Virus record (IMG/VR): IMGVR_UViG_3300020472_000024
Location: 1-62,754 of that record
Source of the DNA: a virus
Direction: 5' to 3' (one strand)
DNA: 62,754 nt
The position numbers were made by a program, and so were the translations under genes. This document shows, piece by piece, positions 1 through 62,754 of the stretch. Within the stretch, counting starts at the first letter, position 1. The number at the start of each line of letters is the position of its first letter. The notes beneath the pieces were generated by a model. The model worked only from the letters and a program-made list of their open reading frames with translations. It did no database searches and had not been told where the DNA came from.

Positions 1-197
1 AAGTCTTCGCCTTCAACAGCAGGTAAAAATCTAATAACAGCATAACCGTTACCAGTTTTGTCTAACTCTGGTTTCCAGAATCTGTCGTCTTGGTATTTGT
101 TCTTGTTTGATTGATCCTCAGGTTTGAGGTTTGTTTCAAGTGCCTTTGTCAGTTTGTCAAAATTACTTGATGATGATTTTAAAGTTTCAAAATCCAT
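1..197 (-). CDS. 32: gp32 single-stranded DNA-binding protein (5' part, runs off the left edge)
   Basis: Only the first 65 or so codons lie in the window. After a variable N-terminus the protein reads KTGNGYAVIRFLP, matching the start of the T4 gp32 OB-fold core (AGNGQAVIRFLP in T4, from memory). gp32 coats single-stranded DNA during replication and recombination and binds the gp59 helicase loader, encoded upstream here. The ATG at 197 follows a GGAGAA ribosome site. A TATAAATA late-promoter box lies 65 nt upstream and a sigma70-like promoter lies before the small gene ahead of it, so both early and late expression are likely. Identity is secure, although the zinc-binding core and acidic tail are outside the window. 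Confidence 0.9.
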   Translation of the reverse strand, partial: MDFETLKSSSSNFDKLTKALETNLKPEDQSNKNKYQDDRFWKPELDKTGNGYAVIRFLPAVEGED

Positions 198-261
198 ATT
201 CGTATTCTCCTTATTAATTGTATTCGTTGTATTTGTGTGTCCTGTTTAATCGGACGCAATA

Positions 262-420
262 TTATTTATACTGGTTTTTCTTCCACTTATCATAATCTTT
301 TCGCCATTCACTAGCAGATTTACAAGGACTAGGTAATGATTTGTTAATCATATATTCTCTAATTCTCTTTGATGTGGTGTCAACCCAATTTAATATTGTA
401 TATATTATTCCGTCTAACAT
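262..420 (-). CDS. 52-aa hypothetical protein between gp32 and its early promoter
   Basis: Short ORF (starts MLDGIIYTILNWVD, ends WKKNQYK) with a hydrophobic N-terminus and a basic, aromatic C-terminus. I do not recognise it. It is the first ORF after a strong sigma70-like promoter whose -10 box ends exactly 6 nt before the ATG, so it would be translated from a leaderless mRNA. Its last codons (CAG TAT AAA TAA) contain the late-promoter box upstream of gp32. It could be a real early peptide or simply leader sequence; promoter geometry is the main support. Confidence 0.55.
   Translation of the reverse strand: MLDGIIYTILNWVDTTSKRIREYMINKSLPSPCKSASEWRKDYDKWKKNQYK
263..270 (-). promoter_or_regulatory. 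T4-type late promoter box TATAAATA upstream of gp32
   Basis: Exact match to the T4 late promoter -10 element read by the gp55-family sigma with gp33 and the sliding clamp. It lies 65 nt before the gp32 ATG and overlaps the stop of the 52-aa gene. gp33 is encoded about 3 kb upstream in this window. Confidence 0.6.
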
Positions 421-426
421 AGTACC

Positions 427-455
427 ACTATAACACTATTTGAGCATATTGTCAA
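427..455 (-). promoter_or_regulatory. Sigma70-like early promoter P1, leaderless geometry
   Basis: On the minus strand TTGACA (450-455), 17 nt spacer, TATAGT (427-432), then 6 nt to the ATG at 420. The -35 sits in the extended form GCGCTTGACA shared with other promoters in this window. With a start at the usual seventh base after the -10, transcription would begin on the A of the ATG. Confidence 0.85.
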
Positions 456-1293
456 GCGCCATATAGTCAATATATTGGATATTTTTCTCTCTTTTCCAAT
501 CGTCTGGTATTGTACTAATTGGGTCAGAACCATCGCCTCCGTGTGGATTTACCTTGTAGAAAGTGATGTTTGGGTGCTCTCCAAATAATTGTAACCATTG
601 TCTAGTCCAATTGATACTAGGTGTCTTGTGTGCCTCACTTAAACCATAATGTTTAGTGTCTTTGTATAGGTTGTTTAGATTGTCATTAAAACTCTCTAAA
701 TCGTGTCCTAATAAAAATACTTCTTCTGGATTATTATCTTGTATTGCAAAATAACCTGAAGTAGGACCTGCTGCCCAACCTCTATCTCTTGTCTTACCCT
801 CATTGCTAATCATATAGTCGTGTACTGATCTAACTTTATCGCCTTCTGTAATCCAACTAACATTGATAGATGTATGATTGACTTCTTTCTTTTCTCTTGT
901 CTTATTCTTTTTTAATATCTCTACTACACCTGCTAAATTAGAACCGTGCATTACAAACTCTTTACAATCACCTCGTTCATTAGAAGAAATTACATTTTCT
1001 TTTTTAATTAGTTCATAATCTTGGTCTGAATAGTTTTGTCCTGCATATAATAATTGTTCGTACATTTCTCCAGGCATTGTACTCCAATCTCTAAACACAC
1101 ACTTGTTATCTTGTGCATAACCAGAATTATATATCTCGTGCATAATACCCATATCAACTGCTGTGATAACATCTGGTTTAAAATCTCTATACAAGGCATT
1201 ACACCCATATATTTTACCGTGTGGTCTTAATGATTCTAAATTAAAATCTTTTCTACTCTCACCATTACCTATAACAAATACTCTACCAGCCAT
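436..1293 (-). CDS. Conserved marine T4-like phage protein, Rossmann-like, possibly glycan-related
   Basis: 285 aa. The N-terminus reads VFVIGNGESRKDFNLESL and later RDFKPDVITAVD, a glycine-rich strand-turn-helix followed by a short acidic strand end, as in DUF115/sialyltransferase-like Rossmann proteins. The second half has GWAAGPTSGYFAIQ and EEVFLLGHDLE, which in such proteins line a substrate pocket. No signal peptide or membrane segment. The start overlaps the end of the upstream gene by 11 nt, indicating translational coupling. Catalytic function is not established; placement in a sugar-modifying superfamily is an inference from the GNG motif. Confidence 0.5.
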   Translation of the reverse strand: MAGRVFVIGNGESRKDFNLESLRPHGKIYGCNALYRDFKPDVITAVDMGIMHEIYNSGYAQDNKCVFRDWSTMPGEMYEQLLYAGQNYSDQDYELIKKENVISSNERGDCKEFVMHGSNLAGVVEILKKNKTREKKEVNHTSINVSWITEGDKVRSVHDYMISNEGKTRDRGWAAGPTSGYFAIQDNNPEEVFLLGHDLESFNDNLNNLYKDTKHYGLSEAHKTPSINWTRQWLQLFGEHPNITFYKVNPHGGDGSDPISTIPDDWKREKNIQYIDYMALDNMLK

Positions 1294-2107
1294 ATTTCTT
1301 CCAAAACTCTCTCATCTTATTATAATTTCTGTTAAAACCTTCTGTTAATAATTGTCTTGTCATATTACTTTCTTTTTCAAAATTTGGATCATCATTTTTA
1401 TCTATATTTACATAATCAGATTCATCTCCAGGTATTAATATGAATTGTGCAATCGGTGTACCTGCCTTGATTATTGTTTCTCCTTCTGTACTATGCCAAA
1501 ACATTGGTACGGTACCTATGGTAGCGTGACCTAATCTTGGTTCAAGTACACCAGAACAAGTTGTAAATCTAAAATCATCTTGGTAAAAAGGATGAAGTTG
1601 TAATAGTTTATAACCTTTAGGTATTCTTGCCACCCAAGGTAAATTAAATTTCATTAATCGTTTTAATGTATCTTTTGGCCAATTCTCAAAGAAAGGTGCC
1701 ATTGATTGTTCTTGGTGTGATGTAATTAAAGGCATATTATTCATTGATTGGGATGGATTTATAAATCTAAAATTTTCACCTTTAACTTCTATCTTAACGT
1801 CTTGGTGTAATCTCATTATCCAACCTGTGTTATGCCACATTTGTAGTGCTGGACATTTTGATGTATGTCTATTTTCTTCTTGTTTAAATTTTTGATGTTC
1901 AGGTACATCATACATTTCCTGACCGTGTCTATATTGTTTTGTTATTGAACCACCTTCTTTGAAATCTCTTGCTGCCTTTTTCACCCAACTAGGTTTTAAT
2001 GAAGACGCTTTTACTATTGGCATTGTTTTATCAATGCCTGGTATTGTGGCAATAAATTCTACTTTAGGTTTTGATTTATCTCCCCCACCTGCTAATTTAT
2101 CAAACAT
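1283..2107 (-). CDS. Conserved hypothetical protein (possibly DUF6065-like)
   Basis: 274 aa, soluble. An N-terminal basic region leads into KCPALQMWHNTGWIMRLHQDV and a core of short strands (FWHSTEGETIIKAGTPIAQFILIP). I associate this arrangement with a family common in T4-like cyanophages (possibly DUF6065), but I recall no biochemical role. The start ATG overlaps the gp59 stop (ATGTTTGA), so the two genes are co-translated. The cupin-like strand pattern near the C-terminus could bind a small ligand, but no metal-binding histidine triad is evident. Confidence 0.5.
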   Translation of the reverse strand: MFDKLAGGGDKSKPKVEFIATIPGIDKTMPIVKASSLKPSWVKKAARDFKEGGSITKQYRHGQEMYDVPEHQKFKQEENRHTSKCPALQMWHNTGWIMRLHQDVKIEVKGENFRFINPSQSMNNMPLITSHQEQSMAPFFENWPKDTLKRLMKFNLPWVARIPKGYKLLQLHPFYQDDFRFTTCSGVLEPRLGHATIGTVPMFWHSTEGETIIKAGTPIAQFILIPGDESDYVNIDKNDDPNFEKESNMTRQLLTEGFNRNYNKMREFWKKYGW

Positions 2108-2708
2108 TTTTAATTACCTCTTTCATTATTAATTTACATTCTGTCAAATTATAGTTTATAAAAGGTTTCAACTTGGTAACCTTATGTGCGATTTTAGGCC
2201 AGACAACCCTTTCTTTAATTTGTTTATTCCAATTTTTGATAAACGATAAGACTTGGTCAAGCACAACGAAGGTTTGGAAAGACGTTCTCCTCTGGATAAG
2301 TAAACGTAAAAGTCGTGGATGTTGTCCGCTATTGCAAATGAAACCATCATCAAAAGAAATACGCTTACTGCTAAAGTCATTAAGAATATTAACAAAGTCG
2401 TTTCTAAAATGAAATTTAAAATTGTCTTTAACTTTTTTATAATTGAGGTATATCTCTCGTCCATCATTTTCTAATAAGTTACCAATCCAGTTCTTGTCTT
2501 TGTCAATAAAATTTGCAACAAAGAAATCAAGTATTTCATCTTGTTTATATTTTGTGCTAAGTTTGTGAAAAAAGTATCTGTCATTTCTTTTTGTAAATGT
2601 ATCTAGTTTTATATTTACCTTACCATCATAGTCAAAATAATTATAGTTGGTAGTAAAATGTAATTTAACTGCCATATAGACTCTAAAAACATCAAACCCT
2701 CCATACAT
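2100..2708 (-). CDS. 59: gp59, loader of the gp41 replicative helicase
   Basis: 202 aa from the chosen start MYGGFDVFRVYMAV, close to T4 gp59 (217 aa). The segment KRNDRYFFHKLSTKYK, then FFVANFIDKDKNWIG and a KFHFRNDFVNI stretch, follow the T4 order (KRRDKYFFQKLSEKYK, ISNL..NQDAWIG, KFKFEEDIRNI, from memory). The protein brings gp41 helicase onto gp32-coated forks. The ATG overlaps the upstream stop (TAATG) and an AAGGA site lies 9 nt before it; an ATG-like start three codons earlier lacks such spacing. gp33, gp59 and gp32 appear in the same relative order as in T4, with extra genes inserted. Confidence 0.85.
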   Translation of the reverse strand: MYGGFDVFRVYMAVKLHFTTNYNYFDYDGKVNIKLDTFTKRNDRYFFHKLSTKYKQDEILDFFVANFIDKDKNWIGNLLENDGREIYLNYKKVKDNFKFHFRNDFVNILNDFSSKRISFDDGFICNSGQHPRLLRLLIQRRTSFQTFVVLDQVLSFIKNWNKQIKERVVWPKIAHKVTKLKPFINYNLTECKLIMKEVIKNV

Positions 2709-2950
2709 TAGAACCAATCCTTATTAGGCGGTATCTCAACGTCTGTTTCATTATACTTATCATACCATAAACTAAGCAAAGCAATAACAACACCTAATAT
2801 TATAAGACCCCATAAACCTGTTGACTTTTCTACAAATAATAAATGATATAATACCTCAACACCATTCATACCTTCTAATGGATTTGCTTTTTCAGCATTT
2901 TGTGTGAGTTTGTCCATAAACTCGTCCATTGCTTTTAACTCATTAGACAT
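2708..2950 (-). CDS. Small single-pass membrane protein
   Basis: 80 aa. An acidic/basic N-terminal half (ELKAMDEFMDKL) precedes one clear membrane segment (GLWGLIILGVVIALLSLWY, about residues 45-64) and a short acidic tail ending KDWF. No lipobox. It sits between a 51-aa ORF and gp59 with short overlaps on both sides, so it belongs to the gp33-gp59 operon. I do not recognise the family. Confidence 0.6.
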   Translation of the reverse strand: MSNELKAMDEFMDKLTQNAEKANPLEGMNGVEVLYHLLFVEKSTGLWGLIILGVVIALLSLWYDKYNETDVEIPPNKDWF

Positions 2951-3090
2951 TTTAATTCTTCTAACGCTTTCATTAAAGGATGTTTCATAACTTTTTTGTT
3001 ATTCATTTTTGGTATTGCCTTTAGAAATTTAGGATATTGTATATTTAATTTTATAATAACTTCTTCAAGTAATTTATCTTTTCTGGTCAT
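2935..3090 (-). CDS. 51-aa basic hypothetical protein downstream of gp33
   Basis: Short ORF starting MTRKDKLLEEVIIKLNIQYP, rich in lysine and leucine, predicted mostly helical. Its ATG overlaps the gp33 stop (ATGA) and its end overlaps the next start by 16 nt, the compact coupling used throughout this genome. T4 places the small DNA-binding protein DsbA next to gp33; this ORF is shorter and I cannot show homology. Confidence 0.5.
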   Translation of the reverse strand: MTRKDKLLEEVIIKLNIQYPKFLKAIPKMNNKKVMKHPLMKALEELKCLMS

Positions 3091-3302
3091 ACAGGTAATG
3101 TACCACCTTTTTTCTCTTTTAACATTTTAAGATTGATTGCTTCGTGTTTGATTTTCTCTTTCAATGATTTGTTAACCATTGAGTTGATTGTGCCTACATC
3201 AATGTCGTGTGTCTTACAATAGTCTATTATGGCGTCCATATATGGCATTTTATTCTCTTTGACCATTGCCTCTATTTTTAAACTAAATTCTTTACTATTC
3301 AT
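3087..3302 (-). CDS. 33: gp33-like late-transcription co-activator
   Basis: 71 aa from the chosen start MNSKEFSLKIEAMV. The core KMPYMDAIIDYCKTHDID followed by SLKEKIKHEAINLKML lines up with T4 gp33 (GMSYLEATTAFLEENSI..IIEKIQSEAIDENLL, from memory). gp33 bridges host RNA polymerase beta flap and the sliding clamp to activate late promoters; TATAAATA boxes are present in this window. A longer frame exists from a TTG at 3332, but that start lies inside the -35/-10 region of a strong promoter, so the ATG at 3302, 6 nt after the -10, is preferred. Confidence 0.8.
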   Translation of the reverse strand: MNSKEFSLKIEAMVKENKMPYMDAIIDYCKTHDIDVGTINSMVNKSLKEKIKHEAINLKMLKEKKGGTLPV

Positions 3303-3308
3303 ATCTAC

Positions 3309-3337
3309 ACTATAACATATTTCTTTAAGCAAGTCAA
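3309..3337 (-). promoter_or_regulatory. Sigma70-like early promoter P2 for gp33, leaderless geometry
   Basis: TTGACT (3332-3337), 17 nt spacer, TATAGT (3309-3314), then 6 nt to the gp33 ATG at 3302. It predicts +1 on the start codon. Confidence 0.85.
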
Positions 3338-3344
3338 GGGTATC

Positions 3345-3402
3345 GTGTGGTTACTCACGCTAGCTTTCACCACACTTCGGCGCCTACCTAACACACGGTT
3401 AG
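3345..3402 (-). other. Two inverted repeats between peroxiredoxin and gp33
   Basis: On the minus strand a 5-bp stem CTAAC/GTTAG (3388-3392 with 3398-3402) overlaps the peroxiredoxin stop, followed by a 7-bp stem GTGTGGT/ACCACAC (3345-3351 with 3369-3375). No T-run follows, so a classical terminator is doubtful; it may be a transcript-end or processing structure upstream of P2. Confidence 0.4.
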
Positions 3403-3929
3403 ATATTCTCTAATACTTTTTCTGGTGATGATACCGTATAAGGGTCATCATCATCACTATAATTATTAATACCTGGTTCTTCAAACCATTTTTCTACTAT
3501 GCCATTTTTAACTACAGCAGCATATCTCCACGATCTCATACCGAAACCTTGAGCAGGTTTATTTACTAACATACCCATTGATCTAGTAAACGTACCACAA
3601 CCATCTGGTATCATTTTTACATTCTTAATATCTAAATCTCTTGCCCAGGCATTCATTACAAATGCGTCATTTACTGATATACAATATACATCATCATAAC
3701 CTTGTTCTTTAAATTTTGAATATAACTCATCATACATAGGTAATTGTTGTCCTGAACAGGTAGGTGTAAATGCACCTGGTAAACTAAACAACACAACTTT
3801 TCTATCTTTAAATAGATCATCTGTTGTTATATCTTTCCAAGTACCACCAATAAAAGTACAACCACCTTTTTCATCGGTGTCGCCTTCTCTAAATTTGAAA
3901 GTGTGATTTATTAATTTACATTGGTTCAT
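3399..3929 (-). CDS. Peroxiredoxin (Prx5/thiol-specific antioxidant family)
   Basis: 176 aa, normal length for Prx5. The active-site loop VVLFSLPGAFTPTCSGQQLP carries the peroxidatic cysteine with the conserved P, T and T. The family also shows the SVNDAFVMNAWARD helix start and a GIVEKWFEEPG C-terminal strand. It reduces peroxides using thiols and should act in the cytoplasm (no signal peptide). Further cysteines exist, but a resolving partner cannot be assigned. It is the first gene after the phage tmRNA, with a TGAGGA ribosome site before the ATG. It probably protects the infected cell, or late virion assembly, from oxidative damage; a glutaredoxin gene lies 10 kb upstream in the same genome. 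Confidence 0.85.
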   Translation of the reverse strand: MNQCKLINHTFKFREGDTDEKGGCTFIGGTWKDITTDDLFKDRKVVLFSLPGAFTPTCSGQQLPMYDELYSKFKEQGYDDVYCISVNDAFVMNAWARDLDIKNVKMIPDGCGTFTRSMGMLVNKPAQGFGMRSWRYAAVVKNGIVEKWFEEPGINNYSDDDDPYTVSSPEKVLENI

Positions 3930-3949
3930 TATATATTCCTCATTATTAA

Positions 3950-4185
3950 GTGCCTGATTCTGTTGCGAGGTTCAGGCAAACCCCAAGCAGTTATTATGCT
4001 GCTAAAGCGTAACTTTCGTTAGCATTTATAATTTGACATTACGGTGTCAGCGATTTAACTCCAATAAGTTTTAGTAGCAGTCGAATCTAACTCACCCCCT
4101 CAAAGCACACATCAATGTGTTTTAAATTGGTGGAGGTGGTGGGTATTGCACCCACGTCCTCACTAGTTATTGTCTTATCTTCAAC
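3950..4185 (-). ncRNA. ssrA: tmRNA (ssrA), circularly permuted two-piece type
   Basis: Transcribed on the minus strand, acceptor piece first. That piece (about 4185 to 4128) ends with a T-arm (GTGGG/CCCAC, 7-nt loop TGCAATA) and an acceptor strand CACCTCC followed by encoded ACCA. A 28-nt linker with an ACACAT/ATGTGT hairpin (4100-4127) follows. The coding piece begins GGGGGTG at 4099, pairing 7 bp with the acceptor strand, and carries GATTCGAC typical of tmRNA. The tag frame (4023-3991) encodes ANESYALAA plus two stops, close to E. coli ANDENYALAA. A P2 helix TTATTG (4062-4067) with CAATAA (4167-4172) joins the pieces, and an H-type pseudoknot follows the tag. tmRNA rescues stalled ribosomes and tags proteins for proteolysis. 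The outer ends are approximate. Confidence 0.93.
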
Positions 4186-4195
4186 ATTAAATTCT

Positions 4196-4534
4196 TTAAT
4201 TCTGTAAGGTCTTATTCAAAACCACATCAAAGGTCCTAAACAAAATGCAAGTGTTATTAGGATTGTCAGGTGTTTGTACTGAAGCAAATGATTGAGTTGT
4301 ATCGTTCATCCAATAAACTATCATATAAACAATTTCTCCATCTGGTTTTCCACCTGCTCTACCATAACTTACATTAAGAGGCACAAACTTATTGTCTGTT
4401 GCCCACCTATTAATTTCATCATTCGTGGAACATATTGCTGGCAATTGTTCCCACCAAAAGTTGTATTGTTTCTGCGTTTCTGCATAAGCAATACTTGTAA
4501 ATAATAATGTTAAAATTAGTGTTAATATTTTCAT
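4196..4534 (-). CDS. Secreted/periplasmic hypothetical protein
   Basis: 112 aa from MKILTLILTLLFTSIAYA, a clean type I signal peptide with an AYA cleavage site. The mature part has cysteines in AICSTNDEINRWA and NNTCILFRTFD that could form a disulfide. The ATG at 4534 has an AAGGA site 5 nt upstream; a TTG 24 nt earlier is unlikely. It ends just before the tmRNA acceptor piece and has a TATAAATA box about 94 nt upstream, suggesting a late transcript containing this gene, tmRNA and peroxiredoxin. I do not recognise the family. Confidence 0.65.
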   Translation of the reverse strand: MKILTLILTLLFTSIAYAETQKQYNFWWEQLPAICSTNDEINRWATDNKFVPLNVSYGRAGGKPDGEIVYMIVYWMNDTTQSFASVQTPDNPNNTCILFRTFDVVLNKTLQN

Positions 4535-4584
4535 ACTTCCTTTACCGTTAGGTCGCAAGTATAAATTTAATTCACATTATTAAT

Positions 4585-5280
4585 CTATGTCGTACTTTTG
4601 ACTTTACCTTTGTTAAGTTCTTCGTAATATTTATAAAAGTCTTGGATCGCTTTACCCAGCGACTCTTCGTAATCTTTTCTATTCTTCTTGTAGCAAGCAA
4701 CAGAACCATCTTCTCCTGCAAGTAATATAACAATTTGTTCTATGGGTTTACCGAATATCTCCTCATACATAATAGCATAGGCAGTACATTGTAAAAAGTA
4801 ATTATCTATCCAAGACTCTTGTCGTTCTTTGTTTGCTGTTTTGAAATCTATAACTGAAAGTTTACCATTGTATTCAGCAACACAATCAACTTGACCTGCA
4901 ATGGTCAATTTGTGTGAGTACATAATTGCCTCTAACAAATGAATATTGTTTATCTGATCTACGTATGGTTTTAATAATTTAAAAAGTCCTATTGGTAATA
5001 CACTTCTCTCACTAGGAGTTTCACCTTTTAGATATTGTTCTATTAATGTGTGAGTTGCCTTACCTCGTCTGGCTGCTCGTGCCATTTCCCAATTAGCAGC
5101 GCCTTCACCTACGTTCTTACGCCACTCTATTAGACCATCTTTTTTTCTGATATTTAAAACGGTAGTTACGGAAGGATAGTTCTTGCCATCAACTTCGTAA
5201 AACCTGTGTCCGTCTATTCTTCTACCTTTAGTTTTAGGTAAAAGGTCTTTGTTTATTTCTTCAAATTTAAATTTACTCAT
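4585..5280 (-). CDS. PD-(D/E)XK exonuclease of the RecB/Cas4/MGME1 type
   Basis: 231 aa. Motifs in order: RGKATHTLIEQYL (the GxxxH-type motif I), IAGQVDCVAEYNGKLSVIDFKTANK (D then DFK, the metal-binding motifs II/III) and LQCTAYAIMYEE (QxxxY motif of RecB-family nucleases). The pattern matches small single-domain RecB nucleases related to mitochondrial MGME1, common in marine phages, which degrade or process single-stranded DNA ends. It probably serves DNA recombination or host DNA breakdown. An early promoter with an 8-nt gap to the ATG precedes it. No helicase domain is present. Confidence 0.8.
   Translation of the reverse strand: MSKFKFEEINKDLLPKTKGRRIDGHRFYEVDGKNYPSVTTVLNIRKKDGLIEWRKNVGEGAANWEMARAARRGKATHTLIEQYLKGETPSERSVLPIGLFKLLKPYVDQINNIHLLEAIMYSHKLTIAGQVDCVAEYNGKLSVIDFKTANKERQESWIDNYFLQCTAYAIMYEEIFGKPIEQIVILLAGEDGSVACYKKNRKDYEESLGKAIQDFYKYYEELNKGKVKSTT
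4628..4635 (-). promoter_or_regulatory. Candidate late promoter box TATAAATA before the secreted protein/tmRNA/Prx group
   Basis: Exact TATAAATA inside the 3' end of the exonuclease gene, 93 nt before the ATG of the secreted protein. As it is intragenic, chance occurrence in AT-rich DNA is possible. Confidence 0.4.
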
Positions 5281-5288
5281 AATATACT

Positions 5289-5317
5289 AATATAACATTA
5301 TATTGGCAAAAAGTCAA
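5289..5317 (-). promoter_or_regulatory. Sigma70-like early promoter P3 for the exonuclease
   Basis: GCTTGACT with -35 at 5312-5317, 17 nt spacer, TATATT at 5289-5294, 8 nt to the ATG at 5280. The expected start would leave a 0-2 nt leader. Confidence 0.8.
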
Positions 5318-5401
5318 GCGTCAAATAGACCTATGGAGCATATAATGATCCACAAGTTTATTGCGATCCTTTACCTGTTCATTATTAAGAGTTTCTACCG
5401 C

Positions 5402-5872
5402 TCAACTAGGGTCATACGGTTCATACACCGTCTTACCATCATCATTTCGGTATGCTCTTAATACTTGTTTTCTATTGTCTTCATCATTCTTATACGAACA
5501 ATGAATCCACCCACTATTAGGTTCCTCTGGATTGTGAAATTCCAATATCAATTGGTCAAAATTTAATTTGTCTATGATATATTTTGCTAGTTCAGCATTT
5601 GCTAAACCAAATATTTCAAAGTCCGCCGCCTGGCCCTTTGCGTGTTGTGATTTTAAACTTGATCCTATCTTAACGCATAACTCTGGCGATCTGTACCCAC
5701 TTGATACTGATACTACCTTACCATAATGATCTCGTATCGGTTGTAGTATATTCTCACATAGTTTTTTTAAATTATCCATATGATCCTCACTCGGATTATT
5801 GCTAATACCGTGTCTGTCTGCCGTTTGAGAGGCAGTCATTTCTTTAAGCGAGAAGTTGTTGCTTAACTGCAT
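5402..5872 (-). CDS. Peptidase M15 endolysin / L,D- or D,D-carboxypeptidase
   Basis: 156 aa. Matches the M15A (Hedgehog/D-Ala-D-Ala peptidase) fold: VSSGYRSPELC, then SQHAKGQAADFEIFG supplying zinc ligands His and Asp, and SGWIHCSY supplying the last His. The N-terminus LSNNFSLKEMTASQTADR is typical of phage M15 lysins. It should cleave peptidoglycan peptide cross-bridges at lysis. No signal peptide, so it would need a holin. It lies far from the spanin-like genes near 42 kb, as is usual in T4-like phages. Confidence 0.85.
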   Translation of the reverse strand: MQLSNNFSLKEMTASQTADRHGISNNPSEDHMDNLKKLCENILQPIRDHYGKVVSVSSGYRSPELCVKIGSSLKSQHAKGQAADFEIFGLANAELAKYIIDKLNFDQLILEFHNPEEPNSGWIHCSYKNDEDNRKQVLRAYRNDDGKTVYEPYDPS

Positions 5873-6014
5873 TTATTTTATCCTTTGCTTTTAATTTAAG
5901 TTTCTTTAGAGTTCTCAAATCGTACCAACTTTGTGTTGTTCTATCATTTTGTCTTTTTGTTTCATACTTGTTTACTTCCTTTTTCAGTTCTTTATGCTTC
6001 TGCTTAGCAGACAT
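5844..6014 (-). CDS. Small DUF465/YdcH-like basic protein
   Basis: 56 aa, highly charged and helical, starting MSAKQKHKELKKEVN and containing LRTLKKLKLKAKDKI. The K-K-x-K-L-x-L-K-D-x-I pattern is characteristic of DUF465 (YdcH), small proteins of unknown function. It overlaps the start of the endolysin gene by 29 nt and follows the upstream stop after 3 nt. Confidence 0.6.
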   Translation of the reverse strand: MSAKQKHKELKKEVNKYETKRQNDRTTQSWYDLRTLKKLKLKAKDKINAVKQQLLA

Positions 6015-6017
6015 AAA

Positions 6018-6410
6018 TTACCCCCTTGTTAGTTTAAGTATTTTCTCTATTTGTGCCTTAATAATTGGTCCTCTATTCGGCCAATGTATGTATGGTTCGT
6101 CTGATTTAGATAAATTGTATAAAAAAGGTAATACAATTTTCTCAATATCTTTAAATCTTTTTAATGTATCTTCGTCTGATATTTCTTTTGTAATGGTATC
6201 TTTTTCTGCTACTATCTGCATTATCTCATTCATCATTGATTTTATATCACCAACATCTGATTTAACTTTAGATAATTCTATATTAGTTCCTTCAACTACT
6301 TTAGGATCAATACTAGGTTTGCTTGATTCAGGTTTAGAAGTAACTGGTGTGAAACCCCAATCATCTGAAGTATCAAACTCTCGCATATAATCTGGTATAT
6401 CTTTTGCCAT
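6018..6410 (-). CDS. Conserved hypothetical protein with central coiled coil
   Basis: 130 aa. An acidic N-terminus (DIPDYMREFDTSDDWGF), a Ser/Pro linker, a heptad-like region around residues 45-75 and a C-terminal helix with YIHWPNRGPIIKAQI. It resembles proteins found next to small virion-associated ORFs in marine T4-like phages, but I recall no assigned function. The start ATG shares a base with the upstream stop. Confidence 0.5.
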   Translation of the reverse strand: MAKDIPDYMREFDTSDDWGFTPVTSKPESSKPSIDPKVVEGTNIELSKVKSDVGDIKSMMNEIMQIVAEKDTITKEISDEDTLKRFKDIEKIVLPFLYNLSKSDEPYIHWPNRGPIIKAQIEKILKLTRG

Positions 6411-6727
6411 TACTTTTTCCTTCTACTTGCTATTCTTTTTTTATTTTTTGCTATTGCTTGTTGAGTTTTAATTTGTTTGATTGTTTTCTTGCCGTATCTC
6501 TCAGCAAGTGGACTTGTAGGATGTGCCTCAGCAATCCTTGACATATTATCTTTCCAACCTTGGTCATTTTTAATATTTGTACTCCCTATGCCTGCAACGA
6601 TATTTATTGGTTGTAAAACTTGTGTAATATGTTTATTCTTTTGTAAATACTCTTCCATATCAGATATTGACATCATATCGTCATATTCTTTCTTGGTTTT
6701 CTTATTATAGAAGGTATATATTGGCAT
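6410..6727 (-). CDS. FmdB-like N-terminus, conserved hypothetical protein
   Basis: 105 aa. Begins MPIYTFYNKKTKKEYDDMMSISDMEEYL, the layout of an FmdB-type zinc-ribbon start but lacking the ribbon cysteines. The C-terminus is very basic (KKRIASRRKK), suggesting nucleic-acid or virion binding. Overlaps both neighbours by one base. Cyanophage relatives share this start from memory; the role is unknown. Confidence 0.55.
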   Translation of the reverse strand: MPIYTFYNKKTKKEYDDMMSISDMEEYLQKNKHITQVLQPINIVAGIGSTNIKNDQGWKDNMSRIAEAHPTSPLAERYGKKTIKQIKTQQAIAKNKKRIASRRKK

Positions 6728-6927
6728 TAAGAAAAGTATTTATTTAACATTTCTAATTGGTCATCATACTCAGCAATTATACCTAATTCTTTTTCAATTG
6801 TTTCTAGTGTATCAGGATGCTCTGCTATACCAGCAGTTTTCTGTAATAACACTTCTACATTTGCTTTATGTTTTGCTATATGACCTTCAGCGTGTTTCTT
6901 TAGTGCTTCTATCATTTCACTTCGCAT
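6727..6927 (-). CDS. Small helical conserved protein
   Basis: 66 aa, predicted almost entirely helical (MIEALKKHAEGHIAKHKANV at the start), acidic C-terminus ending NKYFS. A good GGAGAA ribosome site precedes the ATG. It sits in a string of tightly overlapping small genes. Function unknown. Confidence 0.55.
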   Translation of the reverse strand: MRSEMIEALKKHAEGHIAKHKANVEVLLQKTAGIAEHPDTLETIEKELGIIAEYDDQLEMLNKYFS

Positions 6928-7075
6928 TTTTTTTCTCCTTTAATATTCTACCGTAATTCGGCCATCCAAATTTGTCGGGTGACTCATCTGTGTATCTCCA
7001 ACGAATAACTCCTGTATCAGGATTTCTTTCGTAAATTTTTTCTCTTTTAAATTTTATTTTTTGTTTAATCGCCAT
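6917..7075 (-). CDS. 52-aa basic hypothetical protein
   Basis: Starts MAIKQKIKFKREKIYERNP and ends GRILKEKKNAK; a Trp-rich middle (VIRWRYTDE) suggests a small folded strand unit. Overlaps the next start by 11 nt and ends in TGA within that gene's opening, as with other real neighbours here. Not recognised. Confidence 0.55.
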   Translation of the reverse strand: MAIKQKIKFKREKIYERNPDTGVIRWRYTDESPDKFGWPNYGRILKEKKNAK

Positions 7076-7077
7076 TA

Positions 7078-7236
7078 TTAATCCTCAACATTATTATGAT
7101 ATAGACCGTCCCTTAATATTTTTTCTTCATCAAAGGTAAATGGTCTAATCATATTTTTACCTTTGTCTTTTCTCTCTTTAGTTTGTCTTTTACTTTCTTC
7201 GTAACTCAATTGTTCCATATCATCCATTTGTGCCAT
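7078..7236 (-). CDS. 52-aa hypothetical protein
   Basis: Begins MAQMDDMEQLSYEESKRQ and ends DGLYHNNVED. The ATG at 7236 has an AAGGGA site with normal spacing; an upstream in-frame start would overlap the previous gene further. Charged and likely helical; function unknown. Confidence 0.5.
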   Translation of the reverse strand: MAQMDDMEQLSYEESKRQTKERKDKGKNMIRPFTFDEEKILRDGLYHNNVED

Positions 7237-7801
7237 TATGTATCCCTTCTTTGTACCAGTCAGGCATAACTGCACCTGGTTTTTCCCATTTAGCAAATCG
7301 TATCTTCTCTAGTATATAGTATTTTCTATAAGACCCTACAACGTCACCTGGTATCTTACAATGATCTGGCATTGCTGGTGTAGCGTCTGTACCTATCACA
7401 TCAACTCTAGCATTTACTGGTGGTGTTTTTAGTAATTCAGCAAGTTTAGTTATTGATACGTGGTCTTTATCTTTTTGCCATCTTAATTTGTATTCTTCAT
7501 TCAAAGCAAGAAAATGTTTGTACAACCATATGTAATTGTAAGCAGATTTTAAAACCCATTGTGTACTAGGGTGACCTAACCAACCTGCCTTGTATATGAT
7601 TGCTTCTTCGTTAGAGTTCTCTAGTCGCCATCTTCTTATCTTACGACCATTCTTTGTGAAGTCTGTATATTCAATGCCGTCAAGTACACGTTTTGCTGTA
7701 CATAGCATTTGAGCAGACTCTAATATCATTTTGATAATGTGTTTATCACACATCATCTTAGCAGCAGTTTCTGGATTTTTATCTACGTAAAATATATTCA
7801 T
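7220..7801 (-). CDS. Conserved marine phage protein of unknown function
   Basis: 193 aa. A strongly patterned N-terminus MNIFYVDKNPETAAKMMCDK followed by KHIIKMILESAQMLCTAKR, with further HPSTQWVLKSAYNY and CKIPGDVVGSYRKYY. Histidines and tryptophans are clustered as in an enzyme. I recognise it as a recurrent protein in T4-like cyanophages but know no activity. It overlaps the upstream start by one base and the downstream start by 17. Confidence 0.55.
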   Translation of the reverse strand: MNIFYVDKNPETAAKMMCDKHIIKMILESAQMLCTAKRVLDGIEYTDFTKNGRKIRRWRLENSNEEAIIYKAGWLGHPSTQWVLKSAYNYIWLYKHFLALNEEYKLRWQKDKDHVSITKLAELLKTPPVNARVDVIGTDATPAMPDHCKIPGDVVGSYRKYYILEKIRFAKWEKPGAVMPDWYKEGIHNGTNG

Positions 7802-7986
7802 TAATGTATTGCTTTTCTAAAATAATTCATCTTATCATACTTCTCACACAATGCTTTGAAAGTCTTATACCAAAAGTCTTTACTCCAATTCGTTTCAGCA
7901 TTCTTACACTTGTTCTCAGCATTTTTAATTCTTCTCATCTGTAAATCAGGAGAGATAATTCTATCAATATCAATATTTGTAATCAT
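7801..7986 (-). CDS. 61-aa early hypothetical protein, leaderless start
   Basis: Starts MITNIDIDRIISPDLQMRR, charged and Trp/Tyr-rich toward the end (WSKDFWYKTFKALCEKYDK). It is the first gene after promoter P4, whose -10 ends 6 nt before the ATG, so its mRNA should lack a 5' leader. Likely an early host-takeover peptide by position only. Confidence 0.6.
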   Translation of the reverse strand: MITNIDIDRIISPDLQMRRIKNAENKCKNAETNWSKDFWYKTFKALCEKYDKMNYFRKAIH

Positions 7987-7992
7987 AGTTAT

Positions 7993-8021
7993 AATATATC
8001 ACTTTTTTTCACCTTTGTCAA
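7993..8021 (-). promoter_or_regulatory. Sigma70-like early promoter P4, leaderless geometry
   Basis: GCTTGACA with -35 at 8016-8021, 17 nt spacer, TATATT at 7993-7998, 6 nt to the ATG at 7986. It overlaps the 3' end of the lipoprotein gene. Confidence 0.85.
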
Positions 8022-8298
8022 GCACAGGATGTTGTTTGTATTCAACTTCTTGGCATATTGCCTCTAATCCGTCCTTCAAAACCCTACGAATCTTGCAATC
8101 ATAACCTGTAATTTTAGATAAAAACTGGTCGTCTGTTGTTTTTTTATCGTTAGCAGCGAGAGATAGATCAACACCACCTTTAATATAGGTAATTGTCTTA
8201 TATGATTCGTATGAGGAAGCAGTTGTACCTACAACGGCAGGTAAAGTACCACACGCATTTAGTAATAGTAAACTACTTATTAGTATCAGTATTCGCAT
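7999..8298 (-). CDS. Small lipoprotein
   Basis: 99 aa. N-terminus MRILILISSLLLLNACGTLP is a lipoprotein signal with lipobox LNAC, cleaved before Cys16. The mature part has two more cysteines and ends basic. It follows the 348-aa membrane protein with a 26-nt overlap. Probably attached to the inner or outer membrane of the infected cell; function unknown. Confidence 0.65.
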   Translation of the reverse strand: MRILILISSLLLLNACGTLPAVVGTTASSYESYKTITYIKGGVDLSLAANDKKTTDDQFLSKITGYDCKIRRVLKDGLEAICQEVEYKQHPVLDKGEKK

Positions 8299-9319
8299 TC
8301 CACTCCATTATCTGATCTAGTTTAAGTCTTATCTCATCAGGATCCAAACCTAAATTCTTCAGTTCTTCTGTTCCCATTTTGTTAAAAAAATCTTCGTAAT
8401 CTCTATTAGTTAATTCTCTTTTACCTAACTTGTTAAAAAAATCTTTATAAATTTTTTGCTTATCTCGGTAGTTTTTCGCTCTAATTTTTGCGTTAGCAGC
8501 TTCCGTCTGCCAGTCTTTTTGTTTCTTCGCAAGTTTCTTTTCTTCTTCAATTTTATTCTTTTTCGCATTTCGCTTTTCTTTCCATTGTCTTAATGATATG
8601 TTAGCAGCAATTAATAATAATACTGCTAATGGATCAAATACAAATATCAATATTAATATTATAATTCTAACTGCTGAGTCAAAATGATCTTTTGCATTTT
8701 CTCCATATATCAATTCAGCAACATATTTAAGTGGTCCTACATCTGCCTCTATCTTTAATTGTTCTATTTCAATATTACTTTTTGCATTGGTCAATTTAGC
8801 AATCTCGTCCATTGCATTTTTAATTTCTGTATTTAAAAAATCTCGTTCTTCTTTTTGTTTCTTTCGTTCTTTTAGACCTCTACTGACATATTCTTTTGCA
8901 ATATAAACATCTAACGCCTTGTCTAATCTATCAAGTGTATTTTCTGCTCTATCTATAATAAGATTTTGTTGATTTATTTGTTTATCTATTAATGCTATCT
9001 GTACTGCATTATTACCTGTTGGTCTAACTTGGTCTAGGTGTGCCTTTGATAGGAAACCAAAGATACCCATTGATGTAATGAATACTAATACAATAATTGC
9101 TGTAAATAGATATGCTTTTAATGCCCTAGGTATTCCTTCTCGCCAGTTATGATACAACCAACTGGCAGCAACTAACTTACCTACTTCTAATGCTGAACCC
9201 ATTGCAATAATAGGTACGGCAGCACCAGCAAATAAAGTTGCTAGTCCTAGTATAGAATATCCTGCCGCTATTAAAGATATAGCAATCGCTGATATAAATG
9301 TTATTAATGTTAAAAACAT
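8273..9319 (-). CDS. Membrane protein with long coiled coils, conserved in marine T4-like phages
   Basis: 348 aa. Two to three N-terminal membrane segments (about residues 1-50 and 68-92), a periplasmic or cytoplasmic coiled coil (about 110-205), another membrane segment (IIILILIFVFDPLAVLLLIA, about 220-240) and a Lys/Glu-rich C-terminal coil. The motif GSALEVGKLVAASWLYHNWR is distinctive. It may act as an envelope-anchored scaffold. Its ATG lies 4 nt after the glucosaminidase stop, suggesting joint function at the envelope. Confidence 0.6.
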   Translation of the reverse strand: MFLTLITFISAIAISLIAAGYSILGLATLFAGAAVPIIAMGSALEVGKLVAASWLYHNWREGIPRALKAYLFTAIIVLVFITSMGIFGFLSKAHLDQVRPTGNNAVQIALIDKQINQQNLIIDRAENTLDRLDKALDVYIAKEYVSRGLKERKKQKEERDFLNTEIKNAMDEIAKLTNAKSNIEIEQLKIEADVGPLKYVAELIYGENAKDHFDSAVRIIILILIFVFDPLAVLLLIAANISLRQWKEKRNAKKNKIEEEKKLAKKQKDWQTEAANAKIRAKNYRDKQKIYKDFFNKLGKRELTNRDYEDFFNKMGTEELKNLGLDPDEIRLKLDQIMEWNANTDTNK

Positions 9320-9323
9320 TGTA

Positions 9324-10004
9324 TTATTTATTCTCTAATTTTTTGATTTTATTAATCATTCTTATGACTCTCTTGTCATAATCTTTTGTAGTTGAAAATG
9401 CGTCTAGTGTTTTGATTAATACAATTGAGTCTAATGGTTTATTCTTATCTAACATCAATTGTCTTTTGATTCTAAATTCTTTATAAGCAGGATGCTCGTT
9501 TAATAATCTAATATATTCTTTTACACTATCACACTTACTAGCAAATACTCTTACACCCCAACCTGACCATTGTTCTACACCTGTTGGTTTTAAATGTGAT
9601 ACGGTTTCTGTAAATGTTCTAATACCGAATAAGTTATTACCTTTAACTGCAAATCTACTTTTACCCCAACCAGACTCTAACGCCGCCTGACCTATAATCA
9701 TTTCCCAAGGCACTCTCCTATCTTTAGGTGTTGTGAAATTTATGTAGTCAATACATTTGTGCATTGCTCTAACGAATTGTATATCGTCATTGTAGGTAAA
9801 TTCAGGTTCTCTTAAATCTAAATCTTTAATTTTTTCTAGGTAAAAGTGTTCTAGTTCAGCATTCACTTTTGCTTTTGACCATTTGTTAGGATTAAATGTA
9901 CCCCAAGCAAATACTAAAGCACACACAATACCTGATACAAAAAATATCTTCGTGTATAACCACGCCTTATTTAATATGTTGTCCCAATTAATTTTTTTTG
10001 GCAT
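9324..10004 (-). CDS. Membrane-anchored glucosaminidase-like peptidoglycan hydrolase (Bax/GH73)
   Basis: 226 aa from MPKKINWDN. One N-terminal membrane segment (about residues 15-37), then a Bax/FlgJ-type catalytic domain: WEMIIGQAALESGWGKSRFA with the catalytic Glu, and GNNLFGIRTF, the loop typical of GH73. It should cut N-acetylglucosaminyl bonds in the cell wall while held in the inner membrane. This is a second wall hydrolase besides the M15 endolysin at 5.4 kb. A start three codons earlier is possible, but its AGGA site would be too close. The C-terminal half ends with a basic helix. Confidence 0.8.
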   Translation of the reverse strand: MPKKINWDNILNKAWLYTKIFFVSGIVCALVFAWGTFNPNKWSKAKVNAELEHFYLEKIKDLDLREPEFTYNDDIQFVRAMHKCIDYINFTTPKDRRVPWEMIIGQAALESGWGKSRFAVKGNNLFGIRTFTETVSHLKPTGVEQWSGWGVRVFASKCDSVKEYIRLLNEHPAYKEFRIKRQLMLDKNKPLDSIVLIKTLDAFSTTKDYDKRVIRMINKIKKLENK

Positions 10005-10287
10005 AATAATCATATCCTGTCCACTCTTGTCCTTCGTGGTCTTTAAATGTTTCTAGTTTTGATTGATAAAAAGTTAAATTAGATTTTAATTTTTCTACTT
10101 TTTTAAAAATAACTGCCGCCTGTTTAAGTGTATAGTTATCATAGATGTCCTTTGCCCATTGACCTGTGTAATATAATCTACTCGTACCAGGTAAATTTGA
10201 TGGTTTAATTAGACCTTCTAATTTAAGCAATGCCTCACCGACTCTTGCCTTAATATATGGGTCTAACTCTTTCACTTTTCTACTCAT
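9988..10287 (-). CDS. Hypothetical protein upstream of the glucosaminidase
   Basis: 99 aa, helical, starting MSRKVKELDPYIKARVGEA with Tyr-rich segments (RLYYTGQWAKDIYDNY). Overlaps the glucosaminidase start by 17 nt. No membrane segment or known motif; function unknown. Confidence 0.5.
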   Translation of the reverse strand: MSRKVKELDPYIKARVGEALLKLEGLIKPSNLPGTSRLYYTGQWAKDIYDNYTLKQAAVIFKKVEKLKSNLTFYQSKLETFKDHEGQEWTGYDYYAKKN

Positions 10288-10306
10288 AATATATCTTTCT
10301 CTTGGA

Positions 10307-10732
10307 TTATAAATCTAAACCAAGTCTATTTAACTTTGGTCTAAATGAATAAAATATTTTATTGTGGTTACCTGTATCACCTTTGATATTCATTTGCCAT
10401 AAATGGATCATTTCGTGTGCCAAAGTTTCTACAAATTCTTTTTTGTTTCTGTATGTAGGTAGCATTTCTAACCAAAATTGCTGTGTACCTTTTCTTTCCC
10501 ATACCCAAGTTGTTACCTGACCGTAACAAAACTTTTTACTTTCATCTTTATAAATTTTTTTAATTTGAATATCATTGAAAGGTTGTAATATATTTTTAAA
10601 CAATGCTTTGTTAAGCACCTTGAAATACTTTTTAACGTCTTTATAGGTAGTTTTGTATTTACGATTACTCGCTAGTTCTCTTTTCAAAACTTTTTTCACT
10701 CTCATATTTTTGTCTAGTTTTTTCTTTTTCAT
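10307..10732 (-). CDS. SprT-like zinc metalloprotease
   Basis: 141 aa. FVETLAHEMIHLWQMN carries the HExxH zinc site, and NHNKIFYSFRPKLNRLGL provides the third histidine, as in SprT/Spartan proteases that cleave DNA-protein crosslinks. The first 30 residues are very basic, consistent with DNA binding. Cytoplasmic. The first Met overlaps a small upstream ORF by 68 nt; a Met nine residues later is the alternative start. Phage SprT-like proteins are common in marine T4-like genomes, though their substrates are unknown. Confidence 0.75.
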   Translation of the reverse strand: MKKKKLDKNMRVKKVLKRELASNRKYKTTYKDVKKYFKVLNKALFKNILQPFNDIQIKKIYKDESKKFCYGQVTTWVWERKGTQQFWLEMLPTYRNKKEFVETLAHEMIHLWQMNIKGDTGNHNKIFYSFRPKLNRLGLDL

Positions 10733-10820
10733 CTTTGATAACTTGAATAACTCCCATTGTTATACACGATAAAATTATTACTTTTAATTCCATCGGCATT
10801 TCTAAAAATATTTCTATCAT
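10665..10820 (-). CDS. 51-aa single-pass membrane peptide
   Basis: Starts MIEIFLEMPMELKVIILSCI; a hydrophobic stretch of about 18 residues is followed by a highly charged tail. The ATG overlaps the upstream stop (ATGA). Its 3' part overlaps the SprT-like gene by 68 nt, which lowers confidence. Confidence 0.45.
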   Translation of the reverse strand: MIEIFLEMPMELKVIILSCITMGVIQVIKDEKEKTRQKYESEKSFEKRTSE

Positions 10821-11152
10821 TGACAATCCTTGTCTTTGATCTTACTATCTTTTAGTAATAAACATTTGTGTTGTTTATCTAATTCTAATCTCAAATCTGT
10901 CATAACTCTATCCATAATTAAAGGCAAACTTGCCTCTATGATAGGTATGATCTCTAAAGCAAACTTATGTGCTAAGTTTTGTAGTTCACCTTCTAATACT
11001 TTCATTTGGTCTATATCGGTACCTTTTACGGTCTCTACGATAATATGACCAGTCGTGTTTTGTACTCTCTCATTTGCATTTAAAACATTAAATATACTCC
11101 ACGACCAGATATATACAAATGCTAAAAATACGTATAATAATTGTTTTCTCAT
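10817..11152 (-). CDS. Signal-anchored early hypothetical protein
   Basis: 111 aa. N-terminus MRKQLLYVFLAFVYIWSWSI is a signal anchor or signal peptide (possible cut after NVLNA). The rest is helical (LEIIPIIEASLPLIMDRVM) with two cysteines near the end. It is the first gene after promoter P5, whose -10 ends 6 nt before the ATG, implying a leaderless mRNA for an exported protein. Function unknown. Confidence 0.6.
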   Translation of the reverse strand: MRKQLLYVFLAFVYIWSWSIFNVLNANERVQNTTGHIIVETVKGTDIDQMKVLEGELQNLAHKFALEIIPIIEASLPLIMDRVMTDLRLELDKQHKCLLLKDSKIKDKDCQ

Positions 11153-11158
11153 ATATTT

Positions 11159-11187
11159 ATAGTATCAGACTTATAGACCAAAGTCAA
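11159..11187 (-). promoter_or_regulatory. Sigma70-like early promoter P5, leaderless geometry
   Basis: GCTTGACT with -35 at 11182-11187, 17 nt spacer, TACTAT at 11159-11164, 6 nt to the ATG at 11152. A TATAAATA string at 11154-11161 overlaps but sits too close to the start codon to serve it. Confidence 0.8.
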
Positions 11188-11205
11188 GCGTTAATAATCG
11201 TTGAT

Positions 11206-11260
11206 TTTAAAGGGTTTTTAGGGGTGTGCTATGAGAACAAAGCGTGAACACCCCTTTAAA
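11206..11260. repeat. Nested, mutually exclusive inverted repeats upstream of promoter P5
   Basis: An outer 9-bp pair TTTAAAGGG/CCCTTTAAA (11206-11214 with 11252-11260) overlaps an inner 8-bp pair AGGGGTGT/ACACCCCT (11220-11227 with 11248-11255). They share bases at 11252-11255, so only one can form fully. No T-run follows on the minus strand. A diverged copy of this segment precedes promoter P8 near 18.85 kb. Confidence 0.6.
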
Positions 11261-11269
11261 TATGCGTGT

Positions 11270-11764
11270 TTATTGTGCGATTCTTACGAAATCGTCATTC
11301 CAATTAAATGTTTCTTTAACTAGATTTGCTGTTAAACCTTTATACGTATTATTAAGGTTTTTGTTTTTGATTGCCATTAGGACTTCAGCGTCATCAGCGT
11401 GTAATCCTTCTAACATCTGTATAAACATAGTTTCTTTTTTTAACTTGTTTATTGTGTTATTACCACCCACAACAAAGTGATATAGTTTTCTGCTTTCCAT
11501 AGCAAGACTTGTATGTTCTGTTCCAGCAGGTGCCTCGTTTTTGATGTAAGGCGGATTTCCTTCTGGTAAATCAAATTTGATTTTAGGATCAAAGGCAGCT
11601 TTTAGTAATTGCCTCATTGGTTTGTTGTCGTATTTTTTTAGTATAGCAATCTTTTTAGGTTTGTCTTTAGCATTATTAATCTGTGTAAAGATTTCGTGTG
11701 CTGTAGGAGCGCCTGATCCTTCGGTGCTTAAACCTTGATTGATTGCTTGATTTGTTATAGCCAT
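11270..11764 (-). CDS. Conserved T4-like marine phage protein (possibly DUF6433)
   Basis: 164 aa. Contains AHEIFTQINNAKDKPKKIAI, then NKPMRQLLKAAFDPKIKFDL, PEGNPPYIKNEAPAGTEHTS and ESRKLYHFV, a highly conserved block in cyanophage genomes from memory. Soluble, no membrane segments. Its place beside RNase H suggests a link to DNA metabolism, but no activity is known. It ends just before the nested inverted repeats. Confidence 0.6.
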   Translation of the reverse strand: MAITNQAINQGLSTEGSGAPTAHEIFTQINNAKDKPKKIAILKKYDNKPMRQLLKAAFDPKIKFDLPEGNPPYIKNEAPAGTEHTSLAMESRKLYHFVVGGNNTINKLKKETMFIQMLEGLHADDAEVLMAIKNKNLNNTYKGLTANLVKETFNWNDDFVRIAQ

Positions 11765-11778
11765 AATATCCTCATTGT

Positions 11779-12624
11779 TTAAAAGTCATTAATCTTATCT
11801 ATCAATGTCTTTAATTTTTTACCTATAAAATAAGGCAACAGGAGCGACCTGTCTTTTACTTTATAGTTGTTATACTTATTTATAATGTTAGTTTCTATCG
11901 TTTTTGGTATTTGGGACAAGTCAATAAGTTTCTTGTTCCGATTGTAGTTCTTTTTTGTTTCTGATCCTAAAGGTATGTTGTCTATATTAGACCACTCCTC
12001 TAGTTGTTTTGCTTTTATAGGTTTCTGTCTTTCACCTCTTACAAATATTTCATCATCACTTAATATATTAGGTACACCATCTGATCTATCACCTTTTATT
12101 ATTTGTGTTCTTAAAAATTTAATAGGATCCTCTTGTTCACCTATGAAACCTTTTAACAAAGGCGACCATTGATATACATTACCATAATGATGTAATTGAA
12201 TAAAGTCTTTGTCACCTGATACAATCAGGTACTTATCTTCTTTTTGTAATTTACAAATTGTAGCAATTATATCATCTGCCTCACTATTCTCAACATACAT
12301 TACTTTGTATGGAAAATTCTCTTGTACTTCTTTTTTAATATCTGTTATAATCTTAAATATTTCATCCCAATCAAATGGACCATCTTGTCTTGCTTGTTTT
12401 CTACTATGTTTATATAATGGAAAAAATTCTTTACGCCAAGGATCACTTGCGTCCGAACAAAGTACCATTACACCGTACTCGTCTTTAAACTTTACATTGA
12501 TACCTCTCAATGAGTTCAGTACCATAAACCTTATCATTTCTTTATTAGGTTTGACATCACCTTTGCCTCTTACCTGTGCCATTAGGTTTGAGATTAAAAC
12601 TTGATTAAGGTCTACTAATATCAT
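11779..12624 (-). CDS. rnh: RNase H, FEN-type 5'-3' exonuclease
   Basis: 281 aa, close to T4 RNase H (305 aa). Metal-binding motifs of the FEN superfamily are in order: MILVDLNQVL (first Asp), YVENSEADDIIATIC, LIVSGDKDFIQL and KGDRSDGVPNIL (helix-hairpin-helix entry). It removes lagging-strand RNA primers and flaps at the phage replication fork together with gp32. The ATG overlaps the stop of the 49-aa ORF upstream (ATGA). Confidence 0.85.
   Translation of the reverse strand: MILVDLNQVLISNLMAQVRGKGDVKPNKEMIRFMVLNSLRGINVKFKDEYGVMVLCSDASDPWRKEFFPLYKHSRKQARQDGPFDWDEIFKIITDIKKEVQENFPYKVMYVENSEADDIIATICKLQKEDKYLIVSGDKDFIQLHHYGNVYQWSPLLKGFIGEQEDPIKFLRTQIIKGDRSDGVPNILSDDEIFVRGERQKPIKAKQLEEWSNIDNIPLGSETKKNYNRNKKLIDLSQIPKTIETNIINKYNNYKVKDRSLLLPYFIGKKLKTLIDKINDF
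11877..11884 (-). promoter_or_regulatory. Possible late promoter box TATAAATA inside RNase H
   Basis: Exact TATAAATA within the RNase H coding region, 112 nt before the ATG of the 164-aa protein. Distance and coding location make it a weak candidate. Confidence 0.25.
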
Positions 12625-12770
12625 TTTAAATATTTCTTTTTATACCATTTGTAAAATGCTTTGTCTTTCATTAGGTCTAATACACCTGCTGCTGAAATCT
12701 GATCGCTTCTAATACAATCTGCATAGTCTTGGTAATCTTTTTTCTTTATTAATTTTGTTTTTGTTGCCAT
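12621..12770 (-). CDS. 49-aa basic hypothetical protein
   Basis: Starts MATKTKLIKKKDYQDYADCI and ends YKWYKKKYLK. Reads as a helix-turn-helix-like mini-domain (SDQISAAGVLDLMKDKAFY), but too short to assign. Coupled to RNase H by ATGA overlap. Possibly a small DNA-binding partner of RNase H; unproven. Confidence 0.55.
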   Translation of the reverse strand: MATKTKLIKKKDYQDYADCIRSDQISAAGVLDLMKDKAFYKWYKKKYLK

Positions 12771-12791
12771 AATATTTTAGTGAAGTGGTTA

Positions 12792-12829
12792 GGGCGCTGT
12801 AATTGCTGTAATACAGCATCTGAGCGCCC
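12792..12829. other. Two-tier GC-rich stem-loop in an intergenic gap
   Basis: Outer 7-bp stem GGGCGCT/AGCGCCC (12792-12798 with 12823-12829) encloses a 6-bp stem TGCTGT/ACAGCA (12804-12809 with 12813-12818, 3-nt loop). It stands out in AT-rich DNA. It follows the stop of the 87-aa protein on the minus strand but lacks a T-run, so it may be an RNA processing or stability element rather than a terminator. Confidence 0.6.
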
Positions 12830-12844
12830 AAAACCTAGTTTAGA

Positions 12845-13108
12845 TTATGCTGAATAAGCGACTTGCTTACCAAACACTTTGTTCATACCAGCGATCAAAA
12901 TTGCTTTTGAAGGTGTACCAACTCTAAAAGAAACTCCGTTTGCTGATCTATTTTCGTAAATCATTAAACCTTCGTTTCTTAATTTTCCTACCATAGCGGC
13001 AGGTGATTTAAGATCAAATCTGTTTCTTAAAGTTTTCCAAGAAACATCAACACCTGTTTCAAACAGGTTTCTGATCTTTGTAGTTTTTGAAGTTCTAGCA
13101 TTTGCCAT
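12845..13108 (-). CDS. Winged-helix-like conserved small protein
   Basis: 87 aa from MANARTSKTTKIRNLFETG. The pattern VSWKTLRNRFDLKSPAAMVG followed by KLRNEGLMIYENR resembles a winged helix with recognition helix and beta wing. The start is set by a strong AAAGGAG site 9 nt upstream; an in-frame ATG 13 codons earlier has none. I recall a similar abundant small protein in marine T4-like phages without known function. The strong ribosome site suggests high expression. Confidence 0.6.
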   Translation of the reverse strand: MANARTSKTTKIRNLFETGVDVSWKTLRNRFDLKSPAAMVGKLRNEGLMIYENRSANGVSFRVGTPSKAILIAGMNKVFGKQVAYSA

Positions 13109-13139
13109 ATCTTCTTCTCCTTTATTATTGTTAAAAAAA

Positions 13140-13220
13140 TTAAACATTAGTGTTTAACCCTCTCTTTCTGTCAATTTTACAACCAGACACGGCGATTGCT
13201 TGTGCAATTCTTTTAGTCAT
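13140..13220 (-). CDS. 26-aa possible peptide
   Basis: MTKRIAQAIAVSGCKIDRKR and a short end. The ATG overlaps the upstream stop (ATGACTAA), but length and lack of a recognised motif leave it uncertain. It could be a spacer between coupled genes. Confidence 0.3.
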   Translation of the reverse strand: MTKRIAQAIAVSGCKIDRKRGLNTNV

Positions 13221-13710
13221 CTAAATCTCCATCAGGTTCAAAAAAACCTTGTGTATCATTTAGATCCTTTAATTCTTTATTAACATCACCTGAAATAGGT
13301 CTGTTATTTCTTACAGGCGTTTTATTATCTAATATATCAGTATAATTAATTTTTGCTGATACGGTACCTGCCCTATTTGTTTTTAATAGTACCATCTTAT
13401 CTGCTAATTTCTGAGCAGGATGTGGTATTTTAAAATCTCTATAAATCATACCACGCATTACATCTACTAATAATGCTAAATCTTTTGTAAAATTAGGTTG
13501 ATTTGTTTTCATTGCTAAATCTACAAAGTGTTTTAATAGTCCCATACTAATATCATCAACGGCAGTTTCAACAAATTTTTTAGTTTGTTGTTCTTGTATT
13601 TGTTTAGCAACCTTCTCACCCATTTTTCTACGTTGTTCATCTAGTTCTCTTGTTCTAGGATTTACAATCTTGTTAGTAGGAAACGGTATTATTTTACCAT
13701 CATCTGCCAT
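13213..13710 (-). CDS. Conserved T4-like hypothetical protein
   Basis: 165 aa from MADDGKIIPFPTNKIVNPRT. A charged coiled-coil segment (residues about 25-45) and a helical core (LLKHFVDLAMKTNQPNFTKD) precede an acidic tail ending DGDLDD. The ATG at 13710 has AGGTGAG upstream; a GTG five codons earlier overlaps the glutaredoxin gene. Marine T4-like phages share this type; I know no function. Confidence 0.5.
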   Translation of the reverse strand: MADDGKIIPFPTNKIVNPRTRELDEQRRKMGEKVAKQIQEQQTKKFVETAVDDISMGLLKHFVDLAMKTNQPNFTKDLALLVDVMRGMIYRDFKIPHPAQKLADKMVLLKTNRAGTVSAKINYTDILDNKTPVRNNRPISGDVNKELKDLNDTQGFFEPDGDLDD

Positions 13711-13711
13711 T

Positions 13712-13978
13712 TTATTTGATCTCACCTTTAAAATTCACTTTCCCTTGTTTTTCAAAAAATTCTACAAGTTGATTATAACCACCAATTAACTCTCCATTAA
13801 TTTTTATCTGTGGCATTTGTCTTACATTTTTACCAATGTCTTCTAACATCTTACTCGGGTCTGACCCAAAATCTTTTTCTAAAGTCTTTTCTGTGTAGTC
13901 AAGGCGAAGATTATTTAATAACCCTTTCGCCTTGGTACAATAGACGCAATTAGTTTTGCTGTATATTATTATTGTCAT
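13712..13978 (-). CDS. Glutaredoxin/thioredoxin-like protein
   Basis: 88 aa from MTIIIYSKTNCVYCTKAKG. The CVYC active site follows the first strand, and VRQMPQIKINGELIGGYNQL contains the cis-proline and the GG loop of glutaredoxins. In T4 phages such proteins reduce the phage class I ribonucleotide reductase, which is encoded here as nrdA/nrdB. Three in-frame ATGs occur; the third has the best spacing from AGGT. Overlaps the LPP20-like gene end by 29 nt. Confidence 0.8.
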   Translation of the reverse strand: MTIIIYSKTNCVYCTKAKGLLNNLRLDYTEKTLEKDFGSDPSKMLEDIGKNVRQMPQIKINGELIGGYNQLVEFFEKQGKVNFKGEIK

Positions 13979-14573
13979 CATCATTACCTACTAGGTTCTC
14001 GTAGGCGACATTCGCCTTATCTTTTAAATTATAGGCGTCAACCGCTTCTTCAATAGTGTAGTTATACATTTTGTTAAACTCACCCATTGGAAGTCTTAAC
14101 CCTATCCAAGCACGATAATATCCATTCTTTGTTAAGGTTACATCTTGTTCAAAGATTTCATATCCTCTAACTTTAGTATCCTTAATTATGTTAACAAGAA
14201 CCGACTCAACTTCACTAACAATAGTTTTAGTTTCTGTCTTACCTAATTCAGTTATAAACTGACTAGATTTCTTGTTCATTTCACCTTTAATAATATCGGC
14301 AAGTTCTGCTTTTGCAAGCATTTTTGCTTTTTCTATTGCAAGGTTCAAGTCTGGAGACACAGCAGTACCTACTCCGTAGATACAAACTTTGTTCTTATCT
14401 TTTCCAAAGATTTTCTTATCACACGCCTTGGAATCGTTAATGTCTGCCATATACCAACTTGGTACTTTGTCAACAACATTACCTTTTTCTGACTTTATCT
14501 TATAATTACCAGCACAATTGGTCAGCAATACTGACATTGCTATAACTGATAATATCTTCATTTGTTTCATCAT
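13950..14573 (-). CDS. LPP20-like lipoprotein
   Basis: 207 aa. Signal MMKQMKILSVIAMSVLLTNC with lipobox LTNC. Mature features match the LPP20 family: VPSWYM, then YGVGTAVSPDLNLAIEKAKM, AELADIIKGEMN and YYRAWIGLRLPMG. These lipoproteins lie at the envelope; the family role is poorly known. Promoter P6 and a GGAG ribosome site precede it. It starts a row of exported proteins (13.9-16.1 kb), suggesting envelope remodelling during infection. Confidence 0.75.
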   Translation of the reverse strand: MMKQMKILSVIAMSVLLTNCAGNYKIKSEKGNVVDKVPSWYMADINDSKACDKKIFGKDKNKVCIYGVGTAVSPDLNLAIEKAKMLAKAELADIIKGEMNKKSSQFITELGKTETKTIVSEVESVLVNIIKDTKVRGYEIFEQDVTLTKNGYYRAWIGLRLPMGEFNKMYNYTIEEAVDAYNLKDKANVAYENLVGNDDDNNNIQQN

Positions 14574-14578
14574 TTACT

Positions 14579-14722
14579 TTACACACTCCTTTTCATAGTA
14601 TATACCATTTCTTGTAGTTTGTCAAGCGCTAATTCAACATAGTTGAAAACATCAGTAATTCCAATGTCCGTTTGAGTAAATACAATGGCAAAGAGTCCAA
14701 TTATGATTAAATTTTTAATCAT
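14579..14722 (-). CDS. 47-aa signal-anchored peptide
   Basis: Starts MIKNLIIIGLFAIVFTQTDI with one hydrophobic segment and ends TMKRSV. The ATG overlaps the upstream stop (ATGA). Promoter P6 lies within its 3' end. Probably a membrane peptide; family unknown. Confidence 0.5.
   Translation of the reverse strand: MIKNLIIIGLFAIVFTQTDIGITDVFNYVELALDKLQEMVYTMKRSV
14597..14625 (-). promoter_or_regulatory. Sigma70-like promoter P6 before the LPP20-like gene
   Basis: GCTTGACA with -35 at 14620-14625, 17 nt spacer, TATACT at 14597-14602. Unlike P1-P5 it is followed by a 23-nt gap containing AAAAGGAG before the ATG at 14573, a conventional leader. Confidence 0.8.
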
Positions 14723-15231
14723 TTTACCTCCCATTCACCGTCCTTGTTCATACACACTTTTCCGAACGACTTAAAAGCGTGTTTTGGCCGACTATAATAT
14801 CGGCAATATTCTGGCGTGTATATATCTCGGTAATAGAATTGAGCAAATAGTTCCCAATAACTAGGACCATCAAACTTTCTTCTACCATCGGCACACTCCA
14901 AAATTTCTTCTTTAACAATAGTATCACCTTTTTGTTTAATAACTATCTTAACATAGCAATATTGACCATCTACTTTTTTAGGTTCTATTGTTTTAATCTT
15001 ATCATAATAGACATTGTTATCTGCCTTCTCTAATTTTTCTAGTATTGTGGTAACCTTGTCGTAATTAATATTATCAATATCACCTTCTACTGAAATAACT
15101 TTAATATCTTTTTCAAATGCTTTTTTATTTAAATCACAATCTACACAACCCCACGCTACTTCCATAAACAATAGTACCGTAATCATTATTAACGTAGCGT
15201 ACATATAAACTTTAAAATTTCTAGGATCCAT
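14719..15231 (-). CDS. Exported or signal-anchored Cys-containing protein
   Basis: 170 aa. A hydrophobic segment at about residues 9-28 is followed by WGCVDCDLNKKAFEKDI. Later cysteines (QYCYVK, ECADGRRKF, EYCRYY, VCMNKDGEWEVK) suggest disulfides outside the cytoplasm. The C-terminus xCxxxDGxWxxx resembles that of the next upstream lipoprotein. Function unknown. Confidence 0.55.
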   Translation of the reverse strand: MDPRNFKVYMYATLIMITVLLFMEVAWGCVDCDLNKKAFEKDIKVISVEGDIDNINYDKVTTILEKLEKADNNVYYDKIKTIEPKKVDGQYCYVKIVIKQKGDTIVKEEILECADGRRKFDGPSYWELFAQFYYRDIYTPEYCRYYSRPKHAFKSFGKVCMNKDGEWEVK

Positions 15232-15716
15232 TATCGTCTTTCAAACCACTTTCCATCTGGTGTCTGACAAGCAGTACCAAATACAACTTTTCTATTAACT
15301 CCACCAATACCTATAAGTGGCCATTGATTAGCAATATCAATTGTTGCGTCATAATCTTTACATTTAATAGGACCTTCAACATAAGATTTTGTAATCTTAA
15401 TTATACCTGAATTACCTGTTTCTGAATTAAACCAATTTGAATAACTTTGTGTAGTAGGACCATTATTTAAATGATCTACAAATACAGCATTGTGTACATC
15501 ATAATCACTCTTATACATAATTTCTGCACCTGCAAAAGCACCTACAACAGCACAACCAGCAATCACATAAGGATCAGTTGCACCCAATTCAACACAACCT
15601 GCTGTAGTTGTGATCGTACCTAAACCAGCACCTACCTCGGATCGGTTTATGTTAGCACAATTAGTTAGCGATAAACTAACTAGTAAAATCCATATTATTT
15701 TTTCTAATCTCATCAC
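15231..15716 (-). CDS. Lipoprotein resembling the rickettsial 17 kDa surface antigen
   Basis: 161 aa. Signal ending SLSLTNC (lipobox LTNC), then a glycine/alanine-rich stretch (VIAGCAVVGAFAGAE) like the glycine-zipper region of 17 kDa antigens. The end FGTACQTPDGKWFERR matches their C-terminal GTACRxPDGxW signature from memory. It should sit in the outer membrane facing the periplasm. The family is typical of Rickettsiales and SAR11 relatives, so host origin is plausible. It may alter envelope stability or exclude other phages; both are guesses. Confidence 0.7.
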   Translation of the reverse strand: MMRLEKIIWILLVSLSLTNCANINRSEVGAGLGTITTTAGCVELGATDPYVIAGCAVVGAFAGAEIMYKSDYDVHNAVFVDHLNNGPTTQSYSNWFNSETGNSGIIKITKSYVEGPIKCKDYDATIDIANQWPLIGIGGVNRKVVFGTACQTPDGKWFERR

Positions 15717-15882
15717 AAATTTTCTGACTATTCACACTTTTAACAATGTAATAATCTTCGTTATTATCAATCACATAATTATTAAAACCTTTTTCCTGCC
15801 AAAGCGTTTGTGCTCTAGCAGAAATAGGTCTGAATAAATGTGTGCCATCATTAGCACTCGTACACACAAAATCACCAATCAT
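15676..15882 (-). CDS. 68-aa hypothetical protein
   Basis: Starts MIGDFVCTSANDGTHLFRPI and includes GFNNYVIDNNEDYYIVKSV. No signal peptide. Overlaps both the upstream stop and the start of the 17 kDa-like lipoprotein (by 41 nt). The large overlap lowers certainty, though such overlaps recur here. Confidence 0.45.
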   Translation of the reverse strand: MIGDFVCTSANDGTHLFRPISARAQTLWQEKGFNNYVIDNNEDYYIVKSVNSQKICDEIRKNNMDFTS

Positions 15883-16130
15883 TATTGGTTACCTTTGAAT
15901 ATCTTGTTCCACGGCCATTTCGTCTTTGCCTCTGACCAAGTTTTCTTTTGATATTCTTTTGTCTTATCAACTTCACTTGAAATAAAGTTAACAAGTTTAC
16001 CTGGTGTTTCAGCAATCGCTGTACCAAACTCTTGTGGAGTTATCGTCTTCTTTTCCTCTGCCATAGTTTCAGCAACATATTGTAAACTGAATACTGCAAC
16101 AAGAAAAAGTATCGCTAATAGTTTTTTCAT
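15882..16130 (-). CDS. Small secreted protein
   Basis: 82 aa with signal MKKLLAILFLVAVFSLQYVA and likely cleavage near TMA. The mature part is charged (SSEVDKTKEYQKKTW) and ends WNKIFKGNQ. Could be periplasmic. It belongs to the run of exported proteins from 16.1 to 13.9 kb. Not recognised. Confidence 0.6.
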   Translation of the reverse strand: MKKLLAILFLVAVFSLQYVAETMAEEKKTITPQEFGTAIAETPGKLVNFISSEVDKTKEYQKKTWSEAKTKWPWNKIFKGNQ

Positions 16131-16132
16131 AA

Positions 16133-16405
16133 CTATACTTTCCTTCCCATTGATTTAAAATCGGCAGCGTCAACAACTTGATAATTACCTTTGTTGTAAG
16201 CAATACCGATAGTTTTACCAGCAGGTAGTGTAACTTTTGGTAAAGTTCTCTTTACACACGCACCTGGGATTCTATCACTTGTAGGTATAGAATTTCTTTT
16301 AAGACCGTTTATGTCTAAAGTCAAATCAGGAAATTTGAATCCTTTAAGTGTCTTTAGAAAAGACGGTCGCATTATACTTTTATATTTCTCTTTGATTTTT
16401 TTCAT
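16133..16405 (-). CDS. Hypothetical basic protein
   Basis: 90 aa, starting MKKIKEKYKSIMRPSFLKTL, strongly basic first half, then VKRTLPKVTLPAGKTIGIAY and GNYQVVDAADFKSMG, a likely small beta domain. Shares a base with the upstream stop. Unknown. Confidence 0.5.
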   Translation of the reverse strand: MKKIKEKYKSIMRPSFLKTLKGFKFPDLTLDINGLKRNSIPTSDRIPGACVKRTLPKVTLPAGKTIGIAYNKGNYQVVDAADFKSMGRKV

Positions 16406-16722
16406 TAATCGTTAACTGATTGTGGGATTGAATCTGCTCTTACTTCAGCAAATGATTTACCGAACACTTTTTGATAAAAGGTCTCTCTAGGATCAGTTGT
16501 TAAGTAAGCACTCAACAAAGCGTCAAAATTTACATCTAAATCTGAATAGTATGATGGATTTGTTTTCTTTAGTTCTATATGATCTTTAAAGAATTGTATT
16601 CTATTTTTATAAACATCATTTTCTTTATCTTCTAATGTGTCTAATTTTGATAATTTAATATCTTTCTGTTTAGCAACTTCAAACTCTTTGAATAAGTTGT
16701 TTTTATCGTATTTAAATGACAT
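16405..16722 (-). CDS. Hypothetical early protein after promoter P7
   Basis: 105 aa, charged and helical (DIKLSKLDTLEDKENDVYKN), ending VRADSIPQSVND. An AAGGA site precedes the ATG. First gene after P7, thus probably an early protein leading the exported-protein operon. Function unknown. Confidence 0.55.
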   Translation of the reverse strand: MSFKYDKNNLFKEFEVAKQKDIKLSKLDTLEDKENDVYKNRIQFFKDHIELKKTNPSYYSDLDVNFDALLSAYLTTDPRETFYQKVFGKSFAEVRADSIPQSVND

Positions 16723-16761
16723 AGTGTATTTTTCCTTCTGTTTTTGTTAATATATCTGTTA

Positions 16762-16790
16762 ATAGTATCATAAATCGTTGCTTTTGTCAA
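16762..16790 (-). promoter_or_regulatory. Sigma70-like promoter P7
   Basis: GCTTGACA with -35 at 16785-16790, 17 nt spacer, TACTAT at 16762-16767, then a 39-nt leader with an AAGGA site before the ATG at 16722. Confidence 0.8.
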
Positions 16791-16831
16791 GCATTAAAAA
16801 AGTGAGTAAAATCAACGATTTTCTCATATTT

Positions 16832-16863
16832 AATCGTCCGAGGATGACCGAGGATTGACGATT
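16832..16863. repeat. Inverted repeat with internal direct repeat upstream of P7
   Basis: 7-bp arms AATCGTC/GACGATT (16832-16838 with 16857-16863) flank two copies of CCGAGGAT-like sequence. Lies between the small membrane ORF and P7. Could be an operator or weak hairpin; no factor is assignable. Confidence 0.4.
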
Positions 16864-16914
16864 CGACCCCTCCACGAGTAGTACATCACCCATTATTTGC
16901 AACTTTCAGTTGTA

Positions 16915-17061
16915 TTATATCTTCCATAAATCTCTCAATGATTGTTGTACACTTGTTAATTTTTCTTTAGGTTTGTTTTGTCTGGATCCTATATAATAAG
17001 CAATTCCAAAACCAACTACGGTTAAAATACAACCAATCACACCTAATCCTATTAGTTCCAT
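16915..17061 (-). CDS. 48-aa single-pass membrane peptide
   Basis: MELIGLGVIGCILTVVGFGI gives one membrane helix, followed by a short soluble basic tail ending LRDLWKI. Starts 3 nt after the upstream stop. Family unknown; possibly a membrane-acting early or holin-like peptide. Confidence 0.5.
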   Translation of the reverse strand: MELIGLGVIGCILTVVGFGIAYYIGSRQNKPKEKLTSVQQSLRDLWKI

Positions 17062-17063
17062 AG

Positions 17064-17285
17064 TTATTTTACACTCCTCTTGTGACTCTCAATATTGTTT
17101 ACAAATACTCTTATCAACCTAGAAACATCTACCGTTTCCTCTTTTAATGTTTTAGGATGAACAAAAATAACTCTACTATCATTTACTTTTAATGATTTGT
17201 GTTCTACTTTATCATCAACTACAACAGCGCTGTCTGTATGCTTACGCCAATCGTGTGAAGAATAACCTAATACGTCAATACTCAT
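17064..17285 (-). CDS. Hypothetical small protein
   Basis: 73 aa, starting MSIDVLGYSSHDWRKHTDSA; strand-rich middle (VNDSRVIFVHPKTLKEETVD). ATG shares a base with the upstream stop. Not recognised. Confidence 0.5.
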   Translation of the reverse strand: MSIDVLGYSSHDWRKHTDSAVVVDDKVEHKSLKVNDSRVIFVHPKTLKEETVDVSRLIRVFVNNIESHKRSVK

Positions 17286-17818
17286 TATTTACCTAATTTA
17301 CTTTCTGCTTCTAAATTCAAAGCAACATCAACATCTGATAGTTCTTTATCTGTCATTGTAATTTCTGATAAAACATTACCTTCTTTATCTCTTACAACAC
17401 CAGCATTCTTATCTTCTTCTTCAGGTGTCATTACTAATTTAATTTTAGTTAATTGATGTGGTTCGTTTTCATCTGCCCACGTATCAATGTGTATATCTTC
17501 TGCCTCCATTGCCTCTTCTAAAGTTTGATTGTAAGTATCAGTATCATATTTAACTTTACCGATATACTTTGATGTTTCGCAATCTGTATAGTTAGCGTCT
17601 ACCATATATGTTTCAACACCTTCGTTGGCGTCTGTTATATCTTTACCTATCTTACTATGGTTTATACCACCGTGATCTAAAAACTTTTGATCTGCCTCAT
17701 CTTTATCTTTTGCCAATACATCTTGTTCAACTTTAAGTGTATAGTATGTTGTCTTTCTGTATAGGTTTTTACCTACATCATCTTTAAATGTATATACATC
17801 TGTTTCTACTTTTGCCAT
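17285..17818 (-). CDS. Hypothetical acidic protein
   Basis: 177 aa, strongly acidic, with VYTFKDDVGKNLYRKTTYYT at the start and EEDIHIDTW-type acidic segments later. Soluble. No family recognised. Sits between two small ORFs in the operon read from P8. Confidence 0.5.
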   Translation of the reverse strand: MAKVETDVYTFKDDVGKNLYRKTTYYTLKVEQDVLAKDKDEADQKFLDHGGINHSKIGKDITDANEGVETYMVDANYTDCETSKYIGKVKYDTDTYNQTLEEAMEAEDIHIDTWADENEPHQLTKIKLVMTPEEEDKNAGVVRDKEGNVLSEITMTDKELSDVDVALNLEAESKLGK

Positions 17819-17826
17819 TAGTCCTC

Positions 17827-18084
17827 CTATTTGTTTTCACTACTCATTAGCAATACGATATAGTGAATTGCTTTTAATAAATCTTTTCTGTTTCTACCGT
17901 TCTTCTTACCGAATCTAGCAAGATACTTAATAGCATTTGCCTGGCAGAAATCTTTATCAATACCTAAATGTCTTAACATATCTTGTACTTGAAAACCATC
18001 TTTTGTTGTACTATAATGTTCAGTATAGGTTGATTTAATATAATCTGATATTTCTTTAATTATTTTGTCTTCGTTATATTTCAC
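17827..18084 (-). CDS. DUF3310-like protein
   Basis: 85 aa. FCQANAIKYLARFGKKNGRN followed by DLLKAIHYIVLLM matches the NAIKYLxRxGKK...DLxKAxxYL signature of DUF3310 (SaV-like) proteins, widespread in phages. The family is linked to nucleotide metabolism by some annotations but its reaction is unknown. Confidence 0.65.
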   Translation of the reverse strand: MKYNEDKIIKEISDYIKSTYTEHYSTTKDGFQVQDMLRHLGIDKDFCQANAIKYLARFGKKNGRNRKDLLKAIHYIVLLMSSENK

Positions 18085-18563
18085 TAGTTTACCTCTTTAT
18101 TATTATAATGTAAAACTTTTGATCTAGTTAATTTAGGATTAAAATCTTTTCTTAAAGATGATCTATCCCAACATTGACCGTAATCATTAAACATTCTTTT
18201 TTTATCTTTTTCAGAATCAACAACATTACCAAATACATCATAGTAAGAAGTATAATATTCTTTTTCTGTTTTAAATTCTATATTAGAAACATTAGTATAA
18301 TTAGTTGCCATATCTTTATAGTTCCAATCACAATATTTCAACATCTTCATTTTCATTTTTTCATTATCAAATTTTGATCTATACTTATTAGGTACATTTC
18401 TGTAAATAGTTTCATAAGCACCAAAAGTTTCACACTCATTTTCTGGATCTATATACTCTCTCATATAAACTACGTTGAAAGTACCACCGTTTACTTTATC
18501 ATACATAGGTTTACCTTCAAAGTAAATATCGTTAAGTTTCTTTTGATCTAATTTGTTATTCAT
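18084..18563 (-). CDS. Hypothetical protein
   Basis: 159 aa, Tyr/Asn/Lys-rich, with KPMYDKVNGGTFNVVYMREY and NDYGQCWDRSSLRKDFNP. Single-base overlaps with both neighbours. No signal peptide or known motif. Confidence 0.5.
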   Translation of the reverse strand: MNNKLDQKKLNDIYFEGKPMYDKVNGGTFNVVYMREYIDPENECETFGAYETIYRNVPNKYRSKFDNEKMKMKMLKYCDWNYKDMATNYTNVSNIEFKTEKEYYTSYYDVFGNVVDSEKDKKRMFNDYGQCWDRSSLRKDFNPKLTRSKVLHYNNKEVN

Positions 18564-18751
18564 TAAGCAGTCTCCATATCAATAACTTCGTCAACATTGT
18601 GTTCGTCAATACCTGTCATTGCAACATTCTCAACATTCATAATATCTGTTTTTGCTGTTTCTTTTGTAATTAAGTTTTGTTTAACTTGATTGATAATTTT
18701 ATCAACTGCTTTTTCGGCAGTATTTTCTGCCCATTGTTTTACTTTTGACAT
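18563..18751 (-). CDS. 62-aa early helical protein
   Basis: Starts MSKVKQWAENTAEKAVDKII, an amphipathic helix, then an acidic tail ending DEVIDMETA. First annotated gene after P8. I recall similar small proteins starting MSKVK in cyanophages, without known role. Confidence 0.55.
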   Translation of the reverse strand: MSKVKQWAENTAEKAVDKIINQVKQNLITKETAKTDIMNVENVAMTGIDEHNVDEVIDMETA

Positions 18752-18797
18752 AGTGTATCCTTTGTGTTAGTGATTAATTGTTTTTTATTCATACTAT

Positions 18798-18826
18798 TAT
18801 AATATCACAATGGCACGAAAAGTCAA
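18798..18826 (-). promoter_or_regulatory. Sigma70-like promoter P8
   Basis: GTGCTTGACT with -35 at 18821-18826. The -10 is TATTAT with 16-nt spacing or TATAAT with 19. Upstream sequence is a diverged copy of that before P5. A 41-46 nt leader precedes the ATG at 18751. Confidence 0.7.
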
Positions 18827-18892
18827 GCACTAAAAAGTGTTGATTTTACTAGGTTTTTTGAAGTATTAAAAAGAACAAAAGGAGAACACCCT

Positions 18893-19612
18893 TTATTTCC
18901 AATGGTTTTTGACCCATTCTATCGCTTTTGGGTCATATGATTCGTGTGGATGTGGATTAGCGAGTTGGTTAGGATCAGGTTTTCCGTGAAATACTGCGAC
19001 TTTAGAACCTGGATATCGTTCAAAGGTAAACTTTGATTTTTGAAATCTAGGATTATCTCTATCATACCATTTAGCAGAAAAAGTCCATTCATCTGGAAAA
19101 CAATCAAATTTATCGGGTGTTTGTTTGATACATTGTGATATAACATTTTGGTCACCTTGTAGTTTTTGCAAAGTTTTCCTTTCTTTTAAAAAAGGTTCCC
19201 ATACACAAGGTGTCATTACATTATTATTAAATCTCATTATACTTGAATTAAATCCTTGTGTTGATCTATTAAAATCTCTCATCAATACAACTTGTTTATC
19301 TTTTGAGTGTGTAAAAAAACAATCTATATTTTCTAAAATTACTACATCTAAATCAAAGTATAAGCAATCACCTTCTAGGTTTGCTTCAGGACTAAACAAA
19401 GTAAGTTTATTCCACCAATGTTCATAATCGTGGAATGGTAATTTTCTTACTTCTATATTATCACCTTTCACTAATTTTTGCATTTTAGTGTGTTCAGTAT
19501 AAATGATAAATTTATGAGGTACGGTTAAATGTCTTTGTGTCATATTGTACAGAATATTCACATATTCTGTTTTATACTTGTTTCCCCAATATAAACAAAC
19601 TACATTATTCAT
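18893..19612 (-). CDS. Glycosyltransferase, GT-A fold with DxD
   Basis: 239 aa. Starts MNNVVCLYWGNKYKTEYVNI; the core LEGDCLYFDLDVVILENIDC carries the DxD metal motif of GT8-like enzymes that bind nucleotide-sugars. Later KVAVFHGKPDPNQL supplies a His near the active site, as in the family. Cytoplasmic. It is the last gene of the glycan island (18.9-28.4 kb), so it probably adds a sugar to a phage or host glycan, LPS or virion glycoprotein. Confidence 0.75.
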   Translation of the reverse strand: MNNVVCLYWGNKYKTEYVNILYNMTQRHLTVPHKFIIYTEHTKMQKLVKGDNIEVRKLPFHDYEHWWNKLTLFSPEANLEGDCLYFDLDVVILENIDCFFTHSKDKQVVLMRDFNRSTQGFNSSIMRFNNNVMTPCVWEPFLKERKTLQKLQGDQNVISQCIKQTPDKFDCFPDEWTFSAKWYDRDNPRFQKSKFTFERYPGSKVAVFHGKPDPNQLANPHPHESYDPKAIEWVKNHWK

Positions 19613-20420
19613 TTTGATATTTTAGTGTTTCGTATGCTGTACCATCTGCCATTTCATCTAAAGTAAATTGATTTTCTGCAACAAACTTTAACCACTCTTC
19701 CATAGTCTTTCTACCTGGTTTTAATGGTTTTTCTATCTTACTAATATCTCTACTAGTTACAGGACCCATTACACTATTTGCTTCTGCGAATACAGGTACA
19801 TAGTTAAATAAAGCGTCAAAAGCAGATAGACTATAATTGGTTACTAATGCGTGGCAATCTTTTAAATCTTTTTTAATATCTTTATCCCACCACTCATTAC
19901 CTGGTCTAGGTTTATTTCTAAATCTAATCTCTCTATCTGTATGTTTTCTAATCTCTTGTTTTGCTATTTCTACCCACTCTTTTTGTGATATACCATTTAA
20001 ATGATATGTAACCATTTGTGAAGATGGACATAATAATATATGTTTACCTCTATCGTCAGCACGCCAACCTTTAAATTCTGCGTCTATACCTAATTTTATT
20101 AATTTCTCATATCTAGCAGGTGTATTAACTTTACCTAAATTAGTATGAAAACTACCTTTACATATTCTAAAGTAAGTTCTTTTTTCGTCTAGTATTTTAG
20201 GTTCAGGATATCTAGTAATCTGACTTGATATATAACCTGTATCTACAAACCAATATTCTTCTTTGTTTTCTACACACTTTCTAATCTCTCCTATATTTGC
20301 ACCTGCTAAACCCCAAAAAAAGTGTATAGGTTTATCTTCATCTTTCCAACCTTTTTTTATTGCTGGCCAAATCTGGTGAGATAGACATTTATCCCAATTT
20401 AATTTATGTGTTATAATCAT
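19605..20420 (-). CDS. Glycan-island paralogue A (GT-B-like)
   Basis: 271 aa. Shares five blocks with the proteins at 23914-24810 and, in part, 24812-25801: YWFVDTGYISSQ, KHILLCPSSQMVTYHLNG, KHTDREIRFRNKPRPG, CHALVTNYSLSAFDALFNYV and ENQFTLDEMADGTAYETL. The Asn-Ser-x-x-AFxAL block resembles the nucleotide-sugar-facing C-terminal half of GT-B transferases or CDP-glycerol-type enzymes. Likely a sugar or polyol transferase; specific activity unknown. Overlaps the FkbM gene by 4 nt. Confidence 0.6.
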   Translation of the reverse strand: MIITHKLNWDKCLSHQIWPAIKKGWKDEDKPIHFFWGLAGANIGEIRKCVENKEEYWFVDTGYISSQITRYPEPKILDEKRTYFRICKGSFHTNLGKVNTPARYEKLIKLGIDAEFKGWRADDRGKHILLCPSSQMVTYHLNGISQKEWVEIAKQEIRKHTDREIRFRNKPRPGNEWWDKDIKKDLKDCHALVTNYSLSAFDALFNYVPVFAEANSVMGPVTSRDISKIEKPLKPGRKTMEEWLKFVAENQFTLDEMADGTAYETLKYQNE

Positions 20421-21052
20421 TTTGGTGTATAAAGTAATTCTGACTTAACAGATAATACTTGTTTATAATTAATACTTTCAAAGTAATCTTCAATATCTTT
20501 CATTGTTATATTTTGTTTTACCATTACTTTCTTTTTTGCCTCTATGTGTATAAAAGGTTTACATTTCTCAATAAGTTTTCTAGCACCTATCAATGCCTCT
20601 ATTTCATAACCTTCTGCGTCTATCTTAATATAATCTATGTCTTCTAAATTAAAACTATCTAATGTTCTAATTTCTATATCTATATTACCTCTATCGCTAG
20701 CGTGTGTGTTACCTGTTAATTCAGGATCATAAAATACTAATACATTCTTTTGTTCTCTACCTAAACCATAAGGATATAATGTGTAATTAGTATTTGTAAT
20801 ATTCTTTACATAGCATTCTCTTACTTGTGGTATAGGATCAAAAGCATATGTATGATTAAAAACTTCAGTAAAATCTTTTGACCAAAAACCTATATGTGAA
20901 CCTATGTCTATACAATTCATTAAATTAGTTTTTTTACTTTTTATATAATTTAATATTGTTTCTCTATGAATAGTTTGATAACCACCATCTTTAATATAAT
21001 GTTCAAAATGCGTATCTGAATCTGGTAGATACCAACCTTTTACAAATTTCAT
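20417..21052 (-). CDS. FkbM-family methyltransferase
   Basis: 211 aa from MKFVKGWYLPDSDTHFEH. SAM-binding strand NCIDIGSHIGFWSKDF, then YAFDPIPQVRECYVKN and the FkbM block DIDYIKIDAEGYEIEAL with its Asp-Ala-Glu-Gly loop. FkbM enzymes O-methylate sugars and related hydroxyls. The ATG at 21052 overlaps the dehydratase stop (ATGA). A second FkbM enzyme occurs at 43.5-44.2 kb. It probably caps glycans made by the adjacent transferases. Confidence 0.82.
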   Translation of the reverse strand: MKFVKGWYLPDSDTHFEHYIKDGGYQTIHRETILNYIKSKKTNLMNCIDIGSHIGFWSKDFTEVFNHTYAFDPIPQVRECYVKNITNTNYTLYPYGLGREQKNVLVFYDPELTGNTHASDRGNIDIEIRTLDSFNLEDIDYIKIDAEGYEIEALIGARKLIEKCKPFIHIEAKKKVMVKQNITMKDIEDYFESINYKQVLSVKSELLYTPK

Positions 21053-22080
21053 ATTTTTAACCACCTATCATTATTTAATGTCCATTGAACAACTTGATTA
21101 ATTCTTTCGTCAATACTTATTTCTGGTACCCAACCTAACTCTTTCATCAAGTTACCATCTAAAGCATAACGCAAATCGTGTCCTGGTCTACTAGTATGAA
21201 AGTCTACCATTTTATATTTGAGTTCTTTATTCTGTGCCCTAGCAATCTTTTGTGCTAGTTCTAAATTATCCCACTCAACAGGTCCTACTAAATTAAATTT
21301 AGGACACTTTGCCCCACCATAATCTTGTTCTAATTGATCTATCTTGTTTTGATTTTGTAATAAGAATAAACAACCATCTGCAACATCTTTAGCGTGTATG
21401 TAGTGTCTGCTACCTGGTACTTTCTTATCTCTATCACTATGAATAGTAACCATATTACCTTCTGCAACATTTTTAATAGTCATTGGTATAAATTTTTCAG
21501 GATGCTGTCTTTCACCAAACACGTTCATTGTGTGAGTAATATAAACTGGCATATCATATGTGTTTTGAAATGCTACTGCAAGTTCTTCACCACCTGCCTT
21601 TGTAGCACTATATGGATTTGTAGAATTATATCTATCTCTCTCTTTATAGTTAACACCTTTAGGTGCTGGACCAAACACTTCGTCTGTTGAGAAGTAAATA
21701 AATCTTTCTAAATTTTCTTGTTTTCTAGCAAAGTTTAATACATTACAAGTTGCTACTACATTATCTAAAACAAAACACATAGGGTCTTCTATTGATCTAT
21801 CTACGTGTGATGAGGCAGCCATATGTACTATGTAATCAAACTTACCTAAATCTGCTGTTAACATTTCGTTTACCTCTGCTCGTAAATCGTGGTAAACTAT
21901 TCTTACTCTCTTTTGTGTTTCTTTATCAAACTCATTCATCATATCTGCAATTCTATTTAAATTGCCAGAGTAATCTAGTCTGTCTAATGAAACTATTTCC
22001 CAATCTGTTTTTTGTAATAGATGTCTGATTGTATGATGTGCTATGAAACCTGCACCACCTGTTAATAATATTCTTTTCAT
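21049..22080 (-). CDS. dTDP-glucose 4,6-dehydratase-like NAD-dependent SDR
   Basis: 343 aa, normal length for RfbB. LLTGGAGFIAHHTIRHLL binds NAD, YFSTDEVFGPAP holds the Thr-Asp-Glu catalytic triplet of 4,6-dehydratases, and NPYSATKAGGEELAVAF carries the YxxxK pair. RPGHDLRYALDG is a typical C-terminal substrate motif. It converts a nucleotide-glucose to the 4-keto-6-deoxy sugar, feeding rare-sugar synthesis. No partner epimerase is visible in this window, so host enzymes may complete the route. Confidence 0.9.
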   Translation of the reverse strand: MKRILLTGGAGFIAHHTIRHLLQKTDWEIVSLDRLDYSGNLNRIADMMNEFDKETQKRVRIVYHDLRAEVNEMLTADLGKFDYIVHMAASSHVDRSIEDPMCFVLDNVVATCNVLNFARKQENLERFIYFSTDEVFGPAPKGVNYKERDRYNSTNPYSATKAGGEELAVAFQNTYDMPVYITHTMNVFGERQHPEKFIPMTIKNVAEGNMVTIHSDRDKKVPGSRHYIHAKDVADGCLFLLQNQNKIDQLEQDYGGAKCPKFNLVGPVEWDNLELAQKIARAQNKELKYKMVDFHTSRPGHDLRYALDGNLMKELGWVPEISIDERINQVVQWTLNNDRWLKI

Positions 22081-23085
22081 CTAAAATCCTGTTCTACCCA
22101 CTTTATTTTCTAAATCAATCCATCGTTTGCCAATAATTTCTGGCGTATGATAATCTCTTATATAATTTTGTCCTTCAATAATTTTTTTACTAATATCTGA
22201 CTTACGCATATTTATTAACATTTTAAAAGTGTTAGCAAATGCAACGTAATTAATTGATCTTGCAAATCCTACAAATTCAGCATATTTTCTAAACTGATTC
22301 CAAGTATCAACACCGTGATTTGTAATTACAGGTTTACCTGAATATAATGCGTCCATTATTCTATTAGGACTTTTACCTTTAATATGACTTATAGCACTCT
22401 TACTATTAATTACAATAGGTAAAAAAACTATATCTGCTTCTTTCATTAATTCATATTGTTTTTTAAGATCAAATTCATATATTTCCATTCTACCATTTAC
22501 AATTTGATCTGAATACATTTTTATGTATTTTTTACTTCTATCTATCATAGCAATTATTTTAAATTGTAATTCTGCTTCTGTAAATATTTTAATCAAGTCG
22601 TTCCACATAATCTTATCAAAATGTTTACTATTTCCAAAAGTAAATATATTAATATATCTTCTACTCTTTAAAGCAATTCTAGGTTCTTCTCTTATTGCTT
22701 CTACTGGATCCTCAATAATAATAGAATCTCTACCTACATATTTTCTAATTAATTCTTGCATACTCAAACAAGTGGTTACAATTGCATTTGCATTAGCACA
22801 TATAACATTGTGTGGTTTAATTACTCTATCAACCCAATCTGGTGATATTTGTTTTTTCCATTTATTATCGCATATATCATAAACACATTTTATACCTTGT
22901 TCTTTTAAATAAAATAAATCTTTAGGAGTTGATTTCTTTGCTAAAACAACAATGTCATCTTTAGTTGCTTCTTTTAAATTTCTAATTATACCATCTCCAG
23001 GTCTCATACCTTGTAAAGGTATCTTTGCTCTAAATCTATATGAGGCACGTTTACTATCATAACCAGGTACAAAAAACTTTATCAT
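22081..23085 (-). CDS. Glycosyltransferase, GT-B fold
   Basis: 334 aa. Starts MIKFFVPGYDSKRASYRFRA; the C-terminal half ADIVFLPIVINSKSAISHIKG followed by KSPNRIMDALYSGKPVITN matches the donor-binding region of GT4/GT1-type enzymes, with N-R-I-M-D-A-L in place of the classic E-x7-E. Cytoplasmic. Starts 4 nt into the upstream gene's end. Likely part of glycan assembly with its neighbours. Confidence 0.7.
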   Translation of the reverse strand: MIKFFVPGYDSKRASYRFRAKIPLQGMRPGDGIIRNLKEATKDDIVVLAKKSTPKDLFYLKEQGIKCVYDICDNKWKKQISPDWVDRVIKPHNVICANANAIVTTCLSMQELIRKYVGRDSIIIEDPVEAIREEPRIALKSRRYINIFTFGNSKHFDKIMWNDLIKIFTEAELQFKIIAMIDRSKKYIKMYSDQIVNGRMEIYEFDLKKQYELMKEADIVFLPIVINSKSAISHIKGKSPNRIMDALYSGKPVITNHGVDTWNQFRKYAEFVGFARSINYVAFANTFKMLINMRKSDISKKIIEGQNYIRDYHTPEIIGKRWIDLENKVGRTGF

Positions 23086-23930
23086 TTTAAAGGCATACCC
23101 TTTGCTAATATTTTATGATTTTTTTTATACATTAATTCAGTTCGTTGTTGTTGTTCACTAGGATAAACTAATTTAAATTTCTCTATACCCATTGCTTCAT
23201 ATTTCTTTAAATCAAAATAAAATTCACTCCAGTTTATATCATCATTATAAAAAGTTCGTTCTTGTCCTAAATGAATCAAACTACAAACAAACTTCTTTTT
23301 TAACAATAAATTGATTTTAGAAGTTGTACCATAACAAGTTTTACTAGGACAATTATAAGAGCATTCTATATTCATAAACAATCTAAGCATATCTTTTCTT
23401 TCAATACTTTCTATAAATTTTATATCATCATTACAATGAATAGGTAAAACAATTGTATCATATACACCTAATGCAACTTTCTTTTCATATTGTTCATTGG
23501 TTGTAATATCTTGTATGCAACTTGCCTCTATTTTATAATTAGGAAAATCGTTTTTAATCCATTCTGCTAACTTATCACTAAAGACTATAACTGCATTACC
23601 ATTTCTATTATATTCTTTTAATGCTGATTTACTTTCTTTATATGCTTCTTCCGTTGGTGTTTTATTTTGTAAAGTTAATTTAACACCAATTCCTTTATCG
23701 TACAACCATTTTACATTGTCTTTGCTTATCTCTGGATATAAAGCAGGTCTTCCTCCATATAATGGAATATATTCATCTACTTGTCCATACATACAATCCA
23801 CATCTTCATAATCAAATTCAAATTTAGAAAACTTTTTTGCTCGTTCTATATGTGTATCTAAATAAGGTCCTATAGGTCCGTGTGGAACCTTTGACCTAGC
23901 AGAGCAAGATATTTTACTTTTTAATTTCAT
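23082..23930 (-). CDS. Cys-rich protein resembling U32 peptidase/UbiU-type barrels
   Basis: 282 aa. Starts MKLKSKISCSARSKVPHGP; GRPALYPEISKDNVKWLYDK and GVKLTLQNKT suggest a TIM-barrel. IECSYNCPSKTCYG gives three clustered cysteines like the [4Fe-4S] or zinc site of U32-type proteins. The family includes tRNA and ubiquinone hydroxylation factors as well as presumed peptidases. It is unusual in a glycan cluster. Assignment is tentative. Confidence 0.4.
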   Translation of the reverse strand: MKLKSKISCSARSKVPHGPIGPYLDTHIERAKKFSKFEFDYEDVDCMYGQVDEYIPLYGGRPALYPEISKDNVKWLYDKGIGVKLTLQNKTPTEEAYKESKSALKEYNRNGNAVIVFSDKLAEWIKNDFPNYKIEASCIQDITTNEQYEKKVALGVYDTIVLPIHCNDDIKFIESIERKDMLRLFMNIECSYNCPSKTCYGTTSKINLLLKKKFVCSLIHLGQERTFYNDDINWSEFYFDLKKYEAMGIEKFKLVYPSEQQQRTELMYKKNHKILAKGMPLK

Positions 23931-24810
23931 ATTTAAAATTGTTATATGTTTGATCGTGTTGTAATTGTTCTATTTGTTTTACTGCGTATCCACTTCTAAA
24001 TTCTTCCATTTGAAACTGACACGCTGAAAGATATAAACTATGTTCTCTTATCTTATCGTCATCTGCAAAATAAGGTTTATCTACATTCTTTAATTCTTTT
24101 TCTGATAAAAAACTAGCAGCATTTGGTCCTAATGTTATTGCTGGATAACCATCTTGTATTGCCTCAAAGGCAGCGATACTATTAAATGCTACTAAACAAT
24201 GTACCTTATCTTTAATTAATTGATCTTTTAAATTCTGACCTTTTTTAGTTCTTTCATCCCTATTAGGTTTCTGTCTAACAATAATTCTTTTATCAGTATA
24301 TTTTCTAATCTCTTTAGATACAAAATCAATATATTCTTCTTGTGTAAAATCTGTATGTCCATTTACGGTTAAACATCTTAATACTTTTGCTGATGGTGGT
24401 ATGATTAATATACTCTCACCGTTAATTGGTCGTTTAGGTTTATAACTATCATAATCAATCTTCATAATTTTACTAAATCTATTTTTAAGTAAACCTATGT
24501 CAGTTAAGAAATCTAATTGTGCATAATTTAAATGATCTAATGTTTGAAAATTATTTTTAGTAAATCTATGCCATATTTTTTTAGGATAACAACCCATATA
24601 TCCTGTATCAATATAATAAAAATCTATATTGTTATCTAAACATTGTTTAATTGTTGCTATACGAGTGATACCTCTAAAGACACGAGGAGATTTATCTGAT
24701 ACATCTATTGTATCATCTTTTAGATATTTAACATTTTTAGTATCTGATTTATAAATTGAATCTAAAAATTTATCTGTTTTTTTTCTAACTCTATCAACGC
24801 AAGTAACCAT
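23914..24810 (-). CDS. Glycan-island paralogue B (GT-B-like)
   Basis: 298 aa. Blocks FYYIDTGYMGCYP, SILIIPPSAKVLRCLTVNG, RKYTDKRIIVRQKPNRDE, CLVAFNSIAAFEAIQDGYP and CQFQMEEFRSGYA line up with the protein at 19605-20420. Same order and spacing indicate duplication. Probably a transferase of the same kind with a different acceptor. Overlaps the U32-like gene by 17 nt. Confidence 0.6.
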   Translation of the reverse strand: MVTCVDRVRKKTDKFLDSIYKSDTKNVKYLKDDTIDVSDKSPRVFRGITRIATIKQCLDNNIDFYYIDTGYMGCYPKKIWHRFTKNNFQTLDHLNYAQLDFLTDIGLLKNRFSKIMKIDYDSYKPKRPINGESILIIPPSAKVLRCLTVNGHTDFTQEEYIDFVSKEIRKYTDKRIIVRQKPNRDERTKKGQNLKDQLIKDKVHCLVAFNSIAAFEAIQDGYPAITLGPNAASFLSEKELKNVDKPYFADDDKIREHSLYLSACQFQMEEFRSGYAVKQIEQLQHDQTYNNFKYEIKK

Positions 24811-24811
24811 A

Positions 24812-25801
24812 TCATATCAAATTTTTAACTTTACCAAAATAATAACCACTTGATAAATCTTTTATATTATAATGAGTAGCAGCATAATTAGCAAACCACT
24901 TATCTCTCTTATCCTGTATACCAGGATTTTCAATGTCTTTTAAATCACCACTATTCATATCATAAAAGAAACAATTTTTAGATTTTACATATAGTGGTTT
25001 ACCTTCACATATTGCTGGTGTCGCTGAAGATGATGACCAAGTACATACAGCATAAGCATTCTTTATTACAGGTACAATGTCTGGATAATTACCATTTGCT
25101 TTTGATTGAATTGTTATGTCTTTTTTACCCATAATATAATTTGTTAATTTATCAAAATCTTTTTGTTGTGTACCTGATAATGCTCTATGAAATCTAACTA
25201 TAATAGGTCGTTTTGAATATCGTCTTATTTCTTCTATTGTTTCTATAGCATATTCTGTTGCATTTTTCTTTTCTGCTGAATAACCTTCTGTTCCTCTATT
25301 ACAAGTAATTAAAATATGTTCACCTTTACCATTATAAGGTTTTACTTCTATGTTCTTATGTTTTTTAATTTCTTCCCAACGATTCATTACACCTTCTATA
25401 AATTCTTTTTCAAAATATTTTGCACCTTGATTTGCGTATATACTAGAATAAGGTTGTCTTGTCCATCTTTTATTTGCTAAAGTCATTGCTTTTATTCTAG
25501 GTTTATCTAATTCAAATCCATCATATGATATTAATACATCTGAATCTAAAAAGAATATCTTACCAGTAGGTTCGTATTTGTCTATGATCTGTCTTCTATG
25601 ACTTGTATCACTTTGTTTTATATCACCTTTTACTTGATATGCAAAACACCAGGCGTATTCAGCGTCGGTTAATTTTCTATTAGTTATATAATACGACTTC
25701 CAATCTGTATGATGTTGAAGACCTTGATAAAATGCTTTCGGCCATAATTCTTTATATGAACCTAAAGCACAAGTATTGGCGTAAACAGCAATCTCTTTCA
25801 T
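24812..25801 (-). CDS. Glycan-island protein C, paralogous C-terminal half
   Basis: 329 aa. The first 130 residues (MKEIAVYANTCALGSYKELW, then GKIFFLDSDVLISYDGFEL) include a D-S-D motif like a GT-A domain. The second half (EHILITCNRGTEGYSAEKKN, then RRYSKRPIIVRFHRAL, AVCTWSSSSATPAICEGKP and LSSGYYFGK) matches the paralogous pair at 19.6 and 23.9 kb. It may be a two-domain transferase. Starts at the upstream methyltransferase stop. Confidence 0.55.
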   Translation of the reverse strand: MKEIAVYANTCALGSYKELWPKAFYQGLQHHTDWKSYYITNRKLTDAEYAWCFAYQVKGDIKQSDTSHRRQIIDKYEPTGKIFFLDSDVLISYDGFELDKPRIKAMTLANKRWTRQPYSSIYANQGAKYFEKEFIEGVMNRWEEIKKHKNIEVKPYNGKGEHILITCNRGTEGYSAEKKNATEYAIETIEEIRRYSKRPIIVRFHRALSGTQQKDFDKLTNYIMGKKDITIQSKANGNYPDIVPVIKNAYAVCTWSSSSATPAICEGKPLYVKSKNCFFYDMNSGDLKDIENPGIQDKRDKWFANYAATHYNIKDLSSGYYFGKVKNLI

Positions 25802-26334
25802 TATGTAATATTATATTTCTTTTTCTTTGTTGGTTTTTTAGTTGTAAAATCTAAAGTAAAGTTTTTATATGGGTCCTCATAATATTGTGCAAATAATTCG
25901 TTCCACCATTCTTGTGGTCTTACCGTTGCGTGAGCATTCATACCATTAGGTAATGTTTTACCTGCCTCTTTAACTGCTGCTGTAGCAAATACATACTTGC
26001 CTGAATAATCAAATATCTCTTTTATTATTCTAGGTAAATCTGCCTCTGGTATGTGTTCTAATACATCAATACAAATTACTAAATCAAACTTACGACCTGC
26101 CTCTGGTTTCTTTTCAAATTTAGGTACTGCTGGATCATACTTGTAACTATTCCAACCATCAGGATGATGTTGTGCTTTACCACATCCATAATCTAGTATT
26201 GTATCTACATTATATTTTTCTATTATTTCTTTTATCTGTGGCATATATCTTTTTATCATATGACCTTTCCAGACTTTAGGATCCTGGTGCATTAACTTTG
26301 CCTGATCCAAATATATTTCGTATAAATTATCCAT
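25801..26334 (-). CDS. Class I SAM-dependent methyltransferase
   Basis: 177 aa. DTILDYGCGKAQHHPDGW is the SAM-binding glycine loop and KFDLVICIDVLEHIPEADLP the post-II/IV motif (D-V-L-E-H) of Methyltransf_11/UbiE-like enzymes. The substrate is unknown; the glycan-island context suggests a sugar or carrier. Soluble. Coupled to both neighbours by one-base overlaps. Confidence 0.8.
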   Translation of the reverse strand: MDNLYEIYLDQAKLMHQDPKVWKGHMIKRYMPQIKEIIEKYNVDTILDYGCGKAQHHPDGWNSYKYDPAVPKFEKKPEAGRKFDLVICIDVLEHIPEADLPRIIKEIFDYSGKYVFATAAVKEAGKTLPNGMNAHATVRPQEWWNELFAQYYEDPYKNFTLDFTTKKPTKKKKYNIT

Positions 26335-27005
26335 TACATATCCGTTCTTGTTGTTTCTTTAAATGTGTCAAACCATTCTTCGGAATAATCACAATGTTTG
26401 TAGTTCTTAAAGTATGGTCCACCTTCGGTGTAGTGTACTAATTTTGCATTAGGATTGTGTTCATATTCACCTACTAACCAATTCCATTCTTCGTCAACCT
26501 TACCTACTAATTCTTCATTTTCTAACCATTTAAATTGATGAAGTTCTAATCCTGTAGCACTATTTACATAATCTGGTGTAAGTGCTGTGCATTTAGCATT
26601 ATTAAATATCATCATACTAGACCAATTCTTTTTAGGGTAAGGTGTTTGTGGTTGATTTAAAAACTTAACCGTACTAGTTGGTGTATAATCGTGTTGTACA
26701 CATTGAACAGCATACTTTGTAGTTCTTTGTCGCCACAATGCTGATATATCTGACCGAGATAACATATCACAATCCATAAAGATTGCGTGTCCTGAATAGT
26801 TGCATAGATAAGGTACTAAAAATCTACTAAATGCAAATTCAGTTGATTGTATCTTTAATCTTTCTCTTACAAATACATCTTTTATATTTTGTAATCTTAT
26901 AGGCGTAATAGCAATAGGTTGTGTAGAGTGTTTAAGTAAACTATGACTCAATACACTAAATGCTACTTTTTCATTATCATCATATCCAATAAAAACTCTA
27001 ATCAT
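26334..27005 (-). CDS. Glycosyltransferase, GT8-like
   Basis: 223 aa. Starts MIRVFIGYDDNEKVAFSVLS; AFSRFLVPYLCNYSGHAIFM and DCDMLSRSDI provide the D-x-D site. KLVHYTEGGPYFKNY carries the C-terminal His of retaining GT8-like enzymes. Common in marine T4-like phages. Likely adds a sugar in the same pathway as the other transferases. Confidence 0.78.
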   Translation of the reverse strand: MIRVFIGYDDNEKVAFSVLSHSLLKHSTQPIAITPIRLQNIKDVFVRERLKIQSTEFAFSRFLVPYLCNYSGHAIFMDCDMLSRSDISALWRQRTTKYAVQCVQHDYTPTSTVKFLNQPQTPYPKKNWSSMMIFNNAKCTALTPDYVNSATGLELHQFKWLENEELVGKVDEEWNWLVGEYEHNPNAKLVHYTEGGPYFKNYKHCDYSEEWFDTFKETTRTDM

Positions 27006-27319
27006 TATTTACCTGCCAATTTATTAGGTGGTTGATATTCCCAACGAGGTGGATTGTTTCCACTTGGTGGGTGATCGTGGTATGAACCTGGTTTATATGT
27101 ACTTAAATCTGGCATAGGTGTATTACCTGTTTTACCTTCTTTAATTTCTTGTCTAGTCCACGATGGTTTTTTACTCTTATCTAAACTACCTACATTAAGA
27201 GGATAACCTGGTTCACATTTCTCAACCTTGCCACCTTTTTCTAAAAACTCTTTCATAAGTTTATCTCGTTCTTCTTGTGAAGATTTAGGTTTCTGATTTA
27301 GTTCGTAATCGTATGCCAT
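27005..27319 (-). CDS. Pro/Gly-rich hypothetical protein
   Basis: 104 aa, low complexity toward the end (MPDLSTYKPGSYHDHPPSGN). No membrane segment. One-base overlaps with both neighbours. It may be an unstructured accessory factor; not recognised. Confidence 0.5.
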   Translation of the reverse strand: MAYDYELNQKPKSSQEERDKLMKEFLEKGGKVEKCEPGYPLNVGSLDKSKKPSWTRQEIKEGKTGNTPMPDLSTYKPGSYHDHPPSGNNPPRWEYQPPNKLAGK

Positions 27320-27618
27320 TATAGTTTTCTTACTATGTGTTTCCTCAACTCTTTTAGGAAAAACTCCATCTTATCTATCATACCAATTAAAGCAGGATCA
27401 GTAATATATTTGTTTTGTTCCTTTAACTTATCGTATTCTTTAATAGAAATTTGAACCATAGGACTTAAATCTCTAGCACCTTCGTTCTCATAAGTTCTAT
27501 CGTGTTCGTGTGTTGTATCTTCAGGCACACTTTTGTTTTCGTTTACATTGTAGTGAGCACCATTTTCATCAACATAATCATCTGGTAAATCTTCACCACC
27601 CATATATAAATTAGTCAT
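27319..27618 (-). CDS. Acidic hypothetical protein
   Basis: 99 aa from MTNLYMGGEDLPDDYVDENG. The start is fixed by an AAGGAG site 8 nt upstream; an upstream frame extension lacks one. C-terminal half helical (IGMIDKMEFFLKELRKHI). Unknown. Confidence 0.55.
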   Translation of the reverse strand: MTNLYMGGEDLPDDYVDENGAHYNVNENKSVPEDTTHEHDRTYENEGARDLSPMVQISIKEYDKLKEQNKYITDPALIGMIDKMEFFLKELRKHIVRKL

Positions 27619-28396
27619 TGTAATCTCCTTCATTGACTTGTTTATCTCGTTCATCAACACCAGCATCTTTTTTTCTTTTACCTTTTAAATGCGCCGTGTA
27701 AGGTGCGATTATTGATTCTGGCCACACGTGACCATCTTTTCTTCTACCTGTCAAATCCATCTGCGGTTGACCATTCAAAGTTCTTTTTCTTACCTCATTC
27801 CAAACATATGAATCGTGCCATTGTTTTTCATTGAAAAGTAAATCTTGTTCGTATGTGTTTCTTAATTCTTGTACAAATCTTTGTGTATGTTTATTAGTTA
27901 GATTATAACCTACAAATCCACATTCAGGATAAAATGGTGGGGCAGGTCTTTCTAGGTAGCAAATCGCTTTATCTTCAGGTAATATATCTCTTAATATTAT
28001 TTCTTCGGTCATTATTCTTTTGAACATTACATCTGCGTCAATCCAAAAAACATAATCATAATTACCTTCTAGCATTAAATGTGTCTTTGCATATACTTTA
28101 TAACTAAATCTTATTGCGTCTTTAATAAAATCTAAACCATATACAATTTGACTATTATCAGTACCTTTTATTGTACTGAATTGATTTCTAGTTTCGTTTC
28201 TTTTTATGAAGTCTTTTAGTGTAGGATTTGTGTCGTGTATATCTCTGTGGAATATATTTCTTTCAGGATCAATTTCAGGTATCCAACCTTCGTGGTAAAT
28301 ATAACAATCAAATGGCCAGTTATATGTCTTGTAAAATCTATGTGCGTAATACTCGTATAGTTTTCTGTTAAGACTAGTTACTACTGCTATTTTCAT
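27611..28396 (-). CDS. Glycosyltransferase with DAD motif
   Basis: 261 aa from MKIAVVTSLNRKLYEYYAHR. YDYVFWIDADVMFKRIMTEE carries the D-A-D metal site of GT-A enzymes (GT34/GT8-like). ICYLERPAPPFYPECGFVGY and the QWHDSYVWNEV segment fit an acceptor pocket. The chosen ATG has AAGG upstream; an earlier start would overlap the RuvC-like gene by more. It opens the glycan island, directly after the nucleic-acid genes. Confidence 0.75.
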   Translation of the reverse strand: MKIAVVTSLNRKLYEYYAHRFYKTYNWPFDCYIYHEGWIPEIDPERNIFHRDIHDTNPTLKDFIKRNETRNQFSTIKGTDNSQIVYGLDFIKDAIRFSYKVYAKTHLMLEGNYDYVFWIDADVMFKRIMTEEIILRDILPEDKAICYLERPAPPFYPECGFVGYNLTNKHTQRFVQELRNTYEQDLLFNEKQWHDSYVWNEVRKRTLNGQPQMDLTGRRKDGHVWPESIIAPYTAHLKGKRKKDAGVDERDKQVNEGDYND

Positions 28397-28925
28397 TTCC
28401 AACCTTTTGTATAAAATAACTATCTGCAATATCTGATATAGGGTTACCTACTTTTTCAGTATCAAATAGTTTCTTCAAATCAATTTTAGTTTCTTTATTA
28501 AATGCTTCGTACATCATATCCTTATCAGCATTACCTTTACCTGTTGCAAATTTTTTAACAACACTAGGTACAACTATGTCGTAAGGTATGTTTCGTTCTT
28601 GTAATTGATATTTAAGTATACCACAATTCTCGGCAATTTGAAATAATGCTTGACCTTTAGAACCGTAAGAGTATCCTTCTATGAATACTTTTAGATTATG
28701 TCCTATTATATGAAATTTTTTGATTGCCCAATTAGATATATTAGAAAATCTTTCTATGGGTGTATTGTATTCTTTATGTTCTTCGCCAATAATATTATTA
28801 GCAATTTTACCTAGGTGTTTCTTTTTCTTTGTCAAATAATAAAACATAATATTTTTTCCATCATTAATACAGACACAAGGACTGGTTAAACTATAATCAA
28901 TTCCAACTATCGTGTTCTGCCTCAT
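28374..28925 (-). CDS. RuvC-like Holliday-junction resolvase family nuclease
   Basis: 183 aa from MRQNTIVGIDYSLTSPCVCI. RNase H-fold acidic residues: Asp in GIDYSLTSP, Glu in KVFIEGYSYGSKGQ, and Asp pairs in GNADKDMM and ISDIADSYF. T4-like marine phages carry a similar RuvC-type protein, probably to resolve recombination intermediates before packaging; T4 uses gp49 instead. The ATG at 28925 is preferred over a GTG four codons earlier. Substrate specificity is inferred. Confidence 0.75.
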   Translation of the reverse strand: MRQNTIVGIDYSLTSPCVCINDGKNIMFYYLTKKKKHLGKIANNIIGEEHKEYNTPIERFSNISNWAIKKFHIIGHNLKVFIEGYSYGSKGQALFQIAENCGILKYQLQERNIPYDIVVPSVVKKFATGKGNADKDMMYEAFNKETKIDLKKLFDTEKVGNPISDIADSYFIQKVGNENSSSN

Positions 28926-29076
28926 CTGGTATTTCACTTCCTATATCTTCCTCATCTTCTACCTCATAACCACAAAAAGGACAAGTCCAAGGTTGTTGAT
29001 TTTCATTCTTTTCTTCGTCCCAAGTTATGCTATATTTAGTGTTGCAATTAGAACAATGTTTTTCTACTTTTTCCAT
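28897..29076 (-). CDS. 59-aa zinc-ribbon protein
   Basis: CSNCNTKYSITW and TCPFCGYEVEDEEDI give two CxxC knuckles, forming a zinc ribbon, with an acidic tail. Starts one base inside the nrdB stop (TAATG). Could bind nucleic acid or RNA polymerase; similar small proteins occur next to nrdB in marine T4-like phages from memory. Confidence 0.65.
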   Translation of the reverse strand: MEKVEKHCSNCNTKYSITWDEEKNENQQPWTCPFCGYEVEDEEDIGSEIPDEAEHDSWN

Positions 29077-30173
29077 TATAATTTAAACTTTTTAAATTGA
29101 TCTTTTTTAACATCTTGTTTTATGCCACCAATCACATAAGATTCTATTTCTGTTTCTTGTGGTGCATTCTGTGTTCCTTTACTATTCAACCAATGATCTG
29201 TCCAAGGTAAAGGATTTGTTTTTGTTTCATAAGCAGGTGTTAATTGTATTGCTCTCATTCTTCTATTTGCTGTATATTCTACAAATTTATGTAATAGTTT
29301 TTCTGATAAACCTATCATAGAACCTTTAGAGAATAAGTAAGTTGCCCAACGCTTCTCCTCTTGTACTGCCTCATCATACATTGTATAAACTTCCTTTTCA
29401 GTTTCTTTTATAATTTTTGTAAAGTCTTTATCTTTCTCAAAATCTTTCCAGTTATTAATTATTCTTTGCGACATTGCAAGGTGTTGACTTTCGTCCCTAG
29501 CAATAAAAGATATAATCTTAGCAGAACCTTCTAGTTTCTTTAATTCACCAAATGCAAACGAACAAGCAAATGATACATAGAATCTTAAACCTTCTAATAT
29601 ATTTACCGTTACCATTGCAAGATATAATTTTTTCTTTAGTTCATATAGATCAACTTTTTGATCTGTTGCCCATTTATATCCTAATTCAATAAGTTCATCA
29701 TAAGTTTTAGTTACTGACTTACTTCTTTTTTCAATCTTTTCATCTTGTATAATAGTATCAAATACATCACTTGGTTGTGAATATAAGTTTTTAATAATGT
29801 ATGTATAACTTCTACTATGAATTGTTTCCATAAAGTCCCAAGTTATAATAGCACTTTCTAATTCTGGTAAAGAACAGAAAGGTAAAAATGCTAAACAAGG
29901 TCCTCTACCTTGTACACTATCTAACATAGTTTGATACTTTAAGTTTGATGTGAAGATAAACTTTTGTTCTTCTCTTAATTCTAGGTAATCGTTTCTATCT
30001 TTTTGTAAAGACACTTCTTCAGGTCTCCAAAAATATCCTAATTGTTGTTGAGTTAGTTTATCAAAAATAGGATACTTCATAGTATCATATCTTTGTACTG
30101 CAAGGTCAGGACCAAAAAACATTGATTGTTTTGTTGCGTCTAAATTTTTATCTTTGTTAAATACTGATTTCAT
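29076..30173 (-). CDS. nrdB: Ribonucleotide reductase small subunit (class Ia beta)
   Basis: 365 aa. Ferritin-like di-iron residues: WDFMETIHSRSY (Glu, His) and FIARDESQHLAMSQ (E-x2-H). LYSQPSDVF and ILEGLRFYVSF fit the NrdB core. It makes the tyrosyl radical used by NrdA, supplying deoxynucleotides for phage DNA. Follows nrdA directly. Slightly shorter than E. coli NrdB, like T4 NrdB (388 aa). Confidence 0.95.
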   Translation of the reverse strand: MKSVFNKDKNLDATKQSMFFGPDLAVQRYDTMKYPIFDKLTQQQLGYFWRPEEVSLQKDRNDYLELREEQKFIFTSNLKYQTMLDSVQGRGPCLAFLPFCSLPELESAIITWDFMETIHSRSYTYIIKNLYSQPSDVFDTIIQDEKIEKRSKSVTKTYDELIELGYKWATDQKVDLYELKKKLYLAMVTVNILEGLRFYVSFACSFAFGELKKLEGSAKIISFIARDESQHLAMSQRIINNWKDFEKDKDFTKIIKETEKEVYTMYDEAVQEEKRWATYLFSKGSMIGLSEKLLHKFVEYTANRRMRAIQLTPAYETKTNPLPWTDHWLNSKGTQNAPQETEIESYVIGGIKQDVKKDQFKKFKL

Positions 30174-32483
30174 TTATATTGTACACGAGTCACAATTCTC
30201 GTCTTCCTCTTTTTGTTCGGGTTGTTTTGTTTCATCTATCCAACCAATGTCGTGTACTGGTTCGTCAATATCTTTTTTAGCGTCATAAGTATTTTGATAA
30301 TAAGAAGTCTTCCAACCTAATCTATATGTTGTCAATAAGTCTTGTGCCATTACTGATACAGGTACTTGATTGTCTTCATAATTTTCAGGATTGTATGACC
30401 AATTACCAGATATTGCCTGGTCAAAATACTTTTGCATTACTGCAACGATATTTATATATCCTTCGTTTTCTTTCATATCCCACAATAGACTATAATTATT
30501 TTTTAATCTTTTGTAATCAGGAACAATTTGTTTCAAAGGACCTTTTTTACTTTTCTTAACACTTAAATAATCTCTAGGTGGTTCAATGCCGTTTGTAGCA
30601 TTTGAAACCACACTAGAGGATTCTGATGGCATTTGGGCCGAGAGTGTGCTATGTCGTAGGCCGTGAGTTTTAATTTCTTTCCTTAACCATTCCCAATCGT
30701 AAGTATATTGACGATTGTTAACTAGTTCATCAACTTCTTTTTTATAAGTGTCAATGGGAAGAATACCATCGGAATATTTTGTTCTATTAAAGTATTCACA
30801 TCTACCTTTTTCTTGTGAAACTTCTTTACTTGCTTTTAATAAAAAGTATTGAAATGCCTCGGTAAGTTTATCAACTTGTCTCCAAGCAAGTTTATGTTCA
30901 TACTTGTATCCTTTTTTAGCAAGATAATGTGCAAGTCCTATATAACCTACACCTAAACTTCTTCTTGCCTTTGTAGAAATTTCTGCTGCTAAAACAGGAT
31001 ACTTTTGATGATCTATAATTTCATCTAAAGACCTTACTGCTAAATCACATAAGTTTTCTAACTCGTCCCTCTTGTCTATTAACCCCACATTGATAGCAGA
31101 TAAAATACATAAAGCGATTTCACCTTCGCCATCAATGTGTTGTATGGGTTCTGTTGGGAGGGTAATTTCTTGGCATAAATTTGACATTGTTATTCTGTCT
31201 TTAAAAGAGGAGTGTGTATTACAATGATCTATATTCATAATGTAAATACGACCTGTTTCTGCTCTTTCTTTTAATATGTCAAAGAATAAATCTTGTGCTG
31301 ATACTTTCTTTTTAGATATAGATAATTTTCTTTCTGCCTTTTCGTATAGTTCATCAAATTGTGGTGTACCCCACGCCTCATATAATTCAGGTACTTCGTG
31401 TGGTGAAAATAAAGTTATATCTTCTTCATTAATAAATCTTTCGTAAAATAATTTAGATAGTTGTATAGAGTAATCTAATTTTCTAACTCTATTATCTTCA
31501 GTACCTTTATTGTTTTTTAAAACTATAATGTCTTCTATTTCTTGGTGCCAAACAGGAAAATGTACGGTAGCAGAACCACCTCTTACACCGTTTTGTGTAC
31601 AACATTTAACGGTTGATTCAAACTTTTTAAGAAACGGAATAACACCTGTGTGTTGTACTTCTCCACCTCTTATTCTACTATTGATACCTCTTATTCTACC
31701 TGCATTGATACCGATACCTGCCCTTTGAGCAACATATCTACCAATTGCCATATCACTTGAAAAGATACTTGGTAAAGTATCATCTGAATCTACTAATACA
31801 CAACTTGCATATTGTTTAATAGGTGTTCTTACACCTGCCATTACTGGTGTTGGTATGTTTATTTTAAATGATGATATTGCGTCATAGTATTTTTTAACAT
31901 ATGACATTCTTTTATTTTTAGGATACTTAGCAAATAGTGTAGCAGAAATCATCATATACATAAATTGTGGTGTTTCAAAAACTTCACCACTTGATCTATC
32001 TTGTACTAGATACTTGTCAATAACTTGTCTTAATCCTGCATAGGTAAAATCATAATCTCTATTGTGATTGATCCAACCTTCCATTCTATCAAAATCTCTT
32101 TTCTCATAATTTTCCATTATAGAAGAATCATAAACACCTTTTTCTATACCTCTTTTAATTTGATCGTATAAGTGTGGGTGATCCCAAAGTTTATCTATAA
32201 CTTGTTTTCTTAAACTATAAAGTAATAGTCTAGCAGCAACATATTGATAGTTAGGATTTTCTAAAGAAATTAAATCAGCGGCAGACTTAATTAAAATTTG
32301 TTGAATTTCATCTGTTGACATTCCATCATAAAATTGTAGACCACTTTGCATTTCTACTTGTGAAGATGATACACCTTTTATATCTTCTACGGCATACTCT
32401 ACCATATCGTGTATCTTTTCAATGTTTAAAGGTTCTTTACCTCGGTTACCTCTTTTCACTACATTAATAATCTCTTGTACCAT
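30174..32483 (-). CDS. nrdA: Ribonucleotide reductase large subunit (class Ia alpha)
   Basis: 769 aa. N-terminal ATP-cone (about residues 5-95), catalytic barrel with PTPVMAGVRTPIKQYASCVL and GRIRGINSRIRGGEVQHTG, NLCQEITLPT with the active-site Cys, and the Tyr pair near the C-terminus (LLTTYRLGWKTSYYQNTY). It ends NCDSCTI with the CxxC pair that is re-reduced by glutaredoxin or thioredoxin; a glutaredoxin gene lies at 13.7 kb. It reduces NDPs to dNDPs for phage replication. Confidence 0.95.
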   Translation of the reverse strand: MVQEIINVVKRGNRGKEPLNIEKIHDMVEYAVEDIKGVSSSQVEMQSGLQFYDGMSTDEIQQILIKSAADLISLENPNYQYVAARLLLYSLRKQVIDKLWDHPHLYDQIKRGIEKGVYDSSIMENYEKRDFDRMEGWINHNRDYDFTYAGLRQVIDKYLVQDRSSGEVFETPQFMYMMISATLFAKYPKNKRMSYVKKYYDAISSFKINIPTPVMAGVRTPIKQYASCVLVDSDDTLPSIFSSDMAIGRYVAQRAGIGINAGRIRGINSRIRGGEVQHTGVIPFLKKFESTVKCCTQNGVRGGSATVHFPVWHQEIEDIIVLKNNKGTEDNRVRKLDYSIQLSKLFYERFINEEDITLFSPHEVPELYEAWGTPQFDELYEKAERKLSISKKKVSAQDLFFDILKERAETGRIYIMNIDHCNTHSSFKDRITMSNLCQEITLPTEPIQHIDGEGEIALCILSAINVGLIDKRDELENLCDLAVRSLDEIIDHQKYPVLAAEISTKARRSLGVGYIGLAHYLAKKGYKYEHKLAWRQVDKLTEAFQYFLLKASKEVSQEKGRCEYFNRTKYSDGILPIDTYKKEVDELVNNRQYTYDWEWLRKEIKTHGLRHSTLSAQMPSESSSVVSNATNGIEPPRDYLSVKKSKKGPLKQIVPDYKRLKNNYSLLWDMKENEGYINIVAVMQKYFDQAISGNWSYNPENYEDNQVPVSVMAQDLLTTYRLGWKTSYYQNTYDAKKDIDEPVHDIGWIDETKQPEQKEEDENCDSCTI

Positions 32484-32492
32484 AATCCTCCG

Positions 32493-33494
32493 TTAAACCT
32501 TTTTCCAGTGAGTTAATTTAGTTAATGCCGATAATTTGTTGTAAGTATTTTTACTTATAATATCTTCAACTTCAGAAATACTATAACCATTCATAATCAT
32601 ATCGTTTACATCTTTTAGTTGTATGTCTTCTGGCCATACAACAATATTAAAATTCTTTTCAATCACTTTATACATTCTGTCAACGATTTCTTTATTCCGA
32701 GGTTCGTTATCAAATATGTATAAAACTTTTTCGTTTGGTATTTTATTATTTAAAAATAAATCTGCACCAGCGGCAGCAAGACAATTATCAATAAATAAAC
32801 TATCAATCGGACCTTCAACGATTTTAACCTCTTTTGTAAAGTTAATTCGTTCCAGACCATATATTTTTTGTTTGTTCTCATCTAATTTGATCGTTAGATA
32901 TTTTGGTTGTTCATTGCCGAAAGCACGACCTTGAAAAGCAAACAATTTTCCACTTGTATCAAAAAACGGTATAATAAGTCTAGGATGATCTTTAATAACT
33001 TTGTAAGTTTTAGGTTTTACTTTGTTAACTAAAGTCATAAACTTATTACATAGATATAGAATATCAAAATACTTTTTAGGTATCTTTCTTTTAATACAAT
33101 ATAATCTAGCAGGATGATCTTCAGGTAAATCAGATATAGATTTTAGATCATCTAGTATTGTCTGATCTTTAAACTTCGTTGGTTTAAAATCAAACTTTGG
33201 CGTTGGTGTCGCAGGTGCCGAACCCTTGTAGCGTTCTAAAATATATTCTGAATATAAAGTAGGGTCTACAAATTTTAAAAAATTGGCGAAATTCTGTCCT
33301 TGTCCACAATTATGACATTTAAAGAACATATCATTTTTTACTCTATAAAGATATGCTCTCGCTTTTGTTTTTGATTTCTTCGAATCACCACAATGCGGAC
33401 ATCTGAAATTAAATAGATAATCAGTTTTCTTTTTAAACTGCGTTAATCTACCAGACAGATCATTAATAAATTTTAGATCAATATAACTTGACAT
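32493..33494 (-). CDS. 61: gp61-like DNA primase
   Basis: 333 aa from MSSYIDLKFINDLSGRL, close to T4 gp61 (342 aa). FRCPHCGDSKKSKTKARAYL and FFKCHNCG form the N-terminal zinc ribbon. EVKIVEGPIDSLFIDNCLAA is the TOPRIM start with its catalytic Glu, and KVLYIFDNEPRN and KDVNDMIM the remaining acidic motifs. It synthesises RNA primers with gp41 helicase. A GTG four codons upstream lies within the -10 box of P9, so the ATG is chosen. Confidence 0.9.
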   Translation of the reverse strand: MSSYIDLKFINDLSGRLTQFKKKTDYLFNFRCPHCGDSKKSKTKARAYLYRVKNDMFFKCHNCGQGQNFANFLKFVDPTLYSEYILERYKGSAPATPTPKFDFKPTKFKDQTILDDLKSISDLPEDHPARLYCIKRKIPKKYFDILYLCNKFMTLVNKVKPKTYKVIKDHPRLIIPFFDTSGKLFAFQGRAFGNEQPKYLTIKLDENKQKIYGLERINFTKEVKIVEGPIDSLFIDNCLAAAGADLFLNNKIPNEKVLYIFDNEPRNKEIVDRMYKVIEKNFNIVVWPEDIQLKDVNDMIMNGYSISEVEDIISKNTYNKLSALTKLTHWKKV

Positions 33495-33504
33495 AGCAGT
33501 ATTC

Positions 33505-33533
33505 ACTATACTACATTTGTGTTAAAAAGTCAA
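33505..33533 (-). promoter_or_regulatory. Sigma70-like early promoter P9 for primase/nrdAB
   Basis: CGCTTGACT with -35 at 33528-33533, 17 nt spacer, TATAGT at 33505-33510, then 10 nt to the primase ATG at 33494; a leader of about 4 nt is expected. Confidence 0.85.
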
Positions 33534-33560
33534 GCGTAATCTGAACCGACTTTTTAAGTC

Positions 33561-33624
33561 AAAAAATCACCGCCGATCTTCCACGCACCTAAAAAGTTAG
33601 GTTTGCGTCTAGTTTTTCGGAGGT
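33561..33624 (-). terminator. Candidate terminator at the end of the curli/cyclase operon
   Basis: Directly after the TAG of the 145-aa protein, an outer stem ACCTCCGA/TCGGCGGT (33617-33624 with 33569-33576, one mismatch) encloses ACGC-ACCTAA/TTAGGT-GCGT. Three nt later a T6 run (33561-33566) follows on the minus strand. Hairpin plus T-run fits rho-independent termination. Confidence 0.65.
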
Positions 33625-34062
33625 CTAACTGATACCAGTTCCTGACATCATTTGCATTATAAACTTGAAGTTTTTAGATAAAATCCAACCTATAGCAATA
33701 AATCCACCTAGGATAATCCATCTGTATTTTTCTAGGACTCCTACTCTTCCACCTATATCATTTCGTAATGCTTTAATTTCAACTAATAATCTCTTTTCAA
33801 CTTGATCCATTTCTCTTTGTAGGTCTCTAAAAATTTCGTCTATTTCACTATCTCTATCTTTAATTTTTCTAAAGATAATGTCGTCAACTTGTTCTTGTCT
33901 TTGGATTTTTTCTTCGTGTACTGCTAACATTGACTTAATAGATGTGGATACATCTGTTAGTTTGTCTATTGCTGTGTCTAAACGACCTTGAATAGAATTA
34001 ACATTTTCTATTTCTTGTTTTAAGGTTGCTAGTTCAACTCTTATGTCTGTATTATCTGCCAT
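33625..34062 (-). CDS. Coiled-coil protein with C-terminal membrane anchor
   Basis: 145 aa. A long coiled coil (about residues 8-108, e.g. MDQVEKRLLVEIKALRNDIG) ends in one membrane segment (YRWIILGGFIAIGWILS). Layout resembles XhlA/hemolysin-type or marine T4-like conserved proteins. Last gene of the operon that contains the cyclase. Could oligomerise at the membrane. Confidence 0.6.
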   Translation of the reverse strand: MADNTDIRVELATLKQEIENVNSIQGRLDTAIDKLTDVSTSIKSMLAVHEEKIQRQEQVDDIIFRKIKDRDSEIDEIFRDLQREMDQVEKRLLVEIKALRNDIGGRVGVLEKYRWIILGGFIAIGWILSKNFKFIMQMMSGTGIS

Positions 34063-34154
34063 TAAAATTCTCTCTCAATCCAACTATATATTGACCAGTT
34101 GTACCATAATAAAAGTCCTGATATTAGTATAAGATTAATTGTTCCGTAGTCCAT
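34062..34154 (-). CDS. 30-aa membrane peptide
   Basis: MDYGTINLILISGLLLWYNW forms one hydrophobic segment with a short amphipathic end (IERE). Starts just after the cyclase stop and overlaps the next ATG (TAATG). Very short; plausible but unproven. Confidence 0.4.
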   Translation of the reverse strand: MDYGTINLILISGLLLWYNWSIYSWIEREF

Positions 34155-34157
34155 AAG

Positions 34158-35798
34158 TTATTTCTCTATCGTGTAAATGGTTACCTTGTTTGATTTACCC
34201 TTTACGGTTACCTCGTCTAATTTTTTGAAATTGTATAATGTAGATATATCTTTGTATGTGTCTTCTCCGACAACTAGTGTGGCGTCATAGTTTTTAGAAA
34301 CTCCCTCTAATCTACTTGCCAAGTTCACAGAATCACCGATAACAGAATAATCAAATCTTTGTTGACTACCCATATTACCTACAATACACTTTCCTGTATT
34401 GATTCCTATACCTATATTTATGACATTGTTATCTCCAAACCCATTCATATTATTTAAATATTTTAATTTATCTATCATTTCAAGTGCCGAAGTTATTGCT
34501 AACTCTTTGTGTTTCGGTGTGTCAATAGGTGCATTCCAAAATGCCATTATACAATCGCCCATATACTTATCAATTGTACCACTATTTCTCATAATAATAT
34601 CTGTCATAGGTGTTAAAAATCTATTAATAACTTTTGTTAATTCTGCAGGATTACTTTTATATTTTTCTGACAATGGTGTAAACCCTCTTATATCACAGAA
34701 TAAAAATGTTAGTTCTTTTGTTTCACCACCTAGTTTTAACAAGTCAGGATTCTGTTGTAGTTTCTTAACCATTTTAGGTTCAAGGTAATGTTCAAATTGT
34801 TTTTTAATTTGTAGTTTTAATCTATTCTCTCTTGCAAAGTTATTATATATTAAATGTGTCCATACAATAGTCATTGCAATTGCAATATAAGACCAGTCTG
34901 TAATTATCATTTTACTATGCCATAGATAAACAGAACCTATAGCAATATCAGCATATGCACCAAATAGTAATACTGCTGACCATAGTAAACCTACTCTAGG
35001 TATAATCAATACAAATGCAAGTAGACCTAATATAAATCCTATCCATTCTAATGTAGGCAACCAATCAGGTCTTTGAATAAACTTACCTGACAATAAAGTT
35101 TCAGTTGACATTGCCATTATATCGTGTGGATTTTTTAAACCGTTAGGTGTTAATACAAATGTTGAACCTGAAAATGTAGCACCTATGAATACAATTTTAC
35201 CTTTTACAGATGACCAATCTTTATCTGCGTGATCTATTCTAGGTATTTGATGTCTAAAATCTATCCATATATTATCTTGTTTAGGTATTTTAAATTTGAT
35301 AATCTTCAGTATTGTTTCAGGTACAGAATTTTCTAAAGGTAATTTTCTAATAGTACCATCTACATCTACTGGAACAAGAACATCACCTACACCTAATACT
35401 TTTCTTTTTATACTTTGTAGATTTTTTGCGTCTTTAGTTTCTGTTAAGATAACAGGATACTTTGAGATCATTTTCAAAAACATTTCATCACCACCTAATC
35501 TATCTTTATGTACAAAAACTACATTTAAGAAAACTAAAGCGGCACCATTTTGATATGCTTTAATAACAGCACGACCTAATTGATCTCTCTTCCACGGCCA
35601 TTGACCATATTTGTTTAGTGAATTATCTGATATGTCTATTAAGACTAGACTTTTTGATTTATAATTATTGCCAAACTTTTGATATAAGTCAAAGGTTTTT
35701 AATTGTAGGGTCTGTAAAGGTATTGGATTATATACTTTTAACGCCAATAATATAATCACACTTACCACTACTGCCCACGTGGAAGTAAACTTGTTCAT
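34158..35798 (-). CDS. CHASE2-domain class III adenylate/guanylate cyclase
   Basis: 546 aa. Membrane segment at about residues 7-23, extracytoplasmic CHASE2 sensor (about 30-245; SLVLIDISDNSLNKYGQWPW is typical), three membrane segments (about 250-325), then a class III cyclase domain. Metal Asps are present in LTFLFCDIRGFTPLSEKY and KYMGDCIMAF; GKCIVGNMGSQQRFDYSVIG and SVNLASRLEG include the transition-state Asn and Arg. It appears catalytically intact and should make cAMP (or cGMP) in response to a periplasmic signal. It sits downstream of the curli-like genes. A signalling cyclase in a T4-like phage is unusual. Confidence 0.9.
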   Translation of the reverse strand: MNKFTSTWAVVVSVIILLALKVYNPIPLQTLQLKTFDLYQKFGNNYKSKSLVLIDISDNSLNKYGQWPWKRDQLGRAVIKAYQNGAALVFLNVVFVHKDRLGGDEMFLKMISKYPVILTETKDAKNLQSIKRKVLGVGDVLVPVDVDGTIRKLPLENSVPETILKIIKFKIPKQDNIWIDFRHQIPRIDHADKDWSSVKGKIVFIGATFSGSTFVLTPNGLKNPHDIMAMSTETLLSGKFIQRPDWLPTLEWIGFILGLLAFVLIIPRVGLLWSAVLLFGAYADIAIGSVYLWHSKMIITDWSYIAIAMTIVWTHLIYNNFARENRLKLQIKKQFEHYLEPKMVKKLQQNPDLLKLGGETKELTFLFCDIRGFTPLSEKYKSNPAELTKVINRFLTPMTDIIMRNSGTIDKYMGDCIMAFWNAPIDTPKHKELAITSALEMIDKLKYLNNMNGFGDNNVINIGIGINTGKCIVGNMGSQQRFDYSVIGDSVNLASRLEGVSKNYDATLVVGEDTYKDISTLYNFKKLDEVTVKGKSNKVTIYTIEK

Positions 35799-35806
35799 AA
35801 GACTAT

Positions 35807-37957
35807 TTAGTCTGTCTGTATTATAGTGATATTGTTTTGACTTTCACTACTACCTACATCAAGGTGTTGTGCCTCTTTGTCTTGTAATATTTGTATGTCT
35901 GCTTCGTTTGCTGTTTCAGTTTTAACATATGATCTATGATTATCATTGTATCTATTAATTATAGTGTAATCACCTGAAGTTGAGGCAGTTGCGTCATAAT
36001 CATTATTTAATGTAGAGTATCTACCAGTTCTAGTTTCTGAAGATGAACCTGTAAGTTCATTTGTTGTAGTAATAGTTTGTGTAATTTCTCCAGTAGCGTA
36101 ATTTAATTCTTCACCACTAGCAGTTATTTCTGTTTCAGCAGCAGAATTATCTACCCATTCAGTACCACAAGATGAGTTTGCTTTATCCCAATAGTATCCA
36201 TAGTATTCACAATCCCATTGATTATCTACATCTGCTAACCATTGTTCTAGTTCAGCGTCTATATCGTAATCATCTTCGTAAGCATATTCATCTTCCCAAC
36301 TATCTTCCGCTTGTTCTTCTTCCCAACCTGCATACCACCAGTCATTTACTTTTGTCCAATAGATATCCCAATCGTCCCAAGTCCATTCTGAAATATACTT
36401 GTCTTTTAAATCTTTTATCTTCCAAGGTTTAGGTTGATCGGCACACATTTCCCAATCAGGATATGTTCCACACCAACCATAATATTTACCAAATAATTTT
36501 TTTGCTTCTTTAGTCCAAGAATCATAAGTTACTTTTAACTTCCAGTCATCTGCGTACCATTCATTTACCCAATCTAAATATTCCTGATTACACCAAGATA
36601 AATCATAACCATTATATTCACAATAGTTAGCAACCGTTAGTTCAGGTGGACCACCGTTATTATTATATTCTGCATTACTATAATAAGCGTCATCCATTGC
36701 AAAGTCTTCCCAAGTATAACCTGTCATACCTGCTTCTGTTTCATCTTTTGTTTCTTCAACTACGTCAACTGATTCTGTTTCTACATTCCAAGATGATAGA
36801 CCATACTTCTCTAGTGTTTCATTATATGCCTCATCATAAGCATCCCAATCAACTTCATCCCAATTTACTTCATCCCAATTAATAGTATCCCAAGTACAAT
36901 CTGAACAACCGATGGCGTCAAAGTATGCTTGATCCATTTCTGCATACATACTCTTTGCGTCATCCCAATCCATTTTCTTTTCACCATCAGCATCCCATAC
37001 TGATATTTCATTATTTTCATCTATAATATCCCACTCTTTTAAATCATCTTCCCATTGATCGTAATAAGAAGTATCAACTTCTGTTTCTACCGTTGCGTCT
37101 AAACCTTTTTCTTCTTTAGATTCTGTTTCAATCATTGAATCTGCTTCACTAACTGACATATCAGTAGCAACAATTGTATTATTATCTTCTACAACTGATA
37201 CATCTTCATTAATTAATGCCTCTTCCATATCTTGTGCCTTAGATTCTTCTTTAGACATTTCAGATTTTTTATCTATATCACCGAAAGATTTTGATGTATC
37301 TTCTTTAATTTCTTTTTCAAAATCTTCTAGTTCTATAATGTCTGATTTATTTGTTTCAATTTTAGGAGGTGTAGGTGTTAAATCGTTTGATGTAACTGAA
37401 ACTGAATTATAAACATTTGTAATTGTTTGAGAACCTGCTTCTGTTGATACCGTTACCTGTCCTACTGCACCATCACTATCTGGTAATAAAGTTATTGTTG
37501 CAACACCTGAAGTTTCTACCGTTGCTGAGAAAGCAGTACCTTGTACCGTTACCGTGGCAAATCCAGCATTAATATTTACCTCACCACCTAAATTAGATAC
37601 TGAACCTGATTCATAGGTAAAAGAACCTACATTAACGGTGACATTCATTGCTAATTCTATTGGTACTTTACTTGTATCAAAAGCAAATTGGTCAATTGAT
37701 TTTTCTGTATTAGGTCCCATTGTAAACTTTGTGCCATCTACATAACTTAATATCATACCACCATCTTCACCAGTTTGAAGAAAGTCTTTCATCTGCAACT
37801 CATAACCCATTATAACTTTTTCTGTTTGACCATCTCTTTCGTTATAAGTTGACCCCATTTGACCTGTAATTTCGCCAACTTTAGGACCTGTGATTTGAGA
37901 AAAAACACTAGTACAGAAAAGTACCAGAAATGATACTATGAAATAAAGACTTCTCAT
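35807..37957 (-). CDS. Secreted FecR-domain protein with long Trp/Asp-rich tail
   Basis: 716 aa. Signal MRSLYFIVSFLVLFCTSVFS, then a FecR domain (about residues 30-190): LQTGEDGGMILSYVDGTKFT and VNINAGFATVTVQGTAFSAT are its hallmark strands. An acidic Lys/Glu segment follows. A low-complexity region (about 330-600) repeats DxxNWDEV/WD/WA units and has scattered cysteines. FecR domains usually sense and signal across envelopes; here it precedes the cyclase and follows the curlin-like gene. It may be an adhesin, fibre component or sensor. Confidence 0.75.
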   Translation of the reverse strand: MRSLYFIVSFLVLFCTSVFSQITGPKVGEITGQMGSTYNERDGQTEKVIMGYELQMKDFLQTGEDGGMILSYVDGTKFTMGPNTEKSIDQFAFDTSKVPIELAMNVTVNVGSFTYESGSVSNLGGEVNINAGFATVTVQGTAFSATVETSGVATITLLPDSDGAVGQVTVSTEAGSQTITNVYNSVSVTSNDLTPTPPKIETNKSDIIELEDFEKEIKEDTSKSFGDIDKKSEMSKEESKAQDMEEALINEDVSVVEDNNTIVATDMSVSEADSMIETESKEEKGLDATVETEVDTSYYDQWEDDLKEWDIIDENNEISVWDADGEKKMDWDDAKSMYAEMDQAYFDAIGCSDCTWDTINWDEVNWDEVDWDAYDEAYNETLEKYGLSSWNVETESVDVVEETKDETEAGMTGYTWEDFAMDDAYYSNAEYNNNGGPPELTVANYCEYNGYDLSWCNQEYLDWVNEWYADDWKLKVTYDSWTKEAKKLFGKYYGWCGTYPDWEMCADQPKPWKIKDLKDKYISEWTWDDWDIYWTKVNDWWYAGWEEEQAEDSWEDEYAYEDDYDIDAELEQWLADVDNQWDCEYYGYYWDKANSSCGTEWVDNSAAETEITASGEELNYATGEITQTITTTNELTGSSSETRTGRYSTLNNDYDATASTSGDYTIINRYNDNHRSYVKTETANEADIQILQDKEAQHLDVGSSESQNNITIIQTD

Positions 37958-37958
37958 T

Positions 37959-39047
37959 TTAACAACCTGAATTAGTTAACTGAACGGTTGTGTCTGCTGT
38001 TTGATCGTTTCTATTAAATGAATATGTGCAAGTATCAGAACCATCTTGGTCAACTAATAATGTATAATCATAAATTGAATCACCATTGACCGTTAGATGA
38101 GCAGTATTTGAACCGTTTAATTGTATTAACTCTACAATTGCACCACTTGTGTACAAGTAAACTTGAGCATTATTATTTCCACCATTTCCATAATATCTTA
38201 ATGTGTTACTATTACCACTTGTAACCGTTTTCATATAATTATTATCACCATACTGAACCATTCTTACGTGTGATCCAACTGCGTCTGGATGAACATCTAA
38301 AATATTTGAATCACCTATGACATCGTGGACTTGATAATTGTCAGCACCGTGGCTGGACATATGTACTTGATTTGAAGAACCAATTATATAAACATCTATT
38401 GTAGCACCTTCATCACCAGTTGTATCTGCAAATTGACCGTGACCTTCTACATTAGGACCAATCATCACATTTGCTTTACTAGCACCTACCATACCACTTG
38501 AATTAGTATTACCATAAAACTCTACATCATTTGAATTACCTGACATAAGAACATATAAGAAGTGTGAATCACCTCTAACATATGCCCAAAAATCATTTGA
38601 GTCTCCTCTTATATCTAAATCTATATGAGTATCTTGTATGTCATCACTTGTATGACCACTAATATCTACTATGTTTGAAGAACCTGTAACATCTATATCG
38701 TAATAATGACCATCAGCGTCTGTATCGCCTAAATCTAATCTTAATTTATTTGAATTACCTGTAGCAGTATAATCAAAGGTCATATTAGAACCTTTAAATT
38801 TCATATCGCCAGAGTCATCTGTTTCGTTTGAGTTACCTATTTGTTTAACTATGATAGTTAAATTGGGACCATCAATTACGAAAGGTGCTGATGTAGATAT
38901 ACCAAACTTATTTGTAGCACCGTCTTGTTTTATATAGACGGATCCTAATTTGTTTTGATTGTCTTGTTGGATATAAACGGAGTTACCAGCGAAAGTATTA
39001 CTTAATGTCGCTAGAAGAATCACTATCGCTATCATTATCTGTTTCAT
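37959..39047 (-). CDS. Curlin-repeat (CsgA/B-like) secreted protein
   Basis: 362 aa from MKQIMIAIVILLATLSNTFA, a signal peptide. N-terminal curlin-type units (YIQQDNQNKLGS, YIKQDGATNKFG), then about ten spaced GNSN/GSSN/GDSN turns with beta-strand flanks, as in curlin Q-x-G-x-x-N repeats; C-terminal cysteines are at STC-type positions (DTCTYSFN, NSGC). Such proteins polymerise into extracellular amyloid. The ATG at 39047 has AGGAGG 9 nt upstream. Partner secretion genes csgG and csgF lie immediately upstream. Much larger than E. coli CsgA (151 aa). Confidence 0.8.
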   Translation of the reverse strand: MKQIMIAIVILLATLSNTFAGNSVYIQQDNQNKLGSVYIKQDGATNKFGISTSAPFVIDGPNLTIIVKQIGNSNETDDSGDMKFKGSNMTFDYTATGNSNKLRLDLGDTDADGHYYDIDVTGSSNIVDISGHTSDDIQDTHIDLDIRGDSNDFWAYVRGDSHFLYVLMSGNSNDVEFYGNTNSSGMVGASKANVMIGPNVEGHGQFADTTGDEGATIDVYIIGSSNQVHMSSHGADNYQVHDVIGDSNILDVHPDAVGSHVRMVQYGDNNYMKTVTSGNSNTLRYYGNGGNNNAQVYLYTSGAIVELIQLNGSNTAHLTVNGDSIYDYTLLVDQDGSDTCTYSFNRNDQTADTTVQLTNSGC

Positions 39048-40008
39048 CAGCATTCTCCTCCTGTTTTAATTCTTCTTTTAATTTTGCTTCTTCTTTAATT
39101 TGTTGTTTACGTTCTTCTTTTGCTCTTTCTTTTTCATCAATATAATCTTGGTAAGTCTTTTCTACTTTTTCTTCACCAATATCAACCGTAATATCAGTAT
39201 CAACATAGTCTTTTATTTCTGGTACTTCTACTTCTTTGATAGGTTCAAATTCCCATAGACCTTTGTCAACACCTAAATTGATAACATCAACTACACCTTT
39301 TTCAATTGCTTTTCTAACTGCAAGTGTAACTGGTTCGTTTCTAGCATAACCAGCTTCTACTTCAACTAACATTGTATCAGTATCAAAGTATTTAAATATG
39401 TCTGATCCTGTTGATGTAGAAAAAATAGTTTTCTCAACCGTTGTTGATAGTACAACTTCACCAGTCTGTACATTAATAACTCTTAATATAATAGTTACTA
39501 TGTCTTGTCTAAATTGTTTGTTTGCCTGAATACCTAATACTCTAGCACCAAAACCACCTGATTTAATATCTGAATCATAACCTACAATACCACCTGTGAT
39601 ATATGCACCAGCAAATAATAGTGGTGGTAAAGGTTCTGCACCCTCACCATTTACTTGTTGTCTTGTTGATCTAATTAATTTTCTTTCTTGTAATAAACTT
39701 GGAAGACTTGTTCTCTCTACAACTCTAAACCATTCACCATTACCTGCGTCTGCAAGTGCTTTAATTAATAATTGATATGATCCTTGAGTTACTGCCGTAC
39801 TCATTGACGCAAAAGAACCACCTGGTTTCTTTTGTCCTGTCATATCTATGAAATCGTAAACTGCAATTATAATAGGTTCACCTTTAGGTGATTCTATATT
39901 TGATAAATCTTTATAAGCAACCGTTTGTGTTCTTACATCAAACTTTGCTTTTCCAGCACAACCTACTAACAAAAAAGAAAGTAGGAATATTGATATGTAT
40001 TTTAACAT
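38998..40008 (-). CDS. csgG: CsgG-like curli secretion lipoprotein
   Basis: 336 aa. Signal MLKYISIFLLSFLLVGC with lipobox LVGC. The CsgG core follows: IIIAVYDFIDMTGQKK, GEWFRVVERTSLPSLLQERK, AGAYITGGIVGYDSDIKSGG, GARVLGIQANKQFRQDIVTI and INVQTGEVVLSTTVEKTI. CsgG forms the nonameric outer-membrane pore for curlin export. A Lys/Glu-rich C-terminal extension (about residues 275-336) is additional to E. coli CsgG (277 aa). One-base overlap with csgF. Confidence 0.93.
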   Translation of the reverse strand: MLKYISIFLLSFLLVGCAGKAKFDVRTQTVAYKDLSNIESPKGEPIIIAVYDFIDMTGQKKPGGSFASMSTAVTQGSYQLLIKALADAGNGEWFRVVERTSLPSLLQERKLIRSTRQQVNGEGAEPLPPLLFAGAYITGGIVGYDSDIKSGGFGARVLGIQANKQFRQDIVTIILRVINVQTGEVVLSTTVEKTIFSTSTGSDIFKYFDTDTMLVEVEAGYARNEPVTLAVRKAIEKGVVDVINLGVDKGLWEFEPIKEVEVPEIKDYVDTDITVDIGEEKVEKTYQDYIDEKERAKEERKQQIKEEAKLKEELKQEENADETDNDSDSDSSSDIK

Positions 40009-40475
40009 TACGTATTGTCCTCTTTAGGCATTGTAAATGTCGTTACGGTTCCGTCTGTTTCTGTAACGGTTACGGTTACATTACCTGTACCTGAAGGTGT
40101 TGCCCAAGTAACTACTTCACCACCTACTGGTGATGTAAATGTACCAGAGTCTTGTTGTAGACCATCAGTACCAAATACGTTATCTGTAATTTGTTTTGCA
40201 AGGGCAGTATAAAATCTTGCCTCTATATTTGACTTAAACTTAGCAATTGCTGTGTTTTTTGCTTCTGTTTCTGCTTTTTCTTTAGCAGCTTTTTCTGCTG
40301 CCTTGATAGCGTCTTTTCTAGTCTTCTCTATATTCTCAATTGTTAGATAGTGTGATGATTTTCCGTTACCAGAAAACGATGGACTACCAAACTTAAAGGT
40401 AAGTTCACTACCTTTTACTGATTGGATTGATAAAACTACTAAAATTGTTGCTAATGCTAGTGATAATTTTCCCAT
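40008..40475 (-). CDS. csgF: CsgF-like curli assembly factor
   Basis: 155 aa. Signal MGKLSLALATILVVLSIQSV, then ELTFKFGSPSFSGN, equivalent to TMTFQFRNPNFGGN at the mature N-terminus of CsgF, the part that plugs the CsgG pore. A helical Lys/Ala segment and a C-terminal beta region (GNVTVTVTETDGTVTTF) follow. Its late promoter TATAAATA lies 21 nt upstream of the ATG. It should lock curlin nucleation to the CsgG channel. Confidence 0.85.
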   Translation of the reverse strand: MGKLSLALATILVVLSIQSVKGSELTFKFGSPSFSGNGKSSHYLTIENIEKTRKDAIKAAEKAAKEKAETEAKNTAIAKFKSNIEARFYTALAKQITDNVFGTDGLQQDSGTFTSPVGGEVVTWATPSGTGNVTVTVTETDGTVTTFTMPKEDNT

Positions 40476-40496
40476 AAATTTCTCTCTTTACAGGTA

Positions 40497-40504
40497 TATT
40501 TATA
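40497..40504 (-). promoter_or_regulatory. T4-type late promoter box TATAAATA of the curli-like operon
   Basis: Exact TATAAATA with 21 nt to the csgF ATG and a GAGAG ribosome site between; the best placed late box in the window. It predicts late expression of csgF through the cyclase. Confidence 0.8.
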
Positions 40505-40508
40505 AGAT

Positions 40509-40682
40509 TTACTTACTGAATTTGTCTGTTAATTTGTTGATTAGTTCAAAAGCGACTTTAATTTTTTCTTCTAAAACCTTAATTCGGTAATGTGCCTGCG
40601 CTAAGGTGACTATTAGTAATATAAATGCCACAAATATCGGCCATAATCTACTCAACATCAATACTGCGTCTGAAGCTTCCAT
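40509..40682 (-). CDS. 57-aa membrane peptide with coiled-coil tail
   Basis: MEASDAVLMLSRLWPIFVAF leads into one membrane helix (about residues 13-30), then a charged helix ending LTDKFSK. Lies between a small secreted-protein operon and the csgF late promoter. Function unknown. Confidence 0.5.
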   Translation of the reverse strand: MEASDAVLMLSRLWPIFVAFILLIVTLAQAHYRIKVLEEKIKVAFELINKLTDKFSK

Positions 40683-40687
40683 AATTA

Positions 40688-41152
40688 TTATTCGTATACT
40701 TTTTTTCTCTCGTATGCCTGCTCGTGTCTACCTGTAATCTCTAGTATTTCCCACTCGCCATTTTCTAATACTCTTACTTTTGCATTTACTTTATCACAAG
40801 TCATATTGTAAACACCGTCTTTAGTTTCACTTTCTTTATATTTTCTTTCTGCCTCTCTTTTATTTTTAAGGCAGTCCATTAAGTTTTCACTTGCAACGTG
40901 GTCAACTAGTTTTCTTTGTCCATCTTCTCCTAGTTCAAAGATACATACTGCAAATACAACACCGTCTTCAGGTGTAGATTCTGAAGTCTTGTGTTCTTCT
41001 TTCATAAAAGTTTTATGTGTATGTTTCTTTTCAATAGGACATACTTGGTGACCGTCATCGCCACAACCTGTGCAATCTGCAAATACAATACTAACACCAC
41101 CTATTAATATAATAAGTGAAAGTAATCCTGCTAATAGTAATCTTCCTTGCAT
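40688..41152 (-). CDS. Secreted Cys-rich protein
   Basis: 154 aa. Signal ending GGVSIVFA, then DCTGCGDDGHQVCPIEKK with four clustered cysteines, and ENLMDCLKNKREAERKYKES followed by a C-x-x-V-x-A element. Those latter features are shared with the next gene downstream, indicating duplication. Likely periplasmic with disulfides. One-base overlap with the downstream gene. Confidence 0.6.
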   Translation of the reverse strand: MQGRLLLAGLLSLIILIGGVSIVFADCTGCGDDGHQVCPIEKKHTHKTFMKEEHKTSESTPEDGVVFAVCIFELGEDGQRKLVDHVASENLMDCLKNKREAERKYKESETKDGVYNMTCDKVNAKVRVLENGEWEILEITGRHEQAYERKKVYE

Positions 41153-41457
41153 TAGTTTAATATTTTAAGTAATCTTATTCCGTATTTTGCTTGTTTGTCT
41201 TCTTGTAATAATGCTTTTACTTGTTTACAAGCAAATATAACTCTTTCGCCACCTACTTCTCTACTTGCTACTCTTTTAGATTTTAGGCATTGACTTATAT
41301 TTTCTTTGTAAACCCATTCAATTAATTTTCCGTTAAGTGTTAGTGTCAAAGCAATGACACCATCTTTTTCATACTTTTCACCACCAGTATATAATTTAGC
41401 TGCAAATACGCTAGTTGTAAATAATAATAAAAATAATATACTAGTTAATTTTTTCAT
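41152..41457 (-). CDS. Secreted protein, paralogue of the upstream-transcribed neighbour
   Basis: 101 aa. Signal MKKLTSILFLLLFTTSVFAA. KENISQCLKSKRVASREVGG and FACKQVKALLQED match the CLKxKR...CxxVxA pattern of the protein at 40688-41152. Small single-domain periplasmic protein with one disulfide likely. Function unknown. Confidence 0.6.
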   Translation of the reverse strand: MKKLTSILFLLLFTTSVFAAKLYTGGEKYEKDGVIALTLTLNGKLIEWVYKENISQCLKSKRVASREVGGERVIFACKQVKALLQEDKQAKYGIRLLKILN

Positions 41458-41912
41458 TGTGTTGTTTTCCCATTTTGATATATAATATTTCTATTACTAT
41501 CCTTTAATTTCTCAACATCATCTCTAAGGATTTTTACATCCTCTTGTAATCTTTTGATGTTAACGCCATTGTTCATCATATCTTCCATACTCTTTTGTAT
41601 TGCTTCCACCTGACCAGCAATGTGCTCAATCAACATAAATTGCTCCGAGTCAGCAGGTAGTGATCCCATTTCTCCACGAGGCCACTTAATTCTAAATTCT
41701 GTATTCTTTTCTAAATCAGCACCTATTGTTTCTATTGCCTGATTTAAGTCTTTTTCTGCAAGTGTGCTTTTAGTTTCTAACATTGTTATACGCTCTAGCA
41801 CTCCGAAATATGCCCATACACCAACGGCAACAGCAGCAACTATGGAAATCAAGTTCCTCATAGGCATACTGATAGCAGTATTGTCTGATATATCTAATCT
41901 ATTGTTTGCCAT
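41454..41912 (-). CDS. Membrane-anchored coiled-coil protein
   Basis: 152 aa. One membrane helix (NLISIVAAVAVGVWAYFGVL, about residues 20-40), then TMLETKSTLAEKDLNQAIET and C-terminal heptads (IKRLQEDVKILRDDVEKLKD). Marine T4-like phages carry a similar protein. Gene order beside spanin-like genes suggests a lysis or envelope role. Confidence 0.55.
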   Translation of the reverse strand: MANNRLDISDNTAISMPMRNLISIVAAVAVGVWAYFGVLERITMLETKSTLAEKDLNQAIETIGADLEKNTEFRIKWPRGEMGSLPADSEQFMLIEHIAGQVEAIQKSMEDMMNNGVNIKRLQEDVKILRDDVEKLKDSNRNIIYQNGKTTQ

Positions 41913-42291
41913 TATCTAATTCCTTTTTCTCTGGTTCATAATATTCCTTATATTTATCAAGCAAATCATTCGTTATTTTTAATTGATTACGAATTTGTGC
42001 AAAGTTCTTTGCTAATAGTTCAAAATCTTTATCTGTAAGACCCCATAACACAGGATCAATGCCAGATTCCTCTAGTCTTTTAAACACTTCCTCGGCATTT
42101 TTACTAGTGATAATAATCCACTTTAGATTTTCTAGTTCTAACGCTGTGGGTTTGTTCAGATTGAGTTTTTCTCTCTCAACCTTCTTCTTAAATATCGTTA
42201 GTTCTTTAACACCCGAACAACTAGTAAGGGATGTAATTAGGATTAGCGATACTAGGACACTCCCTATTAATTTCAGACTTTTTTGTAGCAT
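41899..42291 (-). CDS. Spanin-like outer-membrane lipoprotein (o-spanin candidate)
   Basis: 130 aa. Signal with lipobox LTSC, then FKKKVEREKLNLNKPTALE and ENLKWIIITSKNAEEVFKRL, a layout I know from T4-like phage lipoproteins paired with a coiled-coil inner-membrane protein. The C-terminal half is helical. It overlaps the inner-membrane candidate by 71 nt in a different frame, typical of Rz/Rz1-type pairs. Function inferred from architecture. Confidence 0.6.
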   Translation of the reverse strand: MLQKSLKLIGSVLVSLILITSLTSCSGVKELTIFKKKVEREKLNLNKPTALELENLKWIIITSKNAEEVFKRLEESGIDPVLWGLTDKDFELLAKNFAQIRNQLKITNDLLDKYKEYYEPEKKELDNGKQ

Positions 42292-42688
42292 TCTTTTCTT
42301 TTTCAGTTAATTCGGCGCCACTTGCTATTTCAATACATCTTGTTGCTAATGCACTAGCACCGTTTGTTATTCTTTCAATAGATTCTGTTTTAGCAATTGC
42401 AAGTTTACCAACATCTCTATTCTTTTTGTTAAACCTTTTATCTAAATCGTCAAGGTCTTTTTTAAGTACACTTACTAACTCATTCATTTTTTGATTAGCA
42501 GCAAGTATATCTTTGAAATCGTTTTTTTGTTGTGTGATAAGTTCTTGTTGATCTGAAATTGCTTCTTCCATTTTCACAGCATTTGCTTTTAAAATAGCAT
42601 TATCTGATCTCAACTTCATCACATAAACGCCAGCGCCAATTACGGCGCTAGCGAGTATTCCAATAAAAAATAATCTAAATCCTAACAT
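42221..42688 (-). CDS. Rz-like inner-membrane coiled-coil protein (i-spanin candidate)
   Basis: 155 aa. N-terminal membrane helix (LFFIGILASAVIGAGVYVM), then a long coiled coil (about residues 30-105) and a C-terminal segment with two cysteines. This is the i-spanin plan; with the overlapping lipoprotein it would span the periplasm and fuse membranes at lysis. Gene overlap supports pairing. Confidence 0.65.
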   Translation of the reverse strand: MLGFRLFFIGILASAVIGAGVYVMKLRSDNAILKANAVKMEEAISDQQELITQQKNDFKDILAANQKMNELVSVLKKDLDDLDKRFNKKNRDVGKLAIAKTESIERITNGASALATRCIEIASGAELTEKEKNATKKSEINRECPSIANPNYIPY

Positions 42689-42691
42689 ATG

Positions 42692-42853
42692 TTAGTCTTT
42701 CTTCCAAATTGCCCACAGACCCCAAGCGATTGAAGCCCACGCAGCCATTTTAGCAATAGGACTTGCAAATAAAATTATAAGTCCGATTGCAATTAGAGCA
42801 CCACCGTGTAGCGATGATACTTCTTTTGCTCTTGCTTTTACAAAGTTTAACAT
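42692..42853 (-). CDS. 53-aa hydrophobic protein, holin candidate
   Basis: Begins MLNFVKARAKEVSSLHGGAL, then two hydrophobic segments (IAIGLIILFASPIA and MAAWASIAWGLWAIW) and a charged end KKD. Located immediately ahead of the spanin-like pair, it is the best holin candidate here. It has no sequence signature, so this rests on position and topology. Confidence 0.5.
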   Translation of the reverse strand: MLNFVKARAKEVSSLHGGALIAIGLIILFASPIAKMAAWASIAWGLWAIWKKD

Positions 42854-42854
42854 A

Positions 42855-43445
42855 TTAGTTTACTCCTTTTATTTTGGCATTTCTTTTTCTATGCCCATTC
42901 CACGCAACGAAGCCACCTATTCTTAATGACCAATATGCGAGGTAGTTCATAAGATAGAAACCATTAACATTGATATTAATATCTCTAAAGATTTCGTCTG
43001 ATCTTTTTTGAGATATAACACCTAGGGTTTCTTTCTTATTTTTCATTAATAGGGTTTGATACTTATACGCATAATCGTGTACAAGTCCTCCCATTAATAA
43101 CACTCCTACTGGTGAAAAAAACGGATGCAAAAATTTAGGTATGCTTGCACCGTCAAATGTAAACCCAGCAGGTATGACAAATTCTTTATCGTTTAATTTA
43201 TAATTGTAATCTTCAGCAAGTTCCCAATGTCTGACACCGAGTAACCAGAGAAGTATACCTTTCCAGAAACCTTTACCTTTTGTTTTGATAGGTATAGGTC
43301 TTAATACTGGCATTTTTTTAGATGTAAATGTATAACATCTAGGTTTCTTTTTATCAAGTAGATTGATAAGTGATCCTAGTATAACAACTATAATTAATAT
43401 AGTCCACATCCAAAATTTCATTGCTAAACTTATTATTAGTTCCAT
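42855..43445 (-). CDS. DUF1353 protein with N-terminal membrane anchor
   Basis: 196 aa. Membrane helix at about residues 10-29; then DUF1353: WELAEDYNYKLNDKEFVIPA, GFTFDGASIPKFLHPFFSP, GLVHDYAYKYQ and RSDEIFRDI. The conserved His-Asp (HDYAY) suggests metal or hydrolase chemistry, but the family is uncharacterised. A TATAAATA late box and GAGGA site precede it by 16 nt. Often near lysis genes in phages, as here. Confidence 0.75.
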   Translation of the reverse strand: MELIISLAMKFWMWTILIIVVILGSLINLLDKKKPRCYTFTSKKMPVLRPIPIKTKGKGFWKGILLWLLGVRHWELAEDYNYKLNDKEFVIPAGFTFDGASIPKFLHPFFSPVGVLLMGGLVHDYAYKYQTLLMKNKKETLGVISQKRSDEIFRDININVNGFYLMNYLAYWSLRIGGFVAWNGHRKRNAKIKGVN

Positions 43446-43460
43446 ATATTTCTTCCTCTA

Positions 43461-44204
43461 TTATTTATAGAATAGGTGTTCCCCTACATTTAAGAAGGTT
43501 CCACCTTTCCGTAATGCGTCTTTTACTTGTGTTTCGTCTAGTTTAAAACCCAATGATTTCATTTTTGATATAGAATCATTGTGTTCTTTTAAGTTCGTAT
43601 TCAATTCTATTATAACCGTTCTTGCTTTTTGTATGGTTTCTAACCCACCGTTGATAACTCTATGTTCTAAACCATCAACATCCATCTTAATATGATCTGG
43701 TATTATGTTCATTTGTTTACAAAAGGTATCTAACATAACCGTATTAATACCTTGTTTAAATGCAACACTCATACGACTTAAATCAAAATTCTTTTCTTCA
43801 TCAACGGTATGACAAGAACCACCTGGTCCTACATCTCTATTGTTTGCTATATTCAATACAGAAAATCCGTCAAAGTCTAAATTACCAGCACAATAAGCAG
43901 TAATTCTATCACCCATATTATTTAATCTTATATTCTGACATAACAAATTATAATTACTTGCCTCTGGTTCAAACGCATATACTTTAGCATTTCTACTTAC
44001 AGCACTCATAAGAGAATACATACCTACATTTGCCCCTATGTCAATTACAACATCTCCTGATTGCATATTGTCCATCCAAGTTATCGTAATAGGTTCTTTT
44101 TTAAAAATTTTCTTAACTCTACCTGCTGTTTTTTTAGTAGGTGTATAAAATTTTACTTCTTTATTATGATAACTTACACTACCTGTTTCATCAAACTTCA
44201 TCAT
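43461..44204 (-). CDS. FkbM-family methyltransferase (second copy)
   Basis: 247 aa. MQSGDVVIDIGANVGMYSLM binds SAM; YAFEPEASNYNLLCQNIRLN and PDHIKMDVDGLEHRVINGG are the FkbM motifs. Not close in sequence to the 20.4 kb copy, so probably acquired separately. Its 3' end contains the late promoter of the DUF1353 gene. Substrate unknown, probably a sugar hydroxyl. Confidence 0.82.
   Translation of the reverse strand: MMKFDETGSVSYHNKEVKFYTPTKKTAGRVKKIFKKEPITITWMDNMQSGDVVIDIGANVGMYSLMSAVSRNAKVYAFEPEASNYNLLCQNIRLNNMGDRITAYCAGNLDFDGFSVLNIANNRDVGPGGSCHTVDEEKNFDLSRMSVAFKQGINTVMLDTFCKQMNIIPDHIKMDVDGLEHRVINGGLETIQKARTVIIELNTNLKEHNDSISKMKSLGFKLDETQVKDALRKGGTFLNVGEHLFYK
43462..43469 (-). promoter_or_regulatory. 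T4-type late promoter box TATAAATA for the DUF1353/lysis group
   Basis: TATAAATA, then AGAGGA and the ATG at 43445 (16-nt gap). Close spacing and ribosome site make it a good late promoter for DUF1353, holin candidate and spanin-like genes. Confidence 0.75.
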
Positions 44205-44454
44205 CTGTACTATTCATCTTATCTAATTGCCATTGTTTATATTGTTCGTCAGTTATTTCTTCGCAACCCATTTGAAAACTTTGATATGTCATTCCTAAAG
44301 TTTTAAATGCACCTAATGTTTCTTCCATAATAGGTGGCATTGCTTTTTCACATTGCTCACGTGTATTATAAATTTGTAAATCAGTTCTATAATGGGTAGT
44401 ACAATCTACTTCGCCCATTGACATTATACATAGTAATCCAAATATTCTAAACAT
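44191..44454 (-). CDS. Small exported protein
   Basis: 87 aa from MFRIFGLLCIMSMGEVDC. Hydrophobic N-terminus, cysteines in REQCEKAMPP and MGCEEITDE that could pair. Starts within the stop of the oxygenase gene (TAATG). Not recognised. Confidence 0.5.
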   Translation of the reverse strand: MFRIFGLLCIMSMGEVDCTTHYRTDLQIYNTREQCEKAMPPIMEETLGAFKTLGMTYQSFQMGCEEITDEQYKQWQLDKMNSTDDEV

Positions 44455-45029
44455 TATTTTTTCCAATACTTATTTGATCGCAAGTTATAAACTAATGCTA
44501 ATCTATTTCGTATGCCATCTGCTTTATAACTATGCCAGGTATGATCGGTTCTACTAAAAGCAAAAGCACGGTTCGGTTTCCAATCAACTTGATAAGGATT
44601 TTTACCTGACTTATCCTCATACAACCAAGTACCTTCGTTTTTTTCAGGTGCAATATAAATCACTACACTTAATAATTTATCTCTACTATCACTATGAATA
44701 GGAAAGACATAATCTCTTCCATTATTTACAACATTTAATTCTGTATATTGATAATGTTGTAGTTTATCTGGCGCTAATTCTGTTAACCATTGCCACATTT
44801 TATCGTGGTATGAATTGTGTATCTCTTTTATTTGATCTTCACTTAAAGGAGATATACCTTCTTTGCCAGATGATGATTGAAAACCTATTTCTATTTTACC
44901 GTCTTTGTAAATCTTGTGTTTATAGATATCCCACTCATCAAATTTTGTATTAAACTCTATATTTCCTATCGTATGTAAATGTCTATGATATAAAAAATTG
45001 TCTTCAATAATATACTTTGGCCACATCAA
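44454..45029 (-). CDS. 2OG-Fe(II) oxygenase
   Basis: 191 aa. Double-stranded beta-helix motifs: YVFPIHSDSRDKLLSVVIYI (H-x-D iron ligands and first strands), EGTWLYED, and SRTDHTWHSYKADGIRNRLA (distal His and the Arg that binds 2-oxoglutarate). It should hydroxylate a protein, nucleic acid or small molecule. The window has two more such enzymes (59.6 and 61.5 kb). Substrate unknown. Confidence 0.75.
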   Translation of the reverse strand: MMWPKYIIEDNFLYHRHLHTIGNIEFNTKFDEWDIYKHKIYKDGKIEIGFQSSSGKEGISPLSEDQIKEIHNSYHDKMWQWLTELAPDKLQHYQYTELNVVNNGRDYVFPIHSDSRDKLLSVVIYIAPEKNEGTWLYEDKSGKNPYQVDWKPNRAFAFSRTDHTWHSYKADGIRNRLALVYNLRSNKYWKK

Positions 45030-45034
45030 TTATC

Positions 45035-45292
45035 TCATTTCTTTTTTTTACTCGCCTTTAAATTTACCGTTCCAATAGAATCTAATGGTCTCATTGTAGT
45101 TGGTTCTAGTGAAGTGCTAACTGAATCACCAACACCTGCTGACAAACCTACTCGTCTAGCACTTTTACCACCTTGTCCTTTAGGTGATGTATCAGTACCT
45201 TTTCTACTCAATGCTGCCATCGGTTGTAAACTATCTAATCCACCAACTTTAATAGTTGATATACCTAGATATTCTTTTAAAGATTTAACCAT
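45035..45292 (-). CDS. Hypothetical virion-region protein
   Basis: 85 aa. N-terminus MVKSLKEYLGISTIKVGG resembles the capsid-targeting-like peptides of nearby genes but lacks a (I/L)xE site. Gly/Ser-rich middle and KKKK end. Probably structural by neighbourhood. Confidence 0.45.
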   Translation of the reverse strand: MVKSLKEYLGISTIKVGGLDSLQPMAALSRKGTDTSPKGQGGKSARRVGLSAGVGDSVSTSLEPTTMRPLDSIGTVNLKASKKKK

Positions 45293-45620
45293 TGTATTTG
45301 TCCTTAAATGTTTTGTATTCTTTTTCTTCTTCTACTTTTAATTCTGTTTTACCAAAATGTTTTTCATCTATTGCGTGTTCAATGTTTTCTATCTTTTCAA
45401 TAACACCTCTTAATACTACATTGTTATTGTCATCACTCTCTTTGATTTTTCTTTTGATAGGTTTAGCAAACATCAACGGATCTTTTTTATCTTTTCTAAC
45501 ACCTGGTTCGTGTTTAGGAGGCAATGCAACATTACCACCATCACCAACAGCATTTGCTGGTGCGTCTTCATCAATCTTGTTGATGATTTCATCCATCATT
45601 TCTTTATAATGTTTTGGCAT
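45285..45620 (-). CDS. Conserved virion-region protein
   Basis: 111 aa from MPKHYKEMMDEIINKIDEDA. The motif ANAVGDGGNVALPPKHEPGV followed by RKDKKDP recalls a short conserved element of T4-like cyanophage tail or head proteins (from memory). Acidic C-terminus. No enzyme motif. Overlaps the upstream gene by 17 nt. Confidence 0.5.
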   Translation of the reverse strand: MPKHYKEMMDEIINKIDEDAPANAVGDGGNVALPPKHEPGVRKDKKDPLMFAKPIKRKIKESDDNNNVVLRGVIEKIENIEHAIDEKHFGKTELKVEEEKEYKTFKDKYNG

Positions 45621-46089
45621 AGTCAAACTCCGATTTTAATTCTCCATCTTTTTCATATACATCAACACCAAACCAATTACAAACAATTTGATCGTCTGTA
45701 TAAAACTCTGGTATCTCTCTGCTTTCATTTAATATATCTTCATAGAGATTGTTGTCTTTTAAATATGTAATAATAGTTGACTCTATTACATCTTTGTGTT
45801 TTGAATATTCTTTATTCTCTTTTAATAATAAAGCAGCAGCAACAGCAAATGATCCTAACTTACCTTTAATACCTACCTTAGCAAGTATTCTTTTTAAATT
45901 AAAAACAAACCTATGTAGTACCGTATAGGAACGCTTTGCTTCTGTTCCTTTAATCTGTCTATACTTTTGAAGTACCTTACCATCTTTATCAATGATACCA
46001 TACTTAAAAGCAGGTTGTTTTTCAAAAGGTGTTACTAGCATTTTAATAACTCTATATGCAATCAGTAAATCTACTGGTCTATTTGCCAT
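45604..46089 (-). CDS. Conserved T4-like virion-region protein
   Basis: 161 aa starting MANRPVDLLIAYRVIKMLVT, then PFEKQPAFKYGIIDKDGKVL, a start I recognise from cyanomyophage proteins in the tail/baseplate neighbourhood. Helical middle with an alanine-rich segment. Function not assigned. Confidence 0.55.
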   Translation of the reverse strand: MANRPVDLLIAYRVIKMLVTPFEKQPAFKYGIIDKDGKVLQKYRQIKGTEAKRSYTVLHRFVFNLKRILAKVGIKGKLGSFAVAAALLLKENKEYSKHKDVIESTIITYLKDNNLYEDILNESREIPEFYTDDQIVCNWFGVDVYEKDGELKSEFDYAKTL

Positions 46090-46451
46090 TACATTTCCTC
46101 TAATAGTTTCTTAATGTTTTCATCTACTTCAATCTCATTAAGTTCGTGTGGATATAGATAATTCAAGTGTTGTAAAACCGTTTTCAAAATTGGCCAGTAT
46201 TGTTTATCTATTTTGTATAAAAGTAATACACAAGCCGCCTCTACTCCAAAAACATTTTGTAAAACTATAATGTGATTTACAATTAGTCTTACTTTTATTT
46301 CACCTATTAACTTATATCTACGAAATAACCTTTTAAGATATTTGAATCTTTTAATGTCATCATATAATTCCTTATCTTTTTCAAGTGTAGGATTATCATA
46401 ATTCTGCTGTGCATACAGCATCCAATTATCTTTGGTTATCTCTTTGAACAT
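46089..46451 (-). CDS. Conserved T4-like virion-region protein
   Basis: 120 aa, starts MFKEITKDNWMLYAQQNYDN, mostly helical (RLIVNHIIVLQNVFGVEAAC). Companion of the preceding gene in many marine T4-like phages as I recall. Function unknown. Confidence 0.55.
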   Translation of the reverse strand: MFKEITKDNWMLYAQQNYDNPTLEKDKELYDDIKRFKYLKRLFRRYKLIGEIKVRLIVNHIIVLQNVFGVEAACVLLLYKIDKQYWPILKTVLQHLNYLYPHELNEIEVDENIKKLLEEM

Positions 46452-46453
46452 TA

Positions 46454-46897
46454 CTACACTAATTTAGCGTAGACTTTTGATGTTCCGTTTTGTAAAGTTT
46501 CATAAGATACTTCCATCTTTAATCCACCTTCTTTTCTATGAGATATACCATCATCATTTATATCAGAACCATCGGTATCTTTACCAAATCTTCCTCCGAA
46601 TTGAGTCACTTCACAAGAAACTTTACCAGAATCTCCTTGAATATCACAAGGTGATACCGTAAGACCTATTCTTTGTAACTTTTCTCTTAATTCGTCAACT
46701 GCAAATTGAGGTTTCATATATTCCCTTTCGGCAATAGAACCAACAAATGCGTTAACTCTTTTTAAAACATCAGCGTCAGCAATATTATGTACACCTATTG
46801 ATGAATCTTCTACTGAATTTGTAGTTTGTGATCCAACAGCAGCGGCACTTTTATCCGAACCTGAATGTTCGTTTACGTGTTGTTTAAAAGTTTTCAT
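46454..46897 (-). CDS. Virion-region protein with capsid-targeting-like N-terminus
   Basis: 147 aa. MKTFKQHVNEHSGSDKSAA parallels the T4 internal-protein targeting peptide MKTYQEFIAE; VNE matches the position of the (I/L)xE cleavage. The rest is a compact alpha/beta domain (LREKLQRIGLTVSPCDIQGD, GKVSCEVTQFGG). Probably packaged inside the head and trimmed by the prohead protease. Confidence 0.6.
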   Translation of the reverse strand: MKTFKQHVNEHSGSDKSAAAVGSQTTNSVEDSSIGVHNIADADVLKRVNAFVGSIAEREYMKPQFAVDELREKLQRIGLTVSPCDIQGDSGKVSCEVTQFGGRFGKDTDGSDINDDGISHRKEGGLKMEVSYETLQNGTSKVYAKLV

Positions 46898-47028
46898 TTA
46901 TTTTCCTCTACTTCTTTTTTAACTTCTTTTTTATCCTCAACCTCTTTAGATTGAGTGTCGCCTAAAACATCTTCCTCAAAGTCTTTTAATTCTTCTTCTT
47001 TGATATGTTGTTTAAACTTTTTTACCAT
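46894..47028 (-). CDS. 44-aa peptide with capsid-targeting-like N-terminus
   Basis: MVKKFKQHIKEEELKDFEED, then a Lys/Glu-rich end (EVKKEVEENK). The first 11 residues fit the targeting pattern with IKE. Such a short, highly charged protein resembles T4 internal or core peptides such as gp67/gp68. Overlaps the next ATG (ATGA). Confidence 0.55.
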   Translation of the reverse strand: MVKKFKQHIKEEELKDFEEDVLGDTQSKEVEDKKEVKKEVEENK

Positions 47029-47212
47029 CTGTTTCTCCCCTACTTAACTTTAAAAGTTTTTCAGTTTGTTGTACAGCACCATAGATTGCGTTTAAGTTAT
47101 TTCTTTGTTTCATAACTTCACCTTCCATAGTTTCTATACCTTTTTTAGTTTTTTCAAAATCAGCTTGCAATACTGCTAATTCTTCTTGCAAAAACTTTTC
47201 ATTAATTGACAT
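47012..47212 (-). CDS. Small coiled-coil protein
   Basis: 66 aa, starts MSINEKFLQEELAVLQADFE; continuous heptads to about residue 55, basic end. Overlaps the 44-aa ORF by 17 nt. Possibly a core or chaperone peptide of the virion region. Confidence 0.5.
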   Translation of the reverse strand: MSINEKFLQEELAVLQADFEKTKKGIETMEGEVMKQRNNLNAIYGAVQQTEKLLKLSRGETDGKKV

Positions 47213-47230
47213 AATTTAATACTCCTATTA

Positions 47231-47698
47231 TTAACTTACTACTTGGCCATTACCGCCAACTACATTCCACTTACTATCTTTAAACATCATAATTGCACTT
47301 CTACCTGGAGCGTCAATGTTAACTTTTGTACCAGCACCTGCATTGATATTTGTAGGTGTTATAGTAACTGGATTGACACCAGATGTAGAGTTGTTAATTA
47401 TGATTTTGATTTGACCATCTGTACCATCTGCTAAAGTACAAGGACAAGCGCCTGATGAAGCGTTTACCATAGTTGTTGAAGATGTAACCTCAACTTCTAA
47501 AGATGAAGATCCGTCACCTAATATTGTTTGGTGTGTATCTTTTAATCCTAAGTAAGAAGGTATATTATTAAATACATCTTCTGCTGTAACTTTTTTATTG
47601 ATTGGTGTTCCTGATGGATTATCTATTATGTGGAACAAATCCACACTTGCCAATGCGTCACCGAGATCGGTCAACGCCGTTATTTTCTTATCTGCCAT
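47231..47698 (-). CDS. Virion surface/fibre-like protein
   Basis: 155 aa. [20 protein letters not shown] and [20 protein letters not shown] match the N-terminal anchor of cyanophage fibre or decoration proteins, followed by a beta-rich Ser/Thr/Gly domain. Strong AGGAG ribosome site. Late gene by type. Probably on the virion exterior. Confidence 0.6.
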
Positions 47699-47779
47699 TT
47701 TTATTCTCCTATTAACCCCTTATGGGGAATGCTATTCTAGGCATACACCTAGACCACTTTGTTCATATAGTATATATAA

Positions 47780-47795
47780 GGGCGCCAAAGCGCCC
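47780..47795 (-). terminator. GC-rich hairpin after the 94-aa late protein
   Basis: Stem GGGCGC/GCGCCC with a 4-nt loop (47780-47785 with 47790-47795), then TTATATATA on the minus strand. Lies 15 nt after the stop at 47810. The T-run is interrupted, so it is a weak terminator or processing hairpin. Confidence 0.5.
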
Positions 47796-47809
47796 CTATA
47801 ATTATTTTA

Positions 47810-48094
47810 TTATGCGTTAGATGTTAGGCAAACTAAAGTAGTATATTGTACTCTATTTGCTCTGCCACCTGAACCAGTCGTTTTTAGAACCCATCCTGAA
47901 TGAGCAACCTTTCCAGATTGCGTTTCAGAAGCATTGTAGTTAAATAATCCGTGCGTAGCGCCACTTATAAATGTGCCTGCAGAAGCATTTTCGTACAACG
48001 AAGTTCTATTAGCGCTTGAAGGCGCTACGTTCAACATAGTAGCCGCCCATAATGGCGCTCCACCTGCTGATGATGCTGTTGTCCAACTTGACAT
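47810..48094 (-). CDS. Small late virion-type protein
   Basis: 94 aa: MSSWTTASSAGGAPLWAATM, VAPSSANRTSLYENASAGTF, then AHSGWVLKTTGSGGRANRVQ and YTTLVCLTSNA. I recognise this plan from abundant small proteins of T4-like cyanophages, likely capsid-associated. A late box lies 55 nt upstream. Not biochemically known to me. Confidence 0.6.
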   Translation of the reverse strand: MSSWTTASSAGGAPLWAATMLNVAPSSANRTSLYENASAGTFISGATHGLFNYNASETQSGKVAHSGWVLKTTGSGGRANRVQYTTLVCLTSNA

Positions 48095-48149
48095 AGTATT
48101 CTCTCCCTTGTTAAATTGTTAAGGTACTCAATTTGTTAGTATATGATAC

Positions 48150-48157
48150 TATTTATA
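48150..48157 (-). promoter_or_regulatory. T4-type late promoter box TATAAATA before the 94-aa virion protein
   Basis: TATAAATA in a gap between genes, 55 nt before the ATG at 48094, with an AGGGAGAG ribosome site at the gene. Intergenic location supports function. Confidence 0.7.
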
Positions 48158-48167
48158 AGGAAAGATA

Positions 48168-48656
48168 CTAGAAACCTAGTTTTTTGAGTTGTCTAATAGT
48201 GTTTGCGTAAGATGTATGATGTATACCAATTCCACCTCTAGCAGTGAATTGATTAGTGTTTTTAGGGTAATCGTCTATTAATATTGCAGGTTGTCCACCT
48301 GATTTTGCGTATAGTTGTTTCTGTGATCTCTTAACTAGATTGACTCTACCAGCAGAAAGACCTAATTTAGTTCTTGCCCAATGTGATTTTCCAGGTATAC
48401 AATTAGGATCAAAAGTTTGTTCTACATATGCTGATAATATGTGAGGTTGAAACTTTGATATGTAAGACCATAGTTGTCTTCCACCTGCCTGCCAAGGTAA
48501 AGTGTGCCAAAATTTTGGGGTGTCTTTGATTGGTTGCCACTTTTCAGACTTACTAGCATACTGCCATTTAGATATAGGCATACCAGTTACCTTTTCAGCA
48601 GCAGTTTTAAAATCACAAAGAACACCATCCATATCACAATAGATACGAGGTTTCAT
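48168..48656 (-). CDS. HAD-family 5'(3')-deoxyribonucleotidase-like phosphatase
   Basis: 162 aa. CDMDGVLCDFKTA is the HAD motif I (D-M-D-G-V), HILSAYVEQ carries motif II Ser, and AILIDDYPKNTNQF motif IV (DD). Small cap as in NT5C-type enzymes. It may dephosphorylate dNMPs, or have another nucleotide or protein substrate. Sits just before the late promoter of the virion protein. Confidence 0.75.
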   Translation of the reverse strand: MKPRIYCDMDGVLCDFKTAAEKVTGMPISKWQYASKSEKWQPIKDTPKFWHTLPWQAGGRQLWSYISKFQPHILSAYVEQTFDPNCIPGKSHWARTKLGLSAGRVNLVKRSQKQLYAKSGGQPAILIDDYPKNTNQFTARGGIGIHHTSYANTIRQLKKLGF

Positions 48657-48660
48657 AGTT

Positions 48661-50067
48661 TTAGTATTTGTAATCTACTCTTGGATTCATTTCAGGTGAA
48701 GTTGCAACTTGACCTGTCATTGTTTTTTTCTTTGAATCTCTAGTGTCTGTGTCTGCTTCTTGTTCTTTCTTTTTATTAGACTCTCCGTCAGGTGAGTTTT
48801 TAGGACCTTTACCTTCTTTGATTTCAGCAGCCATCATTGCAAAAGTTTTCCATTCATTCTTTGGTGTTTTAATTATTTCTTTTTCTCCACCAGCACTTTT
48901 TTGATGTCTATTTGCTTTTGCTGTTTGACCCATATGAGTTTCTTTTACTTCTTGTTTTTTCTTATCTTCTTTATCTTTAAGAAGTTTATGAGCAACACCA
49001 ATAGTTAATGGAACCTCACCTGTTTCTTTATTAGGTTCTGGTTTCACAACTTTGTTTTTTTCGTTTTCAATCTTTTGTTTTAATAAATTGATTTGACCTT
49101 GAGCAACTACTAATTGTTTTTCTAATGCGTCTGCGTCTTTAGGTGTTTCTTTAGCAGGTGTTGAATTAGGTTCTACTTCAGATTTTTTTTTCTTAATATC
49201 TTCTGCCATTTGTGCAAAAGTTTTTGTATTAAAAAATCCTTCTTTAACTTCTTCTTTTTTAGGTACACAATTTGGTACTTCTTTACCATCTTTCTTTTTC
49301 ATACCTATCATTTCATAATTTTTCCAACAAGGGTCTTTATCTTCTTTCATTGATGGATCAAAATGTGATAATCTAAAACCATATGGTTTAGATATACGAG
49401 CAGTTGTTTTTTCTGCACCTTCTATTTCAACATCTTCTAAACTTCCGCCACCACCTGGTCCGATTTGTCTTTTTGCTCTTGCCTTGTCTAATTCTTTCAT
49501 TGCCTTATCTTCAGCATCCTTTTCACTATTTGCATTAACAACTACTTCAAAACCATCAGCACCACCGATACCTTTATAACCCATAGTACCTGATACCAAC
49601 CATCTTGCTTCTTCTAAATCTTCTTTAACTTCTTTTTTCTTCATTGCCATCACAGATCCGTATTCTTTTTTCATTGATCTTAATTTAGCAAGGTCTTTGC
49701 CATCAATATCTCCATCTTTATCTTTATCTAATTTCTTTTGACCTCCTACTAAATTTTCTTTCACTTCTTTTTCTTCTTGTTTCTTTTCTTTTGGAATTTT
49801 GCCATCTTTATCTGGCACACAATTAGGTACTTGTCTTCCACCTTTGTCTTTCATACCAACCTTTTTGTATCCTTTCCAACACGCCTCATCAACTTTTGCG
49901 TAAAATTCTTTCTTCTCAGCACCAGTCATATGACCTATAGGTTTGCCTGCCATTTCTAATTGTTTTTTAAAGTTATCTTGGTAGTCAGATTCTAAAACTT
50001 TATTCTGTAAGTTTTTTACCGTATCTTCAATACTACCTTCTTTAGTTTTTAAATATTTTTCTCCCAT
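48661..50067 (-). CDS. Lys/Glu-rich structural or core protein with Cys-repeat modules
   Basis: 468 aa. Two repeats ACWKGYKKVGMKDKGGRQVP / PCWKNYEMIGMKKKDGKEVP at about residues 62-85 and 246-269, each ending NCVP. A Ca-loop-like DKDKDGDIDGKDL (about 114-126) and two FAxMAxxIK elements follow. Extreme charge and low complexity resemble prohead core/scaffold proteins of T4-like phages. Probably an internal head component. Confidence 0.6.
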   Translation of the reverse strand: MGEKYLKTKEGSIEDTVKNLQNKVLESDYQDNFKKQLEMAGKPIGHMTGAEKKEFYAKVDEACWKGYKKVGMKDKGGRQVPNCVPDKDGKIPKEKKQEEKEVKENLVGGQKKLDKDKDGDIDGKDLAKLRSMKKEYGSVMAMKKKEVKEDLEEARWLVSGTMGYKGIGGADGFEVVVNANSEKDAEDKAMKELDKARAKRQIGPGGGGSLEDVEIEGAEKTTARISKPYGFRLSHFDPSMKEDKDPCWKNYEMIGMKKKDGKEVPNCVPKKEEVKEGFFNTKTFAQMAEDIKKKKSEVEPNSTPAKETPKDADALEKQLVVAQGQINLLKQKIENEKNKVVKPEPNKETGEVPLTIGVAHKLLKDKEDKKKQEVKETHMGQTAKANRHQKSAGGEKEIIKTPKNEWKTFAMMAAEIKEGKGPKNSPDGESNKKKEQEADTDTRDSKKKTMTGQVATSPEMNPRVDYKY

Positions 50068-51230
50068 TATGGTCTCCTTAATCCTTTATGAAATTTATCT
50101 TTTGCTCTTTTAATTTTTCTATCTAAAACTTTTAGTTTTAGTTTGTCTGAAACCTCTCTATATATTCTTTCAAAGGTTGCCTTACCTGGATGTATATAAG
50201 TTTCATTAGCAGTTTTTAATGCTCTTGCAATAGTAGATACTTTAGATAAATCTTTAGCAATCTTTTCTATTTCTCTTACTGCCTTACTATACATTCCATC
50301 ACTCTTTACAGCAATTTTCATTGCCTTAGCAACTTTATCAGGACCGTATTGAATAGGGTCTGACTCTACTACACTTTTTGGTCTTATTCTTATTTCGTTA
50401 ACAGGTGATGTATTTCTACCCATTTTGTTTATTTTAAAACCTTTTTTTCTTAAATTAGCTGCCTTATTTTGTAAGTCTGCTAAAGTTTCTGCGTCTTCAA
50501 AACCAGCGTGTTTGCCATATCTATCATCATAAGATAGTCTAAATGCCGATTTCTTTTCTTCAAGTTCTTTTCCTTTTGCAGGATCTTTTTCTGCAACTCT
50601 ATATCCAAATCTATATTTTGGTTTTCTACTCTTAGCAAAACTACCTTGTTTTGATGATGTATTAGCACCACCTCTTTCAGAAATATTTTCTTCTTCTTTA
50701 ACTACTTTAACATCTTTAGTACCTTTCATATCACCAGTTTTGTACCACTTAATAAATTTTTCTGCCTCTTGTGAAGTTTTATATTTTCCGTGTATTACTT
50801 TTCCGCCATCTTTTTTTGTAATCTGTACTTTAAATGATTCTCTTACAGGCATACCTTTTTTTACCATACGAGATAATGCTAAACCAGATAAGAAAGGTAT
50901 ATGTTTCTTTCTTAAATCATTTAAAAATGCGTCAGGTATTCTATCAAATATTTTTCTTAATTTGTTTGCCTGATCTATTGAAATTGTTTTACCTTTTAGG
51001 TCTGAATATTGTTTTGATAAAGTATCTAATTGTGACCTTGAAAATTCTTGTAGTTCAACTTCTTCACCTAAAATTTTCTTAACCGTACTTAATGGTAACT
51101 TTAATGCCTTAGCAATTTCTTTAGCAGATTGTCCTTCTTGGTCAGCAGTAAAAATATCTTTCATTCTACCTTCATCTATTTCAAAGTTGAATTGTGCAAC
51201 TTCATCCATTAATGATCTAATATGTTTCAT
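50067..51230 (-). CDS. Basic internal-head-type protein with targeting-like N-terminus
   Basis: 387 aa. Starts MKHIRSLMDEVAQFNFEIDE (MDE at the cleavage position). GQSAKEIAKALKLPLSTVKK is a helix-turn-helix segment near residues 33-52. Two further modules follow: KVQITKKDGGKVIHGKYKTS and SAFRLSYDDRYGKHAGFEDA. Lysine-rich, as expected for a DNA-associated head protein. One-base overlap with the Cys-repeat gene. Confidence 0.55.
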   Translation of the reverse strand: MKHIRSLMDEVAQFNFEIDEGRMKDIFTADQEGQSAKEIAKALKLPLSTVKKILGEEVELQEFSRSQLDTLSKQYSDLKGKTISIDQANKLRKIFDRIPDAFLNDLRKKHIPFLSGLALSRMVKKGMPVRESFKVQITKKDGGKVIHGKYKTSQEAEKFIKWYKTGDMKGTKDVKVVKEEENISERGGANTSSKQGSFAKSRKPKYRFGYRVAEKDPAKGKELEEKKSAFRLSYDDRYGKHAGFEDAETLADLQNKAANLRKKGFKINKMGRNTSPVNEIRIRPKSVVESDPIQYGPDKVAKAMKIAVKSDGMYSKAVREIEKIAKDLSKVSTIARALKTANETYIHPGKATFERIYREVSDKLKLKVLDRKIKRAKDKFHKGLRRP

Positions 51231-51239
51231 AGTTCTTCC

Positions 51240-51551
51240 TTATAGTGCCGAATAAATTTCGTCCCAATTTTTTACTTTTCTTTTTAAATCTGTCATCATC
51301 ATTTTTTCAAGTCTTTGTCTGATAGTAATAGCATCGTTTCCAATAACTCTAGCATAATTATTATGTACTGCTTCTAAACCTGAATATGCGTCTGCTAATT
51401 TTTTATCTCTTAAAATTTCAGCAGCAATATATCTTCTACTTTCAAAGTGATCGTTCTTTGCTGTCTTTGCTCTAATATATTGTAAATTAGTTTTAGACGC
51501 TTCTGTCGCTTCTAATAAATTTTCTCTTACTTCTTTTAATGTTCTTTTCAT
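51240..51551 (-). CDS. Helical protein with targeting-like N-terminus
   Basis: 103 aa from MKRTLKEVRENLLEATEASK; LLE lies near residue 14. Mostly helical, basic (RRYIAAEILRDKKLADAYSG). The ATG at 51551 avoids a Lys-run extension that overlaps the upstream ORF further. Likely a virion-internal protein by neighbourhood. Confidence 0.5.
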   Translation of the reverse strand: MKRTLKEVRENLLEATEASKTNLQYIRAKTAKNDHFESRRYIAAEILRDKKLADAYSGLEAVHNNYARVIGNDAITIRQRLEKMMMTDLKRKVKNWDEIYSAL

Positions 51552-51636
51552 CTTCTTTTTCTTCTTTATCAAACTGCTCGGAGTTTGGTGTGTTGTTTGC
51601 TAGATCATCTAAAAACTTATCAAGTTCTTTATCCAT
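51493..51636 (-). CDS. 47-aa acidic/basic peptide
   Basis: MDKELDKFLDDLANNTPNSE then a Lys/Glu-rich tail. ATG overlaps the upstream stop (TAATG). Overlaps the next gene by 59 nt, so it may be a coupling peptide rather than a functional protein. Confidence 0.4.
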   Translation of the reverse strand: MDKELDKFLDDLANNTPNSEQFDKEEKEDEKNIKRSKRKFIRSDRSV

Positions 51637-53720
51637 TATAAATTCTTTATCATTTTAGATACGACTTCAGATAACTTTTTCTGCCATTCTTCCTTGTATC
51701 TTTCCTTATATTTATCTATTGTTTCACTTGTAGTTGACCAATCATTTATATCTTTTACAGAAATGTCTGTACTTATTGGTCTTTCTACTACTTTTTCTCC
51801 AGAAGTATTATCTACTGCTGGTTTATATGATCCACCCTCATAATTTGGGTCATATCCGTCTTGTCCTGGGGTTACTTTTATTGTATGTTGAGCATAATCG
51901 TGCCCAATATCGTATGATTCTTTTACTTTATCAGATTCTTCTTCTCTTTTTTCTGATACGGCTTCAAAACCATAATCTATGTCTAAATTGTATTCTCTCA
52001 CTTGTGCCTCTCTATCGGCAGATATAGGTAAACAATCCCATATCCACGCCTTGTGTAAATTATTGTTGTTGTCTTCTAGTACAATATAATTTGTACCTTT
52101 TCTAATCACTTTTCCATTTATATTTTCTTTTATGTGATTAACTTTATCCCCTATATTAAAAATCATTTCTCTTATATAAAGGTCTCTTATTTGATTCTGT
52201 TCAAACTCTTGTAAAGATTTAATTGACTTGTAGTTAGTATCGTATTCCATACTTGCTACTAATCTCATTCCTTTTCTTACATCTTTAAATAAATCATCTG
52301 CGTTTCTGTATCCTGTAGGTACACCTTTTTTAAATGTATCGTAATCATCTTTACTAGCGGCATCCCTCATCTTACTTGCTGACATACCTGATACACCTTC
52401 TGCGTCTGGATCTCTTTCGCCTGCTGATAACACATTTATGTTATCAAAATTATAATGTCCGTGCCTACTTTTAACATCATTATATTTGTTTAGTATTGTT
52501 TCAAATTCTCTTACTCTATCTGAACCAACTACCATAAAAATTTCAGTATATCCTTGTCTGTATAGTTTACTTGCAATATCTAAAACCATATTTGTTGAAT
52601 TGATTTCAATGTTTCTACTATACTTAGGAAACATAAATTTCATATGTGCTAATTTTGTTCTAGGAGATAATGGATTCTTTCTAGGATCATTACTTCTACT
52701 TAAAAATATTTTAAATGTATCTGCTCTAACACTTGCAACTTTCTTAATTAGTTTTTCGTGTCCAGATGTAGGTGGATTAAATCTACCAAAAGTAAATGCA
52801 ATTGTTTTTCTTCTTCTAACTGCTTCTGATTTTAAACTATCTATCTCACTATCTGTTACAACACCATCATCTAATATTTTTTTACATTTTTTATAGAAAG
52901 TTATGTAGTGATACTTCTCTAACATTTTATAGATAACTGCTTTAGGTAATCTATTCTTAATACCGTACTTTCTAATTTCTTCAGGCGACATATCACTATC
53001 AAACGCTGCTCTTCTTTCAGCGTCTACCTTATCACCTACTTTAATTATTAATTCTATATCGTATTCTATTTCCTCTAGTTTATCTTTAACCTTATCTTGT
53101 AAATCTAAAACATCATTTGGAGTTAAACTTTGTAGTTCTTTGTAATCTATTATATCTCTTTTTAGTTCACCTTTAATTACATCTAACTCTTGTACTTTTC
53201 TTTCAAAATCTCTAACATATACAGAAGGATCAAATTTAAAATCTTCAGGTCGTTTAATAAATTTATTTTTACCTATATCAAATACTGCGTCTGCCTTTTT
53301 ATTTTGATCGTCATAAGTTTCTTTATCTGTAATAAAATAATAGTTAATAGGATGTTTTGTACCAGGTATTAATTTACCTTGTATGTTATCAGGATTTTTA
53401 GCAGATAAAAACTTTTGTGATAGTCTTAATCTTTCTTCTTCTTGTTTTTCTTTAGGTACATCAAATAAAACATTGATGTCTAGGTCAGCGTCATTTCTAT
53501 ATCTTCTAGTTAAGATAGAACCTATTAAAGAATAATCTAATATATCATATTCTTTTTTAAACTCCGTAAATTGTTTCATTATCATACCAATAATTTCAGG
53601 TTTGATTTTAGGGTCTTTAGATTCTGGATTAGAGAATACACCTGGAGCATATGTTTGTCTAGGTATGTCTATGACTGCCTCTTTTATTGGTATTGTTTTT
53701 ATGTATTCTTTAAATCTCAT
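51636..53720 (-). CDS. Fused pol-beta-type nucleotidyltransferase and cytidylyltransferase-like protein
   Basis: 694 aa. N-terminus MRFKEYIKTIPIKEAVID is targeting-like (IKE). Domain 1: SLIGSILTRRYRNDADLDIN (GS at 67-68, DADLD at 77-81), a pol-beta nucleotidyltransferase core. Domain 2 (about 305-460): FTFGRFNPPTSGHEKLIKKV with the T-x-GH motif and GVSGMSASKMRDAA, equivalent to ISxTxxR of NMNAT/cytidylyltransferases. Long Asp/Glu-rich C-terminus. Possible NAD-type, sugar- or RNA-nucleotidyl transfer. Two nucleotidyltransferase folds in one likely virion protein is unusual. Confidence 0.65.
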   Translation of the reverse strand: MRFKEYIKTIPIKEAVIDIPRQTYAPGVFSNPESKDPKIKPEIIGMIMKQFTEFKKEYDILDYSLIGSILTRRYRNDADLDINVLFDVPKEKQEEERLRLSQKFLSAKNPDNIQGKLIPGTKHPINYYFITDKETYDDQNKKADAVFDIGKNKFIKRPEDFKFDPSVYVRDFERKVQELDVIKGELKRDIIDYKELQSLTPNDVLDLQDKVKDKLEEIEYDIELIIKVGDKVDAERRAAFDSDMSPEEIRKYGIKNRLPKAVIYKMLEKYHYITFYKKCKKILDDGVVTDSEIDSLKSEAVRRRKTIAFTFGRFNPPTSGHEKLIKKVASVRADTFKIFLSRSNDPRKNPLSPRTKLAHMKFMFPKYSRNIEINSTNMVLDIASKLYRQGYTEIFMVVGSDRVREFETILNKYNDVKSRHGHYNFDNINVLSAGERDPDAEGVSGMSASKMRDAASKDDYDTFKKGVPTGYRNADDLFKDVRKGMRLVASMEYDTNYKSIKSLQEFEQNQIRDLYIREMIFNIGDKVNHIKENINGKVIRKGTNYIVLEDNNNNLHKAWIWDCLPISADREAQVREYNLDIDYGFEAVSEKREEESDKVKESYDIGHDYAQHTIKVTPGQDGYDPNYEGGSYKPAVDNTSGEKVVERPISTDISVKDINDWSTTSETIDKYKERYKEEWQKKLSEVVSKMIKNL

Positions 53721-54412
53721 TTTCTTTTCTTTAATTCTAGTTCTCTTTTAATCCACGCCATCGCTGTACGATTTTCTGGTTTAGTTCTCATTCTACTTCT
53801 AATAAATTTTGAAGCAGTAGATAGAGTTTTTGTAACTAATTCTTTTTCATCTCTACTATTATCTACAATTAACATTTTAGAAGGACCAAATACTCTTTGA
53901 AACGCACCCATATTTAATTGTACTTTTTGCCAACTTTTCTTTGTAATATATTCTGGTATACTTCTTTCTCTACTTTTATTTCTTTGCAATGCAACGTCTA
54001 AACTTGTATTGACAAATACCATATAACAATCATATCCTATATGTTTTAACATATTAACTTGACTAGATATAACTCCATAATCTCTTCCTGTACTATCAAC
54101 AATTACACCTAATCTTCCTTTAAGATAAGAATCTAATTGTTTTCCAGCAAATTGTTTTGCACCTTTTCTAATCATATCTCTAAAGTATGCTTCTTCATCT
54201 GGCATTTTCATAGACATACCTGCTTTTCTTAAATCTTTTTCAAACTTAACATCTGAATTAACAAGTTTTAAACCTGTGCCAGCAAAAGCACTAGCAGTTA
54301 CAAATGATTTTCCTGAACCAGGACCACCTGCTAAAAAGAATGCTTTAAATATACCAGGATCATAAACACCTTCATTGATATATTGTCTTACTGAATCTAA
54401 TGTCTTCTTCAT
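53717..54412 (-). CDS. P-loop kinase with targeting-like N-terminus (zeta-toxin/PNK-like)
   Basis: 231 aa. MKKTLDSVRQYINEGVYD (INE). Walker A FLAGGPGSGKSFVTASAF, then LVNSDVKFEKDLRKAG, VIVDSTGRDYGVISSQVNML (acidic Walker-B-like D) and CYMVFVNTSLDVALQRNKSR (lid arginines). The plan fits zeta-toxin-type or polynucleotide-kinase-like enzymes. Substrate unknown. Four-base overlap with adenylate kinase. Confidence 0.65.
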   Translation of the reverse strand: MKKTLDSVRQYINEGVYDPGIFKAFFLAGGPGSGKSFVTASAFAGTGLKLVNSDVKFEKDLRKAGMSMKMPDEEAYFRDMIRKGAKQFAGKQLDSYLKGRLGVIVDSTGRDYGVISSQVNMLKHIGYDCYMVFVNTSLDVALQRNKSRERSIPEYITKKSWQKVQLNMGAFQRVFGPSKMLIVDNSRDEKELVTKTLSTASKFIRSRMRTKPENRTAMAWIKRELELKKRK

Positions 54413-54972
54413 TTTGTTTTATCCATAATAGTCTGTGCTATTGCTTCTTTAGAATTACCTTCTGCTTTAATTTTTATTAACTCGTCTTTATAATAATCTA
54501 AAAGTGGTGCTGTTTCTTTTTCAAATACTTTCAATCTAGTTTTTATAATCTCTGGTTTATCGTCTGCTCTACCTCTAGCAGTTAATCTTTTAATTACTTC
54601 TTCTTCCGATACATCAAGGTAAACAACATAATCATATTCAATACCTTTTTCTTCCATTGCTTTTGCCTGTTCAATGTTTCTAGGAAAACCGTCAAAGATA
54701 TAACCTTTTTGTGCGTCTGGTTTTTCTAATCTATCTAATACAGCATTAATAACAATATCAGTAGGTGCAAATTTACCTTTTGCTAATAAATCTTTTACTT
54801 GATCGTTAGTCTTTGCTAACTTTCTCATCATATCACCAGTATATATGTGTGGTATGTTAAGTTTCTTTGTTATAATTTCCGAGTAAGTAGATTTACCTGA
54901 TCCAGGTCCACCAATCATAATGATTCTTTTTCTACCTAATGCCTCAAATATATAATCTTTAAAACTTTTCAC
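54409..54972 (-). CDS. Adenylate kinase with capsid-targeting-like N-terminus
   Basis: 187 aa, short-LID type. RIIMIGGPGSGKSTYSEIIT (P-loop), PHIYTGDMMRKLAK (NMP-binding), GYIFDGFPRNIEQAKAM (family signature) and VIKRLTARGRADDKPEIIKT (lid). Converts AMP + ATP to 2 ADP. The first ten residues MKSFKDYIFE precede the usual kinase start and match the T4 targeting peptide MKTYQEFIAE with IFE as cleavage site. Thus it may be packaged and injected. Confidence 0.88.
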   Translation of the reverse strand: MKSFKDYIFEALGRKRIIMIGGPGSGKSTYSEIITKKLNIPHIYTGDMMRKLAKTNDQVKDLLAKGKFAPTDIVINAVLDRLEKPDAQKGYIFDGFPRNIEQAKAMEEKGIEYDYVVYLDVSEEEVIKRLTARGRADDKPEIIKTRLKVFEKETAPLLDYYKDELIKIKAEGNSKEAIAQTIMDKTK

Positions 54973-55259
54973 TAATCCTCAACATCACTTCCTGATCGCC
55001 ATTGATAACAACTCCAGTATCTTGCTTTCCATTTAGGTCCTGGGTTATCACAATTATGTCTTGCTCTAAATGACGCTCTCCTCTCATCACTATCTCTTTT
55101 AATTTCCATATTAGGATCGCCAAAAGTTACCTTAACTACATTGCCTGATCCATTCTTAACATAAACACCAAACTTTTTTGAATTGCCTGAAGGCAATCTG
55201 AAAGGTTTGTTTAATTTCTTATTTTCTTTTTCTTCTATAAATTGTTTTAATGATTTCAT
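54972..55259 (-). CDS. Conserved small protein with targeting-like N-terminus
   Basis: 95 aa. MKSLKQFIEEKENKK, then FGVYVKNGSGNVVKVTFGDP and ERRASFRARHNCDNPGPKWK and ARYWSCYQW. The latter is a recurrent phage module (Arg-x-Arg-His-Asn-Cys), possibly DUF5872-like. Likely a virion-internal protein or head-associated factor. Function unknown. Confidence 0.6.
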   Translation of the reverse strand: MKSLKQFIEEKENKKLNKPFRLPSGNSKKFGVYVKNGSGNVVKVTFGDPNMEIKRDSDERRASFRARHNCDNPGPKWKARYWSCYQWRSGSDVED

Positions 55260-55263
55260 TTTT

Positions 55264-56484
55264 TTATCCTTTTACCCAATCTTTGGCGATAGTAAAGTTT
55301 GCTCTACTAAACTCTAATCTATCTACCAGTTTAACTGCACCTGCTTTTTTATCTACTGCAACAAATCCTTCTGGATTAGTTACTCTATAACCATTAGGTG
55401 TTCTAATAAAATGTCCTATTGATTGTATCTGCGATAATTTTTGTATTAAAAAATTCTTTGCATTTCCTAAACTTACGTGTGAAGCAATAGCAAAATACAA
55501 AGCATTTCTATTTCTATCTATAAATTTTAAATTTGTTTCTAATGCTTCTTTATATTTTTGTTTACCTTTTTCAGTTTTTCTAGCACTAATTTCTGTTCTT
55601 AAAATTTGTTCATAATATTCTCTAAACATATCTTGTAAAGTTTTAACCTTACCCATATGTCCTTGTGTGTTTCTAATGTAATGATTGAAAAATGATTTTA
55701 GTCTAAACCCTACTGATAAAGGATCGTTTGATTTCATTTGATTTAATAATGGACCTGCCTTAATTAAAGACCCTTGTGCCATTCTTATTAGTCCATCAAA
55801 CCTAGATAATTCTCCAGAAGTAAATGTAGATGATCCAGATGTATCAGTATAACCTGCACTTGCTAAATAAACTGCCGTTGATCCTGAAGTACCTCGTATT
55901 GTTCCAAACCCAGCAGATAAACTATCCATAGTTTTACCTGAATAGAAAGTATGAAATACAATTCCTATTCTTGCTCTGGATATTCTTCTACCTAACTTTG
56001 AAGAAGTTGGTACTGCATATGTTATAGTGTTAGGTGTAAAAGTTATCATCTTTTCACCATCTATACTTGCCATTTTCAAATCACTTTTTGTGAATAACAA
56101 ATCACCTTGATAGACACCTCTTATGCCTAATCTTTTTAAATCTCTTAAACACGCCATTAATTTCATTGCAACAGGACCAGAGTGATTTCTGCTTATGTCG
56201 CCAGGTGTGTAATTTATTTTAGGTGTTTTGTTGAAGACTGATTTTGTACCGACAAAGAATTTGCCGTTCTCAGGATTTGTGCCACAGATTATGGCAGGAG
56301 CGCCGTCCCATTTAACAGACATATTAACTCGTCCGCTAGCAGAACCAGCCAGCATATTTCTTACTGACTTTAAAAAATTTATTGCATTCTCTCCACCTTT
56401 TGAACCACGATTTATTATATCGTCTTCTAGGTGTTCTAGGTGCGTATTCTTTTCTGTGGTAATGAAACCTTTAAAACTAAACAT
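55264..56484 (-). CDS. Ligase/nucleotidyltransferase-like protein (DUF6267-like)
   Basis: 406 aa. MFSFKGFITTEKNTHLEH is targeting-like. VNMSVKWDGAPAIICG has the K-x-D-G of motif I of ATP-dependent ligases, GVYQGDLLFTKSDL fits motif III/IIIa, and IGIVFHTFYSG motif IV. No other ligase domains follow; the C-terminal half is helical. Could be an RNA ligase-like enzyme or an inactive structural derivative. Late promoter TATAAATA 59 nt upstream. Confidence 0.6.
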   Translation of the reverse strand: MFSFKGFITTEKNTHLEHLEDDIINRGSKGGENAINFLKSVRNMLAGSASGRVNMSVKWDGAPAIICGTNPENGKFFVGTKSVFNKTPKINYTPGDISRNHSGPVAMKLMACLRDLKRLGIRGVYQGDLLFTKSDLKMASIDGEKMITFTPNTITYAVPTSSKLGRRISRARIGIVFHTFYSGKTMDSLSAGFGTIRGTSGSTAVYLASAGYTDTSGSSTFTSGELSRFDGLIRMAQGSLIKAGPLLNQMKSNDPLSVGFRLKSFFNHYIRNTQGHMGKVKTLQDMFREYYEQILRTEISARKTEKGKQKYKEALETNLKFIDRNRNALYFAIASHVSLGNAKNFLIQKLSQIQSIGHFIRTPNGYRVTNPEGFVAVDKKAGAVKLVDRLEFSRANFTIAKDWVKG

Positions 56485-56543
56485 TTATTCTCCAATTTAT
56501 CCATTAATATAATCATCACTTCCCCATAAACAAATCATACTAC

Positions 56544-56551
56544 TATTTATA
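56544..56551 (-). promoter_or_regulatory. T4-type late promoter box TATAAATA before the ligase-like gene
   Basis: Box overlaps the stop of the 454-aa gene and lies 59 nt before the ATG at 56484, which has a GGAGAA ribosome site. It would drive the run of targeting-peptide genes. Confidence 0.65.
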
Positions 56552-57911
56552 CTATTTTTAGTCCAGATGTAGTTATAAACAAAGACTTGCCTTTCCAACC
56601 ACCTGCTGCTCTAGTTCTACAAGTTACTGGCATTTTAACACTAAAACTCTTGTATTTAAAAAACAATTTAAAAGATTGACCTTTATTGTCATAATCAAAA
56701 TTAATATTTTTTAATTCACTAGATTTTTTAACTGATAATATGTTCTTTAAATCACTATCAGCAGATACATCTTTCATAATACTCGGTCCTTGTTCTTTAC
56801 CTATTAATAATTTGTAAGGACAAGGTGTACTTTTAACTCTAGGATCCTCGTAAGTATAAAAGAAAATTGTATTTAAAAAGTACATTAAGTTATCTGGTTT
56901 CTTTAAAAAGTTACCTAGATTTTTTATTACATTGTTTCTAAAAGGATAATAAAAACCTTCAGCATAAAAATCTAATTTTTGTGATCTGAATATAGTAGCA
57001 AGTTCACCAAAACTTTTTGCTGAAGCACTTTCACTATACTTTTCTTTTCTAATATCAAAATTTTTTAATGCACCTAATATTAATTTTTTATCTTTAGGTA
57101 TTTCTTTTTCTGCTTGATCCCAAGCAGTATCTATCATAGTACAAACATTTTTTAATTGTTTTGTATCTTCTAACTTACCAAAGTAGGCATACATATTTGT
57201 ATTAAATTTTGGCGTTTCATCTTTACCTTCTGAAATTTTATTTGAGTATCCTTGATAGTCTCCTTTTTTAAGTTCAACAACTACATCTGATGGATTTTTA
57301 TCTGATACTCCTGGTGGTTTACCTCTAGGACACCAATATACTTTGTAAGGTTTTTTACCACCTATATCTTTATTAATAGCAATAGCATTATTAAATCCTA
57401 TTTTAATATCTCTTTCAGCAGTTTCATCTTTATCTATTAGTTCAGCAAGTTGTTCATAAGATACTTCATCTACTCCACCACTACTTGGATTTAAAACACC
57501 TGTACCTTTTCTACCAAATTTAGAAACATCACTTTCTAGTTTGTTTGAATAAGTGTTAGGACTATACTTGTTGATTAGAAAAAATACAGAAAGAATTTCG
57601 TTTACATTGGAAGAAGCAGTCGTATCTTTACGACCTTTCATACCATAATGACCTGTAATATCTGATTTTCTTATTGTGATAAAATATTTTAAATCTGTTT
57701 GTTTATTAAAGACTTGAAATATAAATTTGCCATTTGTGGTTAATAATAGTGTGCCTCTTCCATTATCAACATTTTTGTAAAGTAATTCGGTAATACCTTT
57801 TACTTTTCTATCTTTTAATAATTTGCTTACCTTTTGATCTACTGCTTTTTGTAAAGTGTAGTAAGGATTTAAAACATTTTTCTGTTTATAATAGGGCGAT
57901 ACGGTTACCAT
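56547..57911 (-). CDS. Putative PD-(D/E)XK-type nuclease
   Basis: 454 aa. ASSNVNEILSVFFLINKYSP (Glu in a helix) and NPSDVVVELKKGDYQGYSNK (D-x-x-V-E-L-K, then S-N-K) form the E...D-(E)xK pattern of restriction-type nucleases. A basic C-terminus ends FITTSGLKIV. It may degrade host DNA or act in packaging or recombination. It is preceded by promoter P10, where a sigma70 -10 and a late box coincide. Confidence 0.5.
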   Translation of the reverse strand: MVTVSPYYKQKNVLNPYYTLQKAVDQKVSKLLKDRKVKGITELLYKNVDNGRGTLLLTTNGKFIFQVFNKQTDLKYFITIRKSDITGHYGMKGRKDTTASSNVNEILSVFFLINKYSPNTYSNKLESDVSKFGRKGTGVLNPSSGGVDEVSYEQLAELIDKDETAERDIKIGFNNAIAINKDIGGKKPYKVYWCPRGKPPGVSDKNPSDVVVELKKGDYQGYSNKISEGKDETPKFNTNMYAYFGKLEDTKQLKNVCTMIDTAWDQAEKEIPKDKKLILGALKNFDIRKEKYSESASAKSFGELATIFRSQKLDFYAEGFYYPFRNNVIKNLGNFLKKPDNLMYFLNTIFFYTYEDPRVKSTPCPYKLLIGKEQGPSIMKDVSADSDLKNILSVKKSSELKNINFDYDNKGQSFKLFFKYKSFSVKMPVTCRTRAAGGWKGKSLFITTSGLKIV

Positions 57912-57916
57912 ATCAC

Positions 57917-57947
57917 TATTTATATACTATTATAAAGAGAATGTCAA
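57917..57947 (-). promoter_or_regulatory. Composite promoter P10: sigma70 -35/-10 with a TATAAATA late box at the -10
   Basis: GTGCTTGACA with -35 at 57942-57947, 17 nt spacer, TATAAA at 57919-57924, which extends to TATAAATA (57917-57924). Seven nt separate the hexamer from the ATG at 57911. The site could be read early by host sigma70 and late by the phage sigma. Confidence 0.75.
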
Positions 57948-58207
57948 GCACGAGTCCATAGGAATCTTGGTATACCACCACTATTTTCCCATACACGGTT
58001 CTTATTTTGAAAGTCTGCTAGTTTCTGTGCGTCTTCTTCAAAGAAGTATTCCGAAACAGCATTTTTAGTAGGGTGTTCTATAACTTGCCAGACAAATTTA
58101 CGACCTCTTTTTTTCATCTTAACTTTATAAGATAATTTAGGATACTCTTTATCTGATCTAGGTTTTCTATCACCTCTATGGAATCTCACTTTTTGTTTTT
58201 TAGGCAT
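57944..58207 (-). CDS. Basic small conserved protein
   Basis: 87 aa, starts MPKKQKVRFHRGDRKPRSDK; middle RGRKFVWQVIEHPTKNAVSE and end GGIPRFLWTRA. Very basic start suggests nucleic-acid binding. Its last bases overlap P10. Function unknown. Confidence 0.55.
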   Translation of the reverse strand: MPKKQKVRFHRGDRKPRSDKEYPKLSYKVKMKKRGRKFVWQVIEHPTKNAVSEYFFEEDAQKLADFQNKNRVWENSGGIPRFLWTRA

Positions 58208-59648
58208 TGTATATTTCCTTTATTGCTTGTTTGTGAGTAATTAAATCCCAACTAGCAATTTCAGCATTTCGTTGAGATTCAAATAAGTCTAATTTTGATA
58301 TTATTTTTTCATCTAATTTTAAATATTTTTCTTTTATAATATCTCTATTAATCATATCTAGTCCTTCTAATAAGACTACAAAGTGTTGTGGTTGAAATAA
58401 AACGTATCCACTATCATTAACTAAATCATCAACAGCAGGTAATCTAGTTTTCCATAAATGTAATTTCTCTGCTAAACTATCAGGTATATCCATTTCTTTT
58501 ATGTCTTGCCAAAATTTAGAATCTTTTCTAGGAGTAATATAATGTAATGCTACAAAATCTCTAATGTTATTATTAATACTTGTAATACTTTTATTATACC
58601 ATTTAATAGTATGTTCATTATAGTTTAATATATTTTGACTTAAAACATATGCTGATTGAATAGAAGAACCAATTGAGGATGCCTCTAAAGGTTCTATAAA
58701 GTTAGCACTTAAACCAACTGCAACACAATTTTTAATCCAAGTATCTTTTAAAGCACCTGGATCAAACTTAATATGTTTCTTAACATCTATTTCATATCCT
58801 AATTCTTTTTCAACTTCTTCTTTTGCTTGCTCTGGTGTTATATAACTACCATCAAAAATATATCCATTACCGTGTCTACCTTGTACAGGTATTTTAAATC
58901 TCCAACCATACTTCATTGCTTTTGCTAGTGTCCACATATTATAATTGTCTTCGTCACCAGTTGGAAATACAATAGCGGAATTCATTTTTAAATACTTGTC
59001 ATATGATTCCCACTCAGCACCTAGTTTATTGATTAACAATTTTTTAAATCCTGTACAATCAATATAGAAATCTGCATTGTAAGTATTGTCTTTACTTAAA
59101 ACTTCTTTTATACTTCCGTCTTCTTGTAATTTTACATCTGCTATTTCGTCATCTGTAATAGTAATGTTTCTTTCAATACACTTTTCTTGCAACCAAGTAT
59201 TTAATTTATGAGTATCAAAATGAAATTGAGCAGTTACTATTGATTTTAAAAGTTTTGCAGGGTACATACTATTTTTAATATGTTTATCAGCAGGACAATT
59301 TCCATCATTAATTAACTTATGATAATATATAAAGTCACCTGAATTTTTAATTGCTTGCATTTCGTATGATACGGTATTAAGATAATCTGGAGTTCCCCAA
59401 TCTTTAAAATTTATACCAAATTTAAAAGTAGCACCACAATGTTTTATTAATGACTCTTTCTTCTCACCAATATATGCTAAAAAATCTGACCAATGTTCAG
59501 TAGAACCTTCACCTACACCTATAATTCCTACCTTATCTGATTTTACAATATCAATATTAAGTTGTGGATATTTTGTTTTTAATATTAATGCTGTAACTAA
59601 ACCTGCTGTGCCAGCGCCTACAACTAATATTGAATCAACTTTATTCAT
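58200..59648 (-). CDS. Flavin-dependent tryptophan-halogenase-like enzyme
   Basis: 482 aa. FAD site ILVVGAGTAGLVTALILKTK; VGIIGVGEGSTEHWSDFLAY is the family GVGE block; ATFKFGINFKDWG includes the catalytic Lys position. MKYGWRFKIPVQGRHGNGYI stands where W-x-W-x-IP lies, with Phe for the second Trp. SANFIEPLEASSIGSSIQSA is the conserved FIEPLEAS motif. It should form HOX and halogenate an aromatic substrate; a cyanophage enzyme (VirX1) of this family is known. Host substrate unknown. Confidence 0.85.
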   Translation of the reverse strand: MNKVDSILVVGAGTAGLVTALILKTKYPQLNIDIVKSDKVGIIGVGEGSTEHWSDFLAYIGEKKESLIKHCGATFKFGINFKDWGTPDYLNTVSYEMQAIKNSGDFIYYHKLINDGNCPADKHIKNSMYPAKLLKSIVTAQFHFDTHKLNTWLQEKCIERNITITDDEIADVKLQEDGSIKEVLSKDNTYNADFYIDCTGFKKLLINKLGAEWESYDKYLKMNSAIVFPTGDEDNYNMWTLAKAMKYGWRFKIPVQGRHGNGYIFDGSYITPEQAKEEVEKELGYEIDVKKHIKFDPGALKDTWIKNCVAVGLSANFIEPLEASSIGSSIQSAYVLSQNILNYNEHTIKWYNKSITSINNNIRDFVALHYITPRKDSKFWQDIKEMDIPDSLAEKLHLWKTRLPAVDDLVNDSGYVLFQPQHFVVLLEGLDMINRDIIKEKYLKLDEKIISKLDLFESQRNAEIASWDLITHKQAIKEIYNA

Positions 59649-60162
59649 TTTTTCCCCAAGTATTAAAACTTAAAACTGCTCTGTCTTTACTTTTATTAAT
59701 ACTATCTCCTGAACCGTGCATTAAATAACTCGGCCACATTAACATCAATCCTGTTGTAAGTGTCATTTCTTTAGTTTCTTCTGTTGAAGGATTTTTAAAA
59801 ACTAACTTGCTACTATGTTCATCTGCTTTTAAAACTACAATGCCAGAGATAATTGAACCAGGATGATTGTGATATTTTAATGTACTATCTTCACCTTGTA
59901 TATTAATCCAAGAGTCTTGCATTCTTTGATTAGGTATGTAAACTTCGTTCATAATTTTATCTTCTATATCTTTATGATAGTCTAAAATATAAGAGTTGCC
60001 TCCCATATTAATATATGTTGTTTTAGCGTTGCCTTTAAAGTAATCATACTGCCCTAAATCTTTTGGATTAATACTATTAATTATTTTATCTATTTCTGTA
60101 TCATTTAAAAAATTATATTTTTCATATATATCTATTGTAAAAATAGTTTTCTTTCTCATCAT
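59641..60162 (-). CDS. 2OG-Fe(II) oxygenase
   Basis: 173 aa. STLKYHNHPGSIISGIVVLK gives the first His of the site, SKLVFKNPS the middle strand, and LMLMWPSYLMHGSGDSINKS the distal His with RAVLSFNTW ending the barrel. Resembles 2OG oxygenases of T4-like cyanophages. Sits between gp41 and the halogenase, with 4-8 nt overlaps. Substrate unknown; the neighbouring halogenase suggests a joint modification path, speculatively. Confidence 0.7.
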   Translation of the reverse strand: MMRKKTIFTIDIYEKYNFLNDTEIDKIINSINPKDLGQYDYFKGNAKTTYINMGGNSYILDYHKDIEDKIMNEVYIPNQRMQDSWINIQGEDSTLKYHNHPGSIISGIVVLKADEHSSKLVFKNPSTEETKEMTLTTGLMLMWPSYLMHGSGDSINKSKDRAVLSFNTWGKNE

Positions 60163-61529
60163 ACTTTAAAATCTGAAAACTTGTCGTAAGGATTTTCTAC
60201 TTTAAGATCAGGTTCTTTTCCTTTATCTACTATATTTTGTGCTTGATTATCAACATCATATAGTTTCATTTTTGCTCTATCTACACCTACAATAAATGAT
60301 CTGAACATAGCAGGATCATTATATCTATTCTTTAATTGTTTAACTTTCATTTGACCTAGTTGTTCTAGTTCTTCATTTGATTGTAAAGCAAACATAAAGT
60401 CAGCAGTTGCAGGCAAACCAAAAGACTCTGCCGTATCTTCTAATCCAATATCTGTACTAACGAAACCAGTTCTAGTAGTTTGTGTTGCACTAAAAATTGG
60501 TACATCAAATTCTACAGCAAGACCTCTTAATTCTTCTGCAATTGCTTTTATGTAAAAGTAAGATGATATATTACCACCTTTGAATCTGGCACTAGCACAT
60601 ATGTTAAGATAATCTATGAAGACAACATCTGGTCTAAAACTTTTCTTTAGTGCTAGTTCATTAAACAATGCTCTAAAGTGTCCACTATGAGCAGACGCAG
60701 TTGGATATTCTTTAATAATTAATTGACCGTTTGTTTTGTTTTTAACTTTTAATATTTTAGAATCATACAAGTCTTTTGGTAATGCGTGTAGATCATCTAT
60801 TGTTGTGTCTAATAAGTTGGCGTCTATTCTTTCAGCAATTCTTTCTTCTGCCATTTCTAAAGTAATATACAATACATTTAAACCTTGTGCCAAATAAGCA
60901 CTAGCACAATGACACATAAACAAAGACTTACCTACACCTGTACCTGCAAGAGCAATGTTTAATGTCTTACTTGGTACACCACCTTTTGTAATTCTATTGA
61001 AGTAACTTAAATCAAATTGATACTTCTTCTCTTTTGTATGATAATATTTAAATCTGGATTCTGCGTCTTGTATATAATCGTGTCCTATATGATTATCAAA
61101 ACTTACTGCTAATGCGTCTGCAAGAATACTAGGTATTGCCTCTGGTGTTTTGTCTTTAGATTTACCATCTAAAATTTTAATACCGTCTAATACTGCATTG
61201 TGAACAGCACGATCTTTACAAAATTTTTCAGTTGTATCTAACAACCATTTGTTATCAACATCTTCAGGATTAAGTGTAGATAATAATTCTTTTACTATTT
61301 TATTTTCTTCTTCGTTAATATCTTTTCTATTATTAAGTTCAATTAATATAGTTTCTTTTGTAGGTAAATTTTTATATTTCTGTACAAAGTTATCAATCTC
61401 TTGGAATAAAATCTTTTCTTCTCTTTTAGGAAAATAAATTTCGTTTACAAAAGGTAAAACCTTTCTAGTGTAATCTTCATTGAAGATAAGATTTCTTAAT
61501 ATTGTTTGTTCTATTCTTTCGTTATTCAT
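60159..61529 (-). CDS. 41: gp41 replicative DNA helicase (DnaB family)
   Basis: 456 aa, close to T4 gp41 (475 aa). Walker A LNIALAGTGVGKSLFMCHCA, LYITLEMAEERIAERID (H1a), RPDVVFIDYLNICASARF (Walker B) and VPIFSATQTTRTGF (sensor) follow the DnaB/RecA fold after an all-helical N-domain. It unwinds the fork with gp61 primase and is loaded by gp59, all encoded here. Confidence 0.95.
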   Translation of the reverse strand: MNNERIEQTILRNLIFNEDYTRKVLPFVNEIYFPKREEKILFQEIDNFVQKYKNLPTKETILIELNNRKDINEEENKIVKELLSTLNPEDVDNKWLLDTTEKFCKDRAVHNAVLDGIKILDGKSKDKTPEAIPSILADALAVSFDNHIGHDYIQDAESRFKYYHTKEKKYQFDLSYFNRITKGGVPSKTLNIALAGTGVGKSLFMCHCASAYLAQGLNVLYITLEMAEERIAERIDANLLDTTIDDLHALPKDLYDSKILKVKNKTNGQLIIKEYPTASAHSGHFRALFNELALKKSFRPDVVFIDYLNICASARFKGGNISSYFYIKAIAEELRGLAVEFDVPIFSATQTTRTGFVSTDIGLEDTAESFGLPATADFMFALQSNEELEQLGQMKVKQLKNRYNDPAMFRSFIVGVDRAKMKLYDVDNQAQNIVDKGKEPDLKVENPYDKFSDFKV

Positions 61530-61531
61530 AA

Positions 61532-62080
61532 TTAAATGTAATGTAGATAACTTCCTACTATATATTTTGGTTGTTTAATTGGTTTATGTCCTATATGTTT
61601 ATAGTTCCACATAGGAGGAAACATTAATAATCTGCCAGTTTTTGGTTGTACTTTCATATCATATTCAGGAAAGGATGTATGACCACCTTCATTATCTTTT
61701 AAATATAAAAAGAACACAAGAAATCTTTTGGCACTAGCATAGTCCATAACATCTACGTGTTCCTGAAATTCATCTACATTATTAACTTCATATTTTTTAA
61801 AACGGATTTGTTCAAACCCAAATTTTTCTGGCCATTGTTTGACTTTATCTATATTATTATCTTTCATATACTTGTCAACATATGGTCTTAATGTTTTGTA
61901 TATTATATCAACGTACTCTTGCCAATCTTCATTTGAATTAATATTGATTTCTGTAAAAGACCTATGATCTTTTAATTCTGTTTTCATCCATTGTTGTTTT
62001 GAATCTTCAAACTTGTCAATCAAGTGTTGACATTGTTTTGGTTTTAATACATCATCATATACAGAAATATAATTACTCAA
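61532..62080 (-). CDS. 2OG-Fe(II) oxygenase (prolyl-4-hydroxylase type)
   Basis: 182 aa. DEFQEHVDVMDYASAKRFLV (H-x-D), FFLYLKDNEGGHTSFPEYDM and VQPKTGRLLMFPPMWNYKHI with the distal His, then a basic residue for 2OG. P4Hc-like fold. Third oxygenase in the window. Between a small gene and gp41 in the replication operon; it could modify a protein or nucleotide. Substrate unknown. Confidence 0.78.
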   Translation of the reverse strand: MSNYISVYDDVLKPKQCQHLIDKFEDSKQQWMKTELKDHRSFTEININSNEDWQEYVDIIYKTLRPYVDKYMKDNNIDKVKQWPEKFGFEQIRFKKYEVNNVDEFQEHVDVMDYASAKRFLVFFLYLKDNEGGHTSFPEYDMKVQPKTGRLLMFPPMWNYKHIGHKPIKQPKYIVGSYLHYI

Positions 62081-62384
62081 TTGGATCTCCTCTTTTCAAC
62101 TTCTCATCTAAAAATTTTATTAACATATCACCAATATAGTCTATAAACTCTTTATTGTCAAGGTCCGTTTCGTGTGGATTAAAAATTATATCGTAATCAA
62201 ACTTCATAGATTTAGTACCATCTGGATTTTCTTCTTTTCCAAATCCAACTTTACCATATTTAAATATAACACCTTTGTACGGTGGTTGTAATAACTTTAT
62301 ACTAGTAAAGTCATCACCTTCTCGTTGTACAAAAGCGTATTTTTTATTCTTCGTCTGATCCGTAGGAGAATTTTCTTTTGGCAT
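62073..62384 (-). CDS. Conserved small protein between uvsX and the oxygenase
   Basis: 103 aa from [20 protein letters not shown]. Core [20 protein letters not shown] and [20 protein letters not shown] is a beta domain seen in marine T4-like genomes near uvsX, from memory. Overlaps the uvsX end by 41 nt; an ATG two codons earlier is possible. An internal promoter-like site lies in its 3' part. Confidence 0.55.
62133..62161 (-). promoter_or_regulatory. Intragenic sigma70-like site with leaderless geometry (candidate)
   Basis: CCTTGACA with -35 at 62156-62161, 17 nt spacer, TATATT at 62133-62138, 6 nt to an in-frame ATG (62124-62126). Same geometry as P1, P2, P4 and P5, but inside a coding region and before only 17 codons. 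It could serve the oxygenase and gp41. Confidence 0.4.
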
Positions 62385-62754
62385 ATTCATCAATCTTATC
62401 TAATGTTTCTTTTGTAAAATATTTTTCAGGTTCTGTATTGATTGACTTACCAAAAACTTTAGAACCATCAGGCATTTCATATCTTGTAGATACTTTTTTA
62501 AATACACCTGCTTGTTCGCCAAGTTCTAAAAGACCATAGTATTTGTCTAGTCCTTTTTTGTAAGTAAGTCTTACGTCTATCATAGCGTTTTCTTTTGTTA
62601 ACCTTGATTTATAATTTTTACAATGAATTACATTACCTATCACTTCTGTGCCTTCTTTTTCTTTTCGTTTAGAAAGATAGATGATTGATGAAGCAGCGTA
62701 TTTCAAACCTGAACCGCCACCCATTTCTTTTTGTGGAAACATAGAACCAATAAC
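62344..62754 (-). CDS. uvsX: UvsX recombinase (RecA-like), 3' part, runs off the right edge
   Basis: About 136 C-terminal codons. The visible part begins [20 protein letters not shown] (DNA-binding loop region) and continues [40 protein letters not shown] and [17 protein letters not shown], all matching the T4 UvsX C-terminal half from memory. UvsX performs strand exchange in recombination-driven replication. The Walker A part is outside the window. Ends acidic (SYGSDEE), as in T4. Confidence 0.9.

Follow-up and report, generated by a model that had tools for sequence, protein, structure and literature searches.

The tmRNA locus

The window, the whole 62,754-base stretch of viral DNA analyzed here, contains a complete circularly permuted tmRNA gene on the minus strand at positions 3949-4235, identified with both cmscan and ARAGORN. 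The surrounding genes are those of a phage and encode a gp59 helicase loader, a late-promoter regulator, exonucleases, an endolysin, a DnaB-like helicase, a primase and ribonucleotide reductase. Among 50,697 phage records, the best match is to Pelagibacter phage HTVC008M, and the window comes from a marine phage with relatives among the known SAR11 viruses. A tryptophan-halogenase-like gene is also present (58200-59648; phrog_2928, E 7e-101). The features of the tmRNA gene and its neighbors, all on the minus strand, are as follows.

4585..5280, minus: exonuclease gene, upstream border of the address (phrog_298, E 1.4e-67; synteny)
3949..4235, minus: permuted tmRNA (ssrA) gene, as delimited by alpha_tmRNA (RF01849, 94.4 bits; ARAGORN)
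4128..4192, minus: acceptor piece, spanning the P2 5' strands, the T-arm and the encoded CCA, 5' end putative (sequence; RF04321 alignment)
4053..4192, minus: P2 helix in three parts, 4192-4186/4059-4053, 4179-4174/4068-4063 and 4165-4161/4079-4075
4139..4155, minus: T-arm, 5-bp stem 4155-4151/4143-4139 with a 7-nt loop (RF04321 alignment)
4132..4138, minus: acceptor stem (7 bp), 3' strand, partner of 4099-4093, with U70 of G3-U70
4130-4128, minus: encoded CCA (sequence reading)
4100..4127, minus: linker (intervening segment), 28 nt, weak hairpin (sequence reading)
4093..4099, minus: GGGGGTG, where the coding piece is predicted to begin (sequence; RF04321 alignment)
4028..4049, minus: PK1 pseudoknot, upstream of the tag
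3997..4023, minus: tag reading frame ANESYALAA (ARAGORN; sequence)
3991..3996, minus: two stop codons, TAA TAA (sequence)
3952..3984, minus: 3' H-type pseudoknot
3399..3929, minus: peroxiredoxin gene, next downstream (phrog_2281, PF08534)
3087..3332, minus: late-promoter transcription regulator, labeled gp33-like here, the other border of the address (phrog_254, E 6.8e-23; synteny)
2100..2717, minus: gp59 helicase loader (phrog_269, PF08993)

Two Rfam models match the RNA above their gathering scores: RF04321 (tmRNA_permuted) at 4191-3994 with 97.7 bits (E 9.1e-18; gathering score 47), and RF01849 (alpha_tmRNA) at 4235-3949 with 94.4 bits (E 2e-24; gathering score 50). The alpha model scores higher than the beta (RF01850, 73.9 bits) and cyanobacterial (RF01851, 34.1 bits) models, both of which remain under their cut-offs. 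ARAGORN reports the same gene, with the tag ANESYALAA followed by two stops, as the sole tRNA or tmRNA of the window. A sequence-only reading had proposed a phage-encoded, permuted two-piece tmRNA of the alphaproteobacterial type, and the alpha_tmRNA search that it put forward as a check bears this out. It gave no strand, but every feature that it named is present on the minus strand: the T-arm, CCA, GGGGGTG, P2, tag, stops and pseudoknot.

The gene has the order expected of a permuted tmRNA, with the acceptor piece ahead of the coding piece. Read 5' to 3' along the minus strand, the 5' strands of P2 are followed by the T-arm, the 3' strand of the 7-bp acceptor stem, the encoded CCA, the linker and GGGGGTG, after which come the 3' strands of P2, PK1, the tag, the stops and the 3' pseudoknot. 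By sequence reading, the acceptor stem contains the G3-U70 pair associated with alanylation. The tag frame ends in a hydrophobic protease signal immediately before the stop codons.

Conservation of the structure in phage relatives

We aligned 46 non-redundant phage relatives and drew the structure on the row of the window, a procedure that inflates the percentage of paired cells (89.9% compared with 80.5% shuffled) more than it does the count of two-sided changes. Changes on both sides occur in 36 of the 59 modeled pairs compared with a shuffled mean of 20.4, and the covariation score is 0.267 compared with 0.118 for shuffled alignments and 0.022 to 0.059 for slid structures. Both the Rfam E-values and covariation this far above the shuffled and slid controls show that the match is not due to chance.

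The three parts of P2 (helices 1-3) are 99.4, 96.7 and 87.4% paired, with four pairs showing two-sided changes in each. The T-arm stem (helix 4) and the acceptor stem (helix 5) are paired in 100% of cells, and three of the five T-arm pairs show two-sided changes. The G3-U70 position is a U-G pair in all 46 aligned rows, although rows were extracted with a pattern that fixed part of the acceptor sequence. PK1 (helices 7 and 8) is 93.0 and 82.2% paired. The 3' pseudoknot (helices 11 and 12) is 79.0 and 86.1% paired with two-sided changes in all ten pairs, and one of its pairs is a weak spot, with 26 of 45 cells unpaired. Two further weak spots are the linker hairpin (helix 6, 79.2% paired) and the helix around the stop codons (about 73%).

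At two viral loci just downstream of an exonuclease gene (L243 and L288), the acceptor stem GGGGGTG/CACCTCC is replaced by GGGGTGG/CCACTCC. The rearranged stem consists of compensated changes that keep G3-U70; RF04321 detects both of these RNAs and ARAGORN neither.

The tag and its selection

To read tags from a set chosen irrespective of the tmRNA, we used 80 relatives of the exonuclease, in which tags could be read for 42 of 43 tmRNAs. ANESYALAA is found in 31, DNESYRMAA in five and ANESLALAA in two, and there are four single examples. The final two residues are invariantly alanine, and all four alanine third bases are found at the last codon. Among 14 distinct nine-codon sequences, a simple single-step count over 91 pairs gives a pN/pS of approximately 0.26, that is, purifying selection on the tag. 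Together with the two-sided changes and the pairing, this shows that the tmRNA is maintained.

The five DNESYRMAA tmRNAs (L069, L469, L471, L473 and L474) lie approximately 640 bases past the exonuclease gene. In their tag, aspartate replaces the alanine of the resume codon and the last four residues are RMAA. ARAGORN recognizes only one of the five, and the other four were found by RF04321.

Comparison with the tmRNA of SAR11

We drew 97 genomes evenly from the SAR11 order; alpha_tmRNA scores above its cut-off in 86, and ARAGORN reads 85 of these. All 85 tags are nine residues long: 28 are ANESYALAA, 19 ANDELALAA, 12 ANNKLALAA, and the remaining 26 differ. ANESYALAA is absent from the 26 tags read from other alphaproteobacteria (the best 30 loci of 96 genomes drawn). 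The sequence-only reading had remarked on the short tag and supposed that it could redirect degradation; given that SAR11 tags are equally long and often identical, this is not supported, and we likewise rejected the nine-residue tag as a novelty.

The comparison with SAR11 ssrA suggested by the same reading gives a divided answer. The SAR11 gene is permuted like that of the phage and the tag is shared exactly with the 28, but the mean identity of the window RNA to those 28 RNAs is only 63.7%. The resume-and-tag stretch is 86.0% identical and the regions elsewhere 54-64%. In addition, the linker is 6-16 nt in SAR11-dominated sets compared with 28 nt in the window, and RF01849 scores in the SAR11 order are 189-244 bits compared with 94.4. 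Thus, the window RNA carries a host-identical tag on a diverged body.

Six SAR11 genomes (G174, G183, G189, G138, G128 and G005) have weak second alpha_tmRNA fragments approximately 0.2-3.3 kb from the intact ssrA, which are possibly leftovers of elements that integrated there.

Genomic address and distribution

At viral loci positive by ARAGORN, the tmRNA commonly has the exonuclease gene on one side and the gp33-like and gp59 genes on the other. This conserved address extends to loci whose neighboring proteins are only about 30-45% identical to those of the window; some ARAGORN-positive loci are without these neighbors. A pattern scan of viral sequence gave, among the matches listed, 79 ARAGORN-positive loci of 120, of which 14 have the tag ANESYALAA.

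The gp33-like gene is found in 78 of the 80 exonuclease relatives; these 78 therefore have both borders. The tmRNA is present in 43 of these (37 by ARAGORN and six by RF04321, the latter from 41 searched) and is absent by both programs from 35. The gene is therefore dispensable. Four changes are needed to account for its presence on the exonuclease tree, and one locus (L440) is an empty address within a tmRNA-bearing clade.

A promoter scan near the tmRNA gene showed no excess (11 sites compared with 9.7 expected), and cmscan found no glutamine riboswitch at the window locus. On a different viral contig (L084), a permuted tmRNA and a glutamine riboswitch occur together (3189-3535 and 5124-5172).

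Origin of the phage tmRNA

In a tree of 196 distinct rows, the 83 phage rows form one side of a branch (SH-aLRT 96). Without the tag codons, phages in a 75-row sample are again apart (UFBoot 85, with the bootstrap not settled; SH-aLRT 100), and 18 of the 19 pelagiphage rows group in a clade with 100/100 support, the exception being L019, which is placed elsewhere. Both runs warn of long branches. As no beta or cyanobacterial rows are included, the tree cannot decide whether all phage tmRNAs derive from a single capture; none of 100 betaproteobacterial genomes passed the RF01850 cut-off to provide an outgroup. The beta model scores best at four of 19 scanned phage loci (L016, L037, L008 and L022).

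Distances between tmRNAs track those between exonucleases (r 0.81, n 75) and between gp59 proteins (r 0.87, n 64), and none of 999 permutations reached these correlations. Within the near clade alone, r is 0.63 (n 52) against the exonuclease and 0.65 (n 43) against gp59. Because the divergence of the tmRNA follows that of phage core genes, long inheritance with the phage genome is suggested, and the gene appears to have long belonged to phages and to have kept one fixed address. The sequence-only reading had taken an alphaproteobacterial host as the probable source. A recent capture from a host is rejected, given the 64% identity to SAR11 tmRNA and the separate phage clade; an alphaproteobacterium may have been the source long ago. 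We tentatively suggest, at somewhat less than even confidence, that T4-like marine phages have their own old tmRNA lineage, inherited with core genes at one address, and that in SAR11 phages the diverged body has kept or re-acquired the exact tag of the host.

Proposed function

The RNA is likely a working phage copy of the permuted two-piece tmRNA that would carry out ordinary trans-translation with host partners and so keep ribosomes in use. Beyond the gene, its fold and tag frame, the selection on both and the conserved address, which the data show, we infer transcription, cutting, charging, rescue and a phage benefit along the following lines. Host tRNA-processing enzymes would cut the transcript within the 28-nt linker, and the resulting acceptor and coding pieces would stay joined through the acceptor stem and P2. 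The RNA would be charged via G3-U70 by the AlaRS of the host and delivered by SmpB to ribosomes stalled on mRNA that is broken or has no stop codon. No SmpB was found in either of two phage records, those of the window (a fragment) and HTVC008M, so we set aside a phage-encoded SmpB, and that of the host would be used. Translation of ANESYALAA and the stop would release the ribosome, and the product would be destroyed by host proteases, which should read a tag identical to that of many SAR11 tmRNAs. The phage would gain in that ribosomes stay in use. In E. coli infected with T4, host SsrA is reported to remain stable (PMC9697503). The need for a phage copy is consequently not obvious, and the earlier suggestion that it favors rescue while host RNA decays is weakened. 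The absence of the gene from 35 of 78 near relatives with both borders, and the lack of a promoter excess close to it, also count against the proposed function.

Several other explanations were considered. The phage RNA could be charged and bind SmpB and ribosomes mainly to compete with or dampen the host tmRNA. There is precedent in phage DS6A, whose tmRNA without a coding region is reported to inhibit the endogenous tmRNA in E. coli (PMC11915505), and the body of the window RNA does differ from that of the host. However, a pure decoy needs no tag, and the tag here has an open frame, is identical to that of the host and evolves under purifying selection, making this role improbable. We regard as similarly unlikely a role in attack, in which host proteins would be tagged early in infection and their amino acids recycled. 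The authors describing phage Melnitz proposed this from the position of its tmRNA beside an early promoter (PMC9004378), but the promoter signal at the window locus is not above chance and, as the tag is that of the host, no selectivity for host proteins is visible.

A captured host ssrA could also persist without function as a relic of integration or transduction, ssrA being described as a common integration site (PMC11915505). This reading is strongly disfavored and, in our estimate, very improbable: the gene is complete with strong covariation and a tag under selection, it keeps its address in phages whose neighboring proteins are only some 30-45% identical, and it co-diverges with the exonuclease and gp59. 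Ordinary trans-translation by a phage-maintained tmRNA is the explanation we prefer.

Comparison with known phage tmRNAs

Two-piece tmRNAs in the Methylophilales phage Melnitz and related pelagimyophages were published in 2022 (PMC9004378). That study assigns 53 of 133 phage tmRNA structures to the two-piece form, gives a two-piece tmRNA for 17 of 47 clustered contigs by its authors' count, and places the gene upstream of the late-transcription coactivator. The presence of such RNAs in pelagimyophages, and at this position, is thus already known. RF04321 was built in a study that counted 79 unique phage tmRNAs (PMC11915505), and tmRNAs are also reported in Bradyrhizobium phages (PMC12656738). 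In the literature searched, which included few subscription papers, we found no report of a host-matched tag on a phage tmRNA.

Like the window RNA, those of Melnitz and the pelagimyophages are permuted, of the alpha type and from a related group of T4-like marine phages. However, the Melnitz locus has a glutamine riboswitch that the window locus lacks, and its authors infer acquisition from an alphaproteobacterium, whereas in our trees the phage sequences branch separately. In the portions of PMC9004378 consulted, tags, covariation, tag selection and the exonuclease border are not found, and its text mentions neither a tag peptide nor an exonuclease. HTVC008M has a tmRNA (KC465899 145157-145414; RF04321, 90.6 bits) that is not annotated as an RNA, with the same address and fold and 69% identity to that of the window over 80% of the query. 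Its tag is the ten-residue ANFNEYALAA and its linker 49 nt, compared with ANESYALAA and 28 nt in the window.

The points added here are small: the covariation, the selection on the tag, the combination of a host-identical tag with a diverged body, and an address of long standing. Most reports of phage tmRNAs mention them only briefly. In the many uncultured marine phages compared here, selection is visible on the structure, the tag and the position alike, so that two questions become open to testing: whether SAR11 phages rely on a ribosome rescue of their own, and why their tag matches that of the host when the remainder of the RNA has drifted.

Follow-up and report, generated by a model that had tools for sequence, protein, structure and literature searches.

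A predicted inner-membrane adenylate cyclase in the curli secretion cassette of a T4-like phage

Phage-encoded CsgF and CsgG proteins were first reported by Zaragoza-Solas et al. (PMC7029224), and a viral module of pelagiphages that combines curli genes with genes for a FecR protein and an adenylate cyclase was described in 2022 (PMC9599517). In the latter study, the viral module was found to have alphaproteobacterial affinity and to have spread between phage families, and the FecR and cyclase genes were treated as additions to curli operons. A role as a pore or in lysis timing has also been proposed, and no clumping was seen with the methylophage Melnitz (PMC9004378). The cassette has been published for the Pelagibacter phage HTVC008M, for Melnitz, and for many metagenomic pelagiphages, and the HTVC008M ortholog of the cyclase (AGE60353.1) is annotated as "adenylate/guanylyl cyclase". 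Targeted searching of the literature on phage-encoded adenylate cyclases returned nothing relevant, and the same was true of searches on cAMP or Crp in Pelagibacter. Since the cassette is already present in HTVC008M, Melnitz and the published module, the cyclase described here is a further member of that module, and not the novelty that the original prediction took it to be.

The stretch of DNA analyzed here, referred to as the window, corresponds to a virus record of 62.75 kb that is classed as linear and is probably a fragment. It encodes a T4-type RNase H, NrdA, a primase and a DnaB-like helicase, in agreement with the earlier assignment to a T4-like phage, and the closest NrdA homolog was identified in the Pelagibacter phage Mosig (83% identity). 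The neighboring genes in Mosig were arranged in the same order, with identities of 64% for DUF7201, 71% for the primase, 83% for NrdA, and 84% for NrdB. None of the profiles for CsgF, CsgG, FecR, and the cyclase matched the region fetched from Mosig, which indicates that the curli cassette is variable among related phages, and Mosig was not among the matches when the phage collection was searched with the cyclase. The window phage is a marine, T4-like phage that probably infects SAR11 bacteria. The window also contains a permuted tmRNA gene of the alphaproteobacterial type (positions 3903-4245, minus strand; Rfam RF04321 and RF01849) with the tag ANESYALAA, and a gene for a tryptophan-halogenase-like protein (positions 58200-59648, minus strand; phrog_2928, 7e-101). 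No glutamine riboswitch reached the threshold in the window, unlike in the published Melnitz genome.

The cyclase gene is the last gene in a cassette with the order CsgF-CsgG-curlin-like-FecR-cyclase, in which all partners are located upstream on the same strand (Table 1), and it is followed downstream by the genes for DUF7201, the primase and NrdA. The adjacent CsgF and CsgG genes, accompanied by curlin-like and FecR genes, identify this as a viral curli (type VIII secretion) cassette, and the same cassette is present in HTVC008M and Melnitz. The original prediction had considered the cyclase in isolation and overlooked the cassette to which the gene belongs. There was no direct Pfam match to the FecR-like protein in the window, which was instead assigned via viral homologs; its BLAST relative, the Melnitz FecR protein, passes the Pfam FecR profile. 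It was also noted that the FecR-like protein has a very long, acidic C-terminal tail rich in Trp, Tyr, Asp and Glu with short repeats (WDEVNWDEVDWD). The curlin-like candidate had no Pfam match. A histidine kinase located upstream is a feature of the curli cassettes in podoviruses (PMC9599517), and no match to such a kinase was obtained in the seven open reading frames scanned between positions 40688 and 44204.

Table 1. Positions of the cyclase gene, its domains and motifs, and the neighboring cassette genes in the window.
Feature	Position	Strand	Evidence
CHASE2-class III nucleotidyl cyclase, 546 aa	34158..35798	-	ATG start; ORF, Pfam, AlphaFold2, Foldseek
Cyclase N-terminal transmembrane helix, residues 2-23	35730..35795	-	AlphaFold2 helix; hydropathy peak 4-22
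Cyclase CHASE2 match, residues 14-262	35013..35759	-	Pfam PF05226, 2e-27; periplasmic sensor part about 30-240
Cyclase three transmembrane helices, residues about 246-268, 271-296, 303-325	34824..35063	-	AlphaFold2; last continues into signaling helix to 335
Class III catalytic domain, residues 359-545	34164..34724	-	Pfam PF00211, 8e-25; Foldseek CyaB/Cya2
First metal Asp D369 (FCDIRGF)	34692..34694	-	83/83 viral, 72/72 bacterial homologs
Purine-specifying Lys K411 to second metal Asp D415 (KYMGD)	34554..34568	-	Viral alignment; Cya2 comparison
Transition-state N492 to R496 (NLASR)	34311..34325	-	N492 82/83, R496 83/83 viral homologs
FecR-like protein, 716 aa, N-terminal signal-like segment	35807..37957	-	phrog_37870, 3e-18; Melnitz FecR BLAST, 28%
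Curlin-like fiber subunit candidate, 364 aa, SGNSN-type repeats	37959..39053	-	Position; Melnitz curlin-repeat BLAST, 29%; DNA repeats
CsgG outer-membrane curli pore	38998..40008	-	Pfam PF03783, 1e-50
CsgF curli chaperone	40008..40475	-	Pfam PF10614, 5e-13

The association of the cyclase with the curli genes was examined in viral loci sampled by CsgG rather than by the cyclase. A cyclase was present in 23 of 28 such loci, and the remaining 5 end short of the place where it would be expected. In one group of loci (L015, L017-L027, L087-L095 and others), the cyclase gene was located at the opposite end of the cassette in a divergent orientation beside csgF. The cyclase thus stays with the cassette after relocation, which means that the association survives rearrangement.

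The predicted cyclase has the layout of a CHASE2 sensor cyclase, with an N-terminal transmembrane helix, a CHASE2 domain, three transmembrane helices, and an output domain. The scores for CHASE2 and Guanylate_cyc were both far above the curated Pfam cut-offs, and the latter (PF00211, residues 360-545) reached 87.9 bits against a cut-off of 21.9, as expected for a class III fold. In the AlphaFold2 model, which was inferred from a 25-sequence alignment and has a mean pLDDT of 86, helices at residues 2-23, 246-268, 271-296, and 303-335 surround the CHASE2 fold, and the cyclase domain spans residues 359-544. At the threshold used, a hydropathy plot revealed all of the membrane segments except the fourth. 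The closest solved structures in Foldseek searches were the catalytic domains of CyaB (3r5g; TM score of 0.87 to the target, rmsd 1.9) and Cya2 (2w01), along with a phytochrome-cyclase fusion, and the closest viral model was a full-length match to a protein from an uncultured Caudovirales (TM score of 0.93). The CHASE2 domain and the three membrane segments had been described as complete, which is borne out by the end-to-end Pfam match and the AlphaFold2 helices; however, the CHASE2 domain in the window clade is about 62 residues shorter than that of HTVC008M, with gaps of about 30 amino acids after residues 121-123, 5 after residue 158, and 27 after residue 175.

The active-site residues in the window cyclase are D369, K411, D415, S485, N492, R496, and K533. 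The two metal-binding Asp residues and the transition-state Asn and Arg (D369, D415, N492 and R496) recognized in the original prediction are thus present in a confirmed class III fold, and no catalytic residue of the window cyclase was found to be substituted. D369, K411, D415, and R496 were invariant in all 83 viral proteins and N492 was conserved in 82 of them, the exception being Melnitz. Melnitz excepted, every catalytic residue is kept in the approximately 85 viral copies. All of D369, K411, D415, N492, and R496 were also kept in the 72 bacterial relatives, although the patterns used to fetch these sequences span K411 and D415. The same caveat applies to the first viral set, in which the conservation of the two residues could be circular because it was fetched partly with the motif KYMGDCIM. 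The test was therefore repeated on the loci seeded on CsgG, in which the motifs were kept in 21 of 21 loci with a full catalytic domain; this set overlaps the motif-fetched set, with several contigs in both. The Melnitz cyclase (positions 6932-8983 of locus L003) is otherwise full-length, but contains a Ser in place of the transition-state Asn and an Asp at the position of S485. Its activity is possibly altered or lost, as judged by these substitutions, and strict catalytic competence may therefore not be needed in every phage.

With regard to substrate, the combination of K411 and S485 resembles the Lys/Thr pair in CyaB and conforms to the adenylate type, in which a Lys is paired with an Asp, Thr or Ser. 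The guanylyl cyclase Cya2 contains a Glu at the position of K411, and a guanylate cyclase is disfavored since the window cyclase has a Lys where Cya2 has the Glu. The specificity residues thus resemble those of CyaB rather than Cya2 and favor ATP over GTP as the predicted substrate. The dN/dS values, estimated with the Nei-Gojobori method from comparisons with relatives that were at least 60% identical, were about 0.06-0.29 for the whole protein and 0.05-0.34 for the catalytic domain, with some of the synonymous distances saturated. These estimates argue that the cyclase gene is maintained by purifying selection on the protein. A broken gene is ruled out by the open frame, the intact motifs, and the dN/dS values.

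The best cellular matches to the window cyclase were mainly alphaproteobacterial. In a phylogeny that included 72 cellular sequences, limited to the nearest matches, the 85 viral tips formed a single clade with a support of 1.0, and the neighbors of this clade were mainly alphaproteobacterial, in agreement with PMC9599517. None of 80 cellular cyclase loci, with flanks of at most about 9 kb in either direction, contained a match to CsgG or CsgF. Of 69 cellular CHASE2 cyclases with enough upstream sequence, 21 were preceded directly by a FecR-like open reading frame on the same strand, with gaps of -117 to +98 nucleotides between stop-to-stop frames, and the two upstream frames that were checked both pass the Pfam FecR profile. 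Loci with a FecR-CHASE2 cyclase pair and without CsgG include L119, L126, L152, L181, L188, L190, and L191. The arrangement suggests that FecR and the CHASE2 cyclase were already paired in cellular genomes and were later combined with the curli genes. The bacterial pair looks like an uncharacterized envelope-sensing module, and since it occurs without CsgG, the phage pair looks like a transplant of such a module. The FecR gene upstream of bacterial CHASE2 cyclases is the new point here, whereas the phage curli-cyclase cassette itself was already known.

The presumed host order was reached via similarity to the tmRNA of the window, and the identity of the host is thereby inferred. Genomes in this order are 0.7-1.5 Mb in size, with a G+C content of 30-32% in two sampled stretches, and 45 of 49 genomes encode a rhodopsin; a small-genome, rhodopsin-bearing order fits the Pelagibacterales. 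No class III cyclase was identified in 97 presumed Pelagibacterales genomes, for which completeness was not reported. A match to the cNMP-binding domain (PF00027) was found in 6 of the 97 genomes, all with scores of 27-29 bits, just over the cut-off, as compared with 212 of 289 genomes in the wider class. Five of the six matches fell within an open frame of 870 aa and the sixth within one of 372 aa, and the one frame that was read (positions 919-3264 of locus L204, plus strand) appears to combine cNMP-like domains with a subsequent acyltransferase/GDSL-like part, unlike a Crp-type regulator. The domain was likewise not found in HTVC008M, Melnitz, or three phage contigs of 171-251 kb. With cNMP-binding domains nearly absent from the presumed hosts and none in these phages, the downstream cAMP step is left without a candidate; GAF domains, which were present in 12 of 49 genomes of the presumed host order, are possible alternative receptors. 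The earlier proposal that the phage floods host signaling or saturates receptors fits poorly with these counts, according to which there is little such cAMP signaling to flood. The survey also follows up the suggestion to look for a host cAMP receptor, with an answer that applies to the inferred host order: a few marginal matches, and in the one that was read nothing Crp-like.

Taken together, we consider it probable (roughly 60%) that the cyclase is an adenylate cyclase of the inner membrane and forms the sensor and output end of a phage-borne curli cassette. In the mechanism we envisage, the phage CsgG and CsgF proteins would place curlin-like fibers on the infected cell, and the FecR-like protein together with the periplasmic CHASE2 domain would sense secretion or the state of the envelope. 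The signal would pass via the transmembrane helices to the catalytic domain, which would act as a homodimer and convert ATP into cAMP, and this may in turn regulate curli secretion or convey feedback from it. Only gene order points to a partnership between FecR and the cyclase. Since the presumed SAR11-type host is without apparent Crp-type receptors, either the target would be a protein of the host or the phage that has gone unrecognized, or the signal would be local. A more specific version, which we put forward tentatively, is that the phage equips cells of an order devoid of both class III cyclases and Crp-type receptors with a self-contained second-messenger circuit, in which FecR and CHASE2 sense curli secretion or the envelope, cAMP is the output, and an unrecognized non-Crp receptor of phage or host reads it.

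Reprogramming of the host via the classical cAMP-Crp pathway, through metabolism or a csgD-like control of curli, has been suggested in different forms by the original prediction and in PMC9599517, where the control of csgD by cAMP-Crp in E. coli is discussed. The intact ATP-type residues of the cyclase agree with such a role, but the near-absence of PF00027 from the presumed hosts, the apparently non-Crp nature of the frame that was read, and the absence of CsgD from these phages according to published work (PMC9599517) make it unlikely. We regard it as similarly unlikely, if anything slightly more so, that the cyclase is a passenger in a cassette transferred as a whole, in which the curli genes or the pore are selected and the cyclase contributes little. 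The variability of the cassette among related phages, with no match in the Mosig region, and the substituted Asn in Melnitz would be expected of a passenger, whereas the low dN/dS values, the conservation of catalytic residues outside of Melnitz, and the retention of the cyclase after relocation would not.

An even less probable role, which we consider very improbable, is in antiviral defense, either by depleting or mimicking the nucleotide signals of CBASS and Pycsar systems or as a Pycsar-type cyclase. The catalytic domain matches PADLOC models for PycC (best 3e-26), as both cyclases belong to class III, but these matches do not extend beyond the catalytic domain and the linker, the neighbors scanned did not include a PycTM- or PycTIR-like or other cNMP-binding effector, and the constant partners of the cyclase are curli genes. 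A Pycsar cyclase was rejected on these grounds, and the support for a link to CBASS and Pycsar comes down to the shared catalytic fold. The reading as the sensor and output end of the curli cassette bears on a broader matter, in that much less work has been devoted to phage genes for the synthesis of cyclic-nucleotide signals than to those for their destruction. Provided that it is active, the cyclase would be a messenger-making enzyme of widespread ocean phages, with ties to a secretion system absent from their hosts, and the missing usual receptor sharpens the question of what, if anything, reads the cAMP signal. In bacteria, the pairing of FecR and CHASE2 cyclase genes likewise hints at an envelope-sensing module that has gone unrecognized.

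The catalytic fold and the metal-binding and transition-state residues are shared with CyaB from P. aeruginosa (3r5g), CyaC from Arthrospira (1wc1), and Cya2 from Synechocystis (2w01), from which the window cyclase differs by S485, a Thr in CyaB, and K411, a Glu in the guanylyl cyclase Cya2. The bacterial CHASE2-class III cyclases of Alphaproteobacteria, such as Thalassospira and Bradyrhizobium, resemble it in architecture, active site, and often an upstream FecR-like gene, but have a longer CHASE2 domain and C-terminus and no CsgG or CsgF match nearby. The cyclase of the Methylophilales phage Melnitz (QZI95054.1) is encoded in the same cassette and has the same architecture, but differs by the substitutions described above and a C-terminal extension. 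The gene set and domain architecture are also those of HTVC008M and the pelagiphage module, with the CsgF-CsgG-curlin-FecR-cyclase order in the window clade, and the cyclase is 34% identical to that of HTVC008M over 94% of the protein. The FecR-like protein, with its Trp/Asp-rich tail, is about twice as long as that of HTVC008M (716 versus 368 amino acids), no further gene separates FecR from the cyclase, in contrast to HTVC008M, and the cassette adjoins DUF7201-primase-NrdA. By these sequence comparisons, the window cassette forms a clade of its own, characterized by a shortened CHASE2 domain and a long FecR-like protein.

Follow-up and report, generated by a model that had tools for sequence, protein, structure and literature searches.

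Capsid-targeting-like leaders on a block of enzymes and small proteins in a marine T4-like virus

The internal proteins IPI, IPII and IPIII of bacteriophage T4 are small, anti-restriction proteins that carry the capsid-targeting sequence MKTYQEFIAE, which is cut by gp21. Upon re-reading T4, MKTYQEFIAE/A was found on two internal proteins (the slash marks the cut or the end of a leader throughout). T4 genetics assigns leader residues 4 and 7 to targeting and residues 8 and 10 to processing, and the T4 head also packages an enzyme, the ADP-ribosyltransferase Alt, that is processed by gp21 (PMC9026906). In SPN3US and phiKZ, the accessible parts of the reports describe ejection proteins whose propeptides are cut by the prohead protease and that are injected as a bolus (PMC5694885, PMC7411985). 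Among cyanophages, a cytidylyltransferase/NMNAT-like enzyme recurs in virions, a repeated puzzle of that literature, and the published proteome reports, in their accessible parts, name no packaging signal for it. The term “capsid targeting sequence” was not found applied to cyanophages or pelagiphages in the accessible parts of the literature searched (subscription papers excluded). Phage proteins entering the cell with the DNA are hard to measure; if such a tag were reliable as a packaging code beyond the T-even phages, injected effectors could be read from sequence, including those of uncultured viruses.

The window analyzed here is a stretch of 62,754 nt from a marine T4-like virus (IMG/VR record IMGVR_UViG_3300020472_000024, positions 1 to 62,754). 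It contains a battery of 18 genes at 45-56.5 kb (45035-56484), which was compared with 87 genes elsewhere in the window.

The battery and its leaders

The features on which the argument rests are listed in gene order.

56544..56551, minus strand: T4-type late-promoter-like octamer TATAAATA, just 5' of the first battery gene (suggestive only)
55264..56484, minus strand: DUF6267 protein (PF19782), 406 aa, with a KxDG motif; leader MFSFKGFITTE, F4 and F7 kept
54972..55259, minus strand: phrog_7595 protein, 95 aa; leader MKSLKQFIEE at 55230-55259
54409..54972, minus strand: adenylate kinase extended at its N-terminus by 14 residues, MKSFKDYIFE/ALGR; leader at 54943-54972
53717..54412, minus strand: AAA_33/Zeta-type P-loop kinase; leader MKKTLDSVRQYINE/GVYDP at 54371-54412
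51636..53720, minus strand: nucleotidyltransferase of the Pol-beta type with a fused cytidylyltransferase/NMNAT-like domain, 694 aa; leader MRFKEYIKTIPIKE/AVID at 53679-53720
51240..51551, minus strand: protein of 103 aa; leader MKRTLKEVRENLLE/ATEAS at 51510-51551
50067..51230, minus strand: protein of 387 aa; conserved EIDE/GRMKDI at residue 20, leader at 51171-51230
48661..50067, minus strand: Lys/Glu-rich protein of 468 aa; no leader, repeated VKE sites
46894..47028, minus strand: protein of 44 aa; leader MVKKFKQHIKE at 46996-47028
46454..46897, minus strand: protein of 147 aa; leader MKTFKQHVNE/HSGS at 46868-46897
45285..45620, minus strand: protein of 111 aa; leader MPKHYKEMMDE, less certain
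45035..45292, minus strand: protein of 85 aa; leader-like MVKSLKEYLG, a Glu-less variant

The first-pass annotation had quoted nine N-termini from this region, and all are present at minus-strand gene starts within 45035-56484; the tag-like members at 45285-45620 and 45035-45292 go beyond those it highlighted. Among the other battery N-termini examined, no such leader was found on 48168-48656, 48661-50067, 47810-48094, 47231-47698, 47012-47212, 46089-46451 or 45604-46089. The battery leaders are short and N-terminal, with an aromatic or hydrophobic residue at positions 4 and 7 and a basic residue near the start. For a strict definition of the T4-type decapeptide ([KR].{0,1}[FYLWI]..[FYLIMHWV][ILVMF].E, with the Glu no later than residue 14), matches were found in 6/18 battery genes versus 1/87 others (Fisher P = 7e-5), bearing out the proposed concentration of the tag in the battery, and in neither the window nor two relatives was the motif as common in other genes. 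Residue-shuffled battery N-termini gave a mean of 0.1 matches (maximum 2 in 2000 shuffles), and internal 18-mers used as background predict 0.03. A loose version of the motif matched 11/18 versus 18/87 genes (P = 0.001), and a narrow degenerate DNA pattern for the tag had no match in the window. The strict definition matched 0/198 proteins of the closest isolate, HTVC008M, because its leaders are shorter or different; the syntenic block is present there, with short leaders such as MIPFILKE/GLYDPGIFK.

The late-promoter-like octamer occurs ten times on the coding strand and never on the opposite one, with 6/10 copies within ~70 nt of a gene start, its total not exceeding that of shuffled sequence (10 versus 17 expected). 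Predicted sigma-70 promoters and terminators were no more frequent than in shuffles.

Leader borders and predicted processing sites

If these leaders are propeptides, the cleavage site should lie where the leader meets the protein body. Solved adenylate kinases align only from residue 13-17 of the battery adenylate kinase, an enzyme with an intact P-loop (GGPGSGKST) and a PF00406 score of 138 bits, above the curated cut-off; its start codon is GTG here and ATG in close relatives. Across 153 related contigs, leader length and sequence vary in five families, with (I/L)xE placed exactly at the leader/domain border. In the P-loop kinase, (L/I)xE immediately precedes G[VLI]YD in 57/57 distinct leaders of 10-14 residues. 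The terminal Glu is found in 49/51 nucleotidyltransferase leaders (5-20 residues long) and in 12/12 adenylate kinase leaders, and the 51240..51551 family has LxE in 9/9. In the 50067..51230 family, (I/L/V/F)xE precedes G(R/K)MKDI at residue 20, with the Glu in 26/26 contexts. Outside these five, E10 of the 147 aa protein is retained in every distinct relative listed, and phrog_7595 relatives mostly have MKTFKEY-like leaders, with IFE or (I/L)xE further on.

The earlier proposal, that (I/L/V/M)xE mostly falls at residues 10-14, needs correction for MFSFKGFITTE and MKHIRSLMDE. In the latter, E10 is not conserved and the conserved site is the one at residue 20. The former belongs to the DUF6267 protein, which had been proposed as ligase-like cargo: its relatives retain the Glu in 9/33 distinct leaders and a hydrophobic P3 in none, and it is not classed as cargo because the conserved border is missing. 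Judged from sequence, its leader is targeting-like and probably not processed, or simply the protein's own N-terminus. As to a ligase fold, K58-W-D60-G61 of its KxDG motif is invariant or nearly so; no PDB sequence match was found, and a poor model (pLDDT 68) gave no significant PDB fold match.

The borders also bear on the notion that the leaders are N-termini that favor the initiation of translation (A-rich codons, MKxF), or peptides that dock to another complex. The phage is AT-rich, MK-starts are common, and the loose motif is found in 18 genes outside the battery, all of which would suit this notion, but the conserved part is a Glu with a hydrophobic P3 at a domain border, away from the start codon. 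Together with the virion detections and the near absence of the scrambled tag from IMG/VR described below, this makes such an explanation very unlikely.

The 387 aa protein has additional internal [ILV]xE sites, and the 468 aa protein contains VKE four times versus 0.6 expected (P = 0.0025), and is possibly a polyprotein-like internal protein. The window fragment is without gp21, gp22 and gp23 genes, the phage's own gp21 and gp23 lying outside it, and an S77 protease was found in the battery-bearing relatives G001, G002, G004 and G008. Predicted cleavage sites of major capsid proteins resemble the tag sites (FLTE/A): GSFLTE/A in T4, GLLTE/A in S-CREM2, GSFLAE/A in S-SCSM1, AFMSE/A in G004 and AFLGE/I in HTVC008M. 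Among IMG/VR contigs, presence of the S77 protease did not discriminate tag-bearing contigs (11/17) from controls (7/12).

Tagged proteins in virions and in metagenomes

Published virion proteomes of related cyanophages provide a more direct view. With the strict definition, which was drawn up after some S-CREM2 N-termini were already known, 5/218 S-CREM2 proteins are tagged, and all five are in the virion list (PMC10665884, Table 3; Fisher P = 6.6e-4): gp6 (MKDFDSFLEE), gp12 (RFASFMAE/A), gp13 (MKDLHSFLTE), gp14 (MKRFDAFLTE) and gp154 (MKNFSSFLTE/A). The label Cas9 for gp12 had no Pfam support. Only 2/7 tagged proteins of S-SZBM1 and S-SCSM1 were detected in virions (not significant alone); pooling the three phages gives 7/12 versus 120/706 (P = 0.0017). 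Orthologues of the battery nucleotidyltransferase, annotated as cytidylyltransferases, have been reported from virions of S-SM1, S-CREM2, S-SZBM1 and S-SCSM1, and 4/4 are tagged (for example, MKKFSAFLNE/A in S-SM1, MKSFLQFLKE/A in S-SCSM1 and MRFRQFIIE/A in S-SZBM1), suggesting why this enzyme recurs in virions. From the same gene block, S-SCSM1 gp89, gp90, gp92 and gp93 are virion proteins without the tag.

The authors of these proteomes raised carry-over of abundant non-virion proteins as possible (PMC10665884, PMC9602691), and some detections rest on few peptides; the tagged proteins might accordingly be contaminating, highly expressed late proteins whose common N-terminus is unrelated to packaging. 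This is considered very unlikely, as the orthologous cytidylyltransferase appears in four independent proteomes, NrdA, DNA polymerase and the single-stranded-DNA-binding protein are absent from the S-CREM2 list, and the tagged bodies are unrelated.

That last point derives from a scan of IMG/VR, in which each real pattern gave at least 120 matches versus 2 for scrambled and 24 for reversed order. One leader type precedes at least 102 unrelated body clusters, with a mean column identity of 6% among the matches listed. Positions outside the search constraint carry information (T/S3 2.2 bits, Q/E6 2.3, K/R5 1.4), which falls below 0.3 bits from residue 12 onward. Tagged families in the scan include adenylate kinase, an HD_4 protein, an ADP-ribosyltransferase (the ART-domain protein L358) and a Tad6-like Thoeris inhibitor, a known anti-defense type, in a metagenomic contig; enzyme or effector domains in tagged relatives also include RimK and SAM lyase. 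A protein of the SAM lyase family, likewise a known anti-defense type, is tagged and was detected in S-CREM2 virions.

Such cargo is difficult to reconcile with the idea that tagged proteins are packaged as scaffold-like head or core assembly proteins, without injection for host action. T4 IPIII does influence head morphogenesis (PMC9026906), and the battery does hold several small, Lys/Glu-rich proteins with no recognized enzymatic domain; adenylate kinase, the P-loop kinase, the nucleotidyltransferase, SAM lyase, RimK, ADP-ribosyltransferase and Tad6 are nevertheless implausible as scaffold, and a purely structural role is considered unlikely. Packaging of the tagged proteins, by contrast, is well supported, because the motif statistics, the modular leaders with their invariant (I/L)xE border and the virion proteomics of tagged orthologues all point to it; the packaging proposed by the first-pass annotation is upheld on these grounds, except for the ligase-like DUF6267 protein.

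Proposed route and comparison with known systems

It is thus highly probable that the battery leaders are T4-type capsid-targeting propeptides and that the processed enzymes are packaged in the head, from which they would be ejected with the DNA. The late-made proteins would attach to the prohead core by residues 4 and 7 of the leader, and an S77 (gp21-type) protease would cut after the Glu. Once mature, the two kinases (adenylate and Zeta-like), the nucleotidyltransferase and the small proteins would remain beside the DNA and leave together with it. We infer injection and function in the host; the likely task would be to act ahead of phage gene expression on nucleotide/NAD pools or RNA, and to counter first-line defenses, as Alt and the internal proteins do in T4. 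The tag lists candidate injected proteins, because related viruses do have such tagged enzymes in their particles, and the many tagged families without an assigned function are candidates for anti-defense or take-over proteins acting at time zero. We lean slightly towards a broader reading, in which the decapeptide serves T4-like phages in general as a code for packing hundreds of unrelated injected proteins (metabolic enzymes, ADP-ribosyltransferases, (p)ppGpp-hydrolase-like enzymes, SAM lyase and defense inhibitors), some long internal proteins of the battery being polyproteins cut at repeated (I/L/V)xE sites.

Like the T4 internal proteins, the battery has a decapeptide with aromatics at 4 and 7, I/L at 8 and E10, followed by a small residue, and a single leader type ahead of unrelated bodies; unlike them, it has kinases, a nucleotidyltransferase and further enzymes among its putative cargo, and the phages are marine and Kyanoviridae-like, with the block downstream of uvsX-gp41. 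With Alt it would share an enzyme as head cargo, and an ART-domain protein bears the tag in the scan, whereas the battery has no detected Alt homologue and its leaders are the decapeptide of the internal proteins. The battery nucleotidyltransferase resembles the cyanophage virion cytidylyltransferase/NMNAT (T4-GC190) in its homologous domain and its neighborhood (gp41 - DUF6267 - nucleotidyltransferase - nrdA), but here that domain is fused to a Pol-beta-type nucleotidyltransferase. The SPN3US and phiKZ reports, in their accessible parts, give a prohead protease that removes propeptides and an injected protein bolus; both are likewise proposed here, in a different phage lineage. In kind, this is the internal-protein system of T4, reaching here to enzymes and to marine phages, and its cargo types far exceed those described in the accessible parts of the literature searched.

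Leader frequency in the window and its relatives

The window, a virus record of 62,754 bases that is probably a fragment, has all 105 called genes on one strand:

Right end of the window, minus strand: truncated uvsX and gp41 helicase
56.5-45 kb, minus strand: the block, between the gp41 side and nrdA/nrdB
About 30 kb, minus strand: nrdA/nrdB

The N-termini that the first-pass annotation quoted as capsid-targeting leaders (tags) are real and present at called genes. A strict regex modeled on the T4 signal (basic, hydrophobic, two residues, hydrophobic, I/L/V/M/F, any residue, Glu by residue 14) matches 6/18 block genes vs 1/87 other window genes (P = 7e-5), while shuffled N-termini give a mean of 0.1 matches. 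Two block-bearing relatives have matches in 3/239 and 4/113 genes, these being block genes and one RimK-type ATP-grasp enzyme starting MQ(I/V)PKFKDY(I/L)TE↓AK (↓, predicted cut). Given these counts, the motif is not a general N-terminal trait of these genomes; an equal frequency at other genes, named earlier as evidence against packaging, is seen neither in the window nor in the two relatives. The RimK-like enzyme is tagged in the relatives G001 and G004, and in Melnitz-3 (L161:82-1131) a RimK-like gene adjoins the DNA polymerase gene.

Judged by the DUF6267 protein (51% identity), the nearest isolate is Pelagibacter phage HTVC008M, in which the same block follows its own gp41 (gp126-gp143). 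A tmRNA gene is predicted at window 3903-4223 (tag ANESYALAA). Consecutive genes at 35807-41457 encode products with signal-peptide-like starts and HTVC008M carries annotated curli-like csgF/csgG/csgB genes, which together suggest a curli-like export set.

The leader as a module and its predicted cleavage sites

Across 153 related IMG/VR loci, the kinase carries 57 different leaders of 10-14 residues (e.g., MNEFRHYLNE, MKTFEQIRYLQE, MKKFDDIRFQELKE), with (L/I)xE directly before G(V/L/I)YD in 57/57. Nucleotidyltransferase leaders, 5-20 residues long, have a final E in 49/51, a rule that also holds in 12/12 adenylate kinase leaders and 9/9 leaders of the 51240-51551 protein. When adenylate kinases of solved structure are aligned to the window protein, the match begins only at residue 13-17, so its leader is an extension. 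For the 50067-51230 family, E precedes G(R/K)MKDI in 26/26 contexts, mostly as (I/L/V/F)xE; in the window this conserved site lies at residue 20, and the site read earlier in MKHIRSLMDE, at residue 10, is rejected. Judged by sequence, the leader appears to be a removable module.

Major capsid protein sites predicted by eye are GLLTE↓A in S-CREM2, GSFLAE↓A in S-SCSM1 and GILTE↓A in S-SZBM1 (all cyanophages), AFMSE↓A in the block-bearing G004 and AFLGE↓I in HTVC008M; the established T4 site is GSFLTE↓A. Tagged cargo borders (SSFLTE↓A, SAFLNE↓A, LQFLKE↓A) appear to read the same, all these sites being predictions except that of T4. An S77 prohead protease is found in four block-bearing relatives. 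Sites of the form (I/L/V)(K/Q)E recur in the 48661-50067 protein and its homologues, which are long and Lys/Glu-rich: 35 homologues contain 90 such sites against 56 expected. These proteins may be polyproteins that the prohead protease cuts.

The ligase-like DUF6267 protein, counted earlier among the packaged proteins, is an exception: its leaders keep F4 and F7 but have no conserved cleavage site, with E in 9/33 and P3 never hydrophobic. In the T4 signal, targeting depends on residues 4 and 7 and processing on 8 and 10; with Asp at residue 10, targeting can occur without processing (PMC9026906). By analogy, DUF6267 could be of a targeted-but-unprocessed type, or no cargo at all. In S-SZBM1 it has no leader (start MAKNTHLEHLED), and the product, S-SZBM1_141, is not among the proteins of the published virion list.

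Tagged cargo in IMG/VR and in virions of relatives

Two DNA patterns for the tag gave at least 120 matches each in IMG/VR; as controls, reversing the codons of the first left 24 matches and scrambling the order of the second left 2 in the whole collection. Among the matches listed, 236 tagged ORFs fall into at least 102 clusters with unrelated bodies, and 29/199 contigs have two or more, one having five consecutive. In these matches the tag marks the gene start (the in-frame stop upstream lies a median of 6 codons away, and within 20 codons in 90%). Pattern-free positions show strong constraint (T/S3, K/R5, Q/E6), Glu is preferentially followed by A, and information falls below 0.3 bits from residue 12 onward. 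Most of this cargo has no recognised domain; those recognised include DUF6267, adenylate kinase, Zeta-type kinase, cytidylyltransferase, GNAT and RNA ligase. Other tagged proteins are:

L358: ADP-ribosyltransferase
L324:279-845: HD_4 protein, resembling (p)ppGpp hydrolases
L403: glucosaminidase
L357:398-778: Tad6-like type I Thoeris inhibitor, 126 aa, Pfam Tad6 match over the C-terminal half

At L227:5912-9422, five adjacent genes with MK(T/S)FK(Q/S)FIxE starts and unrelated bodies form a cargo island.

The S-CREM2 virion list holds 52 proteins (PMC10665884 Table 3). Tags occur in 5/218 annotated proteins and 5/5 are on that list (P = 6.6e-4; non-structural proteins alone, P = 3e-5), a test weakened because the regex was composed with some of these N-termini already known.

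Tagged S-CREM2 proteins, all on the virion list
gp6: SAM lyase-family protein
gp12: large nuclease-annotated protein
gp13: small protein
gp14: kinase
gp154: cytidylyltransferase

The gp6 gene (L158:3837-5081) is annotated as SAM hydrolase; its family match is S-AdoMet_lyase, a type known for anti-restriction. In gp12 (L158:7704-10313) the tag follows a 16-residue extension; its annotation as Cas9 nuclease has no Pfam support.

The tagged cytidylyltransferase is detected in virions of both S-SCSM1 and S-SZBM1, their other tagged proteins being absent from the virion lists (2/7 in total, not significant). Pooling the three phages, 7/12 tagged vs 120/706 other proteins are virion-listed (P = 0.0017). 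Cytidylyltransferase is also a virion protein of S-SM1 (PMC3037559), where it starts MKKFSAFLNE↓A. In S-SCSM1 the whole gp89-gp93 block is marked as virion protein, 4/5 without a canonical tag. A small tagged protein, MK(T/S)FK(Q/S)F(M/L)SE↓SVNISGDFNG, occurs in S-SCSM1 (44215-44535), S-SZBM1 (122311-122628) and IMG/VR contigs, and has no virion-protein mark in either phage.

Packaging, injection and the T4 precedent

Of the earlier proposal that tagged enzymes are packaged and injected, the data support the motif, the module border and the presence of tagged homologues and other tagged proteins in virions of relatives, whereas cleavage, ejection and host function are steps that we infer. Tagged proteins are most likely made late, the one sign of such timing being a TATAAATA octamer at 56544-56551. 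The leader would bind them to the prohead core, a gp21-type protease would strip it, and the mature proteins would leave the head along with the DNA. Because the block encodes nucleotide kinase and nucleotidyltransferase/NMNAT-like domains, a guess would place its role in the metabolism of nucleotides, NAD or RNA during the first minutes of infection.

T4 injects Alt as well as its internal proteins; among the latter, Ip1-Ip3 block enzymes of type IV restriction (PMC12373910, PMC9026906). Earlier work describes the T4 signal and uses it to spot internal proteins of T-even phages, and it has also proposed that this signal allows a variety of proteins to be carried by T4-like phages (PMC9026906, PMC3012670, PMC12373910). 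In the portions of the literature covered by our search, no work linked this signal to enzymes of cyanophage virions and no survey addressed its cargo outside T-even phages.
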